This document shows, one piece after another, positions 1 through 64,000 of a stretch of DNA of 64,000 nucleotides. Source of the DNA: Deltaproteobacteria bacterium. Lineage in GTDB: Bacteria > Desulfobacterota > Syntrophorhabdia > Syntrophorhabdales > Syntrophorhabdaceae. The stretch spans positions 62,001 through 126,000 of the forward strand of contig JAKLET010000006.1 of assembly GCA_022711595.1 (NCBI GenBank), written 5' to 3'. The notes below the pieces were generated by a model that had not been told where the DNA came from, made no database searches, and worked only from the letters and a program-made list of their open reading frames with translations. Both the position numbers and the translations under genes were made by a program. Each line of letters opens with the position of its first letter. The first letter of the stretch is position 1.

Positions 1-1125
1 CCGGGAGGGGTCGCTGTCGTGATACAAAAGGGTGACAGTTGCCCCGATGAGCGGTACCGGGGCCTCGTAGAGCTTACCGTCGAGGGAGACTATCCTGTCC
101 CTGTCGACCTTGCGGGTTACCCTCTTTCTGAAGTGGTCCATGAGATGCTTCGGCGCCTCCCGGATCAGGTGGAGGTGGTTCCCGTACCGGTCAAGCGGGG
201 CCTCTTTGGTGGCCGAGTGTCTGCTGATATGATAAAGGCCGACCCAGTCGCCGAGCCTTCGATTGAGCTCTTCAAGGGTAAGCCCGTCCTGTACCGTGGA
301 CAGAAGCTGCATCCTTACCGTCCGGAAGAACCTCTCTATCTTTCCCCGCCCCTCCGGCTTGTACGGCCTCGAGTGGATAAGGGCGATGCCGAGTGACGCG
401 GTGGCGTGACGCAGTATCTGGGTCGAGAAGGCAGGGCCGTTGTCGACGTAGAGCTTTCTCGGCAGCCCCCTCTTTGAGAGGGCCTTGATGAAGGCGTCAA
501 CGTAGGAGTCGATCCGTTCGTTGAGGTAGAACCCGGCATGGGGCACGAGACGCGTCATGTCGTCGATGAAGGCGAAGAGGTAGGACTTTCTCATCTTCCC
601 CTCGTGAAGGACCCTGGGTCCGTGCAGGCAGTCCGACTGCCAGATGTCGTTGGGAAGCTCCGCCTCGAACCTGCGCCGGTCGGGATACGCAGTATCGCTC
701 CCCGATACCCCGTGCAGCTTGAAGATCCGGTATATGGTCGCATAGCTCACGGTGAGCCTGCCGGGCAGGATGCCCCGGGCCCTCGCCTCCTTGAGGAGGA
801 CGGGAAGGGACATGCCCCGGCGTTCTTTCTTGAGGCGCACGAGGGAAGCGATTGTCTCCTCGTCCATGACCCTCGGGCGTCCCCTGTCCTTTCTGTCCTC
901 CGGGTAGAGGCTCTCAAGATTGCGTGCCTTCGTGTAGGCGCGCGCCCAGGAGAGGATGGTGCTGCGGCTTATACGGGTCCGGGTGGAGAACGGGATCTCC
1001 CACCGGCAGGACGCCTTCTCCCGGATGATCCTCTCTTTCTCGCCCCGTGCGAGCTTTCTGCCGACGATATCGGCGATGACGCCGAACCGGAAGACGGCGA
1101 TCTCCTTCTTTGTTGCCTCGTCCAT
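1..1125 (-). CDS. DDE transposase (integrase-core), C-terminus beyond window
   Basis: The frame is open for 375 codons from an ATG at 1125 to the window edge with no stop. An AAGGAGG Shine-Dalgarno lies a few bases upstream, so this start is firm. The N-terminus is a helix-turn-helix region rich in Arg/Lys. The rve-type catalytic core follows, with the first Asp in WQSDCLHGP, the second in YVDNGPAF, and the Glu in GRGKIERFFR, the spacing of a DDE transposase. It would catalyse strand transfer of its own element. The family looks IS481/Mu-integrase-like, and the exact IS family cannot be fixed without the ends. The gene follows the zinc-ribbon ORF at 1206-1700 and is probably co-transcribed with it. 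Confidence 0.85.
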   Translation of the reverse strand, partial: MDEATKKEIAVFRFGVIADIVGRKLARGEKERIIREKASCRWEIPFSTRTRISRSTILSWARAYTKARNLESLYPEDRKDRGRPRVMDEETIASLVRLKKERRGMSLPVLLKEARARGILPGRLTVSYATIYRIFKLHGVSGSDTAYPDRRRFEAELPNDIWQSDCLHGPRVLHEGKMRKSYLFAFIDDMTRLVPHAGFYLNERIDSYVDAFIKALSKRGLPRKLYVDNGPAFSTQILRHATASLGIALIHSRPYKPEGRGKIERFFRTVRMQLLSTVQDGLTLEELNRRLGDWVGLYHISRHSATKEAPLDRYGNHLHLIREAPKHLMDHFRKRVTRKVDRDRIVSLDGKLYEAPVPLIGATVTLLYHDSDPSR

Positions 1126-1205
1126 GCAATACCTCCTTGTCTTTTTAACAACACGTACCGCAACAGGACGGCGCACGTCGCCGCAAAAACACGGTAGGGA
1201 GTGCC

Positions 1206-1700
1206 TCACAGGCGCAGGATCGCACGCTGGATTGAACGGGTGAAGGGGATCACGTCCCGGGAAAGGAGGGCATAAAGCGTGTTCACGTCAGGTCGAAGAA
1301 CATTCGCCGTCCGCGAGGCTTGGAACCGAAGCGCCCTCAGCCAGTATTGCCGTGCCTGGCGGGAGGGGCGGGGAAGGACAAAACCTTTGCCGGTTATCTT
1401 CTCTGCCAGGGACAGTACGATGGTTGCCAGGGAATACCGGAAGCCCCTGACAAATGCATCTGGCCTTAAGGTATAGACTGTGCCGCAGTCGGGACAGCGA
1501 AGGCGCCGTATCCACAGGGGATAGACGAAACCCTCAAAATAGCGGGGAACGTAACCATGCCCCCAGATGCGCCGGGACCCGCATAAGCGGCACCTGTTTG
1601 GCCTCGGCCAGGGGTAGAGCCTGCCGAGTGCGAATAATCCCTTTACATTGACCGTGACATGTAGTACCAAAAAGGCAGTTGTATCCTTTGTACCGGGCAA
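1206..1700 (-). CDS. Zinc-ribbon protein accompanying the transposase
   Basis: A 164-residue protein with two CxxC-type pairs near the N-terminus (CRLCGS about residue 37, CPDCGTVY about residue 70) that would bind one zinc ion. A basic, Arg-rich C-terminal half follows. It lies directly upstream of, and in line with, the DDE transposase. Small Cys4 proteins of this kind (DUF6431-like) are commonly found beside such transposases, so a role as a DNA-binding helper of transposition is likely but inferred. Nothing in the sequence shows enzymatic activity. Confidence 0.6.
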   Translation of the reverse strand: MPGTKDTTAFLVLHVTVNVKGLFALGRLYPWPRPNRCRLCGSRRIWGHGYVPRYFEGFVYPLWIRRLRCPDCGTVYTLRPDAFVRGFRYSLATIVLSLAEKITGKGFVLPRPSRQARQYWLRALRFQASRTANVLRPDVNTLYALLSRDVIPFTRSIQRAILRL

Positions 1701-1819
1701 TCGTGAGGGTATCGTTCCATGACCGTGGTGATCCCCCCGGTTGCCCTTTTTATTCTGTCCGCTTTAATCTGATACAGTGATGTTCTTATACAAAGGATTG
1801 TGAGAAAAAGGAAGGGGTA

Positions 1820-2047
1820 TTAGAGAGGATAATGTGCGGGGTAACAGACGGAACTTACGACAGCCACGGGGATCTCTGGAGTGATGCCTCTCTCAACCCG
1901 GTAGCCGGCCCACAGGGAGGAGGACCTCTGGAGGTCGAGCTCGAGGATGCGGGTGTCGGAGTATTTCGAAATGAGGGTGGTTGCCAGGTTGACCGCTAGG
2001 GTCGTCTTCCCGACGCCGCCCTTGGGATTTGCGATGCTGATGATCAT
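1820..2047 (-). pseudogene. Truncated ParA-family ATPase
   Basis: Only the N-terminal 75 residues of a ParA/Soj-type partition ATPase remain. The deviant Walker A KGGVGKTT sits at about residues 9-16, followed by the strand ILELDLQRSSS that normally carries Walker A' (usually DxDPQ). The start at 2047 has an AGGAGG Shine-Dalgarno. The frame stops at 1820, just inside the insertion-sequence boundary, while intact relatives have over 200 residues. Walker B and the DNA-binding region are missing, so the fragment cannot be functional. A plasmid or integrative-element origin is possible. Confidence 0.75.
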
Positions 2048-2066
2048 GCCGCCTCCTATATGTAAC

Positions 2067-2096
2067 AAACTGTTTCGTGATATCGTGTAACAGTTT
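2067..2096. promoter_or_regulatory. Palindromic operator-like site upstream of parA remnant
   Basis: A perfect inverted repeat AAACTGTT (2067-2074) / AACAGTTT (2089-2096) with a 14-nt spacer lies immediately upstream of the parA start. A third half-site AACAGTT occurs at 2110-2116. ParA-family operons are often autoregulated through such sites, so an operator is plausible but inferred. Confidence 0.4.
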
Positions 2097-2289
2097 TAAA
2101 GAGTCATAAAACAGTTATATACAGTCGTAAGTCTAGCAGATCCAGCGGGGTTGTCAAGGGCAATGTACGGGAAGAAGGGATATTGAACCTTTTCTTTGTA
2201 CAGGAAATATGACAAGATATTGCTCGGGTACTATCAGCATCCTCTATTAATGTTTCACGTGCTGTTTGATTTCGGCGTGATAGAAACAA

Positions 2290-2306
2290 TTAACATAGCA
2301 TGTTAA
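2290..2306. promoter_or_regulatory. Inverted repeat, probable operator of the higBA pair
   Basis: TTAACA-TAGCA-TGTTAA is a perfect 6-bp inverted repeat with a 5-nt centre, placed about 25 bp before the toxin start. HTH antitoxins usually repress their own operon by binding such palindromes in the promoter. A binding role is inferred from position and symmetry. Confidence 0.45.
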
Positions 2307-2331
2307 CTATTTCACTTGACAGGTGGGTTTC

Positions 2332-2682
2332 GTGATCATATACTTTAGGACAAGGCAGCTTGAAAGAATAGGTTCCCAGGAGCGGGAAATGGTCAAGCAG
2401 CTTGGCACGAAGCAGGCCGGGAAGCTCCGGCAGAGGTTGATGGAGCTCAGGGCTGCAGAGGTCTTATCCGATATTTCTCATCTACCGCCAGCACGTTGTC
2501 ACCAGTTGTCGTCCGGAAAGGATGCGGGTACGTTTTCCGTGGACTTAAACGATCAATACCGTTTGTTGTTCATTCCGGCAGACGATCCCATCCCTCTTTG
2601 CGATGATGGCGGGATTGACACAACGAAGGTGAGAGAGATTGAGATTATTGAGATAAGAGACACCCATCGAGGTGGAAAATGA
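2332..2682 (+). CDS. higB: HigB/RelE-family toxin
   Basis: A RelE-superfamily protein of about 116 residues with the HigB pattern: an N-terminal FRTRQLER segment, a central basic helix QAGKLRQRLMEL, and a C-terminal strand NDQYRLLF that fits the toxin fold. HigB toxins cleave mRNA on the ribosome. I chose the GTG at 2332 because AGGTGG lies 5 nt upstream; a GTG at 2323 is also in frame but lacks a good site. The C-terminal loop is longer than usual (acidic PADDPIPLCDDGG). It overlaps the next gene by 4 nt (ATGA), so the two are translationally coupled. Toxin-first order is typical of higBA. Confidence 0.8.
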   Translation: MIIYFRTRQLERIGSQEREMVKQLGTKQAGKLRQRLMELRAAEVLSDISHLPPARCHQLSSGKDAGTFSVDLNDQYRLLFIPADDPIPLCDDGGIDTTKVREIEIIEIRDTHRGGK

Positions 2683-3752
2683 AGGCGCATAAGAAATACG
2701 AGTATCGACCTGATTATGCAGTGCCTCCCGGGCAGACACTCCGGGAGGTAATGGAATCCCTGGAGATGACACAGAAGGAATTCGCGATCAGGACGGGGCT
2801 TACCGTACAATCCCTCAACCGGATCTTCAAGGGAGAGCAGCCGATCAGCTATGAGAGCGCAAATCGCCTCGAACTGGCCACGGGCACACCCGCGAGCTTC
2901 TGGAACAATCTCGAGGCGCAGTCTCAGGAACAGAAGGTCAAGGTGGAAGAGCGCCGGAATCTGGAGAAGGACCTGGAATGGCTCAAAACAATCCCTGTAA
3001 AAGAATTACAGGATCGAGGCATTCTGTCCCGGACAGATGATAAGTTGGTCTTATTGCGCGAGACTCTGGGCTTTTACGGTGTTGGAAGCGTCGATGCGTG
3101 GCGTGAGATATGGGAGAAACCCGCAATCGCTGCCAGGCGGTCCCAGTGTTTCGAATCGCAGCCTGGCTCAGCTTCCGCCTGGATCCGGCAGGGAGAAATT
3201 CAAGCACACGAGAAGGTGTGCAAGCCGTTCGACAAGGCATCCTTCCTCAAAGCATTGAAGAAGATCCGCAGCCTCACGAAAGAGAGCCCCGAGAAATTCG
3301 AACCGGCAATGAAGAAGCTTTGTGCCGGAGCGGGTGTGGCAGTGTCACTCGTCCGCGAGATGAAGAAAGTTCCCTGGAATGGAGCAACGAAGTGGATCAC
3401 CCCACAGAAGGCGATGATACTGCTCTGCCTGCGCGGTAAGGGGGAGGACAAGTTCTGGTTCTCGTTCTTTCACGAGGCTGGACATGTGCTGAACGACAGC
3501 AAGAAGGATCTTCTCATCAACGACGGCAGCAAAGACGATCCCCGAGAGGTTCGCGCGAATGAGTTTGCCGCCAGGTTTCTCATACCGCCTGAATACGATA
3601 GGCATGTTCGTACTGTTCGGTCAAGGGAGGAGGTTCTCCGGCTGGCGAGGGACCTTGATATCGCTCCCGGTATAGTTGCAGGGCGTTTCCAGTTCCTTAC
3701 TCAGCAGTGGGACCACTATAGGGATATTATCCGTACCCTCAGGTGGAAATAA
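2679..3752 (+). CDS. HigA-type antitoxin fused to ImmA/IrrE metallopeptidase
   Basis: The 357-residue protein has two parts. Residues about 10-75 form an XRE-type helix-turn-helix of HigA kind (MTQKEFAIRTGLTVQSLN). Residues about 200-345 form an ImmA/IrrE-like domain with the zinc motif HEAGH at 265-269 and a downstream ANEFAARFLIP helix. The HTH would bind the operator and probably the toxin. The peptidase part is known in ImmA and IrrE to cleave HTH regulators. Many HigA antitoxins are about 100 residues, so this is the long, peptidase-bearing form. Translation is coupled to higB by an ATGA overlap. The peptidase may allow regulated antitoxin turnover, which is inference. Confidence 0.8.
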   Translation: MKAHKKYEYRPDYAVPPGQTLREVMESLEMTQKEFAIRTGLTVQSLNRIFKGEQPISYESANRLELATGTPASFWNNLEAQSQEQKVKVEERRNLEKDLEWLKTIPVKELQDRGILSRTDDKLVLLRETLGFYGVGSVDAWREIWEKPAIAARRSQCFESQPGSASAWIRQGEIQAHEKVCKPFDKASFLKALKKIRSLTKESPEKFEPAMKKLCAGAGVAVSLVREMKKVPWNGATKWITPQKAMILLCLRGKGEDKFWFSFFHEAGHVLNDSKKDLLINDGSKDDPREVRANEFAARFLIPPEYDRHVRTVRSREEVLRLARDLDIAPGIVAGRFQFLTQQWDHYRDIIRTLRWK

Positions 3753-3850
3753 GACATCAGTCCGTGTACATTCCCTTCAACGAATGAGCAAGGAACTGCG
3801 CCAGCATGCCAATACTTGACACATCATGTGGTGTTAATGTAAACAATCTC

Positions 3851-4198
3851 ATGAAGGTAAATGGATCAGCCGGAAGTACTGCCGTTGTTCTCGCTCTGTT
3901 ATTGATGCTCGCCCTGTCTTCAGTGCCTCTGTCTTCAAGCTTTTTCACGGTACCGCATGATTTCGACAAAGATGTTTCTGGCCACACCAACTTTCTTCTG
4001 TCTCAGAAGTGGGGATTTTGCAAGACAGCCGTCAGGCCTGTTCGACCGCCGTCGACCTCAGTGTTCCATACGGGGGTATATCTTGAGAACGGGTCAATCC
4101 CTGTCGCATCCGGAGGAAACCGTCCTGTAGTAGCTCTCCTCGCCAGTCAAACCGGCTCCGCCCACGCATATCTGCACAACCTCAGTCTTCGCTGTTAA
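3851..4198 (+). CDS. Hypothetical protein with N-terminal membrane segment
   Basis: From the ATG at 3851 the frame encodes about 115 residues, starting with one hydrophobic helix (VVLALLLMLALSSVPL). A segment ending in LLSQKWGF follows, after which the sequence becomes low in hydrophobic pattern. The early part weakly resembles SdpA-type proteins (TM helix followed by a WGFF motif), but the motif is WGFC here and the C-terminus does not fit. It may be a decayed or frameshifted relative. An upstream in-frame ATG exists at 3806. Real-gene status is uncertain. Confidence 0.3.
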   Translation: MKVNGSAGSTAVVLALLLMLALSSVPLSSSFFTVPHDFDKDVSGHTNFLLSQKWGFCKTAVRPVRPPSTSVFHTGVYLENGSIPVASGGNRPVVALLASQTGSAHAYLHNLSLRC

Positions 4199-4533
4199 GC
4201 TAAAACACGCCGGAGATCAATCCAGTCAGCTGCGTGATGTCCTTGCGGGATGACGCATGCTGCACGCTGAGACTCACTCTCTCGGCAACTGCAGCCCCAG
4301 GGCTGGCACAAGATATCACAGTGGTGGTCGACGGCAGAGCAAAGTGTAAGGGACGAGGAACTCATTAATGACGTGCGTAATACATCGTTTATGGCGAGCC
4401 AGCTCCTGTTCGTGTGGAAAAGGAGGATCGCGGGGATAAGACCATCACCTAAATCCGGAGGAGATACAGGACGAAGGTGCTGTGAAATCTCCCACACTTC
4501 AGCCTGTGCGGAAGTACAGCAAAAGGAGGTTCA
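4199..4533. other. Intergenic stretch without recognisable gene
   Basis: I find no convincing coding frame, RNA or repeat on either strand here. Only the AAAGGAGG ribosome binding site of the channel gene at the right end is recognisable. Confidence 0.5.
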
Positions 4534-4935
4534 ATGATGAACATGGTTCACTTTCTGGTCGAGGACAGTCCGAGGAGACCGTATTACGCGATACTTCTCT
4601 TCATCGTGGTGGCAGTTGCCTTCTCTTTTCTCTATCTTGCCATCCTGCCGAGCGTTCAAGGTTTACCCTCCTTGAACCACACGGGACAAGGGAAATCGGC
4701 GGCTCAGGCTGTTGACTTTCTGGATTGCCTGTATTTCAGTATCGGTACGCAGACGACCCTGGGATACGGCGACCTCATTCCCGCAACTGTGCCCGCAAAA
4801 ATTACTTCAATGGTCCAGGCCGCTTTCGGTTATGTGTATCTCGCTTTCCTGGTGTCTGTATTTACCGCCCAGGCCGTGTTGCGATCCAGGAGATTTCAGG
4901 CGTATCTTCGGGAGATGGTAAGAACGTTGCGGTGA
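4534..4935 (+). CDS. Two-TM potassium channel (Ion_trans_2)
   Basis: A 133-residue membrane protein: TM1 at about residues 17-38, a pore helix and selectivity filter TLGYGD at about 74-79, and TM2 at about 90-113. The filter is nearly the canonical TVGYGD of K+ channels, so a K+-selective tetrameric pore in the inner membrane is expected. There is no RCK or ligand-binding domain, so this is a minimal pore. Start chosen at the first of two ATGs behind AAAGGAGG. It lies upstream of a UspA protein and a K+/H+ antiporter in the same direction, which suggests a potassium or ion-stress cluster. Confidence 0.8.
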   Translation: MMNMVHFLVEDSPRRPYYAILLFIVVAVAFSFLYLAILPSVQGLPSLNHTGQGKSAAQAVDFLDCLYFSIGTQTTLGYGDLIPATVPAKITSMVQAAFGYVYLAFLVSVFTAQAVLRSRRFQAYLREMVRTLR

Positions 4936-5189
4936 CGCGAAGATCCTAAAAGGCCAGATTGCAAAGACTATGTGGCGGCAGGGGAGCGAATGATGACATG
5001 ATTCACACTAGCTATGGCAGATAGCCTGACGATGAGCTCATGGCCCAAACCGGTCTCATCTGCAACGAATTAGAGGTCGAAAGAGGTCGGAACATGAGGT
5101 CAGGGCCTGTGAACTTTGGCAATCACGCCGGCGCCCCACCAAATTCTTTGAACCGGCGCTGTGCATCTCAGACACGGGAGGGTTAGAAC

Positions 5190-6071
5190 ATGACACGTAT
5201 CCGATCAATTCTGGCTGCAGCCGACTTTTCTCGTAATTCCCGGTATGCCGCAGAACGTGCGGCGATACTCGGTGCTACGCTGGGGGTGGAAAAGGGTCTG
5301 TTGCTGCACGTGCTGGAAGAGTCGTGGCTGGAGAGTATGAAATCATTCGTCAGCTCGCCGACTGACGAGATGCAACGTGGAATAATCGATGATGCTTCGA
5401 ATTCCCTGCTGGGACTGGCTGAAGAGATCCGCCAGTCGTCGGGCTTTTCCTTTGAAACGCGGGTCCTAACGGGCAGAACGTTGAACGTAATCGTCGAGGC
5501 TGCTCTGGATCACGACCTGCTTGTGGTGGGTGCTCACGGACGGCATCCGGTGCTGGCCTTAGCCCTTGGCACTACCGCACAGCGACTTCTGGGCAAAACG
5601 CGGAGATCTGTCCTGGTCGTCAAGAGCAAGCCTGACAGACCTTATCGGAGGGTTCTTACCGCCGTCGATTTCTCACCAAATTCCCGAAAAGCCATGGAGT
5701 ATGGTTCCATAATAGCCCCGGGAGCCCTTGTCACCGTGGTGCATGTATACGAACCGCTCCTCGAAAGACAGATGATCTCCGTAGGGGCATCCGAGAAGGT
5801 CCTTGAAGAGTATCGGGCGAAAGCGCGGAGTCATGCCGAGACACAAATGAAGGTCTTCCTGGAAGCTGCGGAAAGGAACACGGCAGAACTGCTTCAACGC
5901 ATTGAATACGGACATGCGTCAGCCAGGCTGCCGGAGATAGCTCAAGAGTGGGGGCCCGATCTCGTAATTGTCGGCAAGCACGGGAGATCACGCGTCGAAG
6001 AACTCCTGCTCGGCAGCGTCACAATACACCTGCTGTCCCAATCGCAATGCGACGTGCTAGTTGTCCAATGA
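5190..6071 (+). CDS. Tandem universal stress protein (UspA family)
   Basis: A 293-residue protein made of two Usp domains (about 1-150 and 150-293). Each ends with a nucleotide-binding signature, VGAHGR followed by GTT in domain 1 and VGKHGR followed by GS in domain 2, the Gx2Gx9G(S/T) pattern of ATP-binding Usps. Usps are cytoplasmic stress proteins, and tandem forms often regulate transporters. It sits between the K+ channel and the K+/H+ antiporter (about 50 bp before the latter), so a role in ion homeostasis is plausible. The start ATG has a GGGAGGG-like site upstream. Confidence 0.85.
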   Translation: MTRIRSILAAADFSRNSRYAAERAAILGATLGVEKGLLLHVLEESWLESMKSFVSSPTDEMQRGIIDDASNSLLGLAEEIRQSSGFSFETRVLTGRTLNVIVEAALDHDLLVVGAHGRHPVLALALGTTAQRLLGKTRRSVLVVKSKPDRPYRRVLTAVDFSPNSRKAMEYGSIIAPGALVTVVHVYEPLLERQMISVGASEKVLEEYRAKARSHAETQMKVFLEAAERNTAELLQRIEYGHASARLPEIAQEWGPDLVIVGKHGRSRVEELLLGSVTIHLLSQSQCDVLVVQ

Positions 6072-6123
6072 AGTTGGTCCGGTGATAGCGTATGGTTTTG
6101 GATAAAGTTGAGACAATTATTGT

Positions 6124-7599
6124 ATGATACCGATCGAACATATTCTCCTGATAGGTTCGCTCCTTATCCTGGTCAGCATCGGGGTCGCCAGGCTTTCCGA
6201 GAACCTTGGGGTGCCGGTGCTGCTTTTGTTTCTCGGCATCGGGATGCTTGCCGGTTCGGAAGGTCTTGGCGGGATCTATTTTGACGATGCCCACCTTGCT
6301 CAATCCGTTGGTGTCCTTGCGCTCGTATTTATCCTCTTCGCGGGCGGTCTCGACACAAAGTGGTCGGAGGTCAGGGCGTCCTTCTTCCCGGCGGTGAGCC
6401 TCGCGACCGTCGGAGTCGTGCTCACGGCATCGGGTGTCGGCCTCTTCGCTTTCTTTGCCCTGAAGCTCCAGTTCCTTACCGCCCTGCTCCTGGGGGCCGT
6501 TGTGTCATCGACTGACGCCGCGGCTGTCTTTTCCGTTCTCCGGTCCAAGAATATAAGTCTCAAAGGCCGTCTGAGACCACTGCTCGAGCTTGAATCGGGC
6601 AGCAACGATCCCATGGCGGTCCTGCTTACCATAGGGATCATTCAGGTCATAATCAACCCCGGGGCCTCATTCGGGTCCATCGCCCTCCTGTTCGTCCAGC
6701 AGATGGGGCTCGGGATCGTCTGCGGGTTCTTCTTCGGGAAGGTGACGGTCGTGATGCTCAATCGATTGAAGTCCTACTACGAAGGCGTTTATCCTGTTTT
6801 CTTCCTTGCCTTGGCCGTACTCACTTACGGTTTCACGACAGCCGCCGGGGGAAGCGGGTTTCTTGCCGTGTACATCGCGGGCCTGATAGCCGGCAACAGC
6901 TACTTCGTTTACAAGAAAAGCCTGTTACGCTTCTTCGACGGCCTCGCTTGGCTCAGCCAGATCACCATGTTCCTTACGCTCGGCCTCCTCGTGTTTCCAT
7001 CCCGTATTATCCCCGTCGTTGGGGCCGGTCTTGCCTGTTCGGCATTTCTCATGTTAGTCGCCCGCCCCGCAAGCGTCTTTCTTTCGCTCCTCTTTGCCCG
7101 GCTTCACTGGAGGGAAAAGGTACTTGTTTCCTGGGTAGGCCTGAGAGGGTCCGTGCCCATTGTCCTGGCAACCTTCCCCCTCTTGGCTGGTGTGACTGGT
7201 TCCGAGGCGATATTCAACATGGTCTTCTTCATAGTGCTGACCTCGGCTCTGCTCCAGGGCTGGTCGATTCCAGTCGTTGCCCGTCTGATGAAGCTGCAGG
7301 CACCAATTGAAAGGAAACGGCGATACCCTATTGAGTTTGCTTCCACCGACAGCGCCGACAATCAACTCGTCGACTTCATCATTCCCTTCAATGCGGCGAT
7401 TGCAGGCAAGGCGATAGTGGAGCTTGGTCTCCCCTCCGACAGTCTCATTGTACTTGTAAACCGCGACGAGAAGTTCCTTGTGCCCAGCGGCGGCACTGTT
7501 CTTGAGGGGGGAGATGTGGTACTGGTCCTGGTCAACGACAAGAACATAGGAGAGGTCAGGGAGAAACTCATGAAGTGGAAAGAACCCAGGAAAGAATGA
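6124..7599 (+). CDS. K+/H+ antiporter, NhaP2/CvrA type
   Basis: A 491-residue CPA1 transporter with about 12 hydrophobic helices over residues 1-385 and a soluble C-terminal TrkA_C-like domain at about 405-485 (VELGLPSDSLIVLVNRD). Family signatures are visible: FAGGLDTKW early, SSTDAAAVFSVLR in the ion-binding region, and ELESGSNDPMAV. NhaP2/CvrA exchangers expel K+ or Na+ for protons across the inner membrane. The TrkA_C domain usually senses nucleotides. It follows the UspA gene closely, and a functional link with the K+ channel upstream is inferred. Confidence 0.85.
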   Translation: MIPIEHILLIGSLLILVSIGVARLSENLGVPVLLLFLGIGMLAGSEGLGGIYFDDAHLAQSVGVLALVFILFAGGLDTKWSEVRASFFPAVSLATVGVVLTASGVGLFAFFALKLQFLTALLLGAVVSSTDAAAVFSVLRSKNISLKGRLRPLLELESGSNDPMAVLLTIGIIQVIINPGASFGSIALLFVQQMGLGIVCGFFFGKVTVVMLNRLKSYYEGVYPVFFLALAVLTYGFTTAAGGSGFLAVYIAGLIAGNSYFVYKKSLLRFFDGLAWLSQITMFLTLGLLVFPSRIIPVVGAGLACSAFLMLVARPASVFLSLLFARLHWREKVLVSWVGLRGSVPIVLATFPLLAGVTGSEAIFNMVFFIVLTSALLQGWSIPVVARLMKLQAPIERKRRYPIEFASTDSADNQLVDFIIPFNAAIAGKAIVELGLPSDSLIVLVNRDEKFLVPSGGTVLEGGDVVLVLVNDKNIGEVREKLMKWKEPRKE

Positions 7600-7799
7600 C
7601 GGATCGGCAGGTGATTGCACGAGGTAGCGACTTTGAAAGGCTTCCCATTCACGTTGCCATAACAAGTATTTGAGGTGTATCAGCCAACTTTCCCCTTGCA
7701 AACCTCACCCAATTTCCAGACAATATGGTCGGTACAGGGGCCAGTAATTTCACAATTTCATAGGCGCATCGGTCGTCCCATCCATATCCAGGAGGCTCC

Positions 7800-8609
7800 A
7801 TGCGTCTTGCGCCACGGCAGGTTCTTCTTTTCCTTTCGATCTTCTTTCTTTTCACGATCCCAGTCTTTTCCGGTCCCCTCGAAGACTGTGCGGAATACGC
7901 TCAGCTCGGCATCCCCGGACAGGAAGGAGATCTCCTCTGCCGCCCCGGCCATCTCCTCGCCCATCATCCCGTCCGCAAAACGCCCATCTGGGTCATTGAG
8001 CGCCTTACCGCGGAAAAGGCGACCAGCACAGTGGTGCCGCGGGAAGAGGGGTCATTCCGGATTGACCCCGGCCTGAAGAAGGGAAGACGCGCAGGACTCT
8101 CTGACTACCGGAAAAGCGGTTACGACCGTGGTCACATGGCACCGGCCGCCGACATGCGCTGGGACAAACAGGCGATGATCGAGTGCTTCTACCTCTCCAA
8201 CATGGTTCCCCAGGTGGGCAAGAAAATGAACCAGGGGATCTGGAAGGCCCTCGAGGAGCTCGTCCGCACCTGGGCCATAGACAGGGGCGAGCTCTTTATC
8301 TATACCGGTCCCATCTACGAAGGCCGGACCACAAAGACGATCGGGAAGAACAAGGTTGCGGTTCCCTCCCGCCTGTACAAGATCGTCTATGACCCCGGCA
8401 GACAGGACGCCATAGCCTTCATCATGCCGAATGAGGCCCTCAGGACGGGAGATATGCCACTCTACATCGTTACTGTAAGGGATGTTGAGGAGAGGACCGG
8501 GCTCGATTTCCTCTCGAGCTTGGAGACTGCAGGACAGCATAGAGACCACCAGGGCCGACAGACTCTGGCAATAGGAAAGGGATCAGACTATAGGCAGACG
8601 ACGTGGTAG
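7800..8609 (+). CDS. Exported DNA/RNA non-specific endonuclease (NucA-like), frameshifted C-terminus
   Basis: A 269-residue protein with a signal peptide (MRLAPRQVLLFLSIFFLFTI) and a betabeta-alpha-metal nuclease domain. The catalytic DRGH motif (His about residue 112) is followed by MAPAAD, and SNMVPQ and a downstream MNQG region (Asn metal ligand) are present. Such enzymes cut DNA and RNA outside the cytoplasm using Mg2+. The last 27 residues are aberrant: after LSSL the frame shifts. The normal ending, LQDSIETTRAD and a stop at 8572-8574, is readable in the +1 frame, and a second copy of that ending lies at 11901-11993. Activity may survive because the catalytic core is intact. Confidence 0.85.
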   Translation: MRLAPRQVLLFLSIFFLFTIPVFSGPLEDCAEYAQLGIPGQEGDLLCRPGHLLAHHPVRKTPIWVIERLTAEKATSTVVPREEGSFRIDPGLKKGRRAGLSDYRKSGYDRGHMAPAADMRWDKQAMIECFYLSNMVPQVGKKMNQGIWKALEELVRTWAIDRGELFIYTGPIYEGRTTKTIGKNKVAVPSRLYKIVYDPGRQDAIAFIMPNEALRTGDMPLYIVTVRDVEERTGLDFLSSLETAGQHRDHQGRQTLAIGKGSDYRQTTW

Positions 8610-8757
8610 TAGGAACACCGATGCCTGCCGCAGCAGAGGAAAGATTGCGGTCAATACCAACGAAACGGAAGGCCTAAAGGTCCGGACGGGCGACCTTCTC
8701 TGCACCACCGATGGTGGCGTCCACAACATCACCGGGCAGTTCCGGCTCATTGGTTTG
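8595..8757 (+). pseudogene. Fused remnants of DUF6765 3' end and C92-like gene 5' end
   Basis: Positions 8595-8609 repeat the last 15 bases of the DUF6765 gene at 13007-13021, with one difference. Positions 8669-8757 encode EGLKVRTGDLLCTTDGG and ITGQF, matching the start of the papain-fold protein at 13059. No start codon or downstream part remains. This is the decayed first copy of the nuclease-DUF6765-C92 module, in which nearly all of DUF6765 has been deleted. Confidence 0.8.
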
Positions 8758-8791
8758 TCGACTGCGGACATACTTAAGGGGTGTTCATGAG

Positions 8792-10279
8792 ATGGATGTG
8801 AAGCGAGCCATTTCTTACATATTCTTTGTAATGATTCTATCGCTGACCATGCAGGGCATTGCTTATCCCTCGCCCTACCAGGGGAGTACTGGTCATGGTC
8901 GTGATATTAAGTCGATATTAGGGAATAAAGATCTAGATGAATTATATAAATTGGTGAGTACCACGGTAGATCAAGAGCTTCCCCAGATCATGAAAGAAAA
9001 ATTCGGTATTAATCCCGGATACAACCACAGAATATTCGGGCATTGGGGGTTTGAAGGAGCCATACCTTTTGATGTTGAGCCATATAAGGAACCCTTATCG
9101 AAATATCCCAAGGAAGAAATCATCGGAATATGGAGAGAAACGGTTAATAGACTGACATTCAGAGCGCAACAAATGACAGGACTGCCACGAAGACAAGCGA
9201 AGGGTTTAGTTGGTCTCATATACAATACCCACCTGTTAGGGGATCTGAAACCCGATCCCAAAACAAACAAGATTATCGAACCGCTGCAGCATCTCGTCCC
9301 TGAACGAATGAATCAAGAGCTAAAAAAGAATCTACACAGAATGTATGGCAATAATAGCTTAAAGGTCCAAAAGATTAGTGAAGAGCTTGATTCACTGAAG
9401 AAGGTTAAAGACCCACAGAAATATGCACAGATGGCCTTGGACATTCTAAAAAGACACGACCTGGGTGGGAATTTATCTGTCAAACTTGGAAGAGTTGCGG
9501 AGCAATTGTCAATACCTGTCGCCGCCGCAAGTGTCGACTCCAAGGAGCCGGTTAAGAAGGTGGAAAACGAAGCCCCTCAAAAAGCTTCAAGATCTTCAGA
9601 AACCAAGAACCCCTTGGATGTGAAGAAGGAAACCCCCAATAGCAAGATTCTCAAAGCAACAGAACGTTCAAAGCTAGAGATGAAAGCGATGAAAAGCCCT
9701 TGGAAATTCTCGAAGCTGATCAAATGGGTTTTTCGGTCATCAGCCTTTTTTTCCATCATAGTATCGGGATATACTGTGACCGCAGAAATCTATGATGCAA
9801 AAATGGCAGGTAAGGAGATCCACCCTTCACGTCTTGTATTAAGAGCATTCGTAGGATTTGCCGGCGGTTTAGCTGGTGGTTTCTTGCTGGGTATTACCTT
9901 GGGGTTCTTGTTCTTTTGGTTTCATCCCGCTGCTGTTACCGCAGGTATTATTGGTGCTGCTATCGGTGGTATGTTAGGAGCAATTGGCGCAGAATGGCTT
10001 TTCGAGCTAATAATGCCAAACAAAGGATTAGGCTATATCATACTAGATATCTTGATCGGGGGGGTATTTGGGTCAACCGTAGGTACTGTTGTTGGGCTCA
10101 TTCGAGGATTATACAAAACCCCTCCGATAGAGATCTCAGGCTTCTGGAGAACGCTGTGGGAGATCTTGACGTTTCCTTTCGCTCTAGTAGAAAGTTGTTT
10201 AACGGGTGCTATATGTGGATTGGTTTTGGGAGGTTTTGCGGGATCAACGCTTTTTTTTGTCATGTTTACCGTGATGTGA
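8792..10279 (+). CDS. Exported multi-TM protein with glycine-zipper C-terminus, unknown function
   Basis: From the ATG at 8792 (AAGGGGTG upstream) it encodes about 495 residues. The first 25 form a signal peptide ending near GIAYPSP. A mostly helical soluble part follows, with a striking HRIFGHWGF segment near residue 73 and LIYNTHLLGD near residue 140. The latter recalls the His/Asp motifs of helical zinc hydrolases (PLC or S1/P1 type), but this is only a resemblance. A charged Lys-rich linker leads to four or five membrane segments full of GxxxG/GG patterns (GFAGGLAGGFLLG, GAAIGGMLGAIG). I do not recognise the family. Its composition is more AT-rich than the flanking nuclease module, which suggests separate acquisition. 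Confidence 0.7.
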   Translation: MDVKRAISYIFFVMILSLTMQGIAYPSPYQGSTGHGRDIKSILGNKDLDELYKLVSTTVDQELPQIMKEKFGINPGYNHRIFGHWGFEGAIPFDVEPYKEPLSKYPKEEIIGIWRETVNRLTFRAQQMTGLPRRQAKGLVGLIYNTHLLGDLKPDPKTNKIIEPLQHLVPERMNQELKKNLHRMYGNNSLKVQKISEELDSLKKVKDPQKYAQMALDILKRHDLGGNLSVKLGRVAEQLSIPVAAASVDSKEPVKKVENEAPQKASRSSETKNPLDVKKETPNSKILKATERSKLEMKAMKSPWKFSKLIKWVFRSSAFFSIIVSGYTVTAEIYDAKMAGKEIHPSRLVLRAFVGFAGGLAGGFLLGITLGFLFFWFHPAAVTAGIIGAAIGGMLGAIGAEWLFELIMPNKGLGYIILDILIGGVFGSTVGTVVGLIRGLYKTPPIEISGFWRTLWEILTFPFALVESCLTGAICGLVLGGFAGSTLFFVMFTVM

Positions 10280-10353
10280 AATACATTTCTTGTCTGGAGA
10301 CGATGAGTGTCGTTACCTTCTTTCGATTGGTAATCTCCAGCTCTCAACTCGTG

Positions 10354-10508
10354 GGTGAAACGAGAGATTTTTCCCTACAAACCGATGCCTGAAATATCGC
10401 AACTGCAACAGCCTGAAAATACCTTGCAAATTCCCCGTGCCTGATAGACAATTACCTATATCAAGGCGGGTTAAACCCACAGACAATTGATGCATCAGGG
10501 CCTTCAGG
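10354..10508. repeat. Diverged intergenic repeat, copy A
   Basis: About 150 bp shared with 16403-16549. Both contain the words CGATGCCTGAAA, CAACAGCCTGAAA, GGCGGGTTAAA and CATCAGGGCCTT in the same order, with substitutions and small indels. Copy A follows the multi-TM gene. The function is unknown; it may be a recombination scar of the module duplication. Confidence 0.65.
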
Positions 10509-10529
10509 TCAACAGGACGGGGTGTCCTC

Positions 10530-10946
10530 ATGGCTAAATCTGGCAAGGAAGACTCTATCATCCGGGAGATCAACGATCACCCGCTAACACGTGAGGAAGT
10601 CATCGCGTTCGTTACGGAAGTGGTGAAATTGTCCCCTGAAGACAGGGATTTTGAGGGGCATGCTATCACTGCTGTCCGTGTGCTTGAGGGAAATCCCGAT
10701 AAAGCCCTCTCAATCGTGTTCAGGATGGAAGCGCTTGCCCGGCTGATTCACCAGGGGCTTCTGCCTGGTTGGTGCAGGGAGCCTGACAGTCCTGAAGGCC
10801 CCTGGAGTGTCAGGCTGCCGGTCATCGCGGCGGCGGGCGTGACCCGGGTATATCTCGATGGGAATGGCAAGGTCGCTTTTGACAAGGACGAGCTGCTGAA
10901 AGCAACTTTCATCCAGGGAAAAGAGGAATATGAGGAGATCGAATAG
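10530..10946 (+). CDS. Hypothetical protein
   Basis: A 138-residue soluble, acidic protein that I do not recognise. It has no signal peptide or membrane segment. An N-terminal helical region (REINDHPLTREEVIAFVTEV) is followed by an R/E-rich helix and a short beta-hairpin-like segment (VTRVYLDGNGKVAF). It starts at an ATG 20 bp after repeat copy A; the ribosome binding site is weak (GACGGGGTG). It stands alone between the multi-TM gene and the HEPN-like gene in the hotspot between module copies 1 and 2. Confidence 0.6.
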   Translation: MAKSGKEDSIIREINDHPLTREEVIAFVTEVVKLSPEDRDFEGHAITAVRVLEGNPDKALSIVFRMEALARLIHQGLLPGWCREPDSPEGPWSVRLPVIAAAGVTRVYLDGNGKVAFDKDELLKATFIQGKEEYEEIE

Positions 10947-11244
10947 CGGGGGATACATGGTTAATGGGGACAAGTTCGGCAACCCTATACCTATCGTCGC
11001 CAACGGGTGGTGGCGTGCGGCACGGACTTGACCTGAACGCCGGAATACCTATTTCTCCAGAAGAGGGGAGGCTTTTCTGCAACCTCATCCTGTCGTATGT
11101 AACATATCTCATGGCAGAGCATAGCCGATTGTGCTCGTGAAGGACTATGACGAAAGGGCGGCAAGGGAAGAGGGGAAACACAAGAACGCTTCTGGCAAAG
11201 ACGCGTCTGAAGGGATGGAATGCAGGGGCTAGAACTGAGAAGCT

Positions 11245-11901
11245 ATGGGGCGCTCGTCTTTCCTTCGTTACACAGGTACGATTGAGTTGAGTGCAGATGA
11301 AATCATGAAAAGCGTGAAGGATTCCTGGGAGAAATTCCTCCATCCCGGGACACTGCGTGCAAACCTGCTGTTGATTTCTCTCTTTATTGCCGCCTTCGAG
11401 ATGTTCAAGGACTCTGTGATTCAAAAACCTGAGAGTTTCTTCTGTCACGGTTTTAACAAAGATGGTCTTATCATCAGCGAAACCTACCGGAACGAAGTTT
11501 TGTCGAAGTCCAAGAGCCGCCTCTATGCCTCGCTTCTATGGTTCCGGGAAATGGGTGCCATCGACGACGCGGATCTTCAAATCTTTGATGATATTCGGAG
11601 ACACCGGAACGAAGTCACCCATGAACTGTCGGATTTCTTGGGGAATGCAGAGCGCAATTTCGATATCACCAAGTTTCAGGCGTTGATCGAGTTGCTCTCA
11701 AGGATCGAGAACTGGTGGTTCATGAACATCGAGCTGGCAATCGACCCAGAAATGCTTCCGGATGGGGCGGATCCGAAAGACGTCATACCGGCAGTGCTCA
11801 TGAACTTGAGGCTGATGTTGGAGATCGCTTTGACAGATGAATCGGAGGCCAGTTACTATTATGAAGCCTTCAAAAAGGGTAGTACCCCTGAGGCAGGCTG
11901 A
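11245..11901 (+). CDS. HEPN-like protein, candidate RNase or antiphage factor
   Basis: A 218-residue soluble helical protein of unknown family. The segment RRHRNEVTHEL carries RNEVTH at residues 121-126, the Rx4H motif (with Asn after Arg) that marks catalytic HEPN ribonucleases. HEPN proteins cut RNA in toxin-antitoxin, abortive-infection and CRISPR ancillary systems. Whether this one is active is inference from the motif alone. No obvious MNT or antitoxin partner is adjacent. Its stop at 11901 touches the start of the decayed nuclease ending of module copy 2. The upstream 298 bp (10947-11244) contain no gene I can support. Confidence 0.55.
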   Translation: MGRSSFLRYTGTIELSADEIMKSVKDSWEKFLHPGTLRANLLLISLFIAAFEMFKDSVIQKPESFFCHGFNKDGLIISETYRNEVLSKSKSRLYASLLWFREMGAIDDADLQIFDDIRRHRNEVTHELSDFLGNAERNFDITKFQALIELLSRIENWWFMNIELAIDPEMLPDGADPKDVIPAVLMNLRLMLEIALTDESEASYYYEAFKKGSTPEAG

Positions 11902-11993
11902 AGGAGAAGACCGGGCTTGACTCCTTATCGAGCTCCGAGAAAAAATTGCAGGACAGCATAGAGACCACCAGGGCCGACGGACTCTGGCAATAG
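11901..11993 (+). pseudogene. 3' remnant of the NucA-like nuclease gene
   Basis: This stretch reads KEKTGLDSLSSSEKKLQDSI, then ETTRADGLWQ and a stop, and matches the unshifted C-terminus of the nuclease gene at about 8490-8574. It shows that a full nuclease gene once stood here upstream of DUF6765. It also documents the ancestral reading frame that the intact copy has lost. Confidence 0.8.
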
Positions 11994-12040
11994 AAAAGGG
12001 ATTACGGTATATTTGCTGGAACAAGGGCAAGGAGGCCACC

Positions 12041-13021
12041 ATGGACATTGAGTTCCATTACCACATGACCTACATCGTCGCAAGGAGGGCGGGTTTCAGC
12101 TCCAACGACTCATCCGTCATCGCCTACTCCTCCCAGTACACTGATGACAACACCGAGCATCTCTACATCAGCCAGGACACCCCCGACGCGTACGAGAGCT
12201 ACATCAGTCAGACCGTCAACATCCTCAAGCCCCAGAAGGAGCTTATGCGGATATACCCGGTGTTTCACTTCCTCCCCGGCTCCCTCACAGAGATAGCCGG
12301 CGAGTCAGCGAGGCGCGCCGATGGGAAGCTCCACCTCATGAACACGATCCCCAACAGCTTGAGCGCGCAGAAGGTCCTCACAGAGGCCCTCGGCCTCGAT
12401 GACCTTTACCGCATAGGGATAGCAACCCACACCTTCGCCGACACGTTCGCCCACCAGAACTTCGTGGGGGCCGATGACGGCTTCAACGACATGGCGGGGC
12501 TGCTGGAGAAACTCATCCCCAGCGTGGGACACGCGGACGCAAAGCACAGCCCCGACATACCGAACGAGATCTGGCAGGATAAGCGCCTCGTGTTGAGTCA
12601 CGCCTCCATCGATAACAAGCCACGATTCCTCGATGCGGCGGGATGTCTTTTCGATCTCTACCGTGGCCGCTCTGTCGACGATGATGCGAGAAGGACCCTG
12701 CTTGCCGACCTCGGCAATGCCATAGGGGACAGTACGAGCACGAAGACCCGGCGCGTCGGGAACTACAAGGCCCTCATCGGGGGAGAGTTCACGAAGTACG
12801 ACGAGGACGCCTGGTTCAAGGAGGCGGTGGGTTTCACTACGGCGGACACATCCGGTGGCGGGGACACCGTGCCGGGGACGGAGACGCGGTGGGTGTGGAA
12901 GGACAATTACAAAGAAAGCCACTGGTTCAAGTTCCAGGAGGCGGTCAAGGCACACCAGGCGTACGTCCTGACGAGCATTGTGCGCCCCATATACGCAACG
13001 ATGGAGCAGACGACTTGGTAG
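12041..13021 (+). CDS. DUF6765 family protein
   Basis: A 326-residue soluble protein starting MDIEFHYHMTYIVARRAGF, the signature opening of DUF6765, where His residues precede an all-helical domain. Further His/Asp clusters (GIATHTFADTFAHQNF about residue 130, LSHASID) resemble metal ligands of helical zinc hydrolases such as phospholipase C. The biochemical role is unknown. There is no signal peptide. It sits between a nuclease remnant and a papain-fold enzyme, 37 bp before the latter, in the one nearly complete copy of the module. Shine-Dalgarno AAGGAGG precedes the ATG. Confidence 0.75.
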   Translation: MDIEFHYHMTYIVARRAGFSSNDSSVIAYSSQYTDDNTEHLYISQDTPDAYESYISQTVNILKPQKELMRIYPVFHFLPGSLTEIAGESARRADGKLHLMNTIPNSLSAQKVLTEALGLDDLYRIGIATHTFADTFAHQNFVGADDGFNDMAGLLEKLIPSVGHADAKHSPDIPNEIWQDKRLVLSHASIDNKPRFLDAAGCLFDLYRGRSVDDDARRTLLADLGNAIGDSTSTKTRRVGNYKALIGGEFTKYDEDAWFKEAVGFTTADTSGGGDTVPGTETRWVWKDNYKESHWFKFQEAVKAHQAYVLTSIVRPIYATMEQTTW

Positions 13022-13058
13022 CAAGAACCCCTGCGCCCGTCGGAGTGGAGAAGAGATC

Positions 13059-13646
13059 ATGGTCCACACTTACGAGATAGAAGGCCTGAAGGTCCAGACG
13101 GGTGACCTTCTCTGCACCACCGACGGCGGCGGTGCGGACATCACCGGACAGTTCTGGCGCCTCATCGGAAAGCTCATACCGGGGGACGTGGACCACATCG
13201 TCGTTTATGTCGGCGCCGGGGGAAGGTGCGTTGAGGCAGGCGCGAAGGGGAAGGTCATCACCTTCAACGTTATTGGCAACACGTGGAACGCCAACGAGAT
13301 GAAATCCGAGAGAGGCCCCTTTGTCGATATGCTCTACGGTGCTGCATATCCTCTCCTGTCCGTGGATATTGACCCGGCCAGGGCCGTGGCGATCCGGGAG
13401 GACGTTGCCGCATACTGCATCAGGCAGGCGGAGCTGAACAAGCCCTATAACCTCAACTTCTTCGATTCAGCTACAGAGGGATCCTTCTACTGCAGCCAGC
13501 TGGCATACAGGGCGTACCTGAGAAACGGGATCGATCTCAACACGGGCGCCTCGGTCTGGAGCATACCGGGGACAGAAAAGATCATGCTTCCGCAGGAGAT
13601 ATGGGACGGGTGTGTGCATGAGAGCGTGGGCGTGCATGAGGAATAG
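13059..13646 (+). CDS. Permuted papain-fold enzyme, YiiX/C92 (NlpC/P60-like)
   Basis: A 195-residue protein with the permuted papain architecture. GDLLCTT is near the N-terminus, VDHIVVYVG at about residue 45 holds the presumed catalytic His, and SFYCSQLAYRAY at about residue 145 holds the presumed nucleophile Cys. Relatives act as amidases or hydrolases on peptidoglycan or lipids. There is no signal peptide. I chose the ATG at 13059 behind GGAGAAGAG; an earlier in-frame start would run into DUF6765. A decayed 5' fragment of the same gene lies at 8669-8757, so it belongs to the repeated module. Confidence 0.75.
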   Translation: MVHTYEIEGLKVQTGDLLCTTDGGGADITGQFWRLIGKLIPGDVDHIVVYVGAGGRCVEAGAKGKVITFNVIGNTWNANEMKSERGPFVDMLYGAAYPLLSVDIDPARAVAIREDVAAYCIRQAELNKPYNLNFFDSATEGSFYCSQLAYRAYLRNGIDLNTGASVWSIPGTEKIMLPQEIWDGCVHESVGVHEE

Positions 13647-13772
13647 TGATTTAGCATAAGAGCGCCTGCTGAGACTGGGTTGACTTCCTGAAAGCGAGAA
13701 TATCCATAGTTTTCAAAACATTTTAGACTTCAACTGGCAATCAATAGATTGTTCCTTGCAAAAAATCTGTAA

Positions 13773-15161
13773 TTGAAGGAAAATATTAAAAAATCAAACG
13801 CATGGGGAGGCGTAGCTGGAAGCCGCGCAAAATCATCTACTTTGTTCAAAAGCATCCCTTACGGTTCATGGATGATTACTGGCAACAGCATAATCAAAGA
13901 TTTTCTTTTTGTTTTCGACCCGCCTAGTCTGCTTGCTTTACAGGATCGGTTTTCGCGGGAAGCAGTTCCCGCGCTCATGCATCTTCGAGAAAGCTCCGGC
14001 ATAACTACCCAGTTAGTCTTGCCAAGATATATATTTGACATCTCTGCCCTTAAAGATTCCAAGCTTATGAAACTCCTCAAGGTAATAACAGAAGGCCCTC
14101 CCCCTATCTTCAACTTTGACAAAGTGGTCGCAAAAAGACTACGGAAAGACTGTGGTGAATTGCTCGAAAGCAAACGAGAATTGGCTCTTCTATCTCTGTC
14201 GGAAAGTATGGTAGCAGACGGAATAGTGACCGGCTCTAAACTACTTATCCAAAGTCAGTATGTCCTGTATCAATACCACCGGATACGGGTAATTCCTGTT
14301 GACGAGTTTCTCGACTTAATCAGTGTTATTGCCGTGGGTAACTCCGTTTTCTGGTCGACGGCATACGCTGGGGACATAGGATTTGACGCTTTCTATCAAA
14401 TGACCCATTGGAAAGCCAGCAGATTGTTCAAGTGGTGGGCGCGTTCAATCTCTGGGAGGGAAAAGAAGGAGTCGGTCGAAAACCTGAGAGCCGCGTTGCT
14501 TAATAGGTTTCCATACATCCTCTATTCACGTGACATGGTCCGGTTTTATCAGCTTCATAGGGACTATTATATACGGAATAATCAGCGTCAAATGTATGGA
14601 ACAGCCATCGGGTTCTATATCAATACATTTTATCTCATGCTTTGGGGAATGCTTGACCATCTGACCATCATAGCGAAACATGCAAGAGATATGAGAATAA
14701 GTGAGAGGTACTGCGGTATCCGTAGCAAAGATTTTTGGAAGGAATTCAGAAAGATCGAGAATGGTCTGTATAATTACATAAAGGGAAAAGACATAAGCGA
14801 TTGGATCAACATTATGGCGGACATGCGCCATCAAGCAGCTCATAGCATTATTCCAATTCCCTCATTACTTGTAAATGAAACGACCGACTCAAAGAAAAGT
14901 GATGACGAAATAATTGAGATACTGAAGAATGAAAAATCTAGTCTTTACAGAATTTTTGATTCTCAAACTATCGAAGCTCTGCAACCCTCGTGGATAGCTG
15001 ACTGGAAATGGAAGAAAATGGAAATTGTTGCGCCTGGAATGATCAGAATTACGAAACCAGACGGAACAGGTTATATGCGAGATCCTGTCGTGAGTGTCGA
15101 CCATGATTTATCTAACCTTATAGCTGTCATGGACGCCTTTCTAGTAAAGCTGTTTAATTGA
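13773..15161 (+). CDS. Hypothetical protein with HEPN-like motif
   Basis: A 462-residue protein of unknown family. It is soluble apart from one modestly hydrophobic helix near residue 285 (FYINTFYLMLWGML). Near residue 350 it reads MADMRHQAAHS, with RHQAAH at 352-357, again an Rx4H HEPN-like signature. The N-terminal 120 residues could be a separate domain. The only in-frame start before the body is TTG at 13773, so the true start is uncertain. Codon use is AT-richer than the module genes beside it. It is followed after 170 bp by an Mrr-like nuclease gene, so the pair may form one defence unit (inference). Confidence 0.6.
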   Translation: MKENIKKSNAWGGVAGSRAKSSTLFKSIPYGSWMITGNSIIKDFLFVFDPPSLLALQDRFSREAVPALMHLRESSGITTQLVLPRYIFDISALKDSKLMKLLKVITEGPPPIFNFDKVVAKRLRKDCGELLESKRELALLSLSESMVADGIVTGSKLLIQSQYVLYQYHRIRVIPVDEFLDLISVIAVGNSVFWSTAYAGDIGFDAFYQMTHWKASRLFKWWARSISGREKKESVENLRAALLNRFPYILYSRDMVRFYQLHRDYYIRNNQRQMYGTAIGFYINTFYLMLWGMLDHLTIIAKHARDMRISERYCGIRSKDFWKEFRKIENGLYNYIKGKDISDWINIMADMRHQAAHSIIPIPSLLVNETTDSKKSDDEIIEILKNEKSSLYRIFDSQTIEALQPSWIADWKWKKMEIVAPGMIRITKPDGTGYMRDPVVSVDHDLSNLIAVMDAFLVKLFN

Positions 15162-15334
15162 ATGATATTCCAACAATCAAACGTTAGCATTAGTCATTTA
15201 CGTGGCGGATATGGGTGAAAACCGCAAAAATGGTCAACAAAATGCAGCACCGGAAAGGGATTCCACTTCTATCAATCCCTGCCGGTAAGCCTGACTATTG
15301 TACAGAGACGCGTGGTCAAAGGAGGTGACTCAAA

Positions 15335-16300
15335 TTGACTGCACCAAGATGGAAAGAGTTTGAGGACGCAGTAATGAAGTTTGTTGCCGCGCTTGACGCA
15401 AAGGCAAAAGTCACGGCTAATGTTAGGCTACCCGACACCCACACCTCTAAGCCGAGGCAAAGGGACGTATGGATTGAGGCCAAGGTCTGCAACCACTTTC
15501 CACTAAAAGTGCTGATAAGCTGCAAGAGGTTAAAAAGAAAAATAGACCAGCAAGACATCGACGCTTTCAACGGCGAGTTAATTTCATCGGAAGCCCGCCT
15601 AGGTGTACTATACGCCTATTCGGGCTTCACTTCTAATGCGATGGAGAAAGCAAAAAAGCTTGGGGTGAGTTGCTGCAGACTATTTGACAATGAACCGGCC
15701 GATATTCCACGAAATTTGGTATTTATCGATAGTTATTGCTGTACGTCCCGCATATCCGTTTCGGTAATGGCACCCCTTGATCGCCAATGGAATTTGACAA
15801 CTTGGAATGAACTGTTCTCTCTTCAATGTGAGGACGCAGGCTTACCTTTGTCTGTAATCGACGCTATCAGCCGGTCTTATCGCGACGGCGAAAAAGAAGT
15901 CGTAAGTAAAGCAAGCGAAACCTTTTTTCCATTGAATTGGGTGAGGGTGCTCGAATGTATCAAAGAGGAGCCTAATAAGAAGACGATAAAAATCATAATC
16001 CGTGGTAGTTGGAACGTGTACGAGGGCCGGCTTAAGGCTCATTTATTGAAGGGTTCTTATAACTTCTCCAGCCAGGAATTCCTGGGTTCTATCAGTACAC
16101 CATCTGTTGACACCCAAAGCTCCCATCCTGGACCGGGGTGGACTTTGCTGAAGGTACTTCCCGAAAAGTCGACCATGAAATCGATTCGGGGCCTATTCAT
16201 TATGTCGGGCGGTAATGTGAAAGAATCGCTCCTCGAGCAACTCGGTCCGAGACCGATAACGATAGAGGAAATTAACGAGTCGTTAATGAACCCTGTATAA
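15335..16300 (+). CDS. Mrr-like PD-(D/E)XK endonuclease-domain protein
   Basis: A 321-residue protein. The first about 110 residues match the restriction-endonuclease (Mrr) fold: an opening helix WKEFEDAVMKFVAAL, QRDVWIEA with a candidate metal-binding Asp, LKVLISCKR with the catalytic Lys, and the DIDAFNGEL helix. The acidic residue before xK is Ser here (SCK), a variant seen in this superfamily. The C-terminal 200 residues are unrecognised. Start is TTG at 15335 with GGAGG 9 nt upstream. It probably targets DNA as a restriction or defence nuclease. It may pair with the HEPN-like gene before it. Confidence 0.7.
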   Translation: MTAPRWKEFEDAVMKFVAALDAKAKVTANVRLPDTHTSKPRQRDVWIEAKVCNHFPLKVLISCKRLKRKIDQQDIDAFNGELISSEARLGVLYAYSGFTSNAMEKAKKLGVSCCRLFDNEPADIPRNLVFIDSYCCTSRISVSVMAPLDRQWNLTTWNELFSLQCEDAGLPLSVIDAISRSYRDGEKEVVSKASETFFPLNWVRVLECIKEEPNKKTIKIIIRGSWNVYEGRLKAHLLKGSYNFSSQEFLGSISTPSVDTQSSHPGPGWTLLKVLPEKSTMKSIRGLFIMSGGNVKESLLEQLGPRPITIEEINESLMNPV

Positions 16301-16402
16301 CGACTTGGGGTCACCGAATCTGCGTGAAAGGATAACCGGGGATGGTCATGTTACACCCATAATCTAGGACTCGCCATTATTTGTCGTATGCAAGATTCGT
16401 AA

Positions 16403-16549
16403 GTGAAATGGGAAACTTTTTCCCGCAAAACCCGATGCCTGAAACACCGCAACAGCCTGAAATTGTCCTGCTAATTCTCCGTATCTGATACACAATTTGC
16501 TATAACGGGGCGGGTTAAATCCACGCACAATTCATTCATCAGGGCCTTG
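16403..16549. repeat. Diverged intergenic repeat, copy B
   Basis: Second copy of the about 150-bp element described at 10354-10508, same orientation. It follows the Mrr-like gene and precedes the DUF6765 remnant by 36 bp. The rest of 16301-16788 shows no gene apart from that remnant. Confidence 0.65.
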
Positions 16550-16584
16550 AGACGGGTTAGTTTTAGGTTATCACAACCACCTCA

Positions 16585-16671
16585 GCGGTCAAGGCGCACT
16601 AGGCATATGTGCCGAGCTGTAGTAGCATCGTGCGGCCCATATATGCGACGATGGAACAGACGACGTGGTGA
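16585..16671 (+). pseudogene. 3' remnant of a DUF6765 gene
   Basis: The stretch encodes AVKAH, a TAG stop, AYV, a short divergent patch and then SIVRPIYATMEQTTW with a stop. It matches the last 27 codons of the DUF6765 gene at 12041-13021 with a 6-nt insertion and one internal stop. It is the third trace of the module in this window. Confidence 0.8.
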
Positions 16672-16788
16672 TTATAAAGGCGCTCCCAGATAGCATGTCT
16701 GACAAGGACAAACTGCCCGTTGCTTATCGAGCTCAAGAGGGAGCAAAGAGTAAAGAGGATTGACACCTCACGCGTCCCTCAAAAAATC

Positions 16789-18735
16789 TCAGAGTAGCTT
16801 GTTGATAGCCGCAAATAAAGTTTCGAATCGCTTTAGCGTATCTTTATCTAATTCTTTAGGAGGGTTGGCCGCAAAATTAGACGCGACCAAGTAATGATTG
16901 AAACCCCCGCTGGGCCTGATCTTAATCCCAGTTTTGTCGATGTAGCGGTTTAACCGATCAACTATACGGTCACCTGGAGGTAGGTCGGTTTCAGAAACAG
17001 AAGTGCCGAATGTCTTATTAAATCTTTCCAGATAGAATTCGGGTTTGAAGAGGTCCTCCATATCGGAGGGCACCCCATCTGCTCGGGAGGCCTTCCGATC
17101 CCTGAACAGAGAAATGTTGAGCAGCATCTTGGCCGGAATAATCTTCTCCTTGACCAGATCCATCAGTTTTTGTTCTGAAGCACCGCGATAATCGTGAAGT
17201 ACCGCGAGTTTCAATCCATTCGCACCAAGCAGTGCGATAAACGTGACAACCTTATCAAGGCCACCAACAGGGACAATGACAATATCGCCCCGAAGCCGTG
17301 TCCTATTCTGGTCTTCCAAGATTGCGGATAAGGCTTGAAGGTAAATGAGATCAGAAGGGCCTTCAACCAGAAGGTTGTGCTTTGAGATGAAAAGGTTTTG
17401 AGCAATTGTCCAGCCGAGTGCAGCCTGCAACGGGAACAACGTGCGGGGGTCGGATCCTGATACACTGTTAGAGACTACGGTTCCTACGTTCGGCTGATCC
17501 TCCACCATCCGTACTTGGCGTAACCTGTCAGAATGAACCATGAAGGGCGAGTGGGTAGTGTAGAGTACCTGATGTTTTGCTGACAGCTCATCTATGTAAC
17601 GAAGGAGATCATTCTGCGCTAATGCATGGAGTGACAAACCCGGCTCGTCAAGGAGAAGGATGAGCTGTCCTTGGCCTGCCGCATCGATCTGCTGTTGCAC
17701 GCTATCAAACCAGACAAGAAAACTGAAGAACCAGATGAATCCCCTACTTCTTTGTTCAAAAGGAGTACTGACCCGATGTCGTCGGTTCTTGATCCGGAGA
17801 TAAAGGTTGGAGCCATTGTTGTACGGTGGAGAATCTGTTGGGTCTTGCTTTATATCAACTTCGACGTCCAGGTCTTCGTTTTGCTTCCAGAACTTCATAA
17901 TTTGATCCGTAAGCTTAATCGAAACAGCTTCTATTCGTGCCTTGAGTTTTTCGTAGCCTTCGGGGTCAGTAAATTCATCAACTGATATCCGCGCCATTCG
18001 TAATAATGCCAGAATCGCCCGGTGCTTTGGCTCAAGATTCTGATTATTCTTAATGCGACTGGCCAGGTCCGGAAGATTTATCTTGCTCGGCAATAGTTCA
18101 TATTCGCTGAAATAGAGGAATTGCGGAATTCTTGGTTTCAACCATTGCCATACTTCCCACTGCACTATCGATGTCCATTGAGTTGCCGCCACACGTTTTT
18201 CTATTCCATCTCGAAACGCCGTATCTTCTTCTGTGAGGCTGACTTCCTTCAATATTTCAGGAATGGAGCGTACCGACCGGGCATTCTTGATTGCTGCTCG
18301 AGAATCAGAACTCAGACCCTCCGTGGCAACCAGAGATGCTAATACAGGCGATTCATCAACAGTTAAAACGATCATTAAATGGTTATCGTATTTGTGGTTT
18401 ATTGTGAATTCAAAGCCCGGCTTCAGATGGGTGTGTACCACAGAATTGAGTTCGGCAATTTCTTTATCATCAAGACGATACGTCAGCTCTGCCACAATCG
18501 ACGGATTTTCTTCGTGCTGGTCCAAATACGTGGAGAGTTCTTTTCTCGGATAGTCGTTTATAGGGTCATATTCTGCTTCCCCCAAAGCGTCTGTTGCTTT
18601 CTGCAAGGCTTGTAGGAAAACAGTTTTCCCGGCCTCATTCATACCGACCAGCACCGTGACCTCGGTATCAATCGGCACGGTCTGTGGCTCGTTAATGGAC
18701 TTGAATGGTCCTACTTTCGCTGATACAAGAAGCAT
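16789..18735 (-). CDS. OLD-family ATPase/TOPRIM nuclease
   Basis: A 648-residue protein with an ABC/SMC-like ATPase split around a coiled insert. Walker A GMNEAGKT is at residues 31-38 and Walker B LILLLDEPGLSLHA at about 360-373, followed by the THSPFM switch. A TOPRIM domain starts with LLVEGPSDL at about 453 and continues with VLHDYRG near 520. OLD proteins are DNA nucleases used against phages; the GajA subunit of Gabija is one example. No UvrD-like GajB is adjacent, so this looks like a stand-alone class 1 OLD. The start is well supported by AAGGAGGGCGG. It is divergent from the type I restriction operon. Confidence 0.85.
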   Translation of the reverse strand: MLLVSAKVGPFKSINEPQTVPIDTEVTVLVGMNEAGKTVFLQALQKATDALGEAEYDPINDYPRKELSTYLDQHEENPSIVAELTYRLDDKEIAELNSVVHTHLKPGFEFTINHKYDNHLMIVLTVDESPVLASLVATEGLSSDSRAAIKNARSVRSIPEILKEVSLTEEDTAFRDGIEKRVAATQWTSIVQWEVWQWLKPRIPQFLYFSEYELLPSKINLPDLASRIKNNQNLEPKHRAILALLRMARISVDEFTDPEGYEKLKARIEAVSIKLTDQIMKFWKQNEDLDVEVDIKQDPTDSPPYNNGSNLYLRIKNRRHRVSTPFEQRSRGFIWFFSFLVWFDSVQQQIDAAGQGQLILLLDEPGLSLHALAQNDLLRYIDELSAKHQVLYTTHSPFMVHSDRLRQVRMVEDQPNVGTVVSNSVSGSDPRTLFPLQAALGWTIAQNLFISKHNLLVEGPSDLIYLQALSAILEDQNRTRLRGDIVIVPVGGLDKVVTFIALLGANGLKLAVLHDYRGASEQKLMDLVKEKIIPAKMLLNISLFRDRKASRADGVPSDMEDLFKPEFYLERFNKTFGTSVSETDLPPGDRIVDRLNRYIDKTGIKIRPSGGFNHYLVASNFAANPPKELDKDTLKRFETLFAAINKLL

Positions 18736-19202
18736 TTCCGCCCTCCTTGATTCTATTTGTGACGATTACATTATCTCTATAATTTGCTGCTGTAGTCGTG
18801 TCAGATGCGGAGACTTAAGATGTAGGGACCCTTGACGTCAATAGTCTATCGCAGAGGGTAGAAGGTTGTCAATTATGCGATATTATTCTCGTACCTGATA
18901 ATGTGACACAGGCGCGAAAGCATGTACCGAACTTGCCGTGCCACCCCCTTGTCACTCCCCATCTACAATAAACGTGAAATTTTCGGCCGAATCCTGTACG
19001 ATATCGGTGAAGCTCTCCAGTAATTTCAACGTACGGTAAACATCGGAGCCTTCACAAGGGGTTGAAAGGGGGATTCCTGATGAAATACTGCGGCACCGTT
19101 GTGGCCTGCCTGCACTATGAACAGGCTCCCTCTGCACCGGATCTTCACCCGGCATCTTGTAACTTCCAGTATCAACGAACTTCCACACGCGGAGCCTGCT
19201 GA
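18736..19202. other. Divergent intergenic region between OLD and hsdM
   Basis: This 467-bp gap must hold the promoters for two divergent transcripts. I see no persuasive coding frame. Short open frames on the minus strand lack ribosome sites and family resemblance. No clear operator palindrome stands out. Confidence 0.4.
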
Positions 19203-21215
19203 ATGAATAATTTCAACGAGAAAACCAGCTTCATCTGGTCCGTCGCGGATCTCCTTCGCGGACCATACCGCCCTAACCAGTACAAGGATGTGATGCTTCC
19301 ATTGACCGTCCTGAGACGCCTGGATTGCGTTTTGGAGCCCACCAAGACAAAAGTCCTCAAGGAGCAGGAAAGGCTCTCAGGGGGCAAGGTAAAGGACATA
19401 GGACCTATTCTCTGTCGCGCCACCGGGATGTCTTTTTACAACACCAGCCTTTTCACGTTCGAGAAGCTCAAGGGTGATCCCGGTAACATTGCGGCCAACC
19501 TCGTCAACTACATCAAGGGTTTTTCCACCCGGGCCCGGGAGATCATCGAACACTTCGGTTTTGAAGAACACATCGCCAAACTTGAGAAGGCGGACCGCCT
19601 GTATCTCGTGGTATCAAAGTTCTGTGACATAGACCTCCACCCGAATGTCGTGTCGAACCTCGAGATGGGGTACATCTTTGAGGAACTCATCAGACGATTC
19701 AACGAGGCATCGAACGAGGAGGCCGGCGATCACTTCACGCCACGCGAGGTCATCCGCCTGATGGTGGACCTTCTTTTCCTCCCGGACAATGATATCCTCA
19801 CCACGAAGGGCATTGTTAAGACACTCTACGACCCTGCCTGCGGCACGGGTGGCATGCTGTCCGTATCTGAAGAGTACGTCCGCGAGCTGAACCCCGATGC
19901 TCGACTGGAAGCGTTCGGCCAGGATTACAACGACCAGGCCTATGCGATATGCGGGTCCGACATGATGATCAAGGGACAGGACATCGGGCACATCGCCTTC
20001 GGTAACAGCTTCACCAATGACCACTTCCCGAACCACAGGTTCGAGTACATGCTTGCGAACCCTCCTTTCGGGGTAGAGTGGAAGCCGGAAGCGGACGTCA
20101 TCAAGCGAGAACACGATGAGCAGGGATTCGGAGGCCGCTTTGGGGCAGGGCTACCCCGCATCAATGACGGTTCCCTTTTGTTCCTACTACACATGATCAG
20201 CAAGAGGAAGGACCCGAAGGAGGGCGGTACCCGCCTAGCCATCGTTTTCAACGGTTCCCCCCTCTTCACGGGAAGCGCCGGCTCCGGGGAGAGTGACATC
20301 CGTCGATGGATCATCGAGAACGACTGGCTTGAGGCCATTGTGGCCCTCCCAGACCAGCTTTTCTACAACACCGGCATATCCACTTATCTCTGGATCGTAA
20401 CGAACCGGAAGGAGCCGAAACGCAAGGGCAAGATACAGCTTGTCGACGGCACATCCTTCTTCAAGAAGATGCGCAGGTCCCTGGGGAACAAACGTAACGA
20501 GGTCTGTGAGGACCAGCGCGGGGATATCACGCGGCTATATGGGGATTTCAAGGAAAGCGAGCACGTCCGCATCTTCGACAACAAGGCCTTCGGATACAGG
20601 CGCATCACGGTGGAGAGGCCTTTGAAACTCAACTTTGCCGTTGATGAGGGGCGGCTTGCCCGCCTGAAAGAAGCGACCGCGTTTGCAGGCCTCGCATCCA
20701 GCAAGAAGCGCAAGGACGTCAAGGGAATGGAGGCTGAGATCGAGGAAGGGAAGGAGCTCCAGGAGGCGATTTTAGAGGCCCTGTCGGGACTGGCGTCGAA
20801 GGGTGTGGTCAGGAAAAGGGAGGAGTTCTCCGACCTGATGAAGGGGGCCTTCAACAAGGCAGGCTTGAAGATCCCGGCCCCGTTGTTCAAAGCTATCTTG
20901 GGGGCTCTCTCGGAACGTGACGAGACGGCGGATGTCTGCACTGACGGGAAAGGCAACCCTGAGCCGGACCCCGACCTGCGTGACTATGAGAACGTCCCCC
21001 TTAAGGAGGATGTTGACGAATACATGAAACGCGAGGTCCTGCCTCATGTACCGGATGCATGGATAGACCACGAGAAGACCAAAGTGGGCTATGAGATCAA
21101 TTTCAACAGGTACTTCTATCGGTATGTACCCCCGAGGCCGCTCGAGGAGATCGAGGCGGACCTGAAGAAGATCGAGAAGGAAATAGCGGATATGCTGGCA
21201 GAGGTAACGGCATGA
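19203..21215 (+). CDS. hsdM: Type I restriction-modification methyltransferase subunit HsdM
   Basis: A 670-residue N6-adenine methyltransferase subunit. After an N-terminal helical HsdM_N domain (TSFIWSVADLLRGPY), the SAM-binding motif I is YDPACGTGGML (about residue 215). The catalytic motif IV is NPPF in YMLANPPFGVEW (about residue 285). The C-terminal 200 residues are a charged helical extension. It methylates the target adenine with HsdS giving specificity. The length exceeds typical 500-residue HsdM owing to that extension, as in the long HsdM clade. It overlaps hsdS by 4 nt (ATGA), so the genes are co-translated. Confidence 0.92.
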   Translation: MNNFNEKTSFIWSVADLLRGPYRPNQYKDVMLPLTVLRRLDCVLEPTKTKVLKEQERLSGGKVKDIGPILCRATGMSFYNTSLFTFEKLKGDPGNIAANLVNYIKGFSTRAREIIEHFGFEEHIAKLEKADRLYLVVSKFCDIDLHPNVVSNLEMGYIFEELIRRFNEASNEEAGDHFTPREVIRLMVDLLFLPDNDILTTKGIVKTLYDPACGTGGMLSVSEEYVRELNPDARLEAFGQDYNDQAYAICGSDMMIKGQDIGHIAFGNSFTNDHFPNHRFEYMLANPPFGVEWKPEADVIKREHDEQGFGGRFGAGLPRINDGSLLFLLHMISKRKDPKEGGTRLAIVFNGSPLFTGSAGSGESDIRRWIIENDWLEAIVALPDQLFYNTGISTYLWIVTNRKEPKRKGKIQLVDGTSFFKKMRRSLGNKRNEVCEDQRGDITRLYGDFKESEHVRIFDNKAFGYRRITVERPLKLNFAVDEGRLARLKEATAFAGLASSKKRKDVKGMEAEIEEGKELQEAILEALSGLASKGVVRKREEFSDLMKGAFNKAGLKIPAPLFKAILGALSERDETADVCTDGKGNPEPDPDLRDYENVPLKEDVDEYMKREVLPHVPDAWIDHEKTKVGYEINFNRYFYRYVPPRPLEEIEADLKKIEKEIADMLAEVTA

Positions 21216-22576
21216 AGTGGCGGACATATACGACATATAAGGATTCAGGCGTCGAATGGCTGGGAGAGATTCCAGAGCGCTGGAATGTATATCGACTGCG
21301 GATGTTGTTAAGAGATTTTGAAGGTATCAAAATAGGGCCATTTGGGAGTGCCCTTAAACTCGAATACATGCAAGACGATGGATACAAGGTTTATGGGCAA
21401 GAGCATTTGATAAACGCTGACTTCTCTTTGGGATACAAATATGTCGACGAGAACAAATTCAACGAGCTTATCATGTGCGAAATATTACCTGGAGACCTCG
21501 TCGTATCGATGATGGGGACCACCGGTAAATGCCAAGTTGTTCCTGAACATATTGAACGCGGTATAATGGACTCACACTTGTTAAGACTTCGCACAAACGA
21601 CTTGATATTCCCGTCCTATCTCGCTTCTCTTGTGGATGATTCTGATTACATCCGCCATCAGATAACCACCAATGGCAAAGGATCTATAATGGAAGGGCTT
21701 AACTCGTCCATTATAAAAGAGTTGCTAATCATGTTGCCCCCCCTGACAGAACAGCACACCATAGCCGCCTTCCTCGACCGAGAAACTTCCCGTATCGACG
21801 AACTCATCGCGAAGAAACAGCGCCAAATCGAACTCCTCCAGGAAAAGCGCTCCGCCCTCATCAGCCACGTCGTCACTAAGGGCCTCGACCCGAATGTGAA
21901 GATGAAGGACTCCGGCGTGGAGTGGTTGGGAGAGATTCCAGAGCATTGGAAGGTAAAAAAGTTGAAACATATAGTACAGGATAATCTGGCCAATGGCATC
22001 TTCAAGAAGAAGGATTCCTTTGGCTCCGGTGTGAAATTGATCAATGTGTACGATATATATCGTGATGATTTTTTCGTTCATTCCGCCAGCCTTGAACGTG
22101 TTGAGGTGGAACTCTCAGAGCAAAAAAAGTACGCTGTTTTTGCTGGCGACATATTCTTTGTACGTTCATCGTTGAAACTTGAGGGGGTTGGGCGCTCCGT
22201 ATGTGCTCTGGATATAGATGAGCCTACGGTATTTGAGTGCCATGTCGTCAGGACTCGTCCTAAGAGAGAGTTGGTCAACCCCAAGTATCTCATACACTAC
22301 CTAAACTCTGCTCCTACAATCAATCGACTTGTATCTTTGTCGAATAATGTGACGATGGCAACAATTGACCAAGATAAAATTAAGAACCTTGAAATTGTTC
22401 TGCCCCCTCGTACCGAGCAAGATCTGATGATGGCTTCTCTGGAACAAGATCTAGCATTTATGTACGATTTACGAAGTAGGATTCTTACGAGTATAGAAAA
22501 GCTCTGCGAATACCGCACTGCCCTCATATCCGCCGCCGTCACCGGCAAGATCGACGTCCGCGAGGAGGTTGCCTGA
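21212..22576 (+). CDS. hsdS: Type I specificity subunit HsdS
   Basis: A 454-residue protein with two target-recognition halves. Each half begins with the same element, GVEWLGEIPERW at about residue 11 and GVEWLGEIPEHW at about residue 232, and ends in a helical conserved region starting TEQ (about residues 173 and 395). This pseudo-dimer layout is the hallmark of HsdS, which dictates the bipartite recognition sequence. The TRD segments are AT-rich compared with the flanking repeats, consistent with TRD exchange. It overlaps hsdM (ATGA) and hsdR (TGATG). Confidence 0.92.
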   Translation: MKWRTYTTYKDSGVEWLGEIPERWNVYRLRMLLRDFEGIKIGPFGSALKLEYMQDDGYKVYGQEHLINADFSLGYKYVDENKFNELIMCEILPGDLVVSMMGTTGKCQVVPEHIERGIMDSHLLRLRTNDLIFPSYLASLVDDSDYIRHQITTNGKGSIMEGLNSSIIKELLIMLPPLTEQHTIAAFLDRETSRIDELIAKKQRQIELLQEKRSALISHVVTKGLDPNVKMKDSGVEWLGEIPEHWKVKKLKHIVQDNLANGIFKKKDSFGSGVKLINVYDIYRDDFFVHSASLERVEVELSEQKKYAVFAGDIFFVRSSLKLEGVGRSVCALDIDEPTVFECHVVRTRPKRELVNPKYLIHYLNSAPTINRLVSLSNNVTMATIDQDKIKNLEIVLPPRTEQDLMMASLEQDLAFMYDLRSRILTSIEKLCEYRTALISAAVTGKIDVREEVA

Positions 22577-25500
22577 TGCCAGCAGACCACAAGGAGATTG
22601 CCTTCGAAGCCGCCATCGAGCACCATCTCATAACCTCGGCCGGCTACGAGAAGGGCAGCCCCGATGCCTTCGATCAGGAACGCGGCCTTTTCCCTCAGGA
22701 CGTGGTCTCCTTCATCCAGGAGACACAGCCTAAAGAATGGGAATACCTCTCCACCATCCAGAAGGGCAAGGCCGAGGAGACCCTCCTCGATGATCTCTGC
22801 CGGGCCCTCAACTCCGAGCACGAAGGATGCCTTTCCGTCTTGCGCCACGGTTTCAAGTGCTTCGGGAAGACCTTTCACATGGCCTATTTCGCCCCTGCGA
22901 GCGGCATGAACCCCGATACTCTGAAACTTTACCAGGCCAACCGCCTGACGATCACCCGTCAGCTGCGCTACTCGTCAAAGCATAACAACGAACTCGATGT
23001 GACCCTGTCCCTCAACGGGATCCCCGTGGCCACGGTGGAGCTCAAGAACCAGATGACGGGTCAGAGCTGGCGCAACGCGGTCACGCAGTACAAGACTGAT
23101 CGTGACCCGGCGGACCTCATCTTCCAGTTCAAGAAGCGGGCCCTCGTCCATTTCGCGGTGGATACGGACGAGGTCTACATGACGACGCGCCTCTCCGGCA
23201 AGAACACGCGCTTCCTCCCCTTCAACAAAGGCTCAAACGGCGGCGCCGGCAATCCCGAGAACCCCGGGAACTACAGGACGGCCTACCTCTGGGAGGAGGT
23301 CCTGGAGAGGCACAGTTTCCTCGATATCCTGGCACAGTTCATCCACCTCCAGGTGGAGGAGAAGAAGCTCGGGGACAGGAAAGTCAGGGTTGAGACCATG
23401 ATCTTCCCCCGGTATCACCAGCTCGACTGTGTCCGGGCTCTCGTGACCGGTGCACGCAGCGAAGGTGTCGGAAAGAACTACCTCATCCAGCATTCCGCCG
23501 GGAGCGGGAAGTCGAATTCCATCGCCTGGCTGGCCCACAGGCTCTCCAGCCTCCACAACGATAAGGACGAGAGGGTCTTCGATTCCGTCATCGTCATTAC
23601 GGACCGTGTGGTGCTCGACCAGCAGCTCCAGAACACTATCTATCAGTTCGAGCATAAGCAGGGTGTCGTGCAGAAGATCGACGTAGACTCCGCCCAGCTC
23701 GCAGATGCTCTCGGATCCGCCGTGCCTGTTGTCATCACAACCCTCCAGAAGTTCCCCTTCGTCACGGAGAAGGTCGGCGAGCTTCCCATGCGCCGGTATG
23801 CTGTGATCATTGATGAGGCGCACAGTTCCCAGGGAGGGGAGACCGCTACCGAACTCAAGGGAGTCCTCGCGGGGGCTGCTATTAAGAAAGAGGCAAAAGC
23901 CAAGGCCGAGGAGGAGGGCCTGCCCGACTACGAGGAGGAGATCCTCAAGGCCATGGCCAAGCGGGGGAAGCAACCGAACATCAGCTTCTTTGCCTTCACC
24001 GCGACCCCGAAGTACAGGACGATGGAGGTTTTCGGTGTGCCCGGTCCGGACGGCAAGCCTCAACCCTTTCACCTCTACAGCATGCGCCAGGCCATCGAGG
24101 AGAACTTCATCCTCGATGTGCTCAAGCACTACACGACCTACAAGACGTACTACCGGCTGATAAAGTCCATTGAGAACGACCCGAAAGTGGAGAAGCGAAA
24201 GGCCGCCAGGGCCCTCGCCCGCTTCATGAGTCTGCATTCACACAATATCTCCCAGAAGACGGAGGTCATGATCGAGCATTTCCGTCACTTCACGATGCAC
24301 AAGATCGGGGGAAGGGCCAAGGCGATGGTTGTCACTTCCAGCCGCCTCCATGCGGTGAGGTACAAGCAGGCCTTTGACAAGTACATCTTGAAGAAGGGCT
24401 ACACGGGGATAAAGACGCTCGTCGCCTTCTCGGGGACGGTGGTCGACCCCGACGTGAAGGACATTTCGTATACGGAAGTCACTATGAACGGCGGCATCCG
24501 AGAGAAGGAACTCCCGGAGCGGTTCGGGAGCGAGGAGTATCAGGTGCTCATCGTCGCCGAGAAGTATCAGACCGGATTCGACCAGCCCCTGCTCCACACG
24601 ATGTATGTGGACAAGAGGCTTGCCGGCATCCAGGCGGTTCAGACCCTTTCGAGGCTTAACCGGACGCATGCCGGCAAGGAGGATACCTTTGTCCTCGACT
24701 TCGTGAACGAAACTAAGGAGATCCTCGATGCCTTTCAGCCGTACTATGAGCAGACCACCGTCGGCGAACAGGCGGAGGCAAAGCAGCTCTATGAGCTGCA
24801 GGCGAAGCTCGACGCACAGCAGGTCTACTACAAGGACGAGGTGGAGGAGTTCAGCAAGGTCTTCTATACCCCGAGGGTAAAGCAGACCCCTTCCGACCAT
24901 GCGCGGATGAATGCCTGTATAGATCCCGCCGTAGGGAGATTCAAGAAGCTCGATGAAGAGGCCCGAGAGGAGTTCCGCAAGACCCTGATTGCGTTCAGGA
25001 ACTTATATGCCTTCATGTCCCAGGTCATCCCCTTCCAGGACTCGGATCTGGAGAAACTATACTCGTACGTACGCTTCCTGGTCGCGAAGCTCCCGAGAGA
25101 GGACCGGGGCCCCGTCTATCACTTCGATGATGAGGTTGCCCTGAAGTTCTACCGGCTGCAGAAGATCGGAGAGGGAGCGATTGACCTGAAGGCCGGTGAG
25201 GAGCAGCCCATATCCGGGCCCACATCAGTGGGGACGGGTGCTGCCGGCGGAGAGATGGTAGAACTCTCCAGGCTCATCGATATCCTCAATGACAGGTTCG
25301 GGACCGAGTTCAAGCCCGGTGACCAGCTGTTTTTCGATTCCATAAAGGAAGATGCGATGGGTGATAGGAGCCTGCGCCAGGCAGCTCATGCCAATACCCT
25401 GGAGAACTTTGGCTATGTGTTCACGAAGGCGCTGGAGGGGATCTTCATCGACCGGATGGACCAGAACGAGGATATAACCGCCAGGTTCATGAACGATGGC

Positions 25501-25584
25501 AAATTCAGGGAAGCGGTGAGTCAGCGGCTGCAGAAGGAAATTTATGAACAGATGCGGAGGGAAGGGGACAGTGCAACCGAATAA
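22576..25584 (+). CDS. hsdR: Type I restriction subunit HsdR
   Basis: A 1002-residue restriction-translocase. An N-terminal PD-(D/E)XK nuclease (ELDVTLSL with the metal Asp, then VATVELKNQ with E-x-K, about residues 137-160) is followed by two RecA-like SF2 domains. Walker A HSAGSGKSNS is near residue 305, Walker B IIDEAHSSQ near 415, motif III FAFTATPK near 475, and the later helicase motif near 695 is VQTLSRLNRT. It pulls DNA and cuts at a distance when the target is unmethylated. All motifs look intact, so the R-M system should be active. Start ATG overlaps the hsdS stop as TGATG. Confidence 0.92.
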   Translation: MPADHKEIAFEAAIEHHLITSAGYEKGSPDAFDQERGLFPQDVVSFIQETQPKEWEYLSTIQKGKAEETLLDDLCRALNSEHEGCLSVLRHGFKCFGKTFHMAYFAPASGMNPDTLKLYQANRLTITRQLRYSSKHNNELDVTLSLNGIPVATVELKNQMTGQSWRNAVTQYKTDRDPADLIFQFKKRALVHFAVDTDEVYMTTRLSGKNTRFLPFNKGSNGGAGNPENPGNYRTAYLWEEVLERHSFLDILAQFIHLQVEEKKLGDRKVRVETMIFPRYHQLDCVRALVTGARSEGVGKNYLIQHSAGSGKSNSIAWLAHRLSSLHNDKDERVFDSVIVITDRVVLDQQLQNTIYQFEHKQGVVQKIDVDSAQLADALGSAVPVVITTLQKFPFVTEKVGELPMRRYAVIIDEAHSSQGGETATELKGVLAGAAIKKEAKAKAEEEGLPDYEEEILKAMAKRGKQPNISFFAFTATPKYRTMEVFGVPGPDGKPQPFHLYSMRQAIEENFILDVLKHYTTYKTYYRLIKSIENDPKVEKRKAARALARFMSLHSHNISQKTEVMIEHFRHFTMHKIGGRAKAMVVTSSRLHAVRYKQAFDKYILKKGYTGIKTLVAFSGTVVDPDVKDISYTEVTMNGGIREKELPERFGSEEYQVLIVAEKYQTGFDQPLLHTMYVDKRLAGIQAVQTLSRLNRTHAGKEDTFVLDFVNETKEILDAFQPYYEQTTVGEQAEAKQLYELQAKLDAQQVYYKDEVEEFSKVFYTPRVKQTPSDHARMNACIDPAVGRFKKLDEEAREEFRKTLIAFRNLYAFMSQVIPFQDSDLEKLYSYVRFLVAKLPREDRGPVYHFDDEVALKFYRLQKIGEGAIDLKAGEEQPISGPTSVGTGAAGGEMVELSRLIDILNDRFGTEFKPGDQLFFDSIKEDAMGDRSLRQAAHANTLENFGYVFTKALEGIFIDRMDQNEDITARFMNDGKFREAVSQRLQKEIYEQMRREGDSATE

Positions 25585-26809
25585 CCGATTGCTGAGGGAG
25601 GTGGGCCAGAAATGGATTGTCTTTGTTGTGTGCTGCTTGTCTCTCATGTTCGTACTCGCGGGAAACATTGCTACTTCGCAGGCAAAGAGCGCTAGTGAAG
25701 TGTTCGAACTCGCCTCCAAGAGCACAGTAGTGGTACTCGGCTATGACAGCAATGGAAGGATCTCAGCTCTTGGGAGCGGTGTTGTTATGCCGGACGGTAC
25801 GGTGGCAACCAACTATCATGTGGTTGAAACCGCGGTCAAAGTGCGAATACGTTACCAGAACCAGGAGTACCCCGCGACCCTGCTGCATACGGATTGGCAT
25901 AGGGATGTTTGCTCCATAACTGTGAAAAACCTCAAAGTTCCAGCCGTTAGAGTCGGTAGCACGCTCAAGCTTAGAGTGGGGGCTCGCGTGTACGCTATCG
26001 GTGCACCTCAAGGCTTGGATCTGACGCTTTCAGAGGGCATCGTTTCCAGCCTGCGTGAGATCAAAGGCAGTAAATACATTCAAACCACCGCTCCAATCTC
26101 TGCCGGCTCATCCGGTGGCGGTCTTTTTGACGAAGACGGTTATCTAGTAGGGTTGACCACATTCTATATGGCCAAAGGACAGAACCTCAATTTTGCCTTG
26201 CCGGTTGAGTGGATAAGCGAGTTGCCTGTGCGGCAAACCTCTGGCCACAGACAGAGGACACGTACGATTGATTGGGTCAATAGAACGCTGGACCTGGAGA
26301 CAAAGGAAGACTGGAACGGAATGGCCAAACACTGCAAACGCTGGCTGGTGGAGGACCCCGAGAATGATTTCGCATGGTTCTCTCTGGGTGTGGCTTATGC
26401 TGAGTTGAACCAGACCGCAAAGGCCATCGAGTGTTTTCAGGAGTCACTACGTATCAACCCGAAACACCCCCTCACGTGGTTTAATCTCGGCAACAGTTAC
26501 GATAGACTAAAACATTCCGCGAAGGCAATCGAATGTTTTCAGCAGGTACTGCGAATCGATCCAGAAAATGCGGATGCTTGGCACAATCTTGGAATAGCGT
26601 ATGGCACGTCAGGGCAACCTGTGAAGGCAATTGATTGCTTTCAACGGGTGCTACGGATTAATCCTAAGAATGCCGGAACCTGGTACGCCCTGGGCATCTG
26701 TTACAATATGGTTGGTCAAAGGCAGAGGGTCATAGAAGTGTATCGAATATTGAAAGGTCTTGATTCTGTTAGAGCCGAAAGGCTGTTCAAAGAAGCAGTC
26801 TTGCCGTAG
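25544..26809 (+). CDS. Exported trypsin-like protease with TPR repeats
   Basis: A 421-residue protein that begins inside the 3' end of hsdR in another frame. A hydrophobic segment (WIVFVVCCLSLMFVLAGN, residues 24-41) predicts export or anchoring. A trypsin-like domain follows, with His92 in TNYHVV, Asp121 in HRDVCS and Ser190 in AGSSGGG, a complete triad of DegP/HtrA type but with no PDZ. The C-terminal 170 residues form three or more TPRs (AKAIECFQESLRINPKHP repeated). Start at 25544 is the longest frame; GTG at 25571 with GGAGGGAAGG is equally possible. Overlap with hsdR suggests co-transcription, but its predicted location argues against direct work with HsdR. Confidence 0.8.
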   Translation: MNRCGGKGTVQPNNRLLREVGQKWIVFVVCCLSLMFVLAGNIATSQAKSASEVFELASKSTVVVLGYDSNGRISALGSGVVMPDGTVATNYHVVETAVKVRIRYQNQEYPATLLHTDWHRDVCSITVKNLKVPAVRVGSTLKLRVGARVYAIGAPQGLDLTLSEGIVSSLREIKGSKYIQTTAPISAGSSGGGLFDEDGYLVGLTTFYMAKGQNLNFALPVEWISELPVRQTSGHRQRTRTIDWVNRTLDLETKEDWNGMAKHCKRWLVEDPENDFAWFSLGVAYAELNQTAKAIECFQESLRINPKHPLTWFNLGNSYDRLKHSAKAIECFQQVLRIDPENADAWHNLGIAYGTSGQPVKAIDCFQRVLRINPKNAGTWYALGICYNMVGQRQRVIEVYRILKGLDSVRAERLFKEAVLP

Positions 26810-26924
26810 TAAGTCTGAGGTGCCGGGAAACCGCCAGGCTTTCAGTCTGAGCGCATTTTCGGGTATAGCGAATAGTCGTGTAGCGTCGTGTAGCACCCAC
26901 CCTTCAGAAAACGTCCCAGAGGCC

Positions 26925-28220
26925 CTATTTCTTCGCGGCGGTCTTCCTTGGGGACTTCTTCGCCGGTTTCTTCTTTCCCTTCCTCGCCTTTCCCGCCTTG
27001 CGTTCTTTCAGTTCCTCAGTTGCCGGCGGCGCGGCCTCAACCATCTTGACGCTCCCGTCCCCTGAAGGAAACAGCGGCATCAAGGAGTCAACAGCGGCCG
27101 CTTGATGCTCCGGGGCAAGGTGGGCATATCTCATTGTCATGGATATGTCTGAGTGTCCCAAGAGCTGAGAGACCGTAGCTAGCGGAGTGCCATTCATTAC
27201 GAGATGGCTTGCGAAGGTGTGCCTCAAGTCGTGAAAGTGGAAATCCTTGATCTTCGCAGCCTCTAGGGCTGAAGCGAAAGAGCGTTTTATCTCTTTCCAT
27301 GGCTCCTTAGTGCGCGCGTTATAAAACACCCATGGGACCTCGGGATCGCGGGGAAGGGCGGCAAGGGTTTCCTTCAAAATGGTGCTGATCGGTATTTCCC
27401 GACGCTTGCCGCTCTTCGTCTTCTCCAGGAATATGAAGCCGTGCTCTAGATCGACTTGGTCCCAGTGCAGAGATAAGATCTCTCCTCGCCGCATTCCGGT
27501 GGACAATGCGGTTACGACTATTGGCTTCAGATGGTCGTTACAGGCCTCAATGAGAGCCTGGGACTCGGCCTGTGATAGGAAACGGAGCCGAGTATTGCTG
27601 ACCCGGGGAAGGCTTCCCTTCCGGACGGGGTTTGTTCCACCCCAGAGCTTGAGATCGATTGCCTTGTTGACAATGCGGCGTATGAGGCCTAGTACGTGCT
27701 TGACGGACTGGGGGGAGAGACCGTCTCCAAAGAGATTCTTCTTCAGTTTCTCGAGGATGGCGGGATCGATCTCATCAAGGCGTGTATTTCCGATAGGGCC
27801 CTCGAGATGATTGTCGTACCGGTTCTGATCAGCTACGGTGCCTTTCTGATTGTCTTTAAGCCACTGGAGGTAACGTCCCGCGACGGTTTTGAAAAGTGGG
27901 GAGGGCCTATTCTTTACCGGGAGGTCGTTGCCATGACGCTTTGCACGGATCCGTTCAGCTCTGATGTTTTCGGCGAGAGCGGGAGTGTATCCTTCGGAGG
28001 CCCAGCCGACTTTTTCCCAGCGGAGTTTACTCTTGTGTCGATAGCAGATATAATAGCATTCATCAGGTTGACCGCGGTGTTTGCGGGTCGTGTGTTCATT
28101 GATATAGACACCAGGGTGGTATGTGATCTCCACTGTGCCATCTTTCCTTTTCCGCTGGTTTTTGATGGCGCGGTGGCGTTGCACCTGAGTTGTAGACTTT
28201 GCTTTTTTTCTGTCCGCCAC
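26925..28220 (-). CDS. Tyrosine-type integrase
   Basis: A 431-residue phage/island integrase. The N-terminal AP2-like/arm region is basic, with a SAM-like core-binding domain at about residues 110-200. The catalytic domain carries Arg in GMRRGE (about 243), HDLRH (about 329), a GHSD His and Tyr in MRYAHL (about 363), all expected residues. The C-terminal tail is a Lys/Ala-rich, histone-like extension (KKPAKKSPRKTAAKK) not typical of the family. It lies about 165 bp from a tRNA-Arg 3' fragment, its probable attachment site. It probably mobilised the island on its left. Confidence 0.9.
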   Translation of the reverse strand: MADRKKAKSTTQVQRHRAIKNQRKRKDGTVEITYHPGVYINEHTTRKHRGQPDECYYICYRHKSKLRWEKVGWASEGYTPALAENIRAERIRAKRHGNDLPVKNRPSPLFKTVAGRYLQWLKDNQKGTVADQNRYDNHLEGPIGNTRLDEIDPAILEKLKKNLFGDGLSPQSVKHVLGLIRRIVNKAIDLKLWGGTNPVRKGSLPRVSNTRLRFLSQAESQALIEACNDHLKPIVVTALSTGMRRGEILSLHWDQVDLEHGFIFLEKTKSGKRREIPISTILKETLAALPRDPEVPWVFYNARTKEPWKEIKRSFASALEAAKIKDFHFHDLRHTFASHLVMNGTPLATVSQLLGHSDISMTMRYAHLAPEHQAAAVDSLMPLFPSGDGSVKMVEAAPPATEELKERKAGKARKGKKKPAKKSPRKTAAKK

Positions 28221-28384
28221 TTGGCTCCCCCTTGGATCCTGCTAACGTCCTGCTAACGGGACGACTGAAATATGATGCCCCAGTGAGTAATACTGTGTCA
28301 ACAAGAATCACGTGCGGAGGCAGTAATAGCAACGTGTCAAAAAGAAGTGTCAATGATTTCACGAATAACGGAAAAACCCTGAGA

Positions 28385-28431
28385 ATGGCCTCCGGAGCCA
28401 AAGGCCACAGGTTCAAATCCTGTCGGGCGCG
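28385..28431 (+). other. Attachment site: 3' half of tRNA-Arg(CCG)
   Basis: The stretch contains an anticodon loop CTCCGGA (anticodon CCG) between TGGC and GCCA. A T-arm ACAGG-TTCAAAT-CCTGT and the acceptor 3' strand CGGGCGC with discriminator G follow. The 5' half (acceptor, D-arm) is absent upstream, so this is not a functional gene. It is the displaced tRNA end left by integrase-mediated insertion. By orientation, the element lies to the left and the intact tRNA gene should be further left, outside the window. Confidence 0.75.
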
Positions 28432-28448
28432 CTTAACCTCAGCCGATA

Positions 28449-28610
28449 GGGTTTGTATGGTTTCTTTGGTTTGTACGGTTTGTTCTGTTTCTTCGGTTTA
28501 TAAAGATTTCCTTCTCTTTTAACGCCCCACAAACTTTCAAACGCCTCATAAACTGTCAAACTATCTTTATCTCGAACTGTCTTTCGCTTTCCCGTTCAAG
28601 TGCCTGCAGC
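28449..28610. repeat. Low-complexity intergenic repeat zone 1
   Basis: Imperfect words GGTTTGTACGGTTTGTTCTG and ACTTTCAAACGCCTCATAAA recur here, followed by a poly-pyrimidine stretch and AACTGTC. The same word set, in either orientation, fills most intergenic gaps between here and 47.3 kb. No gene is supported in this gap apart from the tRNA fragment to the left. Confidence 0.8.
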
Positions 28611-28670
28611 CGTTTTTTCGGAGATCCGGTACGTCGTGCGGCAGGAAATTCTCAACGGGCTGTCAGGTAT

Positions 28671-29822
28671 TCAAAACTTTTTTTTAAGATATTTCAGGAA
28701 CATCCTCGGATTTGTGGAGATGAGAGCGTCCGACACAAGGTGGTCCCTTGTCCTGGAGATCAGGACCGCGGTCGTTTCCCCGATCAGGGCGGAGGTTTTT
28801 CTCAGGCGCTGCATGTCACCCTGCGATGGGGATGAGGTGAGCTTGATCTCTATGGTGTATACGGTGCCCGACAGGCTTATGATCAGGTCGATCTCATAGC
28901 CGTCATTAGTTCGAAGGTAATAGGGCCCGTCGTATTGTGTGCCCGTGTTGTTCAGGAAGTCAAGGACCTGCCCGATGACCCATCCTTCCCAGCTTGCCCC
29001 CACCCGGGGGTGGGAGATCAGATCGTCGAATGTATTGAGGCGGAGAAGGCTGTGGAGCAGACCGCTGTCGCGCCAGTACACTTTTGGGCTTTTCGTCAGC
29101 CGCTTCTTCAGGTTGTCGTGATAGGGATATATCCTCCTTATGAGAAAGGCCTGCTCGAGGTAATTCAGATACGAGGTCGCCGTATGGTAAGAAACCCCGA
29201 GGCTTTTCCCCGTCTGGCTCGCATTCCACGCGTTCCCGTGTCCGATAGCGAGCATGGTGAAGAAGCGGTGTATCGCCGGCGGCTGTGCCGGCAGGCCCCA
29301 GACGGGAAGGTCACGCATGGAAAGAAGGTCGAGGTAGTTATTTTGCCACACCGGGTAGTTCTTATCCCCGAGGATGCCTCCGTCGGGGTATCCGCCCTTG
29401 AGCCAGAGCTCGTCATCCTTTGCTTTGTCGATCTCAGCGATGGAAAAAGGTGTAAGCTCGCACAGCGCGATGCGCCCGGCCAGGGATTCGGACACCTCCT
29501 TCATGAGACCGGGGGAGACTGAGCCGAGAAGCAGGAACCTGCCTTTCCTGCCGCGCGCGGCATCTATGGTGTTGCGGATCCTCGGAAAGATCTCCGGATA
29601 GTTCTGGGCTTCATCAAGGACGACGGGCTTGTCCGATGCAATGATGTCATTCCACTGCAGGTCGGCCTTCAGCCTGTCTTCCTCGATCTCAAGGTCATAA
29701 TAGGCTTTTGAAATAGTTCTTGCGAGCGTGGTCTTTCCCGCCTGGCGCGGGCCAAGTATGGCGACGGCAGGGAACGCCCGGAGCCTTTCCTTGATGATCG
29801 ATGCCATCTCTCTCTTGATCAT
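28671..29822 (-). CDS. AAA ATPase with DUF4143 domain
   Basis: A 383-residue protein of the AAA_14/DUF4143 family. Walker A is GPRQAGKTT (about residues 24-32), Walker B KPVVLDEAQNY near 65-75, and an Arg-finger-like LLGSVSPG follows. The C-terminal DUF4143 part includes LTKSPKVYWRDSGL and a PD-(D/E)XK-like end (DLIISLSG, TIEIKLTSSPS). Members are frequent near toxin-antitoxin and defence genes, but their function is unclear. It is a single gene with repeat zones on both sides. The start ATG at 29822 is followed by a second ATG (29804) that could serve. Confidence 0.85.
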   Translation of the reverse strand: MIKREMASIIKERLRAFPAVAILGPRQAGKTTLARTISKAYYDLEIEEDRLKADLQWNDIIASDKPVVLDEAQNYPEIFPRIRNTIDAARGRKGRFLLLGSVSPGLMKEVSESLAGRIALCELTPFSIAEIDKAKDDELWLKGGYPDGGILGDKNYPVWQNNYLDLLSMRDLPVWGLPAQPPAIHRFFTMLAIGHGNAWNASQTGKSLGVSYHTATSYLNYLEQAFLIRRIYPYHDNLKKRLTKSPKVYWRDSGLLHSLLRLNTFDDLISHPRVGASWEGWVIGQVLDFLNNTGTQYDGPYYLRTNDGYEIDLIISLSGTVYTIEIKLTSSPSQGDMQRLRKTSALIGETTAVLISRTRDHLVSDALISTNPRMFLKYLKKKF

Positions 29823-29875
29823 AATTACATATTAGAAATAATATTCTAATTTGTAAATATTTATTTTCATCAACG

Positions 29876-30195
29876 GGTAAAGACAGTTTGACAGTTTCTT
29901 CGGTTTCTATGGTTTCTCCCATTCAAGCGGTTCAAGCTGCTCAAGCGGTTCGAGCTGTCTGTCCGTTTTACCGCAGATGGACGCAGATGAACGCAGATAA
30001 TTTCGGATGGATATATCTGTGTCCTCCATTGGGATAGAACAGCAATGGAGTCCACCCTCCATCCCCCTTCGGGGCAGATATAAAGACAGTTTGAATGTTT
30101 CAGTGTTTGAACGTTTGAGAGTGGCAAGGAAAGAAGCCCTTCTTCTTTTTTTAACGCTTCATAAACTTTCAAACTGTCTTTATCTCACGCCGTCT
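29876..30195. repeat. Low-complexity intergenic repeat zone 2
   Basis: Starts with AAAGACAGTTTGACAGTTTC, runs through GTTCAAGC words, includes the 123-bp inverted element described separately, and ends with CATAAACTTTCAAACTGTC then TTTATCTCACGCC. No gene is visible in this gap. Confidence 0.8.
29970..30092 (+). repeat. 123-bp inverted repeat, copy 1
   Basis: This segment reappears as its reverse complement at 44991-45113 with only 3 mismatches in 123 positions. It contains ACGCAGATG tandem words and an internal hairpin around TCCATTG/CAATGGA. Confidence 0.85.
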
Positions 30196-30196
30196 T

Positions 30197-31246
30197 TCAT
30201 CTTTGAAGCTTCATTTCTATTTCGATCATTTCTTTTTCACGCATAATTTCGGCCTGCAATTCTTCTTTTGTAGGAATGTAGGGGACATACCTGGAGACAA
30301 ATATCTGTTTCTTGTCCTCGGGTAGCGTAAAACGGACAACTGCCCGGTTTCTCTCAGCGCACAGAATGATCCCTATGGGAGGATTTTCTCCTTCAGCCAT
30401 CTGCGTTCTTTCATAATAGTTTACATACATCTGCATTTGACCGATGTCCTGATGGCTCAGTTTGCCCATTTTAAGATCAATGAGCACAAAACTTCTTGTG
30501 AGCCGGTTATAGAACACAAGGTCGATGTAGAAATGGTCGCCGCCGAGCGTGATCCTTTTCTGTCTGGCCACGAATGAAAAACCCCTGCCGAGTTCTAGAA
30601 GGAAATGACGCAGGTGGTCTATAAGCGCCTGCTCCAGCTGTTTCTCGACAGTTTTCTCATGGTTTTCCAAACCAAGAAATTCCAATACATAGGGGTCTTT
30701 CACCAGGTCTTCCGGTTTCTGAACGGTTTGCCCTTTCCTTGATAGCCGCAAAAGCCCCTCCTTGTCCTTGCTCAGTGAAAGGCGTTCGTAAAGCAGGGAA
30801 CTCATCTGCCTCTCCAACTCCCTTGTGCTCCAGCTTCCGTTTATTGCTTCATTCATGTAGAACTCGCGGGCTCCATCTTTTTCCACTCTAAGAAGCAGAC
30901 GGTAATGGGTCCAGGTTAATTCTGAACGCAGCGCGTTCATTTTTTTGTAATTCAGGTAAAAACTGCGCATGAACCACAGATTGCGTTTGTCAAATCCATG
31001 GCCGAAATCTGATGTCAGTTTATCAGCCAGCTCTTGAACAAGATGTTTTCCATATTCCGCTCTTTTAAGGCCTTTTTGTTCTTCCTCGACGATGATCCGC
31101 CCAATGTTCCAGTATGCCTGCACCATGGCAAAGTTCACCGCGCGGTATGCCTGGCTTCGTGCCTGACCGATAACGTCTTTGATCTTTCTATACACATCGT
31201 CAACGCCTGATCGTGTCAATTTGTTCTTCTCTTTGTTCTTCTCCAT
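30197..31246 (-). CDS. YhcG-family PD-(D/E)XK nuclease-domain protein (DUF1016)
   Basis: A 349-residue protein. The N-terminal DUF1016_N domain has the familiar ARSQAYRAVNFAMVQAYWNI (about residues 24-43) and SYHYRLLLRV-like stretch (TWTHYRLLLRV). The C-terminal half is a PD-(D/E)XK nuclease domain: FYIDLVFYNR carries the Asp and FVLIDLKMG the D-x-K. Start ATG at 31246 has AGGAGA upstream; an earlier in-frame start lacks one. Proteins of this family are widespread in mobile and defence regions, and YhcG itself has no settled function. It stands alone between repeat zones. Confidence 0.85.
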   Translation of the reverse strand: MEKNKEKNKLTRSGVDDVYRKIKDVIGQARSQAYRAVNFAMVQAYWNIGRIIVEEEQKGLKRAEYGKHLVQELADKLTSDFGHGFDKRNLWFMRSFYLNYKKMNALRSELTWTHYRLLLRVEKDGAREFYMNEAINGSWSTRELERQMSSLLYERLSLSKDKEGLLRLSRKGQTVQKPEDLVKDPYVLEFLGLENHEKTVEKQLEQALIDHLRHFLLELGRGFSFVARQKRITLGGDHFYIDLVFYNRLTRSFVLIDLKMGKLSHQDIGQMQMYVNYYERTQMAEGENPPIGIILCAERNRAVVRFTLPEDKKQIFVSRYVPYIPTKEELQAEIMREKEMIEIEMKLQR

Positions 31247-31364
31247 GGTCTCCTCATAATAATGGAATGAGCACAATCTTGATCCGGGAGCGGCTGCCTT
31301 TATATTACTTTCCACTTCAATAAAAATTCTCGTGCAAGCTCGCAAAAATGCAGGTGATGGATGT

Positions 31365-31490
31365 AAAGACAGTTTGAGAGTTTCACGGTTTGAAAGTTTG
31401 AAAGCAGAAAGGCAGGAAGCCCCTCTTTCTTTTTAAACGCCCCACAAACCCTCAAACTATAAACTCTCGAACTGTTTTTCACGCCCCCTG
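31365..31490. repeat. Low-complexity intergenic repeat zone 3
   Basis: Begins AAAGACAGTTTGAGAGTTTC, continues with GGTTTGAAAGTTTGAAAGC and closes with CACAAACCCTCAAACT and an AACTGTTTTTCACGCC end. The same layout as the other zones: forward words on the left, reverse-complement words on the right, so the zone could fold on itself. The remainder of 31247-31617 has no gene. Confidence 0.75.
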
Positions 31491-31617
31491 ATCTTGCGAA
31501 TTGTATTTCAAAACAGGCTTGTCGCTTTGGAGGGAAGGTGCTACAATCCGATGGAAGGGGTATGCAGGATCTCTTTTAGCTCATTTTTCTAATACGTGAT
31601 CATGGGAGGTCAAGGGG

Positions 31618-34506
31618 ATGAGGTATTTTCGCTTCATCGTTATCTTTTTTTTCGCCTTGAGCGTGCTGGCAATGTTGTTCCCTGATTCGTCACCATGCCA
31701 GTCGGATGCGCAGGTCAAGGCCATCATGGTGAAGATAAACGAGCTGAAAAAACAGGGCAATTTTCAGGAGGCGATCCCTCTTACAGAAACGCTTCTGAAG
31801 ATAGTTGAAAGGCGCGTGGGGCCGGAGCATGATTTTTACGCCATCACCCTCAACAACCTTGCATCGCTCTATGTCAAGACCGGCCGGTATACCGAGGCCG
31901 AACACACCTATAAAGGCGCCATCGGGCTCTTCGAAAGAAAATACGGCATGGACCATCAGCATGTAGCTACATGCGTGAGCAACCTGGCTGAAGTTTATTA
32001 TACTGTCGAACGATACGACGAAGCAGAAAAGCTCTTGAAGCGTTCGCTGGGGATCAGGGAGAAGGCCTTCGGTCCCAGCCACCCCGATGTCGGCCAATCC
32101 CTCTATAACCTGGCGATGCTCTATTGGCTCACGGGCCGTTACGTTGAATCGGAGGAGATGCACAGGAGAGCGCTTTCCATACGCGAGTCTGCCCTGGGCC
32201 CGGATCATATCAGTTTGTCGGCCAATCTCAACGGTTTTGCGGTGCTTTGCCAGGCCACCGGACGGTACGTGGAGGCGGAGGACCTTTTCAAGCGCGCCCT
32301 GGCGATCAGGGAGAAGGCGCTCGGTCCCCACCATCCCGATGTGGCGCAAAGCGTCAACAATCTTGCGGTGCTTTACTGGAAAACAGAGCGCTATGAAGAA
32401 GCCGTCCCTCTTTTCAAAAGGGCGCTCGGGATAACAGAGAGAACACTCGGTCCCGACCATCCCATTGTAGCATCCGGTCTGAACAATCTCGCCCATGTGT
32501 ATCGGGCTGGCGGCCGCTACAAGGAGGCCGCACAGCTTTACGAGAGATCGCTTGAGATATCGGAAAAGACCTTCGGTAAGGACCACAACCAAGTGGCGAC
32601 GACCCTCAACAACCTGGCGGTCGTCTATAATTATACCGGCCGTGTGGCGGAAGCCGGACAGCTTCTCGCAAGATCGCTTGCGATCAGGGAAAAGGCCTTC
32701 GGCCCCGACCACCCCGATGTTGCTCAATCTCTGTTCAATCTGGCTTGCGTCCAATGGGTTGCCGGGCGAAGCAATGATGCCCATAGATCGTTTGTCCGCG
32801 CTTCCGTGGTCAACGAAAAGGTAAAGGATGGTGTCTTCCTTATCCTTCAGGAGAAACAGAAGCTTGCGTTTGTGAGGCAGAATACAAATCTGATAGATGG
32901 GTTTCTTTTCCATACTGTGTCATGCATGACTGCCGATCCCTCGGCCGTCGGGGATGCCTTCAACGCATGGATCAGGTGGAAAGGTTCCGTCCTCGAAGCG
33001 CAGGGCAGGTATATTGATGCCCTCGCCACGTGCGGCGATCCTGTGGCAGTGGATAAGCTCAGGAAACTTACCGAAATGAAGAGGCAGATAGCCAGGCTGC
33101 AGTTGTCGGGGCCCGGAAGAGCACCTGCCGGTGATTACATCGAAAAGATCGCCGTGCTCCAAAAAGATGCAGACGCCCTGGAGGCCGAACTCATGACCCT
33201 GAGCAGGGATTTTTCGCGCGAGAAAAAAACGTCGAAAGCCGATATGATGGTGCTTTCATCATCCATGCCCAAAAACAGCGTATACCTTGATTACGCCAGG
33301 ATAAGGCACTGGGATTTCACGAAAAGTTCATGGAGCAAGCCGCGCTATCTCCTTTTTGTTCTCACAACGGGAGAAAAACCGCAGGTAAAGCTCGTTGATG
33401 TCGGGGATGCCGACAACATCGATGCCCATGTCGGTTCTTTTTTAAAGGAGCTGAACCGTGCCAAAACCGAAGGGGCCCTCCCGGACGAGAGAAAGCTCAG
33501 AAAAGAGGCATCGGTCCTTTACGGCCTTCTCATCAAACCGGTCGAACCCTTGCTGAAAGGAAGGAAACATCTCCTCATCAGTCCAGACGGAGATCTGAAC
33601 CTTATCCCCTTCGAGGCCATGACGATACCGGCGGGAAGTTATCTAATCGAAAAGTACATGGTAAGCTATGTTGGCGCCGGAAGGGACATGGTGAAATTCA
33701 CACCATATTCCTTAAAAGGCGGAGCATCGCTTGTCATGGCCGATCCGGATTACGACCTGGGGCAGAAGGGCCTGGAACAGGCAAAGGAAGCCATGGGAGT
33801 AAAGCCCGCCCGGGCGAGGGGAACCGTCTCTCGTGACATGCAGGGTATGCATTTCGACCGGCTCCCCGATACGAAGGAAGAAGCGAACGCCATTGAAAAG
33901 ATCCTGAAGGGCAGGATGGGTCAGGAAGTGGCGAACTATCAGAACGCCCGTGCCCTTGAGGACGTTCTCTTCAATGCGAGGTCCCACAGGATCATTCATC
34001 TGGCCACGCATGGATATTTTCTGAAGCCCGAAGAGATAAGGTCGAACAAGGTCGGCCCGGCGATTGAGGAGACAAGGGAACTGGCCGGTCTTTCCATCGA
34101 GAACCCCATGCTCCGCTCGGGCATTGTCCTCGCAGGGGCGAACACCTCTATTAAGGAGGGGACCGATGAAGGGATGGTGACGGCGGAGAAAGTGCTCGGG
34201 CTCAACCTCAGAGGGACCGATCTCGTTGTCCTCTCCGCCTGTGAGACCGGTGTCGGCGACGTCAAGGGCGGCGAAGGTGTTTTCGGGCTCAAGCGGGCCT
34301 TTACGCTCTCAGGGGCAAAAACCCTCGTGATGAGCCTGTGGAGCGTGCCTTCAAAGGAGACGGTGGACCTTATGACGTCTTTTTACAAACTCCTTTCGGA
34401 TGGCAGGACGGGTTCTGAGGCAATGAGGCAGGCGAAGCTTGCCCTTATGAAGAAAAAGCGCAACCCATTCTTCTGGGGCGCATTTACCGTGACGGGGACG
34501 CCATAG
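31618..34506 (+). CDS. Exported TPR-CHAT protease-like protein
   Basis: A 962-residue protein with a signal peptide (FIVIFFFALSVLAMLFP). About eight 42-residue kinesin-light-chain TPRs follow over residues 35-390 (for example GRYTEAEHTYKGAIGLFER, LGPDHPIVASGLNNLAHVY). The CHAT caspase-like domain occupies about 570-960. Catalytic His798 lies in HLATHGYF and Cys875 in LSACETGVGD, both intact. CHAT domains are Cys proteases. It is not the Csx29 of Craspase, since no type III-E CRISPR genes are near and it carries an export signal. Likely acts in the periplasm or on the surface; its substrate is unknown. Start ATG is preceded by GGGAGG. Confidence 0.88.
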   Translation: MRYFRFIVIFFFALSVLAMLFPDSSPCQSDAQVKAIMVKINELKKQGNFQEAIPLTETLLKIVERRVGPEHDFYAITLNNLASLYVKTGRYTEAEHTYKGAIGLFERKYGMDHQHVATCVSNLAEVYYTVERYDEAEKLLKRSLGIREKAFGPSHPDVGQSLYNLAMLYWLTGRYVESEEMHRRALSIRESALGPDHISLSANLNGFAVLCQATGRYVEAEDLFKRALAIREKALGPHHPDVAQSVNNLAVLYWKTERYEEAVPLFKRALGITERTLGPDHPIVASGLNNLAHVYRAGGRYKEAAQLYERSLEISEKTFGKDHNQVATTLNNLAVVYNYTGRVAEAGQLLARSLAIREKAFGPDHPDVAQSLFNLACVQWVAGRSNDAHRSFVRASVVNEKVKDGVFLILQEKQKLAFVRQNTNLIDGFLFHTVSCMTADPSAVGDAFNAWIRWKGSVLEAQGRYIDALATCGDPVAVDKLRKLTEMKRQIARLQLSGPGRAPAGDYIEKIAVLQKDADALEAELMTLSRDFSREKKTSKADMMVLSSSMPKNSVYLDYARIRHWDFTKSSWSKPRYLLFVLTTGEKPQVKLVDVGDADNIDAHVGSFLKELNRAKTEGALPDERKLRKEASVLYGLLIKPVEPLLKGRKHLLISPDGDLNLIPFEAMTIPAGSYLIEKYMVSYVGAGRDMVKFTPYSLKGGASLVMADPDYDLGQKGLEQAKEAMGVKPARARGTVSRDMQGMHFDRLPDTKEEANAIEKILKGRMGQEVANYQNARALEDVLFNARSHRIIHLATHGYFLKPEEIRSNKVGPAIEETRELAGLSIENPMLRSGIVLAGANTSIKEGTDEGMVTAEKVLGLNLRGTDLVVLSACETGVGDVKGGEGVFGLKRAFTLSGAKTLVMSLWSVPSKETVDLMTSFYKLLSDGRTGSEAMRQAKLALMKKKRNPFFWGAFTVTGTP

Positions 34507-34765
34507 CCGGGCAAGGAAGCCCCTCTTCCTTTTTTAACGTTTCACAAACTTGCCATTATACATGGGGCTCACGTCGCCCCCTCCACGAACGAAGTCCGCG
34601 GAGCCTCCCCCTCTCGCTTGCCGTGCAAGCTGCAGTGACGAAGGCAAAGGGGATCCGAGATCTCCCCCAACCCCTCTTTGGAAAAGAGAGGCCGGGAGGG
34701 ATTTGTTCCATGAACGATAAACTTCTCATAAACTCTTAAACTGTTTTTGCGCTCTGGCCTTGTTT
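34507..34765. repeat. Low-complexity intergenic repeat zone 4
   Basis: Contains a pyrimidine-rich start, ACGTTTCACAAACTTGCC, a GC-rich middle with self-complementary pieces (CTCTTTGGAAAAGAGAG) and CATAAACTCTTAAACTGTTT at the right end. No gene is visible. Confidence 0.65.
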
Positions 34766-35187
34766 TTATTCGATCTTGATAAATGCCCTTGGGGTCAGTA
34801 TCTGCAAATGGAATGGCAGGCTGTCTATATCGAGAAGGTCTTTATCCCCGGTGATCAATATATCAGCAGCAGCCTCATCGCAGCACTCGAGGATCATATT
34901 GTCTTTGGGGTCCCGGCAGATATCAATTGTTTTTTCGGGAAAGACGATCTTGGCTTCGGATACAAAGGCCGCTATCCCCGCGATCAATGCCTTGAACTGT
35001 TCCCTGCCTATCTTGTTTTTGCGAGGAGCTCTTTAGGTACATCGCGATATTCATCGAGCAATTGAGGTGAAACAAAGATCTCTGAATCTTCAAAAGCTTT
35101 TGCCAGCACCTTTTTTGGCAAACCGCCGAAGGCGAAGGCGGAAACTACCACCCCGGTGTCAACGACGATCCTAAGCTTTTTTTTCGT
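34766..35187 (-). pseudogene. PIN-domain toxin, frameshifted and lacking a normal start
   Basis: The N-terminal part KKKLRIVVDTGVVVSAFAFG and the C-terminal part ALIAGIAAFVSE, ITGDKDLLDI belong to one PIN ribonuclease of the PIN_3 toxin family. They are in different frames. The join needs one extra A in the run at 35016-35020, giving LLAKNKIGREQFKALIAG. The codon where Met is expected (35185-35187) is ACG, not ATG, although AAGGAG lies at proper distance. It overlaps the 3' end of its antitoxin gene by 17 nt. A sequencing error cannot be excluded for the A run, but two defects make a decayed toxin likely. Confidence 0.75.
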
Positions 35188-35356
35188 AAGCTTTTCTCCT
35201 TACCGCTTTTACAGCTTTATCAACGTCTTTGATCGTAAGGGGGGTTTTTTTAAATGCCTCTCCGGCAATTTTGAAGGCCGCATCCAACCTGTCTTTGGGT
35301 GAGAGTGCCGCCAGGATGTAATCTCCAGGGTCGATCTTTTTGGCTGTGTTTTTCAT
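35171..35356 (-). CDS. Antitoxin of the broken PIN toxin
   Basis: A 61-residue acidic/basic helical protein directly upstream of the PIN gene, with its stop overlapping the toxin start region. Start chosen at 35356 (MKNTAKKIDPGDYI), behind GGCAGGT; a longer frame begins at 35401. It carries a helical SPKDRLDAAFKIAGEAF pattern and a basic tail VKAVRRKAYEKKA. I do not recognise a DNA-binding motif. The antitoxin call rests on its size and position, as in PIN-family toxin-antitoxin operons. Confidence 0.55.
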   Translation of the reverse strand: MKNTAKKIDPGDYILAALSPKDRLDAAFKIAGEAFKKTPLTIKDVDKAVKAVRRKAYEKKA

Positions 35357-35469
35357 ACCTGCCACCTTGTTGTTGTTGCCTGGTTCGTAAATCCACCGCA
35401 AACACTGATTATGCCTAATAGTATCAGATGGTTAAATTAGAGTCAAATCGTATCATTGCCCCTGCTGTT

Positions 35470-35535
35470 CAAGGCGGTGTAAAGACAGTTTGAAAGTTTC
35501 ACAGTTTGAATGTTTGAAAGCGGCAAGGCAGGCAG
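35470..35535. repeat. Low-complexity intergenic repeat zone 5 (short)
   Basis: A single unit reading GTAAAGACAGTTTGAAAG, then TTTCACAGTTTGAATG and a GCGGCAAGGCAG tail, the same unit found in zones 2 and 3. Confidence 0.75.
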
Positions 35536-36534
35536 TTAGTTGTTTTTGTTAATGAGGTTCACGATGACCTTGATCATTACATCCTTTTCCTCCGTTCTGC
35601 TCTCCGCGATCATCAGCGTCAGGGCAACAAGCGCGTTGTCTCCTATGCGTTTTGCGCCCCCGCTGCGGTAAAGGATCCCATTGGCATCAAGGAACCAGAG
35701 GAAAAGGGAGGCCGCGATCCGTTTATTGCCATCGATGAAAGAGTGGTCCTTGACCACAAAGTACAGAAGATGCGCGGCTTTTTCTTCGACGCTCGGATAG
35801 AGGTCCTTGCCTTCGAAGGTCTGATATATGCTGCCGAGGGACCCTTTTAATGAGCCATCCTTTTCCCGGCCGAAAACAGAGCTTCCCGCAATGCCGGGTG
35901 ATTGAGAGAGACGGTCTATAGCGGCCCTCGCAGCTTCATACGTTATCATGAAACCGGCTCGTCCCGTGGTGTCACTGATGACAAGACGCCCGTGGTCATA
36001 GTCATCAAGGAGCCGCAGAGCCAATGAATAGTCCGCCACCACCCTGAGGAGGCCTTCAGCCTCCGGTCCTGCCAGTTGCCGCTCTTCCGCTATTCTGCCC
36101 AGAAGGTCAACGGTCTGCTGCAGTTCCTTTAAACGCCGGTTTTCTTCCCTGAGCCGCTTCTCATTGACGGAATACCCTTTGAGAATGTGGTCGCGAAGCA
36201 CATTTGTGGCCCATATGCGGAATTGTGTCCCCCGCTTTGAATTGACCCGGTAACCCACGGAAATGATCATATCCAGGTTATAAAATGTGGTCTGGTAAGT
36301 CTTTCCATCTTCGGCAGTATGTGCAAATTTTACACATACTGAATCACGGAGAAGTTCGTGGGTTTTTAAAACATTGTTTATGTGTTTTGTGATAACACTG
36401 CGTTCTGTTTCAAAAAGAGAACTCATTTGTTTCTGGGTAAGCCATACGGTGCCTTCCCTCAGATTAACGTCCAGCGTCATCCGGCCGTCCTGTGTCCTGT
36501 AAAGCACTATCTTGTCAGTAAGATCGTCCTTCAT
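35536..36534 (-). CDS. RhuM-Fic/DOC fusion protein
   Basis: A 332-residue two-domain protein. Residues about 10-180 match the RhuM family (VWLTQKQMSSLFETERSVI, VGYRVNSKRGTQFRIWATNV). Residues about 190-330 carry a Fic/DOC fold with the active-site motif HSFIDGNKRIAASLFLWFL at about 270. The Fic loop HxFxDGNKR is complete, so AMP- or phosphate-transfer activity is possible. The combined form is common in accessory regions, where RhuM was first named as a virulence protein; its true role is unknown. Flanked by repeat zones, with no obvious antitoxin partner. Start ATG at 36534 has AAGGGGGGG upstream. Confidence 0.85.
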   Translation of the reverse strand: MKDDLTDKIVLYRTQDGRMTLDVNLREGTVWLTQKQMSSLFETERSVITKHINNVLKTHELLRDSVCVKFAHTAEDGKTYQTTFYNLDMIISVGYRVNSKRGTQFRIWATNVLRDHILKGYSVNEKRLREENRRLKELQQTVDLLGRIAEERQLAGPEAEGLLRVVADYSLALRLLDDYDHGRLVISDTTGRAGFMITYEAARAAIDRLSQSPGIAGSSVFGREKDGSLKGSLGSIYQTFEGKDLYPSVEEKAAHLLYFVVKDHSFIDGNKRIAASLFLWFLDANGILYRSGGAKRIGDNALVALTLMIAESRTEEKDVMIKVIVNLINKNN

Positions 36535-36567
36535 TAGAACCCCCCCTTATCATTTTGTTGTTTATTG

Positions 36568-36641
36568 GGTATTACTTTTGAAGGACGAAAAAAGAGCGCT
36601 TCAAGCGGTCTTTTAGGGTTTGTCCGGTTTCTCTGGTTTCT
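36568..36641 (+). repeat. 74-bp perfect direct repeat, copy 1
   Basis: Identical base for base with 37137-37210. It begins GGTATTACTTTTGAAGGACG and ends CTGGTTTCT. The two copies flank the KilA-N fragment, one on each side. Confidence 0.9.
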
Positions 36642-36800
36642 TCAGTTTGTTTGGTTTATAAAGAGCCCCTCTTTTTTTTAACGCTTCATAAACATTCAAA
36701 CGCTCCATAAACTCTCAAACTGTCTTTTTGGGTTTGTTCAGTTTGTACGGTTTGTTCTGTTTCTATGGTTTATAAAGAGCCCCTCCTTCTTTAGAATCCC
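36642..36800. repeat. Low-complexity intergenic repeat zone 6
   Basis: Two successive units of TCAGTTTGTTTGGTTTATAA / CAGTTTGTACGGTTTGTTCT type with AAGAGCCCCTC and CAAACGCTCCATAAACTC words between. It lies immediately right of the first 74-bp repeat. No gene is visible. Confidence 0.75.
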
Positions 36801-36852
36801 GTTCATTCGAGCTTTTTTAACTCAGTGGTTCTCAAAAGAGATCTCATTTGTA

Positions 36853-37107
36853 CTATAGCGATGCGGTTGAGCTTTTCAAGCCTGCCTCGTTTTTAAACCT
36901 CTCGAATTCGACAGGGTTAAATCCGGGGTTGTTGATCTGTTCCCATATGCCGAGGAATTCGATTGTATTGCGGTTTCTGAGCCAATTGTAAAGTATGGTT
37001 TCACTACCGAACTTTCTGACCATATCAGTTAGAGAGATATAGTCGGTATCATACGTTTTGATGACAGTAATTTCGTTACCCTGTACGTTGATGATCCGGT
37101 GTTTCAT
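36853..37107 (-). CDS. KilA-N domain fragment
   Basis: An 84-residue protein matching the N-terminal part of KilA-N proteins: DTDYISLTDMVRKFGSETI, then NTIEFLGIWEQINNPGFNPV, FERFKNEAG. Typical members have over 200 residues, so this one is cut off after FKNEAG with an unrelated tail (LKSSTASL). KilA-N is a DNA-binding domain common in phages. Two start ATGs (37113, 37107) follow AAGGAG; the second has the better spacing. It is flanked by a 74-bp perfect direct repeat, which may reflect how it was inserted or trimmed. It is probably a degenerate relic. Confidence 0.65.
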   Translation of the reverse strand: MKHRIINVQGNEITVIKTYDTDYISLTDMVRKFGSETILYNWLRNRNTIEFLGIWEQINNPGFNPVEFERFKNEAGLKSSTASL

Positions 37108-37136
37108 GGGCATCTGCTCCTTTTTGTATTTTCAAT

Positions 37137-37210
37137 GGTATTACTTTTGAAGGACGAAAAAAGAGCGCTTCAAGCGGTCTTTTAGGGTTTGTCCGGTTTC
37201 TCTGGTTTCT
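37137..37210 (+). repeat. 74-bp perfect direct repeat, copy 2
   Basis: Second identical copy of 36568-36641, just upstream of the KilA-N start on the other side of the gene. Confidence 0.9.
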
Positions 37211-37394
37211 CCCTTTCAAGCCGTTCAAGCATTCAAGCCCTTCAAGCCATTTTTTATCTCACACCCGTTCTTGAAAACAGTTTCAACCGTTTCAACCGTT
37301 TCAACGGTTCCAGCAGTTAAAGGCCTCAAATCTTTTTTTGGATTTTCCTGTTGAAACGGCTTAAGCGGCTCGAACAGTTGAAACTGTTCTTTAC
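37211..37394. repeat. Low-complexity intergenic repeat zone 7
   Basis: Runs of TTCAAGCCGTTCAAGCATTC and TTTCAACCGTTTCAACCG words with complementary GTTGAAACGGCTTAAGCG further right. It merges into the MITE-like element at 37395 through CTTTACCTCACG. Confidence 0.75.
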
Positions 37395-37718
37395 CTCACG
37401 CCCGCTCTCCCTTTGGGTTCGCTGGAGGCAACGGAGCCTGGGGAGGAAGCCTTAAAAACATGCGGACAGATCTTAGAGAAGACCAAGATCAGTCCGCAGT
37501 CCGATCGCCCTGGAACGGGCGATAATAAAACGATCGTGGATAACACTTCTGCCGTGTATCCGTCAGTCATTATGTGCCAGCAAAGGTTTCTTTACCATCC
37601 CGCTTGCGGGATCTGGAATGCGCCGCATGGATGTTATTCTCCATCCATGCGGCGCACAATCTTCCTCCTTATGCTCCCCTGCCTCCAGAGAGGAACGTTA
37701 GTGACGAACGGGCGTGAG
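37395..37718. repeat. MITE-like element, copy 1 (324 bp)
   Basis: Begins CTCACGCCCG and ends with the inverse CGGGCGTGAG. The inverted ends extend inward through CTGGAGGCAA.CGGAGC and GGAGGAAG on both sides. The interior holds the hairpin GCGCCGCATGGATG / CATCCATGCGGCGC (14 bp, 8-nt loop, 37620-37655), a CCCGCTTGCGGG hairpin and CCGATCGCCC. A related element lies at 38430-38766. It is non-coding. Confidence 0.75.
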
Positions 37719-37884
37719 ACAGAAAGACAGCTTGAACCGCTTGAATGGAAAAATTCTACTCTCTTTATTTGTTAGAACCGTATAAACCGAACAAACCGTT
37801 TTCCCTGTGCCACCCTGTTGTCACCCCCGCCTGTTACAATGGGTATGCGAAGAGGTTATCAAGCGTCATTGCGAGGGGGAAACC

Positions 37885-38340
37885 ATGGGCAAGGCAAATG
37901 AAACGGAGAGCGACTTCCCGGAATTCCTGTCTCACCTGGAGTTCCTGGGCTACGAGATCGAAGCCGGTGGGCAGGACATGGAAAAAGGCGTCGCGGCGAG
38001 GCATCGCCACAGGGCGGACCTGTGGGTGTGCAGGCGGTTCATGGGGATAAGCCTCACGGTCACATTCGGCATGGGCCAGAATTCGATCACCTACCTGTCC
38101 GATTATCTACAGCTCATGAACAGGCTCAACAAGAGATCGAGGGTCGGCCTGTTCTACACCGACGCGGACGACGGGAAGCCGAACGTGCATATGTACGCCC
38201 TGTACACGGCCAGGTACGAAAAGAGATCGTTCGGCGTTTTCATGGACATATTCCACAGTGACATCGAAGAGATGAGAAACACATCCGATTTCGACTTTTT
38301 CACCGAGGACGGGCTGATCAATGTTGCGGAAAAACAATAA
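37885..38340 (+). CDS. Hypothetical protein
   Basis: A 151-residue soluble acidic protein of no family I recognise. It has alternating hydrophobic strands (RFMGISLTVTFGMGQNSITY, RVGLFYTDADDGKPNVHMYA) and helical ends (YLSDYLQLMNRLNKRS), which suggests a small alpha/beta fold. Start ATG is preceded by GAGGGGGAAACC. It stands alone, flanked by the two MITE-like copies, with no operon partner. Composition resembles the host genes around 50 kb more than the repeats beside it. Confidence 0.6.
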   Translation: MGKANETESDFPEFLSHLEFLGYEIEAGGQDMEKGVAARHRHRADLWVCRRFMGISLTVTFGMGQNSITYLSDYLQLMNRLNKRSRVGLFYTDADDGKPNVHMYALYTARYEKRSFGVFMDIFHSDIEEMRNTSDFDFFTEDGLINVAEKQ

Positions 38341-38429
38341 AAACAGGCGATAGGTGATGGGTGATAGGTCATGGAAAAGACAGTTCCAGGTTCCATGTTC
38401 AAGGTTCCAGGGAGAAGACAAGACATTGT
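38341..38429. repeat. Short-word repeat (GATAGGTGATGGGTGATAG)
   Basis: A run of imperfect GATAGGTGATGGGTGATAGG words and CAGGTTCCATGTTCAAGGTT. Similar words recur at 38520-38600 inside MITE copy 2 and at 40370-40420. Confidence 0.55.
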
Positions 38430-38766
38430 CTCATGCCCGCTCTCCCTTCGGGTTCGCTGGAGCAAAGGAGCCTGTGGAGGAAACCTTAAAAGAATTGCGG
38501 CCGGATCTTAACATCTGGTCATAGGTGATAGGTTATGGGTTATGGGAAAACAGTCCTTCCCATGACCTATCACCCCGGACCCATTACCTGTCTTTTCCTG
38601 TCCGCAGTCCGATCGCCTTGAAAGGCGATAATAAAGATTTTTTTCCATCCCGCCTGCGGGATCTGGACTGCGGCGTATGGATGTTATTCTCCATCCATGC
38701 GACGCACATCTTCCTCCTTATGCTCCATTGCCTCCAGTGAGGAGTGAAGTGACGAACGGGCGTGAG
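38430..38766. repeat. MITE-like element, copy 2 (337 bp)
   Basis: Same ends and interior as 37395-37718: CTCATGCCCG at the left, CGGGCGTGAG at the right, the hairpin GCATGGATG / CATCCATGC and the GTCCGCAGTCCGATCGCC core. The middle carries a different patch of GATAGGTTATGGGTTATG words. The two copies bracket a single gene. Confidence 0.75.
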
Positions 38767-38769
38767 ATA

Positions 38770-38985
38770 AAAAACAGGTTTATACGGTTTCTCTAGTTTC
38801 TTTGGTTATTAGAACCATACAAACCGTACAAACCCAAAAAAACAGTTTGAGAGTTTATGAAACGTTTGAAAGTTTGTGAAGCGTTAAAAAAGAAGGAGCT
38901 CTTTATAAACCGAATAAACCAGATAAACCAAACAAACCAGATAAACCGTACAAACTGTACAAACCGTACAAACCAAAAAAGAGGG
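38770..38985. repeat. Low-complexity intergenic repeat zone 8
   Basis: Starts with GTTTATACGGTTTCTCTAGT, then CAAACCGTACAAACCC, CAGTTTGAGAGTTTATGAAA and CGAATAAACCAGATAAACCA words leading into the MBL gene. No coding frame is credible. Confidence 0.8.
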
Positions 38986-38989
38986 TGAT

Positions 38990-39964
38990 ATGACAAAACC
39001 GATACAAGTTCGTTTCTGGGGCACCAGGGGTTCCACACCGGCCCCGATAGGCGCCGGCACAATACGGGAAAAGATCATCCGGGCCATCGGGCAGGCGAGG
39101 GGCCGGGCCTTTGAGACCGATGAGGAGATCGCACAGTTCGTGGAGGGCCTGCCCATGTCGGTTGGCGGGTACTACGGCGGCAACACGCCCTGCGTGGAGA
39201 TAAAAGGGGGAGAGGAATATGTGATCTGCGACGCCGGGACGGGTATAAGGGACTTCGGTCACAGCCTGGCCCCCGGCGCGGAGGGTTCCACGTTCCACAT
39301 ATTCATGTCCCATTTCCACTGGGGCCATATCCAGGGGTTCCCCTTCTTCGCGCCCGCGTATGCCCCTGGCAACCTCATCAGGATATACGGCTTTCACGGC
39401 GGCATGGAGAGGGCCTTCGAACACCAGCAGGCCTGCGCCCATTTCCCTGTTCCCCTGCAGTCGATGGGGGCGAAGGTCCAGTTCGTCCGGCTCAAGCCGG
39501 GACGCGACTACCACATCGGCGGGTTCACGGTCAGGGGGATCGAACAGAGGCATCCCGGGGTTTCCTATGGGTACCGGTTCGAGAGGGACGGCAAGGCCAT
39601 AGTCTACTCGACGGACGCGGAGCACAAAACGAGCTATGAAAGCGCTGCCCGCGAAGATTCATATCCCTTCATCGATTTCTTCAGGGACGCGGACCTGCTC
39701 ATCTTTGACGCGCCCTACGACTGGAGCGAGGCTGTGCTCGCGAAGGACGACCACGGCCATTCGGACTACACGGCGGCGGTGGAGCTTAGCGTTAGGGCGA
39801 ACGTGAAGCGCCTGTGCATGTTCCACAGCGAACCAACCCACACCGACGAGAGGCTCGATATGCTCCTCGACGACGCGAGGAACTACCTGAAGATACGCAC
39901 AAACCACACAGGCCACCCCCTAAAGATAGACCTTGCGTACGACGGGCTTGTGGTGGAGGTGTGA
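38990..39964 (+). CDS. MBL-fold metallo-hydrolase with altered metal motif
   Basis: A 324-residue metallo-beta-lactamase-fold protein of the class that includes PhnP-like and cAMP-phosphodiesterase enzymes. It opens with VRFWGTRGSTPAP, followed by GGNTPCVE and ICDAGTGIRDFG. The zinc motif expected as HxHxDH reads HFHWGH (His108, His110, Gly112, His113), so the Asp ligand is replaced by Gly. Other ligands remain: RHPGVSYG, STDAEH and a final FHSEPTH. The enzyme may bind metal differently or have lost activity. The start ATG has GAGGGTG upstream. It is alone, with repeat zones on both sides. Confidence 0.85.
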   Translation: MTKPIQVRFWGTRGSTPAPIGAGTIREKIIRAIGQARGRAFETDEEIAQFVEGLPMSVGGYYGGNTPCVEIKGGEEYVICDAGTGIRDFGHSLAPGAEGSTFHIFMSHFHWGHIQGFPFFAPAYAPGNLIRIYGFHGGMERAFEHQQACAHFPVPLQSMGAKVQFVRLKPGRDYHIGGFTVRGIEQRHPGVSYGYRFERDGKAIVYSTDAEHKTSYESAAREDSYPFIDFFRDADLLIFDAPYDWSEAVLAKDDHGHSDYTAAVELSVRANVKRLCMFHSEPTHTDERLDMLLDDARNYLKIRTNHTGHPLKIDLAYDGLVVEV

Positions 39965-40440
39965 AGACGGTTTGAAAGTTTATGAGACGTTTGACAGTTT
40001 ATGAAGCGTTAAAAAAAGAAGGAGCTTTTTGCAAACCAGACAAACAGAACAAACCGTACAAACTGAACAAACCCAAAAAAACAGTTTGACAGTTTATGAA
40101 GCGTTTAAAAGAGATAAGGAGAAGAAAAAGATTTGTTCACAGGCCTGCTCTCATTGGAATACGGTTTCCTTTGTTTCTTTGGTTAGTTAGGTCATTGCAA
40201 CCAAACAAACCATACAAACCAGATAAACCGTATAAACCTATTTTCCTTTGAAATATCAGGGAGAAAGGGGTAAAAGGTAGTTAGTATTGGGGTAATAAAG
40301 ATAGTTTGAAAGTTTGAGAGTTTATGATGCGTTCCAGGGTTAAGAAATATTTTTCCTTAGAATGTTCTTAACGTCGAACATGGAACCTTGAACTTGGAAC
40401 TGTCTTTTATCCTTGGAACAGTTTTAAGAAGCGCTCACCA
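39965..40440. repeat. Low-complexity intergenic repeat zone 9
   Basis: Several units: ACGGTTTGAAAGTTTATGAG, AGAACAAACCGTACAAACTG, CAGTTTGACAGTTTATGAAG, GGTTTCCTTTGTTTCTTTGG, AACCATACAAACCAGATAAA and AGTTTGAAAGTTTGAGAGTT, plus GGAACCTTGAACTTGGAACT. No gene is visible between the MBL and DUF2130 genes. Confidence 0.8.
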
Positions 40441-40497
40441 GTGATTTCAGCATAGGTATTGCATCTAGAGCCTTCACGCGGGGAAGGGGGTTTCCCG

Positions 40498-41793
40498 ATG
40501 AAGCAGATTGGCACTACGATCATCTGTCCGCACTGTAAGAAAGAGATCCCACTCGATGAGGCACTTACTCATCAGATAAGGGAAACACTCCAGAAAGAAC
40601 TCAATGAAGAAATTACCAAGCGTGAGGTAGAATTTGGCGAGAGGCTCGCCGCACTCACAAAAGACAAAGAGGAATTCAAGAAGCTCAAAGAAAAGCAGGA
40701 AAAGGATTTCGAAGCCGAGAAGGAAAAGCTCCGCACCCGTTACGATGAGGACTTGAAAAAGGCCCTTGAGAAGGCAGGGGAAGCGGCAAAGAAGAAGGCT
40801 GAAGAAGCCCTCGCGGTGGAACTCAAGAGTCTCCGGGAGGAAGTGGAAGAAAAGGGCAGGGTGCTCAAGGAATTCCAGACCAAGGAATTCGAGCTTCGCA
40901 AGGAAAAGCGCAAACTCGAGGAAGAAAAAGAGAATATGGGCCTCGAGATCGAGCGGAAGCTCGATTCCGAAAGGCAGAAGATAAGGGAAGAGACGTCAAA
41001 ACGTTTCGTCGAGCAGCAAACCCTCAAGGACCGCGAGAAGGACATGCTCATCGATTCGCTTAAAAAGAAGGCGGAAGAGTTGCAGCAAAAACTCGAGCAG
41101 GGCTCTCAGGAGCGCCAGGGTGAGACCCTCGAGCTTGTCCTTGAAGACCTCCTGCGCGCTAAATTCCCGCAGGATACCATAGAACCTGTCCCGAAGGGGA
41201 TGAAGGGTGCTGACCTCATCCAGAAAGTCTGCTCTTCCAACGGCCAGATTTGCGGTACTATCATATGGGAGTCGAAACGGACAAAGGCTTGGAGCGACGG
41301 GTGGATCGACAAGCTCAAGGAGGATCAGAGAGAGGCCAAGGCCGATATCGCTGTCATCATATCCACGGTACTCCCGAAGGACATCAGTGATGACGTAGAC
41401 AACGTGAAAGGTGTGTGGGTGACGAACTTTCCCCTCGCAGTCGGGCTAGCTATGGCCCTCAGGTCTGGTGTCATAGAAATAGCGATGGCGAAGCAGGGCA
41501 TGGTGGGAAAGAGCGAGAAGATGGAGATGCTCTACGGATATCTCTCCGGCTCCGAGTTTCGCCAGCAGATCGAAGGCATTGTGGAGGCCTTTGCCTCCCT
41601 GAAAAAAGACCTCGACCATGAGCGCAACGCCATGGAAAAGATTTGGGCCAAGAGAGAAAAGCAGATAGAACGTGTGATCAAAAGCACGGGCAGGATGTAC
41701 GGCAGCCTCCAGTATGAGTCTAGGGGTCAAATCTTTATTATTGACAAACCCTGCCGCCTGCTGGTAGTTTTTGCTCAATGGCACGGCCCTTGA
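40498..41793 (+). CDS. DUF2130 protein with C-terminus replaced by a RAYT element
   Basis: A 431-residue protein. CPHCKKEIP near the start is a small zinc-like motif. A long coiled coil (residues about 25-220, rich in EEKEKLR) leads to the DUF2130 nuclease-like core (ETLELVLEDLLRAKFPQD, IIWESKRTKAWSDGWIDKL). The normal ending after GRMYGSLQ is lost: from about 41723 the frame runs into the end of a RAYT element and closes as LLVVFAQWHGP, 16 nt into the transposase gene. Start ATG at 40498 has GGAAGGGGG. The core, including WESKRTK, is intact, so some function may remain. Confidence 0.8.
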   Translation: MKQIGTTIICPHCKKEIPLDEALTHQIRETLQKELNEEITKREVEFGERLAALTKDKEEFKKLKEKQEKDFEAEKEKLRTRYDEDLKKALEKAGEAAKKKAEEALAVELKSLREEVEEKGRVLKEFQTKEFELRKEKRKLEEEKENMGLEIERKLDSERQKIREETSKRFVEQQTLKDREKDMLIDSLKKKAEELQQKLEQGSQERQGETLELVLEDLLRAKFPQDTIEPVPKGMKGADLIQKVCSSNGQICGTIIWESKRTKAWSDGWIDKLKEDQREAKADIAVIISTVLPKDISDDVDNVKGVWVTNFPLAVGLAMALRSGVIEIAMAKQGMVGKSEKMEMLYGYLSGSEFRQQIEGIVEAFASLKKDLDHERNAMEKIWAKREKQIERVIKSTGRMYGSLQYESRGQIFIIDKPCRLLVVFAQWHGP

Positions 41794-42785
41794 GGATACA
41801 GTATGAGAATGCGGTCTACCACGTCACCTGCAGGGGGAACGCACAGCAGGACATCTTCGCTGACGACCATGACCGGGCACGTTTCATCTCCCTCCTGCAG
41901 CGTTCATCGGAGATATACCAGGTGAGCGTGGCGGCCTTCGTCCTCATGAGGAACCACTTCCACCTGCTCGTAAGAACGCCGAGGGCAAACCTCCAGGAGT
42001 TCATGCGCCATTTCAATATCTCCTATACATCGGCATTCAACAGGAGACACGGAAGAACGGGCCACCTCTACCAGGGGCGTTACAAGTCCTTCCTTGTGGA
42101 TGCCGACAGCTACCTACTTGAGGTCTCGCGGTACATACACCTCAATCCTGTCCGGGTAATGCGGGAAACATCACCCGAAGAGCGGAAACGATACATAAGG
42201 GAATACCGGTGGAGCAGTTATCCCGATTATATCGGCGGAAAGGACCGGTATCCGTTCCTCGCCGCGGGGGACGTACTCGATGTATTCCATCCCGACAGGC
42301 GCAGGGCGCAGCGCTCCTACCGTTCCTTCGTGGAGAAGGCGCTCACAGCTTCGCTGCCCAGTCCCCTCGAGCAGGGTAAGGGGCACGGCATTGTGGGAGA
42401 GAAAGGTTTCCTTGAGAAGGTGGTCTCGTCACTGATGTCCTCAAAGGGCAACCACCACCGGGAGGTGCCACAGGCGCGCCGTCTGACGGGACAGACACAG
42501 CCCGAGAGGATCATTCATGTTGTTTCGTCGTTCTACGGGATGACCGAAGAAGAGATCCTCAACAAAAAGAATCGCGGGGAGTCCCGCCATGTGCTCATCG
42601 AACTGCTCTACCGTTGCGGCGGGATGAACGGCCGGGAGATCGGCCGGATGATCGGTATAGATTACAGTACCGTCAGCGTAGCCAGAAAGAGGTTGTCTGA
42701 GAAGATGGGACATGATAGAAAGATGAAGCAGCACTTCCGTGAACTGGAGGACAGGCTGCGAATTCAAGAATAAAGATCTGACCCC
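41723..42785 (+). mobile_element. RAYT (REP-associated tyrosine transposase) element
   Basis: Bounded by imperfect inverted ends: GGGGTCAAATCTTTATTATT at the left and the reverse complement of AATAAAGATCTGACCCC at the right. The interior is one HUH transposase gene. The left end lies inside the DUF2130 gene. The right end is duplicated by a 60-bp tandem repeat, so a second copy of the end lies at 42838-42845. Confidence 0.7.
41778..42773 (+). CDS. REP-associated tyrosine transposase (Y1_Tnp)
   Basis: A 331-residue HUH-type single-strand transposase. RIQYENAVYHVTCRGN opens the Y1 domain, and HUH appears as NHFHLLV at about residue 60. The nucleophile Tyr is expected in SYLLEVSRYIHLNPVR (about 115-130). 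The C-terminal third has a DnaA-like/HTH part (MNGREIGRMIGIDYSTVS). RAYTs act on palindromic repeats. A matching fragment of its last coding part lies at 46124-46171. It starts at an ATG inside the end of the DUF2130 frame. Confidence 0.85.
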   Translation: MARPLRIQYENAVYHVTCRGNAQQDIFADDHDRARFISLLQRSSEIYQVSVAAFVLMRNHFHLLVRTPRANLQEFMRHFNISYTSAFNRRHGRTGHLYQGRYKSFLVDADSYLLEVSRYIHLNPVRVMRETSPEERKRYIREYRWSSYPDYIGGKDRYPFLAAGDVLDVFHPDRRRAQRSYRSFVEKALTASLPSPLEQGKGHGIVGEKGFLEKVVSSLMSSKGNHHREVPQARRLTGQTQPERIIHVVSSFYGMTEEEILNKKNRGESRHVLIELLYRCGGMNGREIGRMIGIDYSTVSVARKRLSEKMGHDRKMKQHFRELEDRLRIQE

Positions 42786-42852
42786 CTGTCACCCTTCCGT
42801 GAACTGGAGGACAGGCTGCGAATTCAAGAATAAAGATCTGACCCCCTGTCAC
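42733..42852 (+). repeat. 60-bp tandem duplication at the RAYT 3' end
   Basis: Two almost identical 60-bp units in tandem: CTTCCGTGAACTGGAGGACA through AAAGATCTGACCCCCTGTCA. The unit contains the last codons, the stop and the right element end, so the end is present twice. This suggests replication slippage or an aborted second transposition. Confidence 0.85.
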
Positions 42853-42971
42853 CGAACCTCTTTTTTCATGCACTCTTTCAAAGAGTTGAATAAAACTAAT
42901 AATTGTCAATCAATGACTACTTAAATATAATAAATTCTAGTTACCTCATAAAAAAGGGGGTTTTCCCGCGC

Positions 42972-43006
42972 TAACCATGTTAACCATGTTAACCATGTTA
43001 ACCATG
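42972..43006 (+). repeat. 9-bp tandem repeat, four copies
   Basis: TTAACCATG is repeated four times (first copy CTAACCATG). The last ATG, at 43004, begins the signal peptide of the caspase gene. A phase-variable tract is possible, since each unit brings an ATG. Confidence 0.75.
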
Positions 43007-43090
43007 ATTGCACGAATAGCTTTATTTCTGTTTTTATTAATTTTGATTGATACTTTTTTATAATCAGCCGTTACAGAGCAGCGCGTTGCC

Positions 43091-44458
43091 TTGGTAATAG
43101 GCAACAGCGTGTATGATACTGGGCCTCTTAAAAATCCAGTCAATGATGCTGCGGCCATAGCAACCATGCTAAAAAAGCTTGTTTTTTCCGTAACCCTCAG
43201 GCAAAATGCCAAACTGCAAGAGATGGACGAGTCTATTCGGGAATTCGGAAAACGATTAAAAAAGACCCGTGGAGTGGGCCTGTTTTATTATGCCGGCCAT
43301 GGTGTACAGATAGGCGGGGTGAATTATCTTTTACCAGTCAATGCCCGCATCGAAAAGGAATCGGATGTACGTTTTCAGTCCATCAATGCAGATACTGTGC
43401 TTGCCGAGATGGAAAATGCCGAGAACGGATTAAATATAGTCATCCTCGATGCTTGCCGGGATAATCCTTTTTCCAGAAGTTTCCGTAATGTTACGCGGGG
43501 ATTAGCAATAATCAGCAATGCACCCTCAGGCACATTCATTTCTTATTCAACGGGGGCAAACCAAGTGGCGAGGGACGGGGACGGGGAAAACAGTCCTTAC
43601 ACCCAGGCGCTACTTGAGTATATGGATAAGCCGGGGCTAACATTGAATAACGTCTTTATGAATGTGCGCAGCAAGGTAAAAAAGGAAACCGGCCAGATAC
43701 CCTGGGAATTGTCCTCTCTGGAAGGAGATTTTTATTTTGTTCCAGGATCGGAATCAAAAAAAACAATCGGAACAAATGCGCCCACGAAGACTTCGATGAT
43801 GTTGGAGAATCTCAAGGCCGAGAATAGGAAGTTGGAAGAGGAACAACGTCGTCTTGAGGAAGAGAAAGCGCTATTCGCGAAAAAAAAGGCATTAGAAGAA
43901 AAACGCAAAAAAATTGAAATAGAAAAGGAATATTTGAAATCATTGCAAGAAGCGGAACGTAAAGCAGCAGAAAACAGAAAACAGGCAAAAAAAACCCAAG
44001 CATCGGATACGTTGAAAAACCAAGAGGTTCCGGTAGTAACCGAAACCCGTCGGGATGAGCGTTTTATTGGTTACACCAACGGGACAGTGCTTGATACATG
44101 GACGAATCTGATGTGGGCAGCGAAAGACAATGGGTCGGACATTAACTGGTATGATGCTAAAAAATATTGTGAGAGCTATCGCGGTGGAGGTTATATCGAT
44201 TGGCGGATGCCGACCATAGACGAACTACGTGCGCTGTATTACAAGAGTGCTTTACGACCCACCAAACAATGTGAAAGATATCAGAGTATTTACCTTACTA
44301 GTCTCATTGATCTCAGTTGTGGCTGGGTATGGGCCTCTACGGCTAACGATGGGGTCATGGCCAACTTCTTTATTTATCATACTGGCCATTTTGGTCGGTA
44401 TTATATTTCTAATACTCAATTCTTTCGGGCTCTCCCGGTGCGTGTTAATGCTAAATAA
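43091..44458 (+). CDS. Caspase-like (C14) protein with C-terminal DUF1566, 5' end damaged
   Basis: The intact frame (455 residues from TTG 43091) has a peptidase C14 domain with His70 in YYAGHGVQ and Cys122 in LDACRDNPF. A charged coiled coil (about 235-315) and a DUF1566/Lcl domain (about 325-455: GTVLDTWTNLMWAAKDNG) follow. Upstream, ATG 43004 begins a textbook signal peptide in the same frame, MIARIALFLFLLILID, but codon 20 is TAA (43061-43063). The body then continues SAVTEQRVALVIGNS. So the exported form is cut by one nonsense codon, unless read through. It may be a recent pseudogene or a sequencing error. The DUF1566 part is paralogous to the protein at 49295. Confidence 0.75.
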   Translation: MVIGNSVYDTGPLKNPVNDAAAIATMLKKLVFSVTLRQNAKLQEMDESIREFGKRLKKTRGVGLFYYAGHGVQIGGVNYLLPVNARIEKESDVRFQSINADTVLAEMENAENGLNIVILDACRDNPFSRSFRNVTRGLAIISNAPSGTFISYSTGANQVARDGDGENSPYTQALLEYMDKPGLTLNNVFMNVRSKVKKETGQIPWELSSLEGDFYFVPGSESKKTIGTNAPTKTSMMLENLKAENRKLEEEQRRLEEEKALFAKKKALEEKRKKIEIEKEYLKSLQEAERKAAENRKQAKKTQASDTLKNQEVPVVTETRRDERFIGYTNGTVLDTWTNLMWAAKDNGSDINWYDAKKYCESYRGGGYIDWRMPTIDELRALYYKSALRPTKQCERYQSIYLTSLIDLSCGWVWASTANDGVMANFFIYHTGHFGRYYISNTQFFRALPVRVNAK

Positions 44459-44997
44459 GCAATACAATCGCTGAAGACGTTTATCGCCATAATCATTGGG
44501 GTCAGGTCTTGTATTTGATCATTTTTACTTCTGCTCGCCGGGAGATCGAAAAACAGTTTGAAAGTTTATGGGGCGTTTGAATGTTTGTGAAACGTTACGA
44601 AGATAGTTTGACAGTTTGTGAGGCGTTTGAAAGTTTGTGAAGCGGTAAAAAAAGAAAGAGGAGCTTCTTTCCTTGCAAACCGTACAAACTAGATAAACTT
44701 AAGAAACCTTTTTCACCGCGGATGGACGCGGATGTTCGCAGATGGGGATGTCTTTTTGACAGGATATGGGATATGGCGGCATATCCTGTCAAACTCCAGC
44801 GCACTTTCAGTGCGTGAGAAAGATCTTGATTTTGGCATATGGGAACAGTCATCGTCACAGACTTCGGAGGTCCCGTCTGCTCAACGCTTTTCCTGGATAC
44901 CGGCCTTCGCCGGTATGACGGTAATAATCAAATGCAGCGAAAAACATACTTTATCAACAGGCTGTGAAACGTTCAAACTTTGAAACCTTGAAACTGT
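44459..44997. repeat. Low-complexity intergenic repeat zone 10, with hairpin
   Basis: Opens with a RAYT-like end (GGGGTCAGGTCTTGTATTTG at 44500), then AGTTTGAAAGTTTATGGGGC and AGTTTGACAGTTTGTGAGGC words. A 13-bp perfect hairpin TTGACAGGATATG / CATATCCTGTCAA follows (44756-44768 with 44780-44792), then a second small hairpin ATACCGGC-CTTC-GCCGGTAT near 44900. No gene is visible. Confidence 0.75.
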
Positions 44998-45113
44998 CTT
45001 TATATCTGCCCCGAAGGGGCATGGAGGGTGGACTCCATTGCTGTTCTATCCCAATGGAGGACACAGATATATCCATCCGAAGTTATCTGCGTTCATCTGC
45101 GTTCATCTGCGGT
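44991..45113 (-). repeat. 123-bp inverted repeat, copy 2
   Basis: Reverse complement of 29970-30092 with 3 mismatches. The pair brackets about 14.9 kb. After it, 45114-45352 holds further AACAGTTTGAAAGTTTGTG words before the dodecin gene. Confidence 0.85.
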
Positions 45114-45352
45114 GAAATAAAAACAGTTTGAAAGTTTGTGAAGCGTTAAAGAAGAAGGAGCCCCTTTCCTTACAAACCGAATAAACCGTATAAACCAAAA
45201 AAACACTGGGGGGTAGGCTTCACATTCAGTAATAAAGACCCCGTTCATTGATCGTGTGCCTGGAATATTTAGGCTGCCTTGACATGCAGACGATATGTGA
45301 TATCTATAACTTATGGTTCTTAAGGAACATAATAAACTATCAGGAGGTTGTC

Positions 45353-45562
45353 ATGAGTGTTTACGTTGTTAACGAAGTTGTAGGCACCAGCGAGAAATCC
45401 TGGGAAGATGCGGCCAGGGTGGCCATCGAAACCGCCTCAAAGACTATCAGTGACCTCCGTATTGGTGAAGTGGTGAAACAGGATGTGACGGTGGAAAACG
45501 GGAAAGTTGCACTCTTTCGAGTGAGACTCAATTATTCATTCAAGTACATGCCGGGTAAATAG
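45353..45562 (+). CDS. Dodecin family protein
   Basis: A 69-residue protein of the dodecin family: VNEVVGTSEKSWEDAARVAI, then ASKTISDLRIGEVVKQDV and ENGKVALFRVRLNYSFKY. The fold is a three-stranded sheet with one helix that assembles into a dodecamer storing flavins. Length is normal (65-75). Start ATG is firm, with CAGGAGG 6 nt upstream. It appears alone and not part of an operon; the repeat zones end just before it. Confidence 0.8.
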   Translation: MSVYVVNEVVGTSEKSWEDAARVAIETASKTISDLRIGEVVKQDVTVENGKVALFRVRLNYSFKYMPGK

Positions 45563-46257
45563 CCTCGCCTGAAGAAGTTCTGTGCTGGATCTGAAGGGAC
45601 GCAGCTGACCTCGAGATCCCTGAGAAGCAATCCCCTTTTTCAGGAGTATCTCGTCACTGCGTCCTTTGGCCTTGGTTTCGATAGCAATGAGGATGCTCGG
45701 CGAGAAAAGGATATCATCGTAAGGCCTGACGGCGCCGCGTCAGTGCCGTGCCTTTTCCTGGTCTCTGCGAGTCTGGTCAGTATGGCCTGCTTGATCCTGA
45801 GCTGCCTGCAAGAGCTTCCAAGCGATATCCCCGGATATCCGCGTTTAAAAAAACCACCAGATACCGCCCTGCGCCCGCAAAAGAATGATGAACAAGACCA
45901 ACCATTTACGTTGGTATGGTAGTATAAATATGATATAAGAAAAGGTTATCTAAATAAATAATAGTATGAATATAATCTATGATAATAAGAATAAATGATT
46001 ATATCGTTTAGGAGCGAGAGGGACGGGCTTAAATATTTCAGTTCACTCCTATTTCCGCTTATGGCGGTTGTGATGAGGATATTGGGGGGGGGATGCGTGG
46101 TGCCGATCGCAGCACCGTCAGCACCGTCAGCGTAGCCAGAAAGAGATTGTCGGAGAAGATGGGACATGATAAAAATAGGACAATATCGTAATTTGAAGAA
46201 CGCATAAAAAGCTCTTCCAGCGCAAATGGTTCAGCAGTGAAGATAAGGGGGCAGGTC
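45563..46257. other. Gap with RAYT remnant and a decayed minus-strand frame
   Basis: Positions 46124-46171 repeat the 3' coding end of the RAYT gene (STVSVARKRLSEKMGHD). On the minus strand, 45829 down to about 45600 reads DIAWKLLQAAQDQAGHTDQT and later DDILFSPSILIAIETKAKG with a TGA in between. The second piece recalls a PD-(D/E)XK strand pattern (ExK). It may be a dead nuclease gene; no family can be named. An AT-rich stretch 45900-46010 is empty. Confidence 0.4.
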
Positions 46258-46830
46258 ATGAAAAGAACCGTTTTATTGTTGGTATGTGTTGTTTTTTTGT
46301 TTTTAGCATGGGTCCAACAGGTAGAAGGGGAAGAAAAAAGCGGATTGTTCCCTGTTGTTAAGAATGACAAGTGGGGTTTTATCGACAAAACGGGCAAGTT
46401 ATTAATAAACCCACGGTTTGATGGGGCGGGGCCTTTTTCTGAAGGGCTGGCGGCGGTGGCGGTCGGGAAAAAACATGGTTTCATCGACAAAACGGGCAGT
46501 CTTGCAATAAGCCCCAGGTTTGATAATGCGATGATATTCTCTGAAGGGCTGGCCGCGGTAGGGATCGGCGACAAGTGGGGTTTTGTCGACAAAACGGGCA
46601 AGTTTGCAACAGGCCAGGAGTTTGATCGCGTTTGGTCCTTCTCTGAAGGGCTTGCCGCAGTGGCGACCGGCGGCAAGTGGGGTTTCATTGACAAAACCGG
46701 GAAGTTTGCAATAGGTCCGAAGTTCGATTTTGCCGGACCTTTCTCTGAAGGGCTGGCTGCGGTAGGGATCGGGAACAGATACGGCCTTATCGACAAAACC
46801 GGAAAGTATATCTGGCACCCGGTCAATTAA
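46258..46830 (+). CDS. Exported WG-repeat protein
   Basis: A 190-residue protein with a signal peptide (MKRTVLLLVCVVFLFLAWVQ). Five WG-type repeats of about 33 residues follow, each of the form KWGFIDKTGKFAIGPKF with FSEGLAAV linkers. WG repeats build beta-rich scaffolds, and no catalytic motif is present. The repeats are very similar, so recent internal duplication is likely. Start ATG at 46258 is chosen behind AAGGGGGCAGG; an ATG 21 nt upstream is in frame but less likely. It is exported and stands alone. Confidence 0.8.
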   Translation: MKRTVLLLVCVVFLFLAWVQQVEGEEKSGLFPVVKNDKWGFIDKTGKLLINPRFDGAGPFSEGLAAVAVGKKHGFIDKTGSLAISPRFDNAMIFSEGLAAVGIGDKWGFVDKTGKFATGQEFDRVWSFSEGLAAVATGGKWGFIDKTGKFAIGPKFDFAGPFSEGLAAVGIGNRYGLIDKTGKYIWHPVN

Positions 46831-46882
46831 AGATCGCTGGGAATATGGGGTCAAGGTTAGCGTTAAGGATGGAGGAGGATAT

Positions 46883-47088
46883 ATGATCACACGTGATCTT
46901 GGGAGATCGGGGCCATCGGGTTGTCGGAGGCTTCGGCCGGCACAACCAGGCTCGCCAACCTGGAGACCAATCTGGGGGCGCTTGACTGCCGGCTTGCCGA
47001 TGAAGACCGAAGCGTGCTCAATGATCTGGCCGACAAGGTTTTGGGGGACCGATACTCCCCCGGAGAGATGGCGGGGGTCAACCGGTGA
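46883..47088 (+). pseudogene. Aldo/keto reductase remnant with large internal deletion
   Basis: Reads MITRDLG, then after a shift EIGAIGLSEAS joined directly to GTTRLANLETNLGALDCRL and a typical AKR ending, GDRYSPGEMAGVNR. The start and the last 45 residues of an aldo/keto reductase survive; the central barrel (about 200 residues) is missing. It is non-functional. Confidence 0.7.
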
Positions 47089-47099
47089 ATCTGTGGGAC

Positions 47100-47265
47100 C
47101 GGGAGATAATAAAACAGTTTGACAGTTTGTGAAACGTTTGAAAGTTTATGAAGCGTTAAAAAGAGGAAGGAGTCCCTTTCCTTATAAACCATACAAACCA
47201 AAGAAACCGTACAAACCCAAAGAAACAGTTTGAAAGTTTATGGGGCGTTTGGGTTTCAGTTCAAC
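47100..47265. repeat. Low-complexity intergenic repeat zone 11
   Basis: ACAGTTTGACAGTTTGTGAA, AACCATACAAACCAAAGAAA and CAGTTTGAAAGTTTATGGGG words. This is the last zone of the family on the right. The promoter of the next pair must lie in the AT-rich 47265-47300. Confidence 0.75.
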
Positions 47266-47307
47266 TATTAGATATAATATGTTATATAGTAATACAGGAG
47301 GCGCGAA

Positions 47308-47541
47308 ATGGGAAAGAACATATCAGTGTATTTGCCTGATGAGCAGATAAACTTCATCAATGCTCAAAAAGAAGGCGCGAGCCAGGTCATACAGAAGGCG
47401 ATAAGCCTCGTCATGAAAGCCGGCAAGGACAGGTCGGGATACGACGATGTGATCAAGGCCGCCGGTGAGATAAGGAAGGGCAAAGGCCTGGCTGATGCCG
47501 TAAAGTCCTGGCACACCGACAGGGACCTGGACCGATGGTAG
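47308..47541 (+). CDS. Ribbon-helix-helix antitoxin
   Basis: A 77-residue antitoxin-like protein. An N-terminal strand SVYLPDEQINFINAQKEGAS has the ribbon-helix-helix look, followed by a helix (AISLVMKAGKDR) and an acidic, likely unstructured C-terminus that would wrap the toxin. The ATG at 47308 has AGGAGGCGCG upstream, so the start is firm. It overlaps the PIN toxin gene by 7 nt (ATG of the toxin inside its final codons), the usual arrangement of a vapBC operon. It should repress its own operon together with the toxin. Confidence 0.7.
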   Translation: MGKNISVYLPDEQINFINAQKEGASQVIQKAISLVMKAGKDRSGYDDVIKAAGEIRKGKGLADAVKSWHTDRDLDRW

Positions 47542-47924
47542 GCCTTGATACGGGTTACTTTGTAGGGATGATGCTGGGCGACAAGGGCATCATCGAACAC
47601 TGGGAGGGTTTGAGAACCGGCGAGGTAATTCCTCTTGTGTCCGTGCTAACTCTTGGAGAGATACTGTATCTGGCCATAAGGTCGGGAAAACCCCGGCAGG
47701 GAAGAAATATGATCGAAGGTATAGAAAAAACCTCTATGATCATAGACGTGAACAGACAGATCGTAGAAAGGGCGGCGTCGTTCAAGGGCGGGCACGGCAT
47801 ACCCTATGTTGATTCGATCATCATCGCTTCCTTTCTTGAGAATGATTGCAAAGAGATACACACGAAAGACAGAAGGCATTTTGGTGAGGTAAAGAACAAG
47901 GGGGTAAAGATCACCGTCTGGTGA
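47535..47924 (+). CDS. vapC: PIN-domain toxin (VapC-type)
   Basis: A 129-residue PIN ribonuclease. The four acidic residues are in place: Asp in GLDTGYFVG near residue 5, Glu in LTLGEILY near 42, Asp in YVDSIIIASF near 98, and Asp in TKDRRHF near 116. VapC enzymes cleave specific RNAs under Mg2+. It is paired with the RHH antitoxin (7-nt overlap), and unlike the PIN gene at 34766 it looks intact. The operon sits in the accessory, repeat-rich region and may stabilise it. Confidence 0.8.
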   Translation: MVGLDTGYFVGMMLGDKGIIEHWEGLRTGEVIPLVSVLTLGEILYLAIRSGKPRQGRNMIEGIEKTSMIIDVNRQIVERAASFKGGHGIPYVDSIIIASFLENDCKEIHTKDRRHFGEVKNKGVKITVW

Positions 47925-47960
47925 CCAGATGCTGTCTGTTATCGGCCGATGCACCCTGCA

Positions 47961-48797
47961 TCAACGCTGCTCGAGGCAATCCCTGCTGTATGCCGGACCG
48001 GAGATAACATATCTTTCATTTATCCGGTCATATACCCTGTTGAATCCGAGACCCCTGCCTTTCCAGGACACACCCCCCTGCTTTGTGTTCTGTCTCAGGA
48101 CGGCTTCTTTGGGGGCTGTGACATTGAAGGTAACGGAGAGGATGTGGAATTCTTCGGTAACGGTCTTTTGAGAAGGCGTCAAAGAGTACATGGAACCGTT
48201 CGGGCCCTTGATCTGGATCGCGCTTTTGTTGCCGAGCAGCTTCTCAAGGGTAAGCTTTCCCACTTCAAATTTGTTGTTTGCGTAAGATGCCCCTACAATA
48301 GTTCCTTCACCGTTCCTGTTCCACTCGATGCGCAAGCCGGGCGGGGGCGTGAACAATATCCGTTCGTTTTCTTTTACCGCAAAGTCGGGTTCAGACAGGA
48401 CCCATACCGGGAAGCTCATGGAAAAAGAGTCCACTGAACGGCCCGAATAGTGTACCGAATAGCCCACGGATTCAAGTTCCTCTTTTTTCAGCCCGGGCTC
48501 TTCTTCCCTGGCCAACTTTGCCAGGTCGGCGTCGACCAGGATTTCGAACGTAAGGGATGCCGATTCTCCAGGCGCAATATAATAAAATTGCGTCCTGCAT
48601 TTATCACCCCAGTGTGATTTGCCTGTTGCGGATATGCCCTGTTCGCCGCTGTTTGTTCCCGGGCCTTGCGCTTGTTCCTTTACTGCCTGTGGTTTGGATG
48701 TTTCCTCTCCGCTCTTGTTTGAACATCCGTAAACCATTGATACCAGAAATACAATGCTTATCATAATAGCCAGCAGGAGTTTCGCATTCTTTTCCAC
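47961..48797 (-). CDS. Hypothetical lipoprotein
   Basis: A 278-residue protein with a lipoprotein signal (LLLAIMISIVFLVSMVYGCS, Cys25 after VYG). A low-complexity linker (KPQAVKEQAQGPGTNSGEQG) leads to a beta-rich body with no recognised motif (SLTFEILVDADL, FPVWVLSEPDF). The terminal stretch has VSWKGRGLGFNRVYDRIN. Probably anchored in the outer or inner membrane facing the periplasm. It is convergent with the vapC gene; the start at 48797 has GGAGATAC upstream. No partner is obvious. Confidence 0.7.
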   Translation of the reverse strand: MEKNAKLLLAIMISIVFLVSMVYGCSNKSGEETSKPQAVKEQAQGPGTNSGEQGISATGKSHWGDKCRTQFYYIAPGESASLTFEILVDADLAKLAREEEPGLKKEELESVGYSVHYSGRSVDSFSMSFPVWVLSEPDFAVKENERILFTPPPGLRIEWNRNGEGTIVGASYANNKFEVGKLTLEKLLGNKSAIQIKGPNGSMYSLTPSQKTVTEEFHILSVTFNVTAPKEAVLRQNTKQGGVSWKGRGLGFNRVYDRINERYVISGPAYSRDCLEQR

Positions 48798-49294
48798 TGT
48801 ATCTCCTTTGCTTCATTGAATGAATTTGCCGGTGATCCCGCTGTGGCCGACCCGGGGCCGCGGTTGCATTCCCGGATCTTTATCAGACTGCAAAGGGGCA
48901 TCATTGATGGTTTTTTTGCCTGCAGGCACCGGACCTTTTTGCAATATAACATAATTATCGATCTCAACAAAGATTGATTAAGATCCGTAGGGCCAGGCTT
49001 TCAATAATACATTTCTCTTTGCGTGATCCCTCCATGGCCCGTCCCCTTCGCATAGAGCATCCCGTGCCCGCTCATGGGTGACCCCGTACGATAAAAAGGG
49101 CCATGATCCTCGTTTTATCTTGCATGGGTGCGATTCCGTTTGATATCCTGATATTTATCGAGTGGAGACACTTTGCACGACGGTAAGAAGGGGCGTGAAG
49201 AGGGCGGAGGATAAAAAGTGATTATTCAAGTCCTGACCCCATATGCCGGGAAGATCGCTGGAACAGAAACTAAAGCGAAAAAGGAAGGCTGATT
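48798..49294. other. Intergenic stretch without gene
   Basis: No supported frame. Near 49220 the sequence CCTGACCCCATATG recalls RAYT-type ends. The remainder appears to be ordinary spacer with promoter potential for both neighbours. Confidence 0.45.
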
Positions 49295-49780
49295 ATGAGA
49301 AGATCATTGGTGATAATGGGGGCGATACTGGTAATGGCTGTTTTTACGGTCATTGTCGATACTCAATGTGCCATGGCCGGTGAAACCGGAAGGGATGGCC
49401 GTTTTATCGCATATGATAACGGAACGGTTTTAGACACGAAGACCAATCTTATGTGGGCGGCAAAAGACAATGGAAGAGATATTAGCTTCTCCGATGCCAG
49501 GTCATATTGCCAGAATTATCGAGGCGGCGGATACACAGACTGGCGGATGCCGACACTGGACGAGCTTGCCGGCCTGTATGACAGGAGCAAGACGTATAAG
49601 TCTGAATGCGGAGAGGAGCACTTAACAAAATTGATCCGTATTTCATGTGATCTGGTACTGGCGTCCGAAACACGCGGTTCTGAGGCCGCCGGTTTCGAAT
49701 TCTTCGGCGGCAAACGGATGTGGCTCAATCAGTCAACCAACCTTTTCCAAAGGGCCCTTCCGGTGCGTTTAGCAAAGTAG
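49295..49780 (+). CDS. Exported DUF1566/Lcl domain protein
   Basis: A 161-residue protein: signal peptide (VIMGAILVMAVFTVIVDTQC... ending near AMAG) then one DUF1566 (Lcl C-terminal) domain. GTVLDTKTNLMWAAKDNG, WRMPTLDELAGLYD and the closing FQRALPVRLAK are all present. It aligns closely with the C-terminal domain of the caspase-like protein at 43091-44458, so the two share an ancestor. DUF1566 domains occur in surface or secreted proteins, and binding is the assumed role. Start ATG follows AAGGAAGGC. Confidence 0.8.
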   Translation: MRRSLVIMGAILVMAVFTVIVDTQCAMAGETGRDGRFIAYDNGTVLDTKTNLMWAAKDNGRDISFSDARSYCQNYRGGGYTDWRMPTLDELAGLYDRSKTYKSECGEEHLTKLIRISCDLVLASETRGSEAAGFEFFGGKRMWLNQSTNLFQRALPVRLAK

Positions 49781-49923
49781 AAAGACAGGGACGGAAACCC
49801 GCCGGGTATGATCGTTTTTCATCATGCGGTGCGATCGGGACTGGAACGGCTGGAGGATGGCAATGTCATGATGTTTTATGATAGATTTCCTGCAGGCGGA
49901 TATATTGTACTGACGGAGGCGGT

Positions 49924-50226
49924 ATGTCATCGAAAAAAGGGAGCGAGGGAAAAAAGGTCAGCCACGAACAGCGGATGATCGAGGTCAAATTGAGTTTTTG
50001 GACGAACGATATTGCGACCGTAGAAGGGAATATCGTACCCGGGCACGCAAAATCGAGCGGCCTGATGAGCGTGGAACCCAACGAGGCGCACGGGATCGTA
50101 CCCGCAAGCCCCATGCCGTTCCATTCGCTCATGGATATAGCCTCCGTCCTGGAAAAGGTTTTGATAGAGAATGGCATAGTCCTTCACCACAGCAGAAAGA
50201 TGCAAAAATATTTTCATCAGGAGTAA
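49924..50226 (+). CDS. Hypothetical protein
   Basis: A 100-residue soluble protein with no family I can name. It has a basic N-terminus (SSKKGSEGKKVSHEQRM), a core VKLSFWTNDIATVEGNIVPG that alternates like beta strands, then a helix (LMDIASVLEKVLIENGIVLH). Start ATG is supported by GGAGG 6 nt upstream. It is 38 bp ahead of the alpha/beta hydrolase and in the same direction, so the two may be co-transcribed. Confidence 0.6.
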   Translation: MSSKKGSEGKKVSHEQRMIEVKLSFWTNDIATVEGNIVPGHAKSSGLMSVEPNEAHGIVPASPMPFHSLMDIASVLEKVLIENGIVLHHSRKMQKYFHQE

Positions 50227-50264
50227 AGAATGCACCCGCGGGGCATGAAGAAAGGAGAAGCGTT

Positions 50265-51209
50265 ATGAAGTGCGCAGCAGGCAATGTTCGGACAGGAGGC
50301 GAACGCGGCCGTATGCGCGGCGCGAGGTACTTTGCGGGCCTGATTGTATTTGCTGCGGCCGTCGTTCTTATCGCTTCCGCCGCGCAGGCTGATCAGGGCT
50401 GGCCTCGTGTTGTTCTTTCCACGGACGGCACGCCGATATCCTACGAAGTGTACGGGTCCGGGGAGCCGGCCCTTGTTTTCGTTCATGGATGGAGCTGCGA
50501 CGGGCGATACTGGCGCAAGCAGGTACCGCATTTCTCTAAAAAATACCGTGTTGTCATTCTTGATCTCGCGGGACACGGCCATTCCGGCGCAACGCGCTCG
50601 CAGTATACCATGGCGTCGTTCGGGGAGGATGTGCGGGCCGTGACGGAGGCGGTGGGCGCAAGGAGCGTTATCCTTATCGGGCACTCCATGGGCGGGCCCG
50701 TCATCGCCGAGGCGGCGCGTATTATGCCCGGCCGCGTCAAAGGCCTGATCGGTGTCGATACGTTCGTGAACATCGAGTACCCGATGACACGCGAGGGTGC
50801 TGCGGAGATGGCGGCGCCCCTGGAGGATGATTTCCCGAAGGGAAGCAGGAAGTTTGTGTCGGGGATGATCTCGCCCCGCACCGACCCGCTGCTTCGCGAA
50901 TGGATTCTTGCCGATATGTCGGCGGCGCCTCCCGCCGTTGCCCTGAGCGCGATGAAGGAGATGATGTCCCAGTACGTGACCGGGGAGGCTGCAAGGACCT
51001 TCGACGAGGTCCGCGTCCCCGTTCTGAGCGTCAACGGAGACCTTTGGCCTATTAACTACGAGGCAAACCGCCGGCACATGCTTTCCTTTGATGCCATTGT
51101 CCTGAAGGACGCGGACCACTTCCTGATGATGGGCCGCCCCGGGGAATTCAACAACGCGCTGGAAAAAGCGGTGCTGATGCTCATGGAAAAAGGGGCCGGA
51201 AAACAGTAG
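50265..51209 (+). CDS. Exported alpha/beta hydrolase
   Basis: A 314-residue alpha/beta hydrolase with an N-terminal export segment (FAGLIVFAAAVVLIASAAQA). VFVHGWSCDG forms the oxyanion region. Ser141 in the elbow GHSMGG is the nucleophile, Asp in SVNGDLWP (about 260) and His in KDADHFLM (about 285) complete the triad. The cap region is short. The substrate is unknown; epoxide hydrolase, esterase and haloperoxidase-like relatives share the layout. Start ATG at 50265 has AAAGGAG. It probably works in the periplasm. Confidence 0.8.
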   Translation: MKCAAGNVRTGGERGRMRGARYFAGLIVFAAAVVLIASAAQADQGWPRVVLSTDGTPISYEVYGSGEPALVFVHGWSCDGRYWRKQVPHFSKKYRVVILDLAGHGHSGATRSQYTMASFGEDVRAVTEAVGARSVILIGHSMGGPVIAEAARIMPGRVKGLIGVDTFVNIEYPMTREGAAEMAAPLEDDFPKGSRKFVSGMISPRTDPLLREWILADMSAAPPAVALSAMKEMMSQYVTGEAARTFDEVRVPVLSVNGDLWPINYEANRRHMLSFDAIVLKDADHFLMMGRPGEFNNALEKAVLMLMEKGAGKQ

Positions 51210-51292
51210 ATCCCCGGCTGTGGTTCCGGGCCATTGTTTTTCTTATCGTTACTGTTTTTTATAAGGAAAAAATATTCACTTTTCCCTCCATC

Positions 51293-51320
51293 TTGACAAG
51301 CAAAAAATGTTGATTATATT
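51293..51320 (+). promoter_or_regulatory. Sigma70-like promoter for the hsp20 pair
   Basis: TTGACA at 51293-51298 and TATATT at 51315-51320 with a 16-nt spacer lie 140 bp before the first Hsp20 gene, in a gap free of genes. No CIRCE element (TTAGCACTC/GAGTGCTAA) is visible, so control by HrcA is not indicated. Confidence 0.55.
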
Positions 51321-51460
51321 TTTCTCGAAACGCGTTGGTTGTACCTGAAGAGCTCTGAAAATAGTTGACGAAGTCGCTTGCCCGGGATTTTACGACACTG
51401 TTCTCAGGGCTCTTTGATTGCCAACGGGTTTTAAACGAATCGAGAAAGGAGGAACCAGCC

Positions 51461-51922
51461 ATGTTATTACTGCGAAGACCGTATCATTGGCCCACATCGG
51501 GATGGGGGTATCCGTTTGAAGAGCTTGAGCGGGTGAAAAGGCAGATGGACCTGATGAACACCGCTCTTTTCAGGGCCCCTTCGGGTGAGACCGCAGCCGG
51601 TGTGTTCCCCATGATGAATGTCACCGAGGACAGGGACAGTTACTACGTGCGCGCAGAACTTCCCGGCATGAAGGCCGATGACCTTGCCATCTCTGTGACG
51701 GGCAATTCCATCTCCATATCAGGAGAAAGGAAGCTTGCCGTTGAAGACGCGAAGGCACAGTATCATCGGAGAGAGAGGGAAGGCGGGACCTTCAACCGGA
51801 TCGTGAGCCTGCCCACGCAGATAGACACGGGAAAGGTTGAGGCGCACTGCACCGATGGGGTCCTCACGGTTGCCCTTCCCAAGGCGGAAGCGGCAAAACC
51901 CAGGCGCATTGCCGTGAAGTGA
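51461..51922 (+). CDS. Small heat shock protein, Hsp20 family
   Basis: A 153-residue alpha-crystallin-type chaperone. After a hydrophobic N-terminus (RRPYHWPTSGWGYPFEELER) the alpha-crystallin domain runs from about 48 to 148: VTEDRDSYYVRAELPGMKAD, SISGERK and the closing GVLTVALPK with the conserved hydrophobic pattern. It holds unfolding proteins for refolding. Start ATG has AAAGGAGG. A second Hsp20 gene starts 27 bp downstream, so both likely form one heat-shock operon behind the promoter at 51293. Confidence 0.88.
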   Translation: MLLLRRPYHWPTSGWGYPFEELERVKRQMDLMNTALFRAPSGETAAGVFPMMNVTEDRDSYYVRAELPGMKADDLAISVTGNSISISGERKLAVEDAKAQYHRREREGGTFNRIVSLPTQIDTGKVEAHCTDGVLTVALPKAEAAKPRRIAVK

Positions 51923-51948
51923 TCCTGAGCAGAAAGGAGGAACGTAAC

Positions 51949-52359
51949 ATGACAGAGACGGAAAGCAAAGCCCTTCAGGCAAAAGATAAAACGGAAGCGG
52001 GCGCTCCGGCGGAGCAGACAAGGCCCGGGCCCGTGTTCGCGCCGGCGGTCGACATCTTTGAGACGGACAAGGAGATCACCCTGCTTGCCGATATGCCCGG
52101 CGTAAAAAGCGGCGACCTGATCATCGATCTGCACGAAAATGTTCTCACGCTCGACGGCGGCGTGATATCTCCCGAGGGCGCCGATGAAGCGGATGTGCTC
52201 AGGGAATACCGCACGGGAAAATATTACCGGCAGTTCACGCTGTCAGAGATTGTTGACCAGGCGAAGATCAAGGCTGAACTTCAGGATGGCGTCCTGCGGT
52301 TAAAGCTCCCGAAGGTGAAAGCGGCGGCGCCGCGGAGGATAACGGTCCAAAGTCGGTAA
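51949..52359 (+). CDS. Small heat shock protein, Hsp20 family (second copy)
   Basis: A 136-residue Hsp20 with a short, charged N-terminus and the alpha-crystallin core VDIFETDKEITLLADMPGVK (about 36-55), then GVLRLKLPKV and a C-terminal PRRITV. It resembles the second member of the two-gene Hsp20 operons found in deltaproteobacteria. Start ATG at 51949 has AGAAAGGAGG. The two paralogues may form mixed oligomers (inferred). Confidence 0.86.
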   Translation: MTETESKALQAKDKTEAGAPAEQTRPGPVFAPAVDIFETDKEITLLADMPGVKSGDLIIDLHENVLTLDGGVISPEGADEADVLREYRTGKYYRQFTLSEIVDQAKIKAELQDGVLRLKLPKVKAAAPRRITVQSR

Positions 52360-52457
52360 GGCCGATGTGCCGGGGACGGGGTGCTTCGGGTGTACGCTCT
52401 TCCCGAGGATGCCGTTCCCGGCACGTCTCCCGCGAAGGATGGATCCCGGCAAGGTCT

Positions 52458-53948
52458 TTATCTCGAGCAGACCTTTTTTGCCACCTTGCGGAAGTGCTGT
52501 CCGTAGATCATGAGGGTGATGGCCTCGGCAAAGGACCTTCGGTAGAACAGCAGGGCCTTGACGAAAAGCCTCCAGTAGTACCACTGGGTCTTGCCGTTGC
52601 CCAGGATCCCGATGTACATGATGGACCTCAGCAGGGCCTTCACCTGGTACCCGGAGATCTTTTGCTTCCCGTAAGGGTTGTGATACCGCAGGAACTGGGA
52701 GATCCTCTGGTAGTAGGATTTGGGGCTGTATATGGTCTTAATGATGTGGTGATACCCATCGATCAGCTTCATCCTGTCCATCCTGGAAATGAAGTTGATG
52801 CTTCCATCCGTGTTGTCGCCGGACGCGGTCAATTCGAGGCGGTTCGCCTCTTTAAGCCTGTGCCACAGTTTCGTGTTCGGCAGGGCGTTCAGGAGCCCGA
52901 CCATGGCCGTCACCACCCCGCTTTCCTGGATGAACTTTATCTGCCTCGCGAAGATGCTCTCATCGTCACTGTCAAACCCTACAATGTAGCCCCCCATGAC
53001 CTCAAGGCCTGACGCCTGGAGTTTCCTGATGGTGGCAGTCAGGTCGCGCTTGCGGTTCTGGTCTTTTGAGCATTCCTGCAGACTCTCCTCGCTCGGTGTT
53101 TCCAGCCCGATGAACACCTGTTTGAACCCGGCTTCGACCATGAGGCGGATGAGCGTTTCGTCGTCGGCGATGTTGATCGAGGCCTCGGTGAAGAAAAGAA
53201 AGGGGTGATCGTGGGCCTTCATCCATTCGATCACGCGCGGCAGCATCTTCTTCACGGCAACACGGTTGCCGATGAAGTTGTCGTCCACGACAAAGACGCT
53301 GCCCCGCCAGCCCCTGTCATAGATCACCTGCAATTCCTGTATAAATTGTTCTGTGTCCTTCAGTCTCGGTATGCGGCCGTACATGGCCGTGATGTCACAG
53401 AAGTCGCAATTGTAAGGGCACCCACGTGAATACTGGACCATGAGAGAAGCGTAGTCCTTAATTTCTATCAAGTCCCAGCGGGGAGCGGGCGTCACCGATA
53501 ATGGCGGGAAGCAGGCCGATCGATACACCTTCCCGGCCTCACCCCGGGCCAGGTCTTTCAGGAAGTCCGGCAGCGTCAGTTCCGCCTCGTTCAGGACGAG
53601 GTGGTCGACGAGCGGCAAGTATTCCTCCGGTGAGCCATTGAAGAGAGGGCCTCCGGCCACGACCTTTTTTCCCAGACGGCGGCATTCCCTGAGGATTGCG
53701 GCAACGGATTCCTTCTGCACGAGCATGGCGCTGATGAAAACATAGTCCGCCCACCGGAGATCGTCGTCTTCCAGGCCGTGAATGTTCAGGTCCACCAGGC
53801 GGATGTCCCATTCTTTGGGAAGAATTGCTCCAACGGTCAACAATCCCAGGGGAGGGAAGGCGGCCTTCTTGGAGACGAACTTCAAGGCGTACTTAAAGCT
53901 CCAGAAGGTCAAGGGGTATTCGGGATAGACAAGAAGCGCTTTCATCAC
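52458..53948 (-). CDS. B12-binding radical SAM enzyme (DUF4070)
   Basis: A 496-residue enzyme. The N-terminal B12-binding (Rossmann) domain spans about 1-140 (KALLVYPEYPLTFWSFKYAL, IRLVDLNIHGL). The radical SAM barrel begins with the cluster motif CPYNCDFCD near 178, CxxxCxxC, which binds the 4Fe-4S. YDRGWRGSVFVVDDNFIGNR follows. A DUF4070 C-terminus ends in RRSFAEAITLMIYGQHFRKV. Such enzymes methylate or alter lipids or tetrapyrroles; HpnP-like hopanoid methylation is one possibility, but specificity cannot be read. Strand opposite to the hsp20 pair. Confidence 0.85.
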   Translation of the reverse strand: MMKALLVYPEYPLTFWSFKYALKFVSKKAAFPPLGLLTVGAILPKEWDIRLVDLNIHGLEDDDLRWADYVFISAMLVQKESVAAILRECRRLGKKVVAGGPLFNGSPEEYLPLVDHLVLNEAELTLPDFLKDLARGEAGKVYRSACFPPLSVTPAPRWDLIEIKDYASLMVQYSRGCPYNCDFCDITAMYGRIPRLKDTEQFIQELQVIYDRGWRGSVFVVDDNFIGNRVAVKKMLPRVIEWMKAHDHPFLFFTEASINIADDETLIRLMVEAGFKQVFIGLETPSEESLQECSKDQNRKRDLTATIRKLQASGLEVMGGYIVGFDSDDESIFARQIKFIQESGVVTAMVGLLNALPNTKLWHRLKEANRLELTASGDNTDGSINFISRMDRMKLIDGYHHIIKTIYSPKSYYQRISQFLRYHNPYGKQKISGYQVKALLRSIMYIGILGNGKTQWYYWRLFVKALLFYRRSFAEAITLMIYGQHFRKVAKKVCSR

Positions 53949-54168
53949 ATTCTCATTGTCCAGGTTCCAGGCACTTTGTTAAAATTGTTCAGTCCCTGCG
54001 GGTCCTTATTTATCGTATCCTTTTACCGGCACTCGTCTGCCGGGACTATATTGTATCAATTATGGGCAGGATATTGCAAACCCGAAAGGAACCTGGAACG
54101 AGATTTCAGGTTTTGATCTGTGGTAGGATTGGGCGGCAAAGAAAACAGGCAACAGCGGAGGAGATTGG

Positions 54169-56043
54169 ATGGGAATTGACGGCGGCGGGCTTACCCCGCA
54201 TGGTGTTTTAAAGCGATACTTCGGATATGACAGTTTCCGCGCTCATCAAGAGGAGGTCATAAACAGTCTTCTTGCAGGCAGGGACGCTTTTGTGCTGATG
54301 CACACGGGGAGCGGGAAATCCCTTTGCTACCAGGTTCCCGCCATAATTTCCCCCGGTACGTGTGTCGTGGTGTCTCCTTTGATCGCGTTGATGCAGGACC
54401 AGGTGGACGCGGTCCGGGAGCTGGGGATCAGGGCAGGTTTTCTCAATTCCACGCTGTATGCCGGGGAAGCTTATAACGTTGAACAGGCGGCGATGAATGG
54501 CGAACTGGACCTGCTGTATGTCGCGCCGGAGCGGCTTGTGACGGCGGAATTTCTCCGGTTCCTGGGCAAGACGAAGATTTGCCTCTTCGCAATTGACGAG
54601 GCACACTGCGTATCCCAATGGGGGCACGATTTCCGGCCAGAATACCTGAAGCTCGGCATACTCGCGGACATGTTCCCCGACGTTCCGCGCATAGCCCTCA
54701 CAGCGACCGCCGACGAGATCACGAGGCGGGACATCATTGAAAAGCTGCGCCTGGAGAACGCCCGGCATTTCGTCTCCGGGTTCGATCGGCCCAATATCAG
54801 GTACAGGGTCGAGCTCAAGCAGAACGAAAAGGCCCAGCTGCTGGATTTTATCCGGAACGAACACCCCGGTGAATCCGGCATCGTTTACTGCATGACAAGG
54901 AAAAAGACCGATGAGATAGCAGGTTTCCTGAAAGAGAAGGGCTTGACCGCTTTTCCATATCACGCAGGTCTCGACAAGGGCACCAGGTTGAGGCATCAAA
55001 AGGAGTTCCTCCGGGGCGAAGAGGTCATCATGGTTGCCACGATAGCGTTCGGCATGGGCATCAACAAACCGGACATACGTTTCGTGGCGCACCTCAATCT
55101 CCCCAAAACGCTGGAGAATTATTACCAGGAGACGGGGCGCGCCGGACGTGACGGCGAAGACTCCGAGGCGTGGATGATATACGGCCTGTCGGATGTCGCC
55201 CAGCTGCAGCAAATGATAGACGATTCGCAGGGTGATGACCAGTTCAAGAGGATACAATACAAGAAGATGGAGGCCATGCTCGGTTATTGCGAAAGCGCGC
55301 ACTGCAGGAGGCAGCAGCTGCTCGGTTATTTCGGGGAAGAACCCGCCGGACCGTGCGGAAATTGTGATCTGTGCATCGACGGGGTGGAAACGGTCGACGG
55401 CAGTGCCATTGCCCGGAAGGCGTTGTCGTGTGTGCATGGAACGGGACAGATGTTCGGGACGAACTACTTGATAGATGTGCTCACGGGCAAATACACGGAG
55501 AGGATCGGCCGTTTTGGTCACGACAGGATCCCGGCCTATGCTGCAGGGAAAGAACTTTCGGCGCTTGAATGGAAATCGGTGTTCAGACAGCTGGTCGCCG
55601 CCAGGCTTCTGAAGGTCGACATGGAAAGGAAAGGGGGGCTGCGCCTGACCTCCAGGTGCAAACCGGTCCTGTCAGGCGAACAGGAATTCCTGTTGCGTAA
55701 AGACCCGGTTGTCGCGGACAAACCGGGTGAAAGGCGAAAGAAAAAGAAAGGACGGTTGAGCGCCGCAGGTAATAAAACTGCCGTTCGGGGTGAATGTCAT
55801 AGCGGGTTGTTGGAACGATTGAAGTCATTGAGGCTTGAACTTGCCCAAAAAAATTCTTTCCCCGCCTACGTGATCTTTCACAACAGCACACTGATAGAGT
55901 TCGCCACAACCCTCCCCGATTCCCTTGAGGAAATGGAGAACGTTCACGGGGTGGGGCGAAAAAAGCTTGAACGTTACGGAGAGGCCTTTTTGGACGTTAT
56001 AAAAAAGTACAAGAGAGAACTTACCGGCATTGAGGGTGAATAA
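54169..56043 (+). CDS. recQ: ATP-dependent DNA helicase RecQ
   Basis: A 624-residue RecQ helicase. Walker [12 protein letters not shown] is near residues 46-56, DEAH in [19 protein letters not shown] at about 143, and motif [12 protein letters not shown] near 326. The RecQ zinc module [13 protein letters not shown] with CGNCDLC (about 370-405) and a winged helix follow. An HRDC domain closes it ([20 protein letters not shown]). RecQ unwinds DNA for repair and recombination restart. Length is typical of bacterial RecQ. Start ATG has GGAGGAG about 8 nt upstream. It appears to be an ordinary chromosomal gene. Confidence 0.93.
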
Positions 56044-56164
56044 GCGGCCGGTCATTAAAGGATAGAGGCCCGGCACCGGCCGAGCTTATGTGTTGACCAT
56101 TCCATGCGGTCGGATGTAATATCAGGTTGTAAGAGCAGCAACAAACCACTTTCCAGGAGGTCAC

Positions 56165-56569
56165 ATGACTACTGCCGTTGAGTATCTGAAGGCAAATCCC
56201 GTTTTTCATATCGCCACCGTTGACGGCACGAAGGCCCGCGTCCGCCCCTTCGGTTTCAGTATGAAGAGGAACGGCGCGCTCTATTTCTGCACGAACACAA
56301 CGAAGGAAGTATACAAGCAGATGTCACGGAACCCCGAGATCGAGATCTCCGATATGGGGAGCGACGGGACGTGGATGAGGGTGCGGGGGCGGATCGCCTT
56401 TGACGATACCAGGGAGGCCAAGGCCCAGGCGTTCACCGAGTCCGAGAACCTTCTCAAGATCTACCCGAAGGGAGCGGACGACGAGACGTTTGTGACGTTT
56501 TACTTCACCGAGGCCGTGGCGACCCTGTTCTCCTTTACGGCGCCGCCGAAGGAGATGCCCCTGGTCTGA
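56165..56569 (+). CDS. Pyridoxamine 5'-phosphate oxidase-like flavoprotein
   Basis: A 134-residue FMN-binding split-barrel protein. The N-terminal helix EYLKANPVFHIATVDGTKA leads to RVRPFGFSMKRNGALYFCTN, and PEIEISDMGSDGTWMRVRGR closes the barrel core. These match the pyridoxamine oxidase-related family of small dimeric oxidases found near anaerobic metabolism genes. The catalytic role is unknown. ATG has CCAGGAGG upstream. Next gene (HD) follows after 65 bp on the same strand. Confidence 0.75.
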   Translation: MTTAVEYLKANPVFHIATVDGTKARVRPFGFSMKRNGALYFCTNTTKEVYKQMSRNPEIEISDMGSDGTWMRVRGRIAFDDTREAKAQAFTESENLLKIYPKGADDETFVTFYFTEAVATLFSFTAPPKEMPLV

Positions 56570-56634
56570 GAACGGCTGCGCGGACTTAAAAAGGGTCTGC
56601 GGGCAGGAGATGTACCGTGAAAAAGGAGGGTTCA

Positions 56635-57234
56635 ATGGAAGCTCCCGGGAGGGCCCTTTCACAGCGGTTCGAAGACGCCCTTGCCTATGCCTCGCGACTG
56701 CATGCAAAACAGGTGCGTAAGGGAAGCAACGTTCCTTATACGGCCCATCTTCTCGGCGCGGCCTCTCTTGTTATCGAGGGCCACGGAGACGAGGACCAGG
56801 TGATCGCCGCGCTTCTTCATGACGCCGTGGAAGACCAGGGCGGACTTGCCATGCTGGAGGAGATAAAAGGCAGGTTCGGGCAGCGCGTTGCCGCGATCGT
56901 CGAGGCGTGTACGGACTCTCATACCATGCCGAAGCCTCCGTGGCGGGAGAGGAAAGAGTCCTATATCGCACGCATTCCGGAAAAACCCGACGAGGCCATC
57001 CTCGTCATGACGGCCGACAAGCTCCACAATGCCCGGGCCATTGCCCGCGATTACCGCCAGGTGGGAGAGGTGCTCTGGGATAGGTTCGCCGGCGGCCGTG
57101 AGGGGACCATCTGGTACTACAACGAGCTGGTGAAGGCGCTGAAAAACCGTGAGACACCCCTGTACGGCGAATTTGAACGCACCGTCCGCGAGCTCAACGA
57201 ACTGACAGGCAATAATAAAGAACGTAAAGCGTAA
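56635..57234 (+). CDS. HD-domain hydrolase (SpoT-like HD_4)
   Basis: A 199-residue metal-dependent phosphohydrolase. The HD motif is in ALLHDAVEDQGG near residue 60, and YTAHLLGAASL near 43 provides the first His. ADKLHNARAIARDY near 130 provides the later Asp/His set. The pattern fits the small-SpoT (MESH1-like) class, which hydrolyses (p)ppGpp; this activity is inferred. No synthetase domain is present. I chose ATG 56635 behind AAGGAGGG; an in-frame GTG at 56617 lacks one. It ends at a large inverted repeat shared with the convergent gene. Confidence 0.78.
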   Translation: MEAPGRALSQRFEDALAYASRLHAKQVRKGSNVPYTAHLLGAASLVIEGHGDEDQVIAALLHDAVEDQGGLAMLEEIKGRFGQRVAAIVEACTDSHTMPKPPWRERKESYIARIPEKPDEAILVMTADKLHNARAIARDYRQVGEVLWDRFAGGREGTIWYYNELVKALKNRETPLYGEFERTVRELNELTGNNKERKA

Positions 57235-57339
57235 GGCGTGAATGAGGCCGTGAATGAGGCCGTAAGGCGTCAGATAGGTATGATCTGTTACCTATGTATC
57301 CGTTTGTACACGCCTTACTCCTTACGCTTTACGTTCTTT
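57217..57339. terminator. Large bidirectional inverted repeat between convergent genes
   Basis: AAAGAACGTAAAGCGTAAGG (57217-57236) and its exact complement CCTTACGCTTTACGTTCTTT (57320-57339) bracket 83 nt. The right arm runs into T-rich sequence, and the left arm overlaps the last codons of the HD gene. This fits a shared terminator for the convergent genes, though the loop is unusually long. Confidence 0.6.
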
Positions 57340-57752
57340 TATTTTTTGCCGAAAAGCTTTGCGTGTTCTATCTTGATGCATTGGTCCATGAAAAAGGGGA
57401 TGTTTCCGGACGCGGTCAGTTTTTCCGCTTCTTCGTTCACGATGCCGAGCTGCAGCCATATCGCCTTCGGTGAGAGTGCCACGGCCTCCCTGACGACGGG
57501 CAGAAGGTTTTCGGCCTTCATGAAGATGTCCACGATGTCGATCTTTTCCGGGATGTCGGTAAGCGACGGATAGGATCTTTGCCCAAGTATATCACTGTGA
57601 TTCGGATTGACGGGAATTATCCGGTAGCCCTGTCCGATAAGGTAGCTCGCAACGACGTTGCTGGCTTTCCCCTGGTCCGGCGACAGGCCGACGACGGCAA
57701 TAATTTTTGATTCTTCGAGTATGCGCTTTTTGAGATCTTCGTCTTCTTTCAT
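57339..57752 (-). CDS. CoA-binding protein (YccU-like)
   Basis: A 137-residue Rossmann protein: IIAVVGLSPDQGKASNVVAS near the start, IIPVNPNHSDILGQRSYPSL, then SPKAIWLQLGIVNEEAEKL. This is the CoA_binding_2 family. It binds CoA in vitro, but its physiological role is unsettled. The usual length is about 135-140. Stop lies within the shared inverted repeat. Start ATG is the plausible one; upstream sequence gives AAATAGGCATATG without a strong site. It is 4 nt from the DsbA-like gene and could be co-transcribed with it. Confidence 0.82.
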   Translation of the reverse strand: MKEDEDLKKRILEESKIIAVVGLSPDQGKASNVVASYLIGQGYRIIPVNPNHSDILGQRSYPSLTDIPEKIDIVDIFMKAENLLPVVREAVALSPKAIWLQLGIVNEEAEKLTASGNIPFFMDQCIKIEHAKLFGKK

Positions 57753-57756
57753 ATGC

Positions 57757-58344
57757 CTATTTGAGGTCTTCGAGAACCTTCGTGATGTTGGCCACTCCCT
57801 GATGGAACTCTTTTTTATCGCCCTTTAATGTGACGCAGGTCGGCGTGGCGGTGATCTTGTCTTCCCGGAGGTATCCCTGGAGAATGGAAAAAACGGGCTT
57901 GGCATCAAAAGGCTTCACTTTAAAACCTTTTTTCGCGAGGAAATCCTCCAGCCTGTCCTTGTCCGTGATGTTCAGCTGAGCTGCCTCAAACAGCGCGCCG
58001 CGAGCCTTAAGGGCACGACCGATCTCTTTTTTATCGTTCAGGATGTAAAGAAAGTAGCGTGCGTACATGGCGGAATTCTGGTGCAAGGGCACATCCACAA
58101 AGGTGATCGTTATTATGTTCCTTTTTACCAGATCCGCGAGGCGGTATTCGATGTTCGGTTCAAGGGCCTTGCAGGCGCCGCAGAAATAATCGGAGTAAAG
58201 TTTTGCCTGAACGGCGCCTTTACCGAAGGACAGCAGGAACATGTCCGTCGGCGCCATACCGGTCGTTGTCCCTGAAGGCTTTGCTGCGGGCGGGAAAAGG
58301 GTAAGTATGGCAAGAATGGTTATGATCAGCAGGGTCTTTTTCAT
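57757..58344 (-). CDS. Exported DsbA-like thioredoxin-fold protein
   Basis: A 195-residue protein. The export signal is KKTLLIITILAILTLFPPAA. The DsbA-type active site is in YSDYFCGACKALEP, CGAC. The cis-Pro loop TATPTCVTLKG near 170 is preserved, and an alpha-helical insert lies between. It probably acts as a periplasmic thiol oxidoreductase; with CGAC the redox bias is unclear. A GTG start 24 nt upstream (58368) is in frame; I prefer the ATG at 58344 because it yields a standard signal. Downstream gene is the CoA-binding protein. Confidence 0.8.
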   Translation of the reverse strand: MKKTLLIITILAILTLFPPAAKPSGTTTGMAPTDMFLLSFGKGAVQAKLYSDYFCGACKALEPNIEYRLADLVKRNIITITFVDVPLHQNSAMYARYFLYILNDKKEIGRALKARGALFEAAQLNITDKDRLEDFLAKKGFKVKPFDAKPVFSILQGYLREDKITATPTCVTLKGDKKEFHQGVANITKVLEDLK

Positions 58345-58474
58345 GATTGATAGAATATTATCCAACACCCGGGGCCTTGTAAAGTGAAAAAATAATTCTT
58401 TGCAGCGCTCTCAGGGACCCCGGCGGCGGCCTTTACGATTGACACCATGGCGAGGTTCAATTATATTCTTTTTC

Positions 58475-58813
58475 ATGGTCGACAGCGATACATGGGGTTA
58501 CGACCCGCAGATCCGTTATATGCGCGGTGTATTTGCAGCGGTAGAAAAGACCCAGAGAGAATTTCTCGCAGCTGCCGGCATCTCTTCAACGGATGAAAGG
58601 CTTCGCCGCTTTCGGGAAACGGCCCTGAAATATTTCGAGCATTCCTGGGCGTACGTGATGCAGAGAGGTCTCGCTGGTGATGAGAGCTCCGCCGTGGCCA
58701 TATACATTCTCTGTCTCGCCAGGGCGATGTCCGCACGGGGTATCAATATACCGCAGGGGAGCTTGCCGACGGACCAGAAACTGATAAAGCTGGTTGAAGA
58801 GGCGCTTAAATGA
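58475..58813 (+). CDS. Hypothetical protein
   Basis: A 112-residue soluble helical protein. VDSDTWGYDPQIRYMRGVFA opens it, then a long helix STDERLRRFRETALKYFEHS and AIYILCLARAMSARGINIPQ. No family is recognised. I chose the ATG at 58475; an in-frame ATG at 58400 has no ribosome site and would give an Arg-rich leader. It overlaps the next gene by 4 nt (ATGA), so translation is coupled. Confidence 0.6.
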   Translation: MVDSDTWGYDPQIRYMRGVFAAVEKTQREFLAAAGISSTDERLRRFRETALKYFEHSWAYVMQRGLAGDESSAVAIYILCLARAMSARGINIPQGSLPTDQKLIKLVEEALK

Positions 58814-59145
58814 TCCGCCTCAGGCTCTTTGGCAGATGCAGGATCTATCACGACCCGGTGGCGCCAGTGCTCAGGGCCCCGGCGCAGGTCGGGTGGGACG
58901 CATGGTTTCGTTCCATTGATCTTGTCACTCCCCAGAAACTTAAAGGGGAAGAGCTGTTAAGGAGGACAAGGGGTTGGTGGACGGTTGAGCCGAATGATGT
59001 CGCGGAGGTGGTCAAGGCTTTCGGGCGCCTTGTCGTCGGGGACGGCGGCGAACTGATGGTGGAGTTTGAGTCGCAGAGGCATGCCGATGACCTGGCCGCG
59101 GCACTGAAGGAAAAATTCGGCGACCAGGTGCAGCTGTCGCCTTGA
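58810..59145 (+). CDS. Hypothetical protein, translationally coupled
   Basis: A 111-residue soluble protein. The pattern RLRLFGRCRIYHDPVAPVLR is followed by WWTVEPNDVAEVVKAFGRLV and a closing sheet-helix LMVEFESQRHADDLAAALKE. I cannot assign a family. ATG overlaps the previous stop (ATGA), so the two proteins probably act together. Fifteen bases separate it from the acetolactate decarboxylase gene, so a three-gene operon is likely. Confidence 0.6.
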   Translation: MIRLRLFGRCRIYHDPVAPVLRAPAQVGWDAWFRSIDLVTPQKLKGEELLRRTRGWWTVEPNDVAEVVKAFGRLVVGDGGELMVEFESQRHADDLAAALKEKFGDQVQLSP

Positions 59146-59160
59146 GAAAGGCTGGATACG

Positions 59161-59928
59161 ATGAAACGTTTTTTTGCAATTGCGGTTGTCTGCTTGATGT
59201 TTGTCCCGGGTGTGTGCCCTGCCGGTGAAGACACTCTTACACAGATATCGACGATCGATGCCCTCATGACCGGTGTGTACGACGGCGAGACGACCCTGGG
59301 GGAGCTTAGGGAAAAAGGAGATTTCGGCCTTGGTACCTTCAATGCCCTCGACGGTGAGATGGTATTGCTCGACGGTGTTTTTTACCAGGTGAAATCAACG
59401 GGCGCTGTTGTCAGGCCCGCCCTTTCCTTGAAAACACCTTTTGCTGCAGTCACATTTTTCAAGGCAGACAGGACGTTTCCCCTGAAACCCGGGCTCACAT
59501 TCCGGGAATTCATCGGCATAACGGACGGGTCGCTGCCGACGCGGAATATTTTCTATGCCTTTAAGGTCACCGGGACCTTCCGTGCGGTGAAGACGAGAAG
59601 TGTCCCTGCCCAGGCAAAACCATACAGGCCCCTGTCGGAGGTGGTCAAAAAGCAGCCGGTCTTCGAATACTCCAATGTCCGGGGGACCATTGTCGGCTTC
59701 AAATGCCCGTCTTTCGTCAAGGGCGTCAATGTTCCCGGCTATCACCTGCATTTTCTCTCCGCCGACTTTAGCCGGGGAGGTCATATTCTCGATTTTGTGG
59801 TCGATTCCGCGAAGGTCGAGATTGACGACACCCGGGAATTCTCCCTGATCCTTCCCGGCGACAGTGTTTTTGATAAAGCCGACCTCGAACCGGATCGGGA
59901 GAAGGAGCTCAATGCCGTAGAAAAGTAA
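59161..59928 (+). CDS. budA: Alpha-acetolactate decarboxylase, exported
   Basis: A 255-residue acetolactate decarboxylase: IDALMTGVYDGETTLGELRE, then LGTFNALDGEMVLLDGVFYQ with a conserved Glu, and the zinc ligands in GYHLHFLSADFSRGGHIL, HxH followed by His after 10 residues. It converts acetolactate to acetoin. A signal peptide precedes it (FFAIAVVCLMFVPGVC), so the enzyme should be exported, unlike the cytoplasmic BudA of enterobacteria; an exported form is known in Bacillus. The two hypothetical genes before it may belong to the same unit. ATG start with GAAAGGCTGG upstream. Confidence 0.85.
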   Translation: MKRFFAIAVVCLMFVPGVCPAGEDTLTQISTIDALMTGVYDGETTLGELREKGDFGLGTFNALDGEMVLLDGVFYQVKSTGAVVRPALSLKTPFAAVTFFKADRTFPLKPGLTFREFIGITDGSLPTRNIFYAFKVTGTFRAVKTRSVPAQAKPYRPLSEVVKKQPVFEYSNVRGTIVGFKCPSFVKGVNVPGYHLHFLSADFSRGGHILDFVVDSAKVEIDDTREFSLILPGDSVFDKADLEPDREKELNAVEK

Positions 59929-60161
59929 AAAGACCCATCACTCACATCTGTCCAAATAAGCTTTTGTCTTTGGCCTGCCCCTGTTCATTGTTTGTAATGT
60001 TATCGAGTTAGCAAATTATAAAAGCAACCCTAACCTGTCGATTTTTGATTGAACAATTATATCAGCATTGATAATATCCATAAAACTAACTATTTATGTG
60101 TTTCGGCGACTATATATGGAAAACCCCTTGAGGATAGACGCAACTTACAGGAGAACGTGAT

Positions 60162-61934
60162 ATGGAAACCCAAGGAACATTCAGGATTGTAAATAGGAAA
60201 GTCGTTATCTTCTTACGCGACAGGGTATGCGAAACGCCGGAAGAACTGATGTCGAGCGAATTATTCCATGAGGTGGTCGCACGTTTTGTCAATGACCTGA
60301 AGCGCAGGCAATCTCCCCTGCTGCAGATCTTCGGCAAGCAAGACCATGAGATCGAACATACCGATATTCGGGAGCTCATTCAAGTATTCCAGGTCCTTGA
60401 AAAAATGATACTTGAGACTGTTCCCAAGTTGATAGAAGGAGGGGAACGGTTCATTGCCAATCCTTCGCTGCTGCAGGCATTTGTGGAAAGCCTTTACAAT
60501 TATTGGAGAGAATTCGAACGGTTTATCGTCTGTGATTCGACGGGAGACCGTTTAGACCAACGCCCATACCGGACCTTTAGCTCGACAATTGAATCTTTGA
60601 CGCATTTGGTGCGACAAACCTATCGGGATATTGAAGAGAACATCACCGGTCAACACCCCAATACTTACCGACAGGTACGGGCAGGCGCGGAAGTGGCGGT
60701 AATTGCCCTGCCAAAAGATATAGTGCTGCCTGGAGGAAGTTACCAGAAACTGCGGAACATTCCCGTGATCAGGCAAATTATGCTGTATCCGCCGTTATTG
60801 CTCAATCCCCCAATGAATAAGCGGACAGGCAAGTTTGAACGGGTTTTTCAAAACCCCCTGGAGCAAATCGAGGTGATGCCTCACGAGTGGCTTTGCTATC
60901 CTGCAAAGGTTGGCCCGCTCCTGATCCTTGTTTACATACACGAGAAATTCTATGAGCTCGGTTTGTCATTGTGCAATCTGTTTGAATTGGCTGATGACGG
61001 ATTTCTAAATCATCCAGTTGATGCGGTCTATGTGTTTGGGGTACCCGGAACGTCGCTTGATTCTCTTGCGCCCATGCCAACCATATTCTATGACGATATA
61101 GAGCATGACATGATCGCGGCAGCTTGTCCAAATAACGATTTGTTTGGTTATTTCGGGTATCTCAAAAAAATGGTTTTGACACTCCATAACATTAAGATGA
61201 TGAAGCTGGGGAAAATGCCCTATCATGGCGCAATGGTCAGGATAATGACAAAAGGTGATCGCTCCCTTACGCTGTTGATCATAGGCGATACGGGAACCGG
61301 AAAATCCGAGACGCTCGAAGCGTTCAGGATCATTGGCGAAGATCAGATCGAAGAGATCACAATTATTGCCGATGATATGGGATCATTGGATATCGATCAG
61401 GAGGGGAAAGTGGTCGGCTATGGTACGGAAATCGGCGCGTTCGTTAGATTGGACGATTTGCAGCCGGGCTATGCGTTCGGCCAGCTTGATCGCTCGATCA
61501 TTATGAGCCCCAACCAGGTGAATGCCCGGATCGTGCTGCCGGTGACCACCTATGAAAATGTGACAAAAGGTTATTCCGTAGATATGGTGTTGTACGCAAA
61601 TAATTATGAGGAAATCGATGAGGAGCATCCTATTATCGAACGGCTGGCAACCCCTGAAACGGCACTGCACACATTCCGTGAAGGAACGGCAATGAGCAAG
61701 GGTACGACAACGTCCACAGGCCTGGTACATACGTATTTCGTGAACGTTTTCGGGGCTGTTCAATATAAGGTCGTACACGAGGAGATAGCGAAAAAATTTT
61801 TTGAGGCCTTTTTTAAGAAGGATATCTTTGTCGGACAACTGCGAACGAGACTTGGAATTGCGGGGTGGGAACAAAAAGGTCCAGAAGAGGCCGCGCGCGC
61901 ACTATTGCTTATGATCTCTCAGGAAGAGAAATAA
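60162..61934 (+). CDS. Large P-loop protein of the HPrK/PEPCK type
   Basis: A 590-residue protein of unknown function. Residues 1-240 are helical (LEKMILETVPKLIEGGERFI) with no known motif. The C-terminal part carries a PEPCK/HPr kinase-like P-loop GDTGTGKSE at 375-383, followed by IIADDMGSLDIDQEGKVVGY (candidate metal Asp residues) and RLDDLQPGYAFGQLDRSIIM. Relatives are sometimes labelled PEP carboxykinase, but the catalytic residues of that enzyme are not clearly there. It is separated from neighbours by 230 and 390 bp, so it is probably monocistronic. ATG has ACAGGAGA upstream. Confidence 0.65.
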   Translation: METQGTFRIVNRKVVIFLRDRVCETPEELMSSELFHEVVARFVNDLKRRQSPLLQIFGKQDHEIEHTDIRELIQVFQVLEKMILETVPKLIEGGERFIANPSLLQAFVESLYNYWREFERFIVCDSTGDRLDQRPYRTFSSTIESLTHLVRQTYRDIEENITGQHPNTYRQVRAGAEVAVIALPKDIVLPGGSYQKLRNIPVIRQIMLYPPLLLNPPMNKRTGKFERVFQNPLEQIEVMPHEWLCYPAKVGPLLILVYIHEKFYELGLSLCNLFELADDGFLNHPVDAVYVFGVPGTSLDSLAPMPTIFYDDIEHDMIAAACPNNDLFGYFGYLKKMVLTLHNIKMMKLGKMPYHGAMVRIMTKGDRSLTLLIIGDTGTGKSETLEAFRIIGEDQIEEITIIADDMGSLDIDQEGKVVGYGTEIGAFVRLDDLQPGYAFGQLDRSIIMSPNQVNARIVLPVTTYENVTKGYSVDMVLYANNYEEIDEEHPIIERLATPETALHTFREGTAMSKGTTTSTGLVHTYFVNVFGAVQYKVVHEEIAKKFFEAFFKKDIFVGQLRTRLGIAGWEQKGPEEAARALLLMISQEEK

Positions 61935-62323
61935 GCGCGCCGCCCTTGCCGATAACGAATTTTTCCGAATAAGCCGTTGACAGGTGTTGCCATGGAAAGT
62001 GCTATAGATTCTTGACACTATCTCTTTTTGTAGCCGCATGTTATAATTGGGAGCCGATTATTGTTATAAATGACTTCTTAAAACCGCTTGATAATATCAA
62101 ATAAGGTTTGAATACTCCAATTATCATCAAAAACTATGCACTTTGCTTGCCAATAGAGGTGTACAATAGGCCGGTTAATTAGATTCTTTCTCAAGAGAAC
62201 CAATTTAAAGGCTCTGCTATGGATTGTTTATGATCTTTCCAGCTTTCTCTAAAAACCTATATAAATCCGTTCCTTTTATGTCTTCTATTGTCAAATTCCC
62301 TTAGATGCTGTCCGTCTCCTCTA
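61935..62323. other. Intergenic stretch before the prophage genes
   Basis: No supported gene. A TTGACA at about 62013 and TATAAT near 62043 are too far apart (24 nt) to call a promoter. The stretch is AT-rich and may hold the prophage boundary; I see no att repeat. Confidence 0.4.
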
Positions 62324-62854
62324 CTATACAGGCCGTGCCGGCCATACCTGGTTGCTATAATCGATTGCAGCCGGCAGGTCTCTTAAGTTCTGCTTATATG
62401 TTTTCCATATCTGTTTTGCCTCGGTCGTCATGGATTCCCACCTCTCAGCATTGCAGTAAACCGTATCGGTTTCGTTCAATAAACCGTTCCGCCTGGGCCT
62501 GATCTCGCCGTTCAGCCAGCTTTCCCGGTCCAGGATGAACTGTGTTCCCGACCAGACATGGTAAACCGATGGCCGTGGATCATAATCCGTGTCCGTCGGT
62601 TCCGGAGAAATACCCAGGTCGTTTATGGCGTACTTCGTGCCGTCCTTCTTCCACCAGGTCGACCTGCGATAATCCGCGACAAGAATCCATGTCCCGCCTT
62701 GAAATATTGCCGCCTGGTTGTTTCCGATGGCAGGTGGCTTTAACCGGGCAGAGAATGGAGGCTGCAAAAAAGATCCAGGTTCAAGGGGATCAGGGTTTGC
62801 ATTGCTCTCCCCGGTATATTCTTTGGTTTTAGGATCATAATGGTATATCTTCAT
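62324..62854 (-). CDS. Phage tail-assembly-like protein
   Basis: A 176-residue protein: KIYHYDPKTKEYTGESNANP at the start, IWKTYKQNLRDLPAAIDYSN at the end. This matches the layout of phage tail-fibre assembly/chaperone proteins, whose N-terminus binds the fibre and whose C-terminal WxxYRQxLRDLP motif is characteristic. Start ATG at 62854 has GGAGGATCCC upstream. It follows the tail-collar gene by 17 bp on the same strand, so they form one late operon. Confidence 0.75.
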   Translation of the reverse strand: MKIYHYDPKTKEYTGESNANPDPLEPGSFLQPPFSARLKPPAIGNNQAAIFQGGTWILVADYRRSTWWKKDGTKYAINDLGISPEPTDTDYDPRPSVYHVWSGTQFILDRESWLNGEIRPRRNGLLNETDTVYCNAERWESMTTEAKQIWKTYKQNLRDLPAAIDYSNQVWPARPV

Positions 62855-62871
62855 GGGATCCTCCATATCCT

Positions 62872-64000
62872 CTAATATTTGATGCAAAACATGACATTGA
62901 TATTTATGGGCCTGGTTTCATTGCCGCCGTATGAGCCGGTGGTCGTACCCCCGCTAATGACAGGGTAGGCCGTACCGCCCGTGGTGAATCCCGCCGAGAT
63001 ATAACTGTAAACGGTATGCACATGGGCCTGAACCTCATATCCTTGTTTTGATCCGACAACATCCCCGTCGGTTCCGTCGCCCCTGTTGGTGCGCGATGTC
63101 CTGTCAGGATCCGTTGTCTGCCCGTGTGCCCATCCGCGCAGGAACCTGCCCCGTAGATCGGGAATCAAGAAATGATTATGGAATGTATTTGTCCCGGACC
63201 CGTTGTCAGATATGGCAACAGCTGCCCCACCTTTGGAAGCCGATAACTGGAAGGTGTTCGTCGTCGCGTTGACCACGTAATATTTCGTGTTGGCCGAGAT
63301 ACCCGTGGGCAAGGCCCCGCCGCTGTTTTTTACCTCCAGGACGTTGTCGTTACTCAGACCGTGAGCGGCGGCAGTGAATGTCTCTGTCGTATTGTCGGCA
63401 GTGAAGGTCGTTCCGGCGTTCAGGCCGTAGTCGTTTGCGATGACGTCATAGAGCGTCTCGTATGTCGTCATCGAGATCGCCGAGCCGTCGCATTCGAGAT
63501 AACCAACCGGGGCCGTCGATCCCATGAACGCGATGACGGTACCAGATGGTGATCCCGATGATGATGATAAATTGTAGAAGGTCGATCCATTGTCGCTGTA
63601 CTGCCATTTCGACACCGTGTTGCTGTAGCGGATCTCCGGCTTTGCACTCGCGCTGTTATTTGCTATAAGCCTTATATCAGAGGCGGTGCCGTCGCCGATT
63701 CGCAGGGCGTTGACATCAATACGGGTCTGCACGGTCCATACAGGAGATCCTTCCGTTCCCGTATTCTTGAGGACCTCGAAGTTGCCGCCATCGGAGCGTA
63801 TCCCCCACTCTTCCCCTGACGCCCCGGTATCCCTGATCCTCAGCAGGAGCGCGTCGCCTTTGATCTTCTGTGTCGCGGTAAAATCATTCTGGACCGACAG
63901 CGACGCCAGGCCCAGGTAGATCTCGGAGAGCTTCCCGACAACGATCCAGCCGCTGTTCGCCGCGTTGCGGATCTTGAGCTGGTCGTTGCCGGTATCGGCC
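62872..64000 (-). CDS. Phage tail fibre with tail-collar domain, N-terminus beyond window
   Basis: The frame is open from the window edge to the stop at 62872, giving at least 376 residues, so the N-terminus is outside. Repeated beta-rich stretches (KSELSEIYLGL-type and WGIRSDGGNFEVLKN) precede the collar domain GTVIAFMGSTAPVGYLECDG, and LIPDLRGRFLRGWAHG lies further on. The final part GSYGGNETRPININVMFCIK is the usual fibre end. The domain is found in tail fibres that adsorb to the host surface. The TTTADNTTETFTAAAHGL stretch could be an inserted module. Confidence 0.8.
   Translation of the reverse strand, partial: ADTGNDQLKIRNAANSGWIVVGKLSEIYLGLASLSVQNDFTATQKIKGDALLLRIRDTGASGEEWGIRSDGGNFEVLKNTGTEGSPVWTVQTRIDVNALRIGDGTASDIRLIANNSASAKPEIRYSNTVSKWQYSDNGSTFYNLSSSSGSPSGTVIAFMGSTAPVGYLECDGSAISMTTYETLYDVIANDYGLNAGTTFTADNTTETFTAAAHGLSNDNVLEVKNSGGALPTGISANTKYYVVNATTNTFQLSASKGGAAVAISDNGSGTNTFHNHFLIPDLRGRFLRGWAHGQTTDPDRTSRTNRGDGTDGDVVGSKQGYEVQAHVHTVYSYISAGFTTGGTAYPVISGGTTTGSYGGNETRPININVMFCIKY

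Follow-up and report, generated by a model that had tools for sequence, protein, structure and literature searches.

Introduction

Arrays of T6SS immunity genes in Vibrio cholerae have been proposed to form by sequential displacement, through homology-facilitated illegitimate recombination (PMC5361080), and homologous recombination in the borders has been suggested as the route of transfer for the core defence hotspots (cDHS) of Pseudomonas aeruginosa (PMC10250203). We compared with these systems a stretch of 64,000 nucleotides from a Syntrophorhabdaceae genome (hereafter the window). A sequence-only reading had described in it three states of a module coding for a NucA-like nuclease, a DUF6765 protein and a YiiX/C92 enzyme, had explained them by duplication followed by different losses, and had suggested that the three genes form a functional unit. 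We consider it somewhat probable that the genes form an accessory operon that anchors recombination in an island of variable, partly defence-type content, and that the scars there stem from cargo inserted in one event after another.

Results

Module copies and repeats in the window

A blastn comparison of the region with the window gave repeats far above chance (E 1e-24 to 1e-10), and the three states of the module lie where the sequence-only reading had placed them; the nucleotide similarity across copies that it had named as a check was found at 76-84%. The nuclease tail is repeated between 8488-8583 and 11902-12002 (84% identity), the DUF6765 end with the C92 start between 8594-8746 and 13006-13158 (76%), and the DUF6765 end between 12941-13019 and 16585-16669 (76%). 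A fourth repeat (10349-10507 and 16397-16551, 76%), overlooked earlier, is the leader of ORF138, described below.

The leader of the copy 1 nuclease (7685-7799, + strand), recognised by the start of homology and a promoter-like match (sigma70-like TTGCAA-N17-GACAAT), forms the sharp left edge of the module; homology with loci L067, L110 and L059 starts at 7673-7687, and the flanks are unrelated at four loci. The gene (7800-8592, +; Pfam E 3e-51) encodes a NucA/EndoG-type nuclease (Endonuclease_NS), predicted to be exported from a hydrophobic signal-like stretch at its N-terminus, and its ORF (7800-8609) holds a full-length PF01223 domain (174.8 bits against a gathering cut-off of 23). The DRGH catalytic motif (GYDRGHMAPA) is kept in every nuclease alignment row covering that site, and the PDB relatives are EndoG and the Anabaena and Serratia nucleases; the protein is an ordinary member of its family, and its genomic setting alone is unusual. 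The copy 1 nuclease lacks 5 bp between 8525 and 8526, a deletion absent from all other copies that puts its last codons out of frame, and the ORF therefore reads into the DUF6765 stub and uses the stop of the stub. The stub (8594-8610, +) is the final 15 bp of its gene (CAGACGACGTGGTAG), the rest having been lost, and is followed by the start of the C92 gene (8641-8757, +), which has lost its start codon (ATG to GCG at 8647). Displacement alone is insufficient to explain the internal losses of copy 1, i.e., the DUF6765 body and the 3' part of C92.

Copy 2 begins with a 5'-truncated nuclease 3' end (11902-12011, +; native stop at 11991-11993), whose right edge at 12011 is the point where locus L065 of another genome switches to a toxin-antitoxin pair. 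It continues with a complete DUF6765 gene (12041-13021, +; Pfam E 3e-68, with the conserved H/D residues) and a complete C92-like (YiiX/YaeF) gene (13059-13646, +; Pfam E 4e-5, with conserved DVDH and YCSQL motifs), the 3' flank of which is homologous as far as 13694. Of copy 3 only the terminal 86 bp of DUF6765 are left (16585-16671, +), and they contain a TAG in frame. Elsewhere in the same genome, contig C7 carries a scar, also overlooked earlier, made of the nuclease start, then the C92 end, then the DUF6765 end, and a further, separate C92 gene with 68% identity lies on contig C30.

Cargo and right border

Copy 1 is followed by a 495-aa protein (8792-10279, +) with a signal-like start, a glycine-rich membrane C-terminus and no Pfam or PADLOC match, the C-terminal half of which has 88% DNA identity to a G010 protein having another N-terminus. 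Then come the leader (10349-10529) and gene (10530-10946, +) of ORF138, a 138-aa recurrent companion downstream of the module, and a 218-aa ORF (11245-11901, +), of which G010 and G003 retain a fragment, the first 63 codons. Between copies 2 and 3 lie a 462-aa protein without a family in Pfam or PADLOC (13773-15161, +), an Mrr-type restriction endonuclease (15335-16300, +; PF04471, E 9e-10) and a scar of the ORF138 leader that has lost its gene body (16397-16560, +). Beyond copy 3, an OLD/GajA-like AAA ATPase with TOPRIM (16789-18735, - strand) precedes a type I restriction-modification system (HsdM, HsdS, HsdR; 18939-25584, +), which bounds the variable segment on the right here and also in G003 and G006; the border is common (HsdM, 85-87%), yet the three genomes have three different 5-6 kb segments.

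ORF138 occurs at high identity only in G000, G006 and G010, always on the same strand and 2-5 kb downstream of the module, with one distant match in G009. Its leader stands immediately 5' of ORF138 in two other species as well, and two cargo segments of the window, one of G006 and one of G010, four in all, have it as their common end. Compared with the nuclease leader, it gave a profile score of 22.9 (shuffled maximum 16.7), and the single-sequence score was matched by 3 of 150 random window stretches; a resemblance of the two leaders is suggestive only.

Predicted proteins

The DUF6765 protein has a full-length PF20551 domain above the gathering score (231.4 bits, residues 1-312) and a conserved HxxxD...H pattern of H/D residues, with H130, D134, H138 and H164 invariant among aligned relatives. 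All 16 structural matches listed for its model have the Zn-dependent phospholipase C (Zn-PLC) / S1-P1 nuclease fold (Z 4.2-5.4, VIA-align); the Foldseek matches were not significant (E>=1), and plasmid-borne DUF6765 gave a weak match to PF00882 (E 0.04). Any likeness to this fold lies in the weak fold match and the conserved H/D residues, and the protein differs in having no significant sequence match, no signal peptide and an extra C-terminal helical part. DUF6765 is probably a metal-dependent hydrolase. No mention of it was found in the open literature searched, and neither DUF6765 nor C92, the latter searched by profile, had a sequence relative in the PDB.

The C92 protein of copy 2 is named only C92-like because its PF05708 score (24.1 bits) is under the gathering cut-off of 27; DVDH and YCSQL are invariant in 9 aligned sequences, and the structure model was poor (pLDDT 38). 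Purifying selection was evident on the intact genes (dN/dS about 0.06-0.16); their most likely products are a non-specific nuclease that is exported, a DUF6765 enzyme that stays inside the cell and is zinc-dependent and phosphodiesterase/phospholipase-like, and a cysteine amidase/hydrolase.

Distribution of the three genes

The module was present in 7 of 12 genomes of uncultured, anaerobic Syntrophorhabdus bacteria; these genomes are MAGs, and since several contigs end within the module, a part of the junctions may be edges of the assembly. The order nuclease-DUF6765-C92, which was expected to recur in other genomes, did so only within the genus: G005 contig C36 has the nuclease C-terminus, DUF6765 and C92, G010 contig C180 has nuclease-DUF6765, and the DUF6765-C92 pair occurs in G005, G006 and G009. 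The trio is incomplete in most of the genomes and decayed in G002. DUF6765 also occurs without C92 inside the genus, and C92 and nuclease occur in sister genera without DUF6765. Outside the genus, neither nuclease nor C92 stood beside DUF6765 at any of 32 loci (0/12 family, order or phylum loci and 0/20 sampled phylum loci). The proposal of a general three-gene unit is not borne out by these loci, and DUF6765 and C92 are not constant neighbours.

No relatives of DUF6765 or C92 were found in the viral contigs searched and none of C92 on the plasmids searched, where DUF6765 had only distant relatives, on three plasmids; carriage by mobile elements was rejected on these results.

Edges, divergence and identity jumps

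The genes 3' of the DUF6765 stop differ from locus to locus: C92, DUF5677 (G010 C180, G003 C57), Dsr1 (SIR2) (G010 C114), a NACHT/pentapeptide protein (C7 of the same genome), or an OLD-type ATPase and type I restriction system (window copy 3). Between G003 and G010, identity is 78-92% (about 87%) inside DUF6765 and then 100% over about 700 bp of cargo, whose start is at most 17 bp from the stop codon, though the 100% blocks could stem from shared metagenome reads or binning. G005 and G006 are about 97-100% identical over most of DUF6765 (lowest 93%) and 85-91% in C92, with unrelated sequence beyond. The DUF6765 tree pairs them closely and the C92 tree does not, at support too low to prove separate histories.

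The dS values of same-genome paralogues (0.44 for the two DUF6765 genes of G010, 0.42 for the two C92 genes of G005) fall within the interspecies range (0.27-0.72), and roughly the same distance separates the window stubs from all relatives. Simple recent duplication is unlikely because the copies diverge from one another as much as from other species. The 5'-truncated displaced copies, which are few (window copies 2 and 3, the DUF6765 end on C7, and G003 DUF6765, from codon 147), and the change of cargo from locus to locus right at the DUF6765 stop suit cargo displacement better than random losses. In part the sequence-only reading was supported, by the gene order recurring elsewhere and by purifying selection on the genes; local duplication and differential loss were not supported as it had stated them.

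Discussion

What was observed is that stretches are repeated, that cargo differs between loci sharing an edge, that identity jumps where such an edge lies, and that displaced copies are truncated at the 5' end. The three window copies look like layers of repeated displacement and not like simple duplication. How recombination proceeded, and in which order, we infer from the end products, as follows. The nuclease-DUF6765-C92 operon of Syntrophorhabdus would flank a variable gene segment on its left, with the type I restriction genes, or the leader and ORF138, on its right. Incoming DNA would pair with conserved nuclease/DUF6765 sequence on one side and join on the other through short or no homology, and every event would add new cargo and shift the old module 3' end downstream. 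As an outcome, the leftmost copy would keep its 5' end, and to its right would follow nuclease tail-DUF6765-C92 and then a bare DUF6765 end.

That one functional unit was tandemly duplicated, its copies then losing different genes, is unlikely. The three-gene order in both G005 and the window would fit, as would one intact or nearly intact copy of each gene in this genome. However, the divergence between copies equals that from other species, the cargo differs at the module edges, the ORF138 leader is duplicated too, and the families do not co-occur outside the genus; moreover, copy 3 is nearer to G005/G006 (82-84%) than to copy 2 (76%), suggesting that the window copies are not closest relatives.

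We think it quite unlikely that the three genes make up a conflict system of their own, not yet described and directed at phages or at other bacteria, with the island as their natural home. Neighbours of the module include Dsr1, Gabija, AbiEii, McrB-like, NACHT and type I restriction genes; the DUF6765 genes of three Vibrionaceae/Aeromonas plasmids lie amid type I restriction, ThiF/E2/JAB or Fic genes, and in a sister genus a Zn-dependent phospholipase C gene comes after the nuclease, with restriction-like genes close by. Against this, DUF6765 had no PADLOC match, and PADLOC matches (E<=1e-8) were few in 77 near-module ORFs, as in 123 ORFs from arbitrary places in the same genomes; elsewhere in the phylum DUF6765 lies by glycyl-radical-enzyme operons or housekeeping genes, and the incomplete state of the trio in most genomes of the genus and its decay in G002 also speak against such a system. 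A related reading, in which DUF6765 would be a zinc phospholipase/nuclease-like effector of an undescribed conflict or anti-phage system with varying partners, the operon doubling as recombination anchor of the island, is improbable by a good measure. Such partners would be the exported nuclease and C92-like hydrolase in Syntrophorhabdus, and, on the Vibrionaceae and Aeromonas plasmids, the conserved lipoprotein-like protein and small ORF that precede DUF6765.

Site-specific elements might integrate at the DUF6765 3' end and duplicate it, as integrative elements do at tRNA genes, and a 15-mer (CAGACGACGTGGTRR) does end nearly all DUF6765 copies, with cargo starting at its right edge; but its 11 exact matches in 12 genomes all fall at DUF6765 ends and none at the far end of cargo, the window segment showed no recognisable integrase, and other scars are made of nuclease and C92 sequence, so that we rejected the 15-mer as an att site and hold this model to be very unlikely. 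An assembly artefact, which the several related contigs ending within the module might suggest, is scarcely credible, the window being inside a single 132-kb contig, its 76-84% repeats too different for collapsed or chimeric repeats, and equal junction types being found in other genomes.

Under the recombination-anchor explanation, the window offers a case in which one can follow how islands of variable, partly defence-type content may exchange their genes with no recognisable integrase: the homology would come from an accessory operon in several copies, and 5'-truncated scars would record the former occupants. Searching MAGs for such scars would be a way to detect these islands and to trace in which order earlier cargo had occupied them. 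The comparison also sets a tempting but weak claim, that of a universal three-gene unit, apart from what the loci show.

Among described systems, the E. coli defence-island integration hotspots (PMC10121019) likewise hold different defence cargo at one place, but most of them are integrase-bearing mobile elements, in many cases inserted at tRNA genes. The P. aeruginosa cDHS share the variable defence-type content, constant borders and little recognisable mobility machinery, whereas their borders are core genes in every isolate and the border here is accessory, multi-copy and fragmented. The V. cholerae T6SS arrays and orphan Rhs 3' ends have a conserved upstream anchor, displaced older modules and a downstream string of 3' ends; correspondingly, a conserved anchor stands upstream of varied cargo here, and the few displaced copies (in the window, on C7 and in G003) have kept 3' ends and lost 5' ends. 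Unlike in those arrays, no secretion cluster was seen here, the anchor is the nuclease-DUF6765-C92 operon, and the cargo is of the restriction/abortive-infection type in place of effector-immunity pairs.

Repeats and gene order within the window

The 64-kb window lies on contig C55 (132 kb) of a 3.55-Mb source genome in 58 contigs. Among named relatives, these contigs match Syntrophorhabdus and other Deltaproteobacteria MAGs. The sequence-only reading described three partial copies of a module made of an Endonuclease_NS nuclease (Pfam E 3e-51), DUF6765 (E 3e-68) and a C92-like gene (E 4e-5, under the curated cut-off), and its repeats are real at 76-84% nucleotide identity: the nuclease tail at 8488-8583 matches 11902-12002 (84%), the DUF6765 end and C92 start at 8594-8746 match 13006-13158 (76%, gap-free), and the DUF6765 end at 12941-13019 matches 16585-16669 (76%). 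A further 76% repeat, which it did not report, links the leader of a 138-aa ORF (ORF138, 10530-10946) at 10349-10507 to 16397-16551. Copy 1 is more damaged than was described; a 5-bp deletion close to the 3' end of its nuclease puts the last codons out of frame, so that the ORF stops at the stop of the DUF6765 stub, and its C92 stub has no start codon.

At four loci whose upstream DNA is unrelated, the module has a sharp left edge (window 7673-7687). On the right, type I restriction genes (from 18939-18945) are common to the window and two Syntrophorhabdus genomes, G003 and G006; the 5-6 kb between module and HsdM is different DNA in each. In four cases (two in the window, one each in G006 and G010), the variable genes adjoining the module (cargo) run up to this ORF138 leader; close relatives of ORF138 occur only in the window's own genome and in G006 and G010, plus one distant match in G009. 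These borders give the following order in the window: module 1 (damaged), 495-aa protein, leader and ORF138, 218-aa ORF, module 2 (5'-truncated), 462-aa protein, Mrr nuclease, leader scar, DUF6765 end, OLD ATPase and type I restriction system.

The nuclease leader (7685-7799) resembles the ORF138 leader (10360-10529), including TTGCAA-N17-GACAAT; the profile similarity exceeds column shuffles and is marginal for single sequences. Window 9602-10339 and positions 2163-2901 of compared locus L110 (88% DNA identity) encode a membrane C-terminal half common to two proteins with unrelated N-termini, as in domain-swapped effectors. Past the restriction genes, at 25544-36534, lie a trypsin-like/TPR protein, DUF4143 ATPase, YhcG-type PDDEXK nuclease, TPR-CHAT protein and RhuM/Fic protein, and many short repeats occur at 28450-47250.

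Arrangements within the genus

DUF6765 is present in 7/12 genus genomes, all compared as MAGs in which contig ends within the module restrict junction analysis. The proposed gene order recurs as nuclease end-DUF6765-C92 in G005 (contig C36), and as the pairs nuclease-DUF6765 (G010 C180) and DUF6765-C92 (G006 C18, G009 C75, and G005 C181 with the DUF6765 end only), each intact or contig-limited. In the window's own genome, contig C7 carries a nuclease start, C92 end and DUF6765 end, in that order, and C30 carries C92 alone. An insertion in G002 (loci L069/L070) splits DUF6765 at about codon 200 into halves (codons 1-200 and 197-326) that end in GGTGGTCGGAAT-type repeats of the kind typically carried by insertion sequences, with a short target duplication; its C92 frame is interrupted by a stop.

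Similarity among the genus loci extends to the DUF6765 stop codon and the sequence diverges beyond. The stop is followed by C92 in the window, G005 (twice), G006 and G009; by DUF5677 and then a MauJ-domain protein in G003 and G010 C180; by Dsr1 in G010 C114; by a NACHT/pentapeptide protein on C7; by a GYF-type ORF, then C92 and Gabija, in G002; and, after the DUF6765 end of copy 3, by an OLD-type ATPase and type I restriction genes. G003 and G010 are 78-92% identical within DUF6765, and their cargo is 100% identical from the stop codon onward. G005 and G006 have nearly identical DUF6765, 85-91% identity in C92, and unrelated sequence past C92. On G006 C15 a ParE-type toxin-antitoxin pair follows the nuclease tail, with homology stopping at window 12011, the same base as in copy 1.

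Gene function and neighbors outside the genus

Low dN/dS for DUF6765 (0.06-0.15), C92 (0.05-0.16 in most pairs) and nuclease (0.12, window versus G010) indicates that the intact genes are maintained. The nuclease combines an EndoG/NucA-type domain with a signal-like N-terminus, and C92 retains its His and Cys motifs. All 16 structural matches listed for the DUF6765 model (pLDDT 77), which gave no significant Foldseek match, were to Zn-phospholipase C or S1/P1 nucleases (Z 4.2-5.4); the conserved HxxxD...H pattern agrees with this likeness, and the modeled fold appears to resemble Zn-phospholipase C. A parallel of interest because of that resemblance is found in G036 (L111, 7868-10019), where the gene for a 64% identical nuclease precedes those for a membrane protein and a Zn-dependent phospholipase C, near restriction-like genes. 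In sister genera (G036, G028), nuclease and C92 relatives are present without DUF6765.

Beyond the genus, DUF6765 stands alone among unrelated neighbors as a single gene; no nuclease or C92 relative was near it at any of 12 loci outside the genus or 20 phylum loci (sampled from 53 carriers among 395 phylum genomes), which argues against a universal unit. A glycyl-radical-enzyme operon (PFL-like enzyme, radical-SAM activase, ~150-aa protein) adjoins DUF6765 in 8 of the 20 (Desulfobacterota loci L145, L148-L153, L157; families Pfam-confirmed for L148 only) and at one Nitrospirae locus (L033). On three Vibrionaceae/Aeromonas plasmids (L195, L196, L197; around 4000-6070) a ~220-aa lipoprotein-like ORF and ~90-aa ORF precede it, and the variable islands in which it lies contain type I restriction, ThiF/E2/JAB or Fic genes; thus the partners of DUF6765 vary.

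Origin of the copies

The copies, which the sequence-only reading described well, are real; cargo displacement that left scars around an accessory anchor operon explains them better than duplication of a universal functional unit does. Recent local duplication lacks support: paralogues within one genome (dS 0.42-0.44) are as divergent as copies from different species. The phylogenetic trees are weakly resolved and do not prove separate histories. There is no support for a site-specific model: across 12 genomes, the 15-bp end of DUF6765 was found solely at DUF6765 ends. Defense-gene enrichment near the module was tested and none was shown.

As to how displacement may have occurred, displaced copies have lost the 5' part and kept the 3' part (window copies 2 and 3; C7; G003 from codon 147), and the leftmost copy retains its 5' end. 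We infer sequential insertion, in which incoming DNA would recombine by homology at one end and join illegitimately at the other; 5'-truncation polarity together with identity jumps at module edges is what such events would leave. For the immunity arrays of the Vibrio T6SS, such a combination has been put forward (PMC5361080), and the polarity and edge identity jumps seen here fit the mechanism proposed there.
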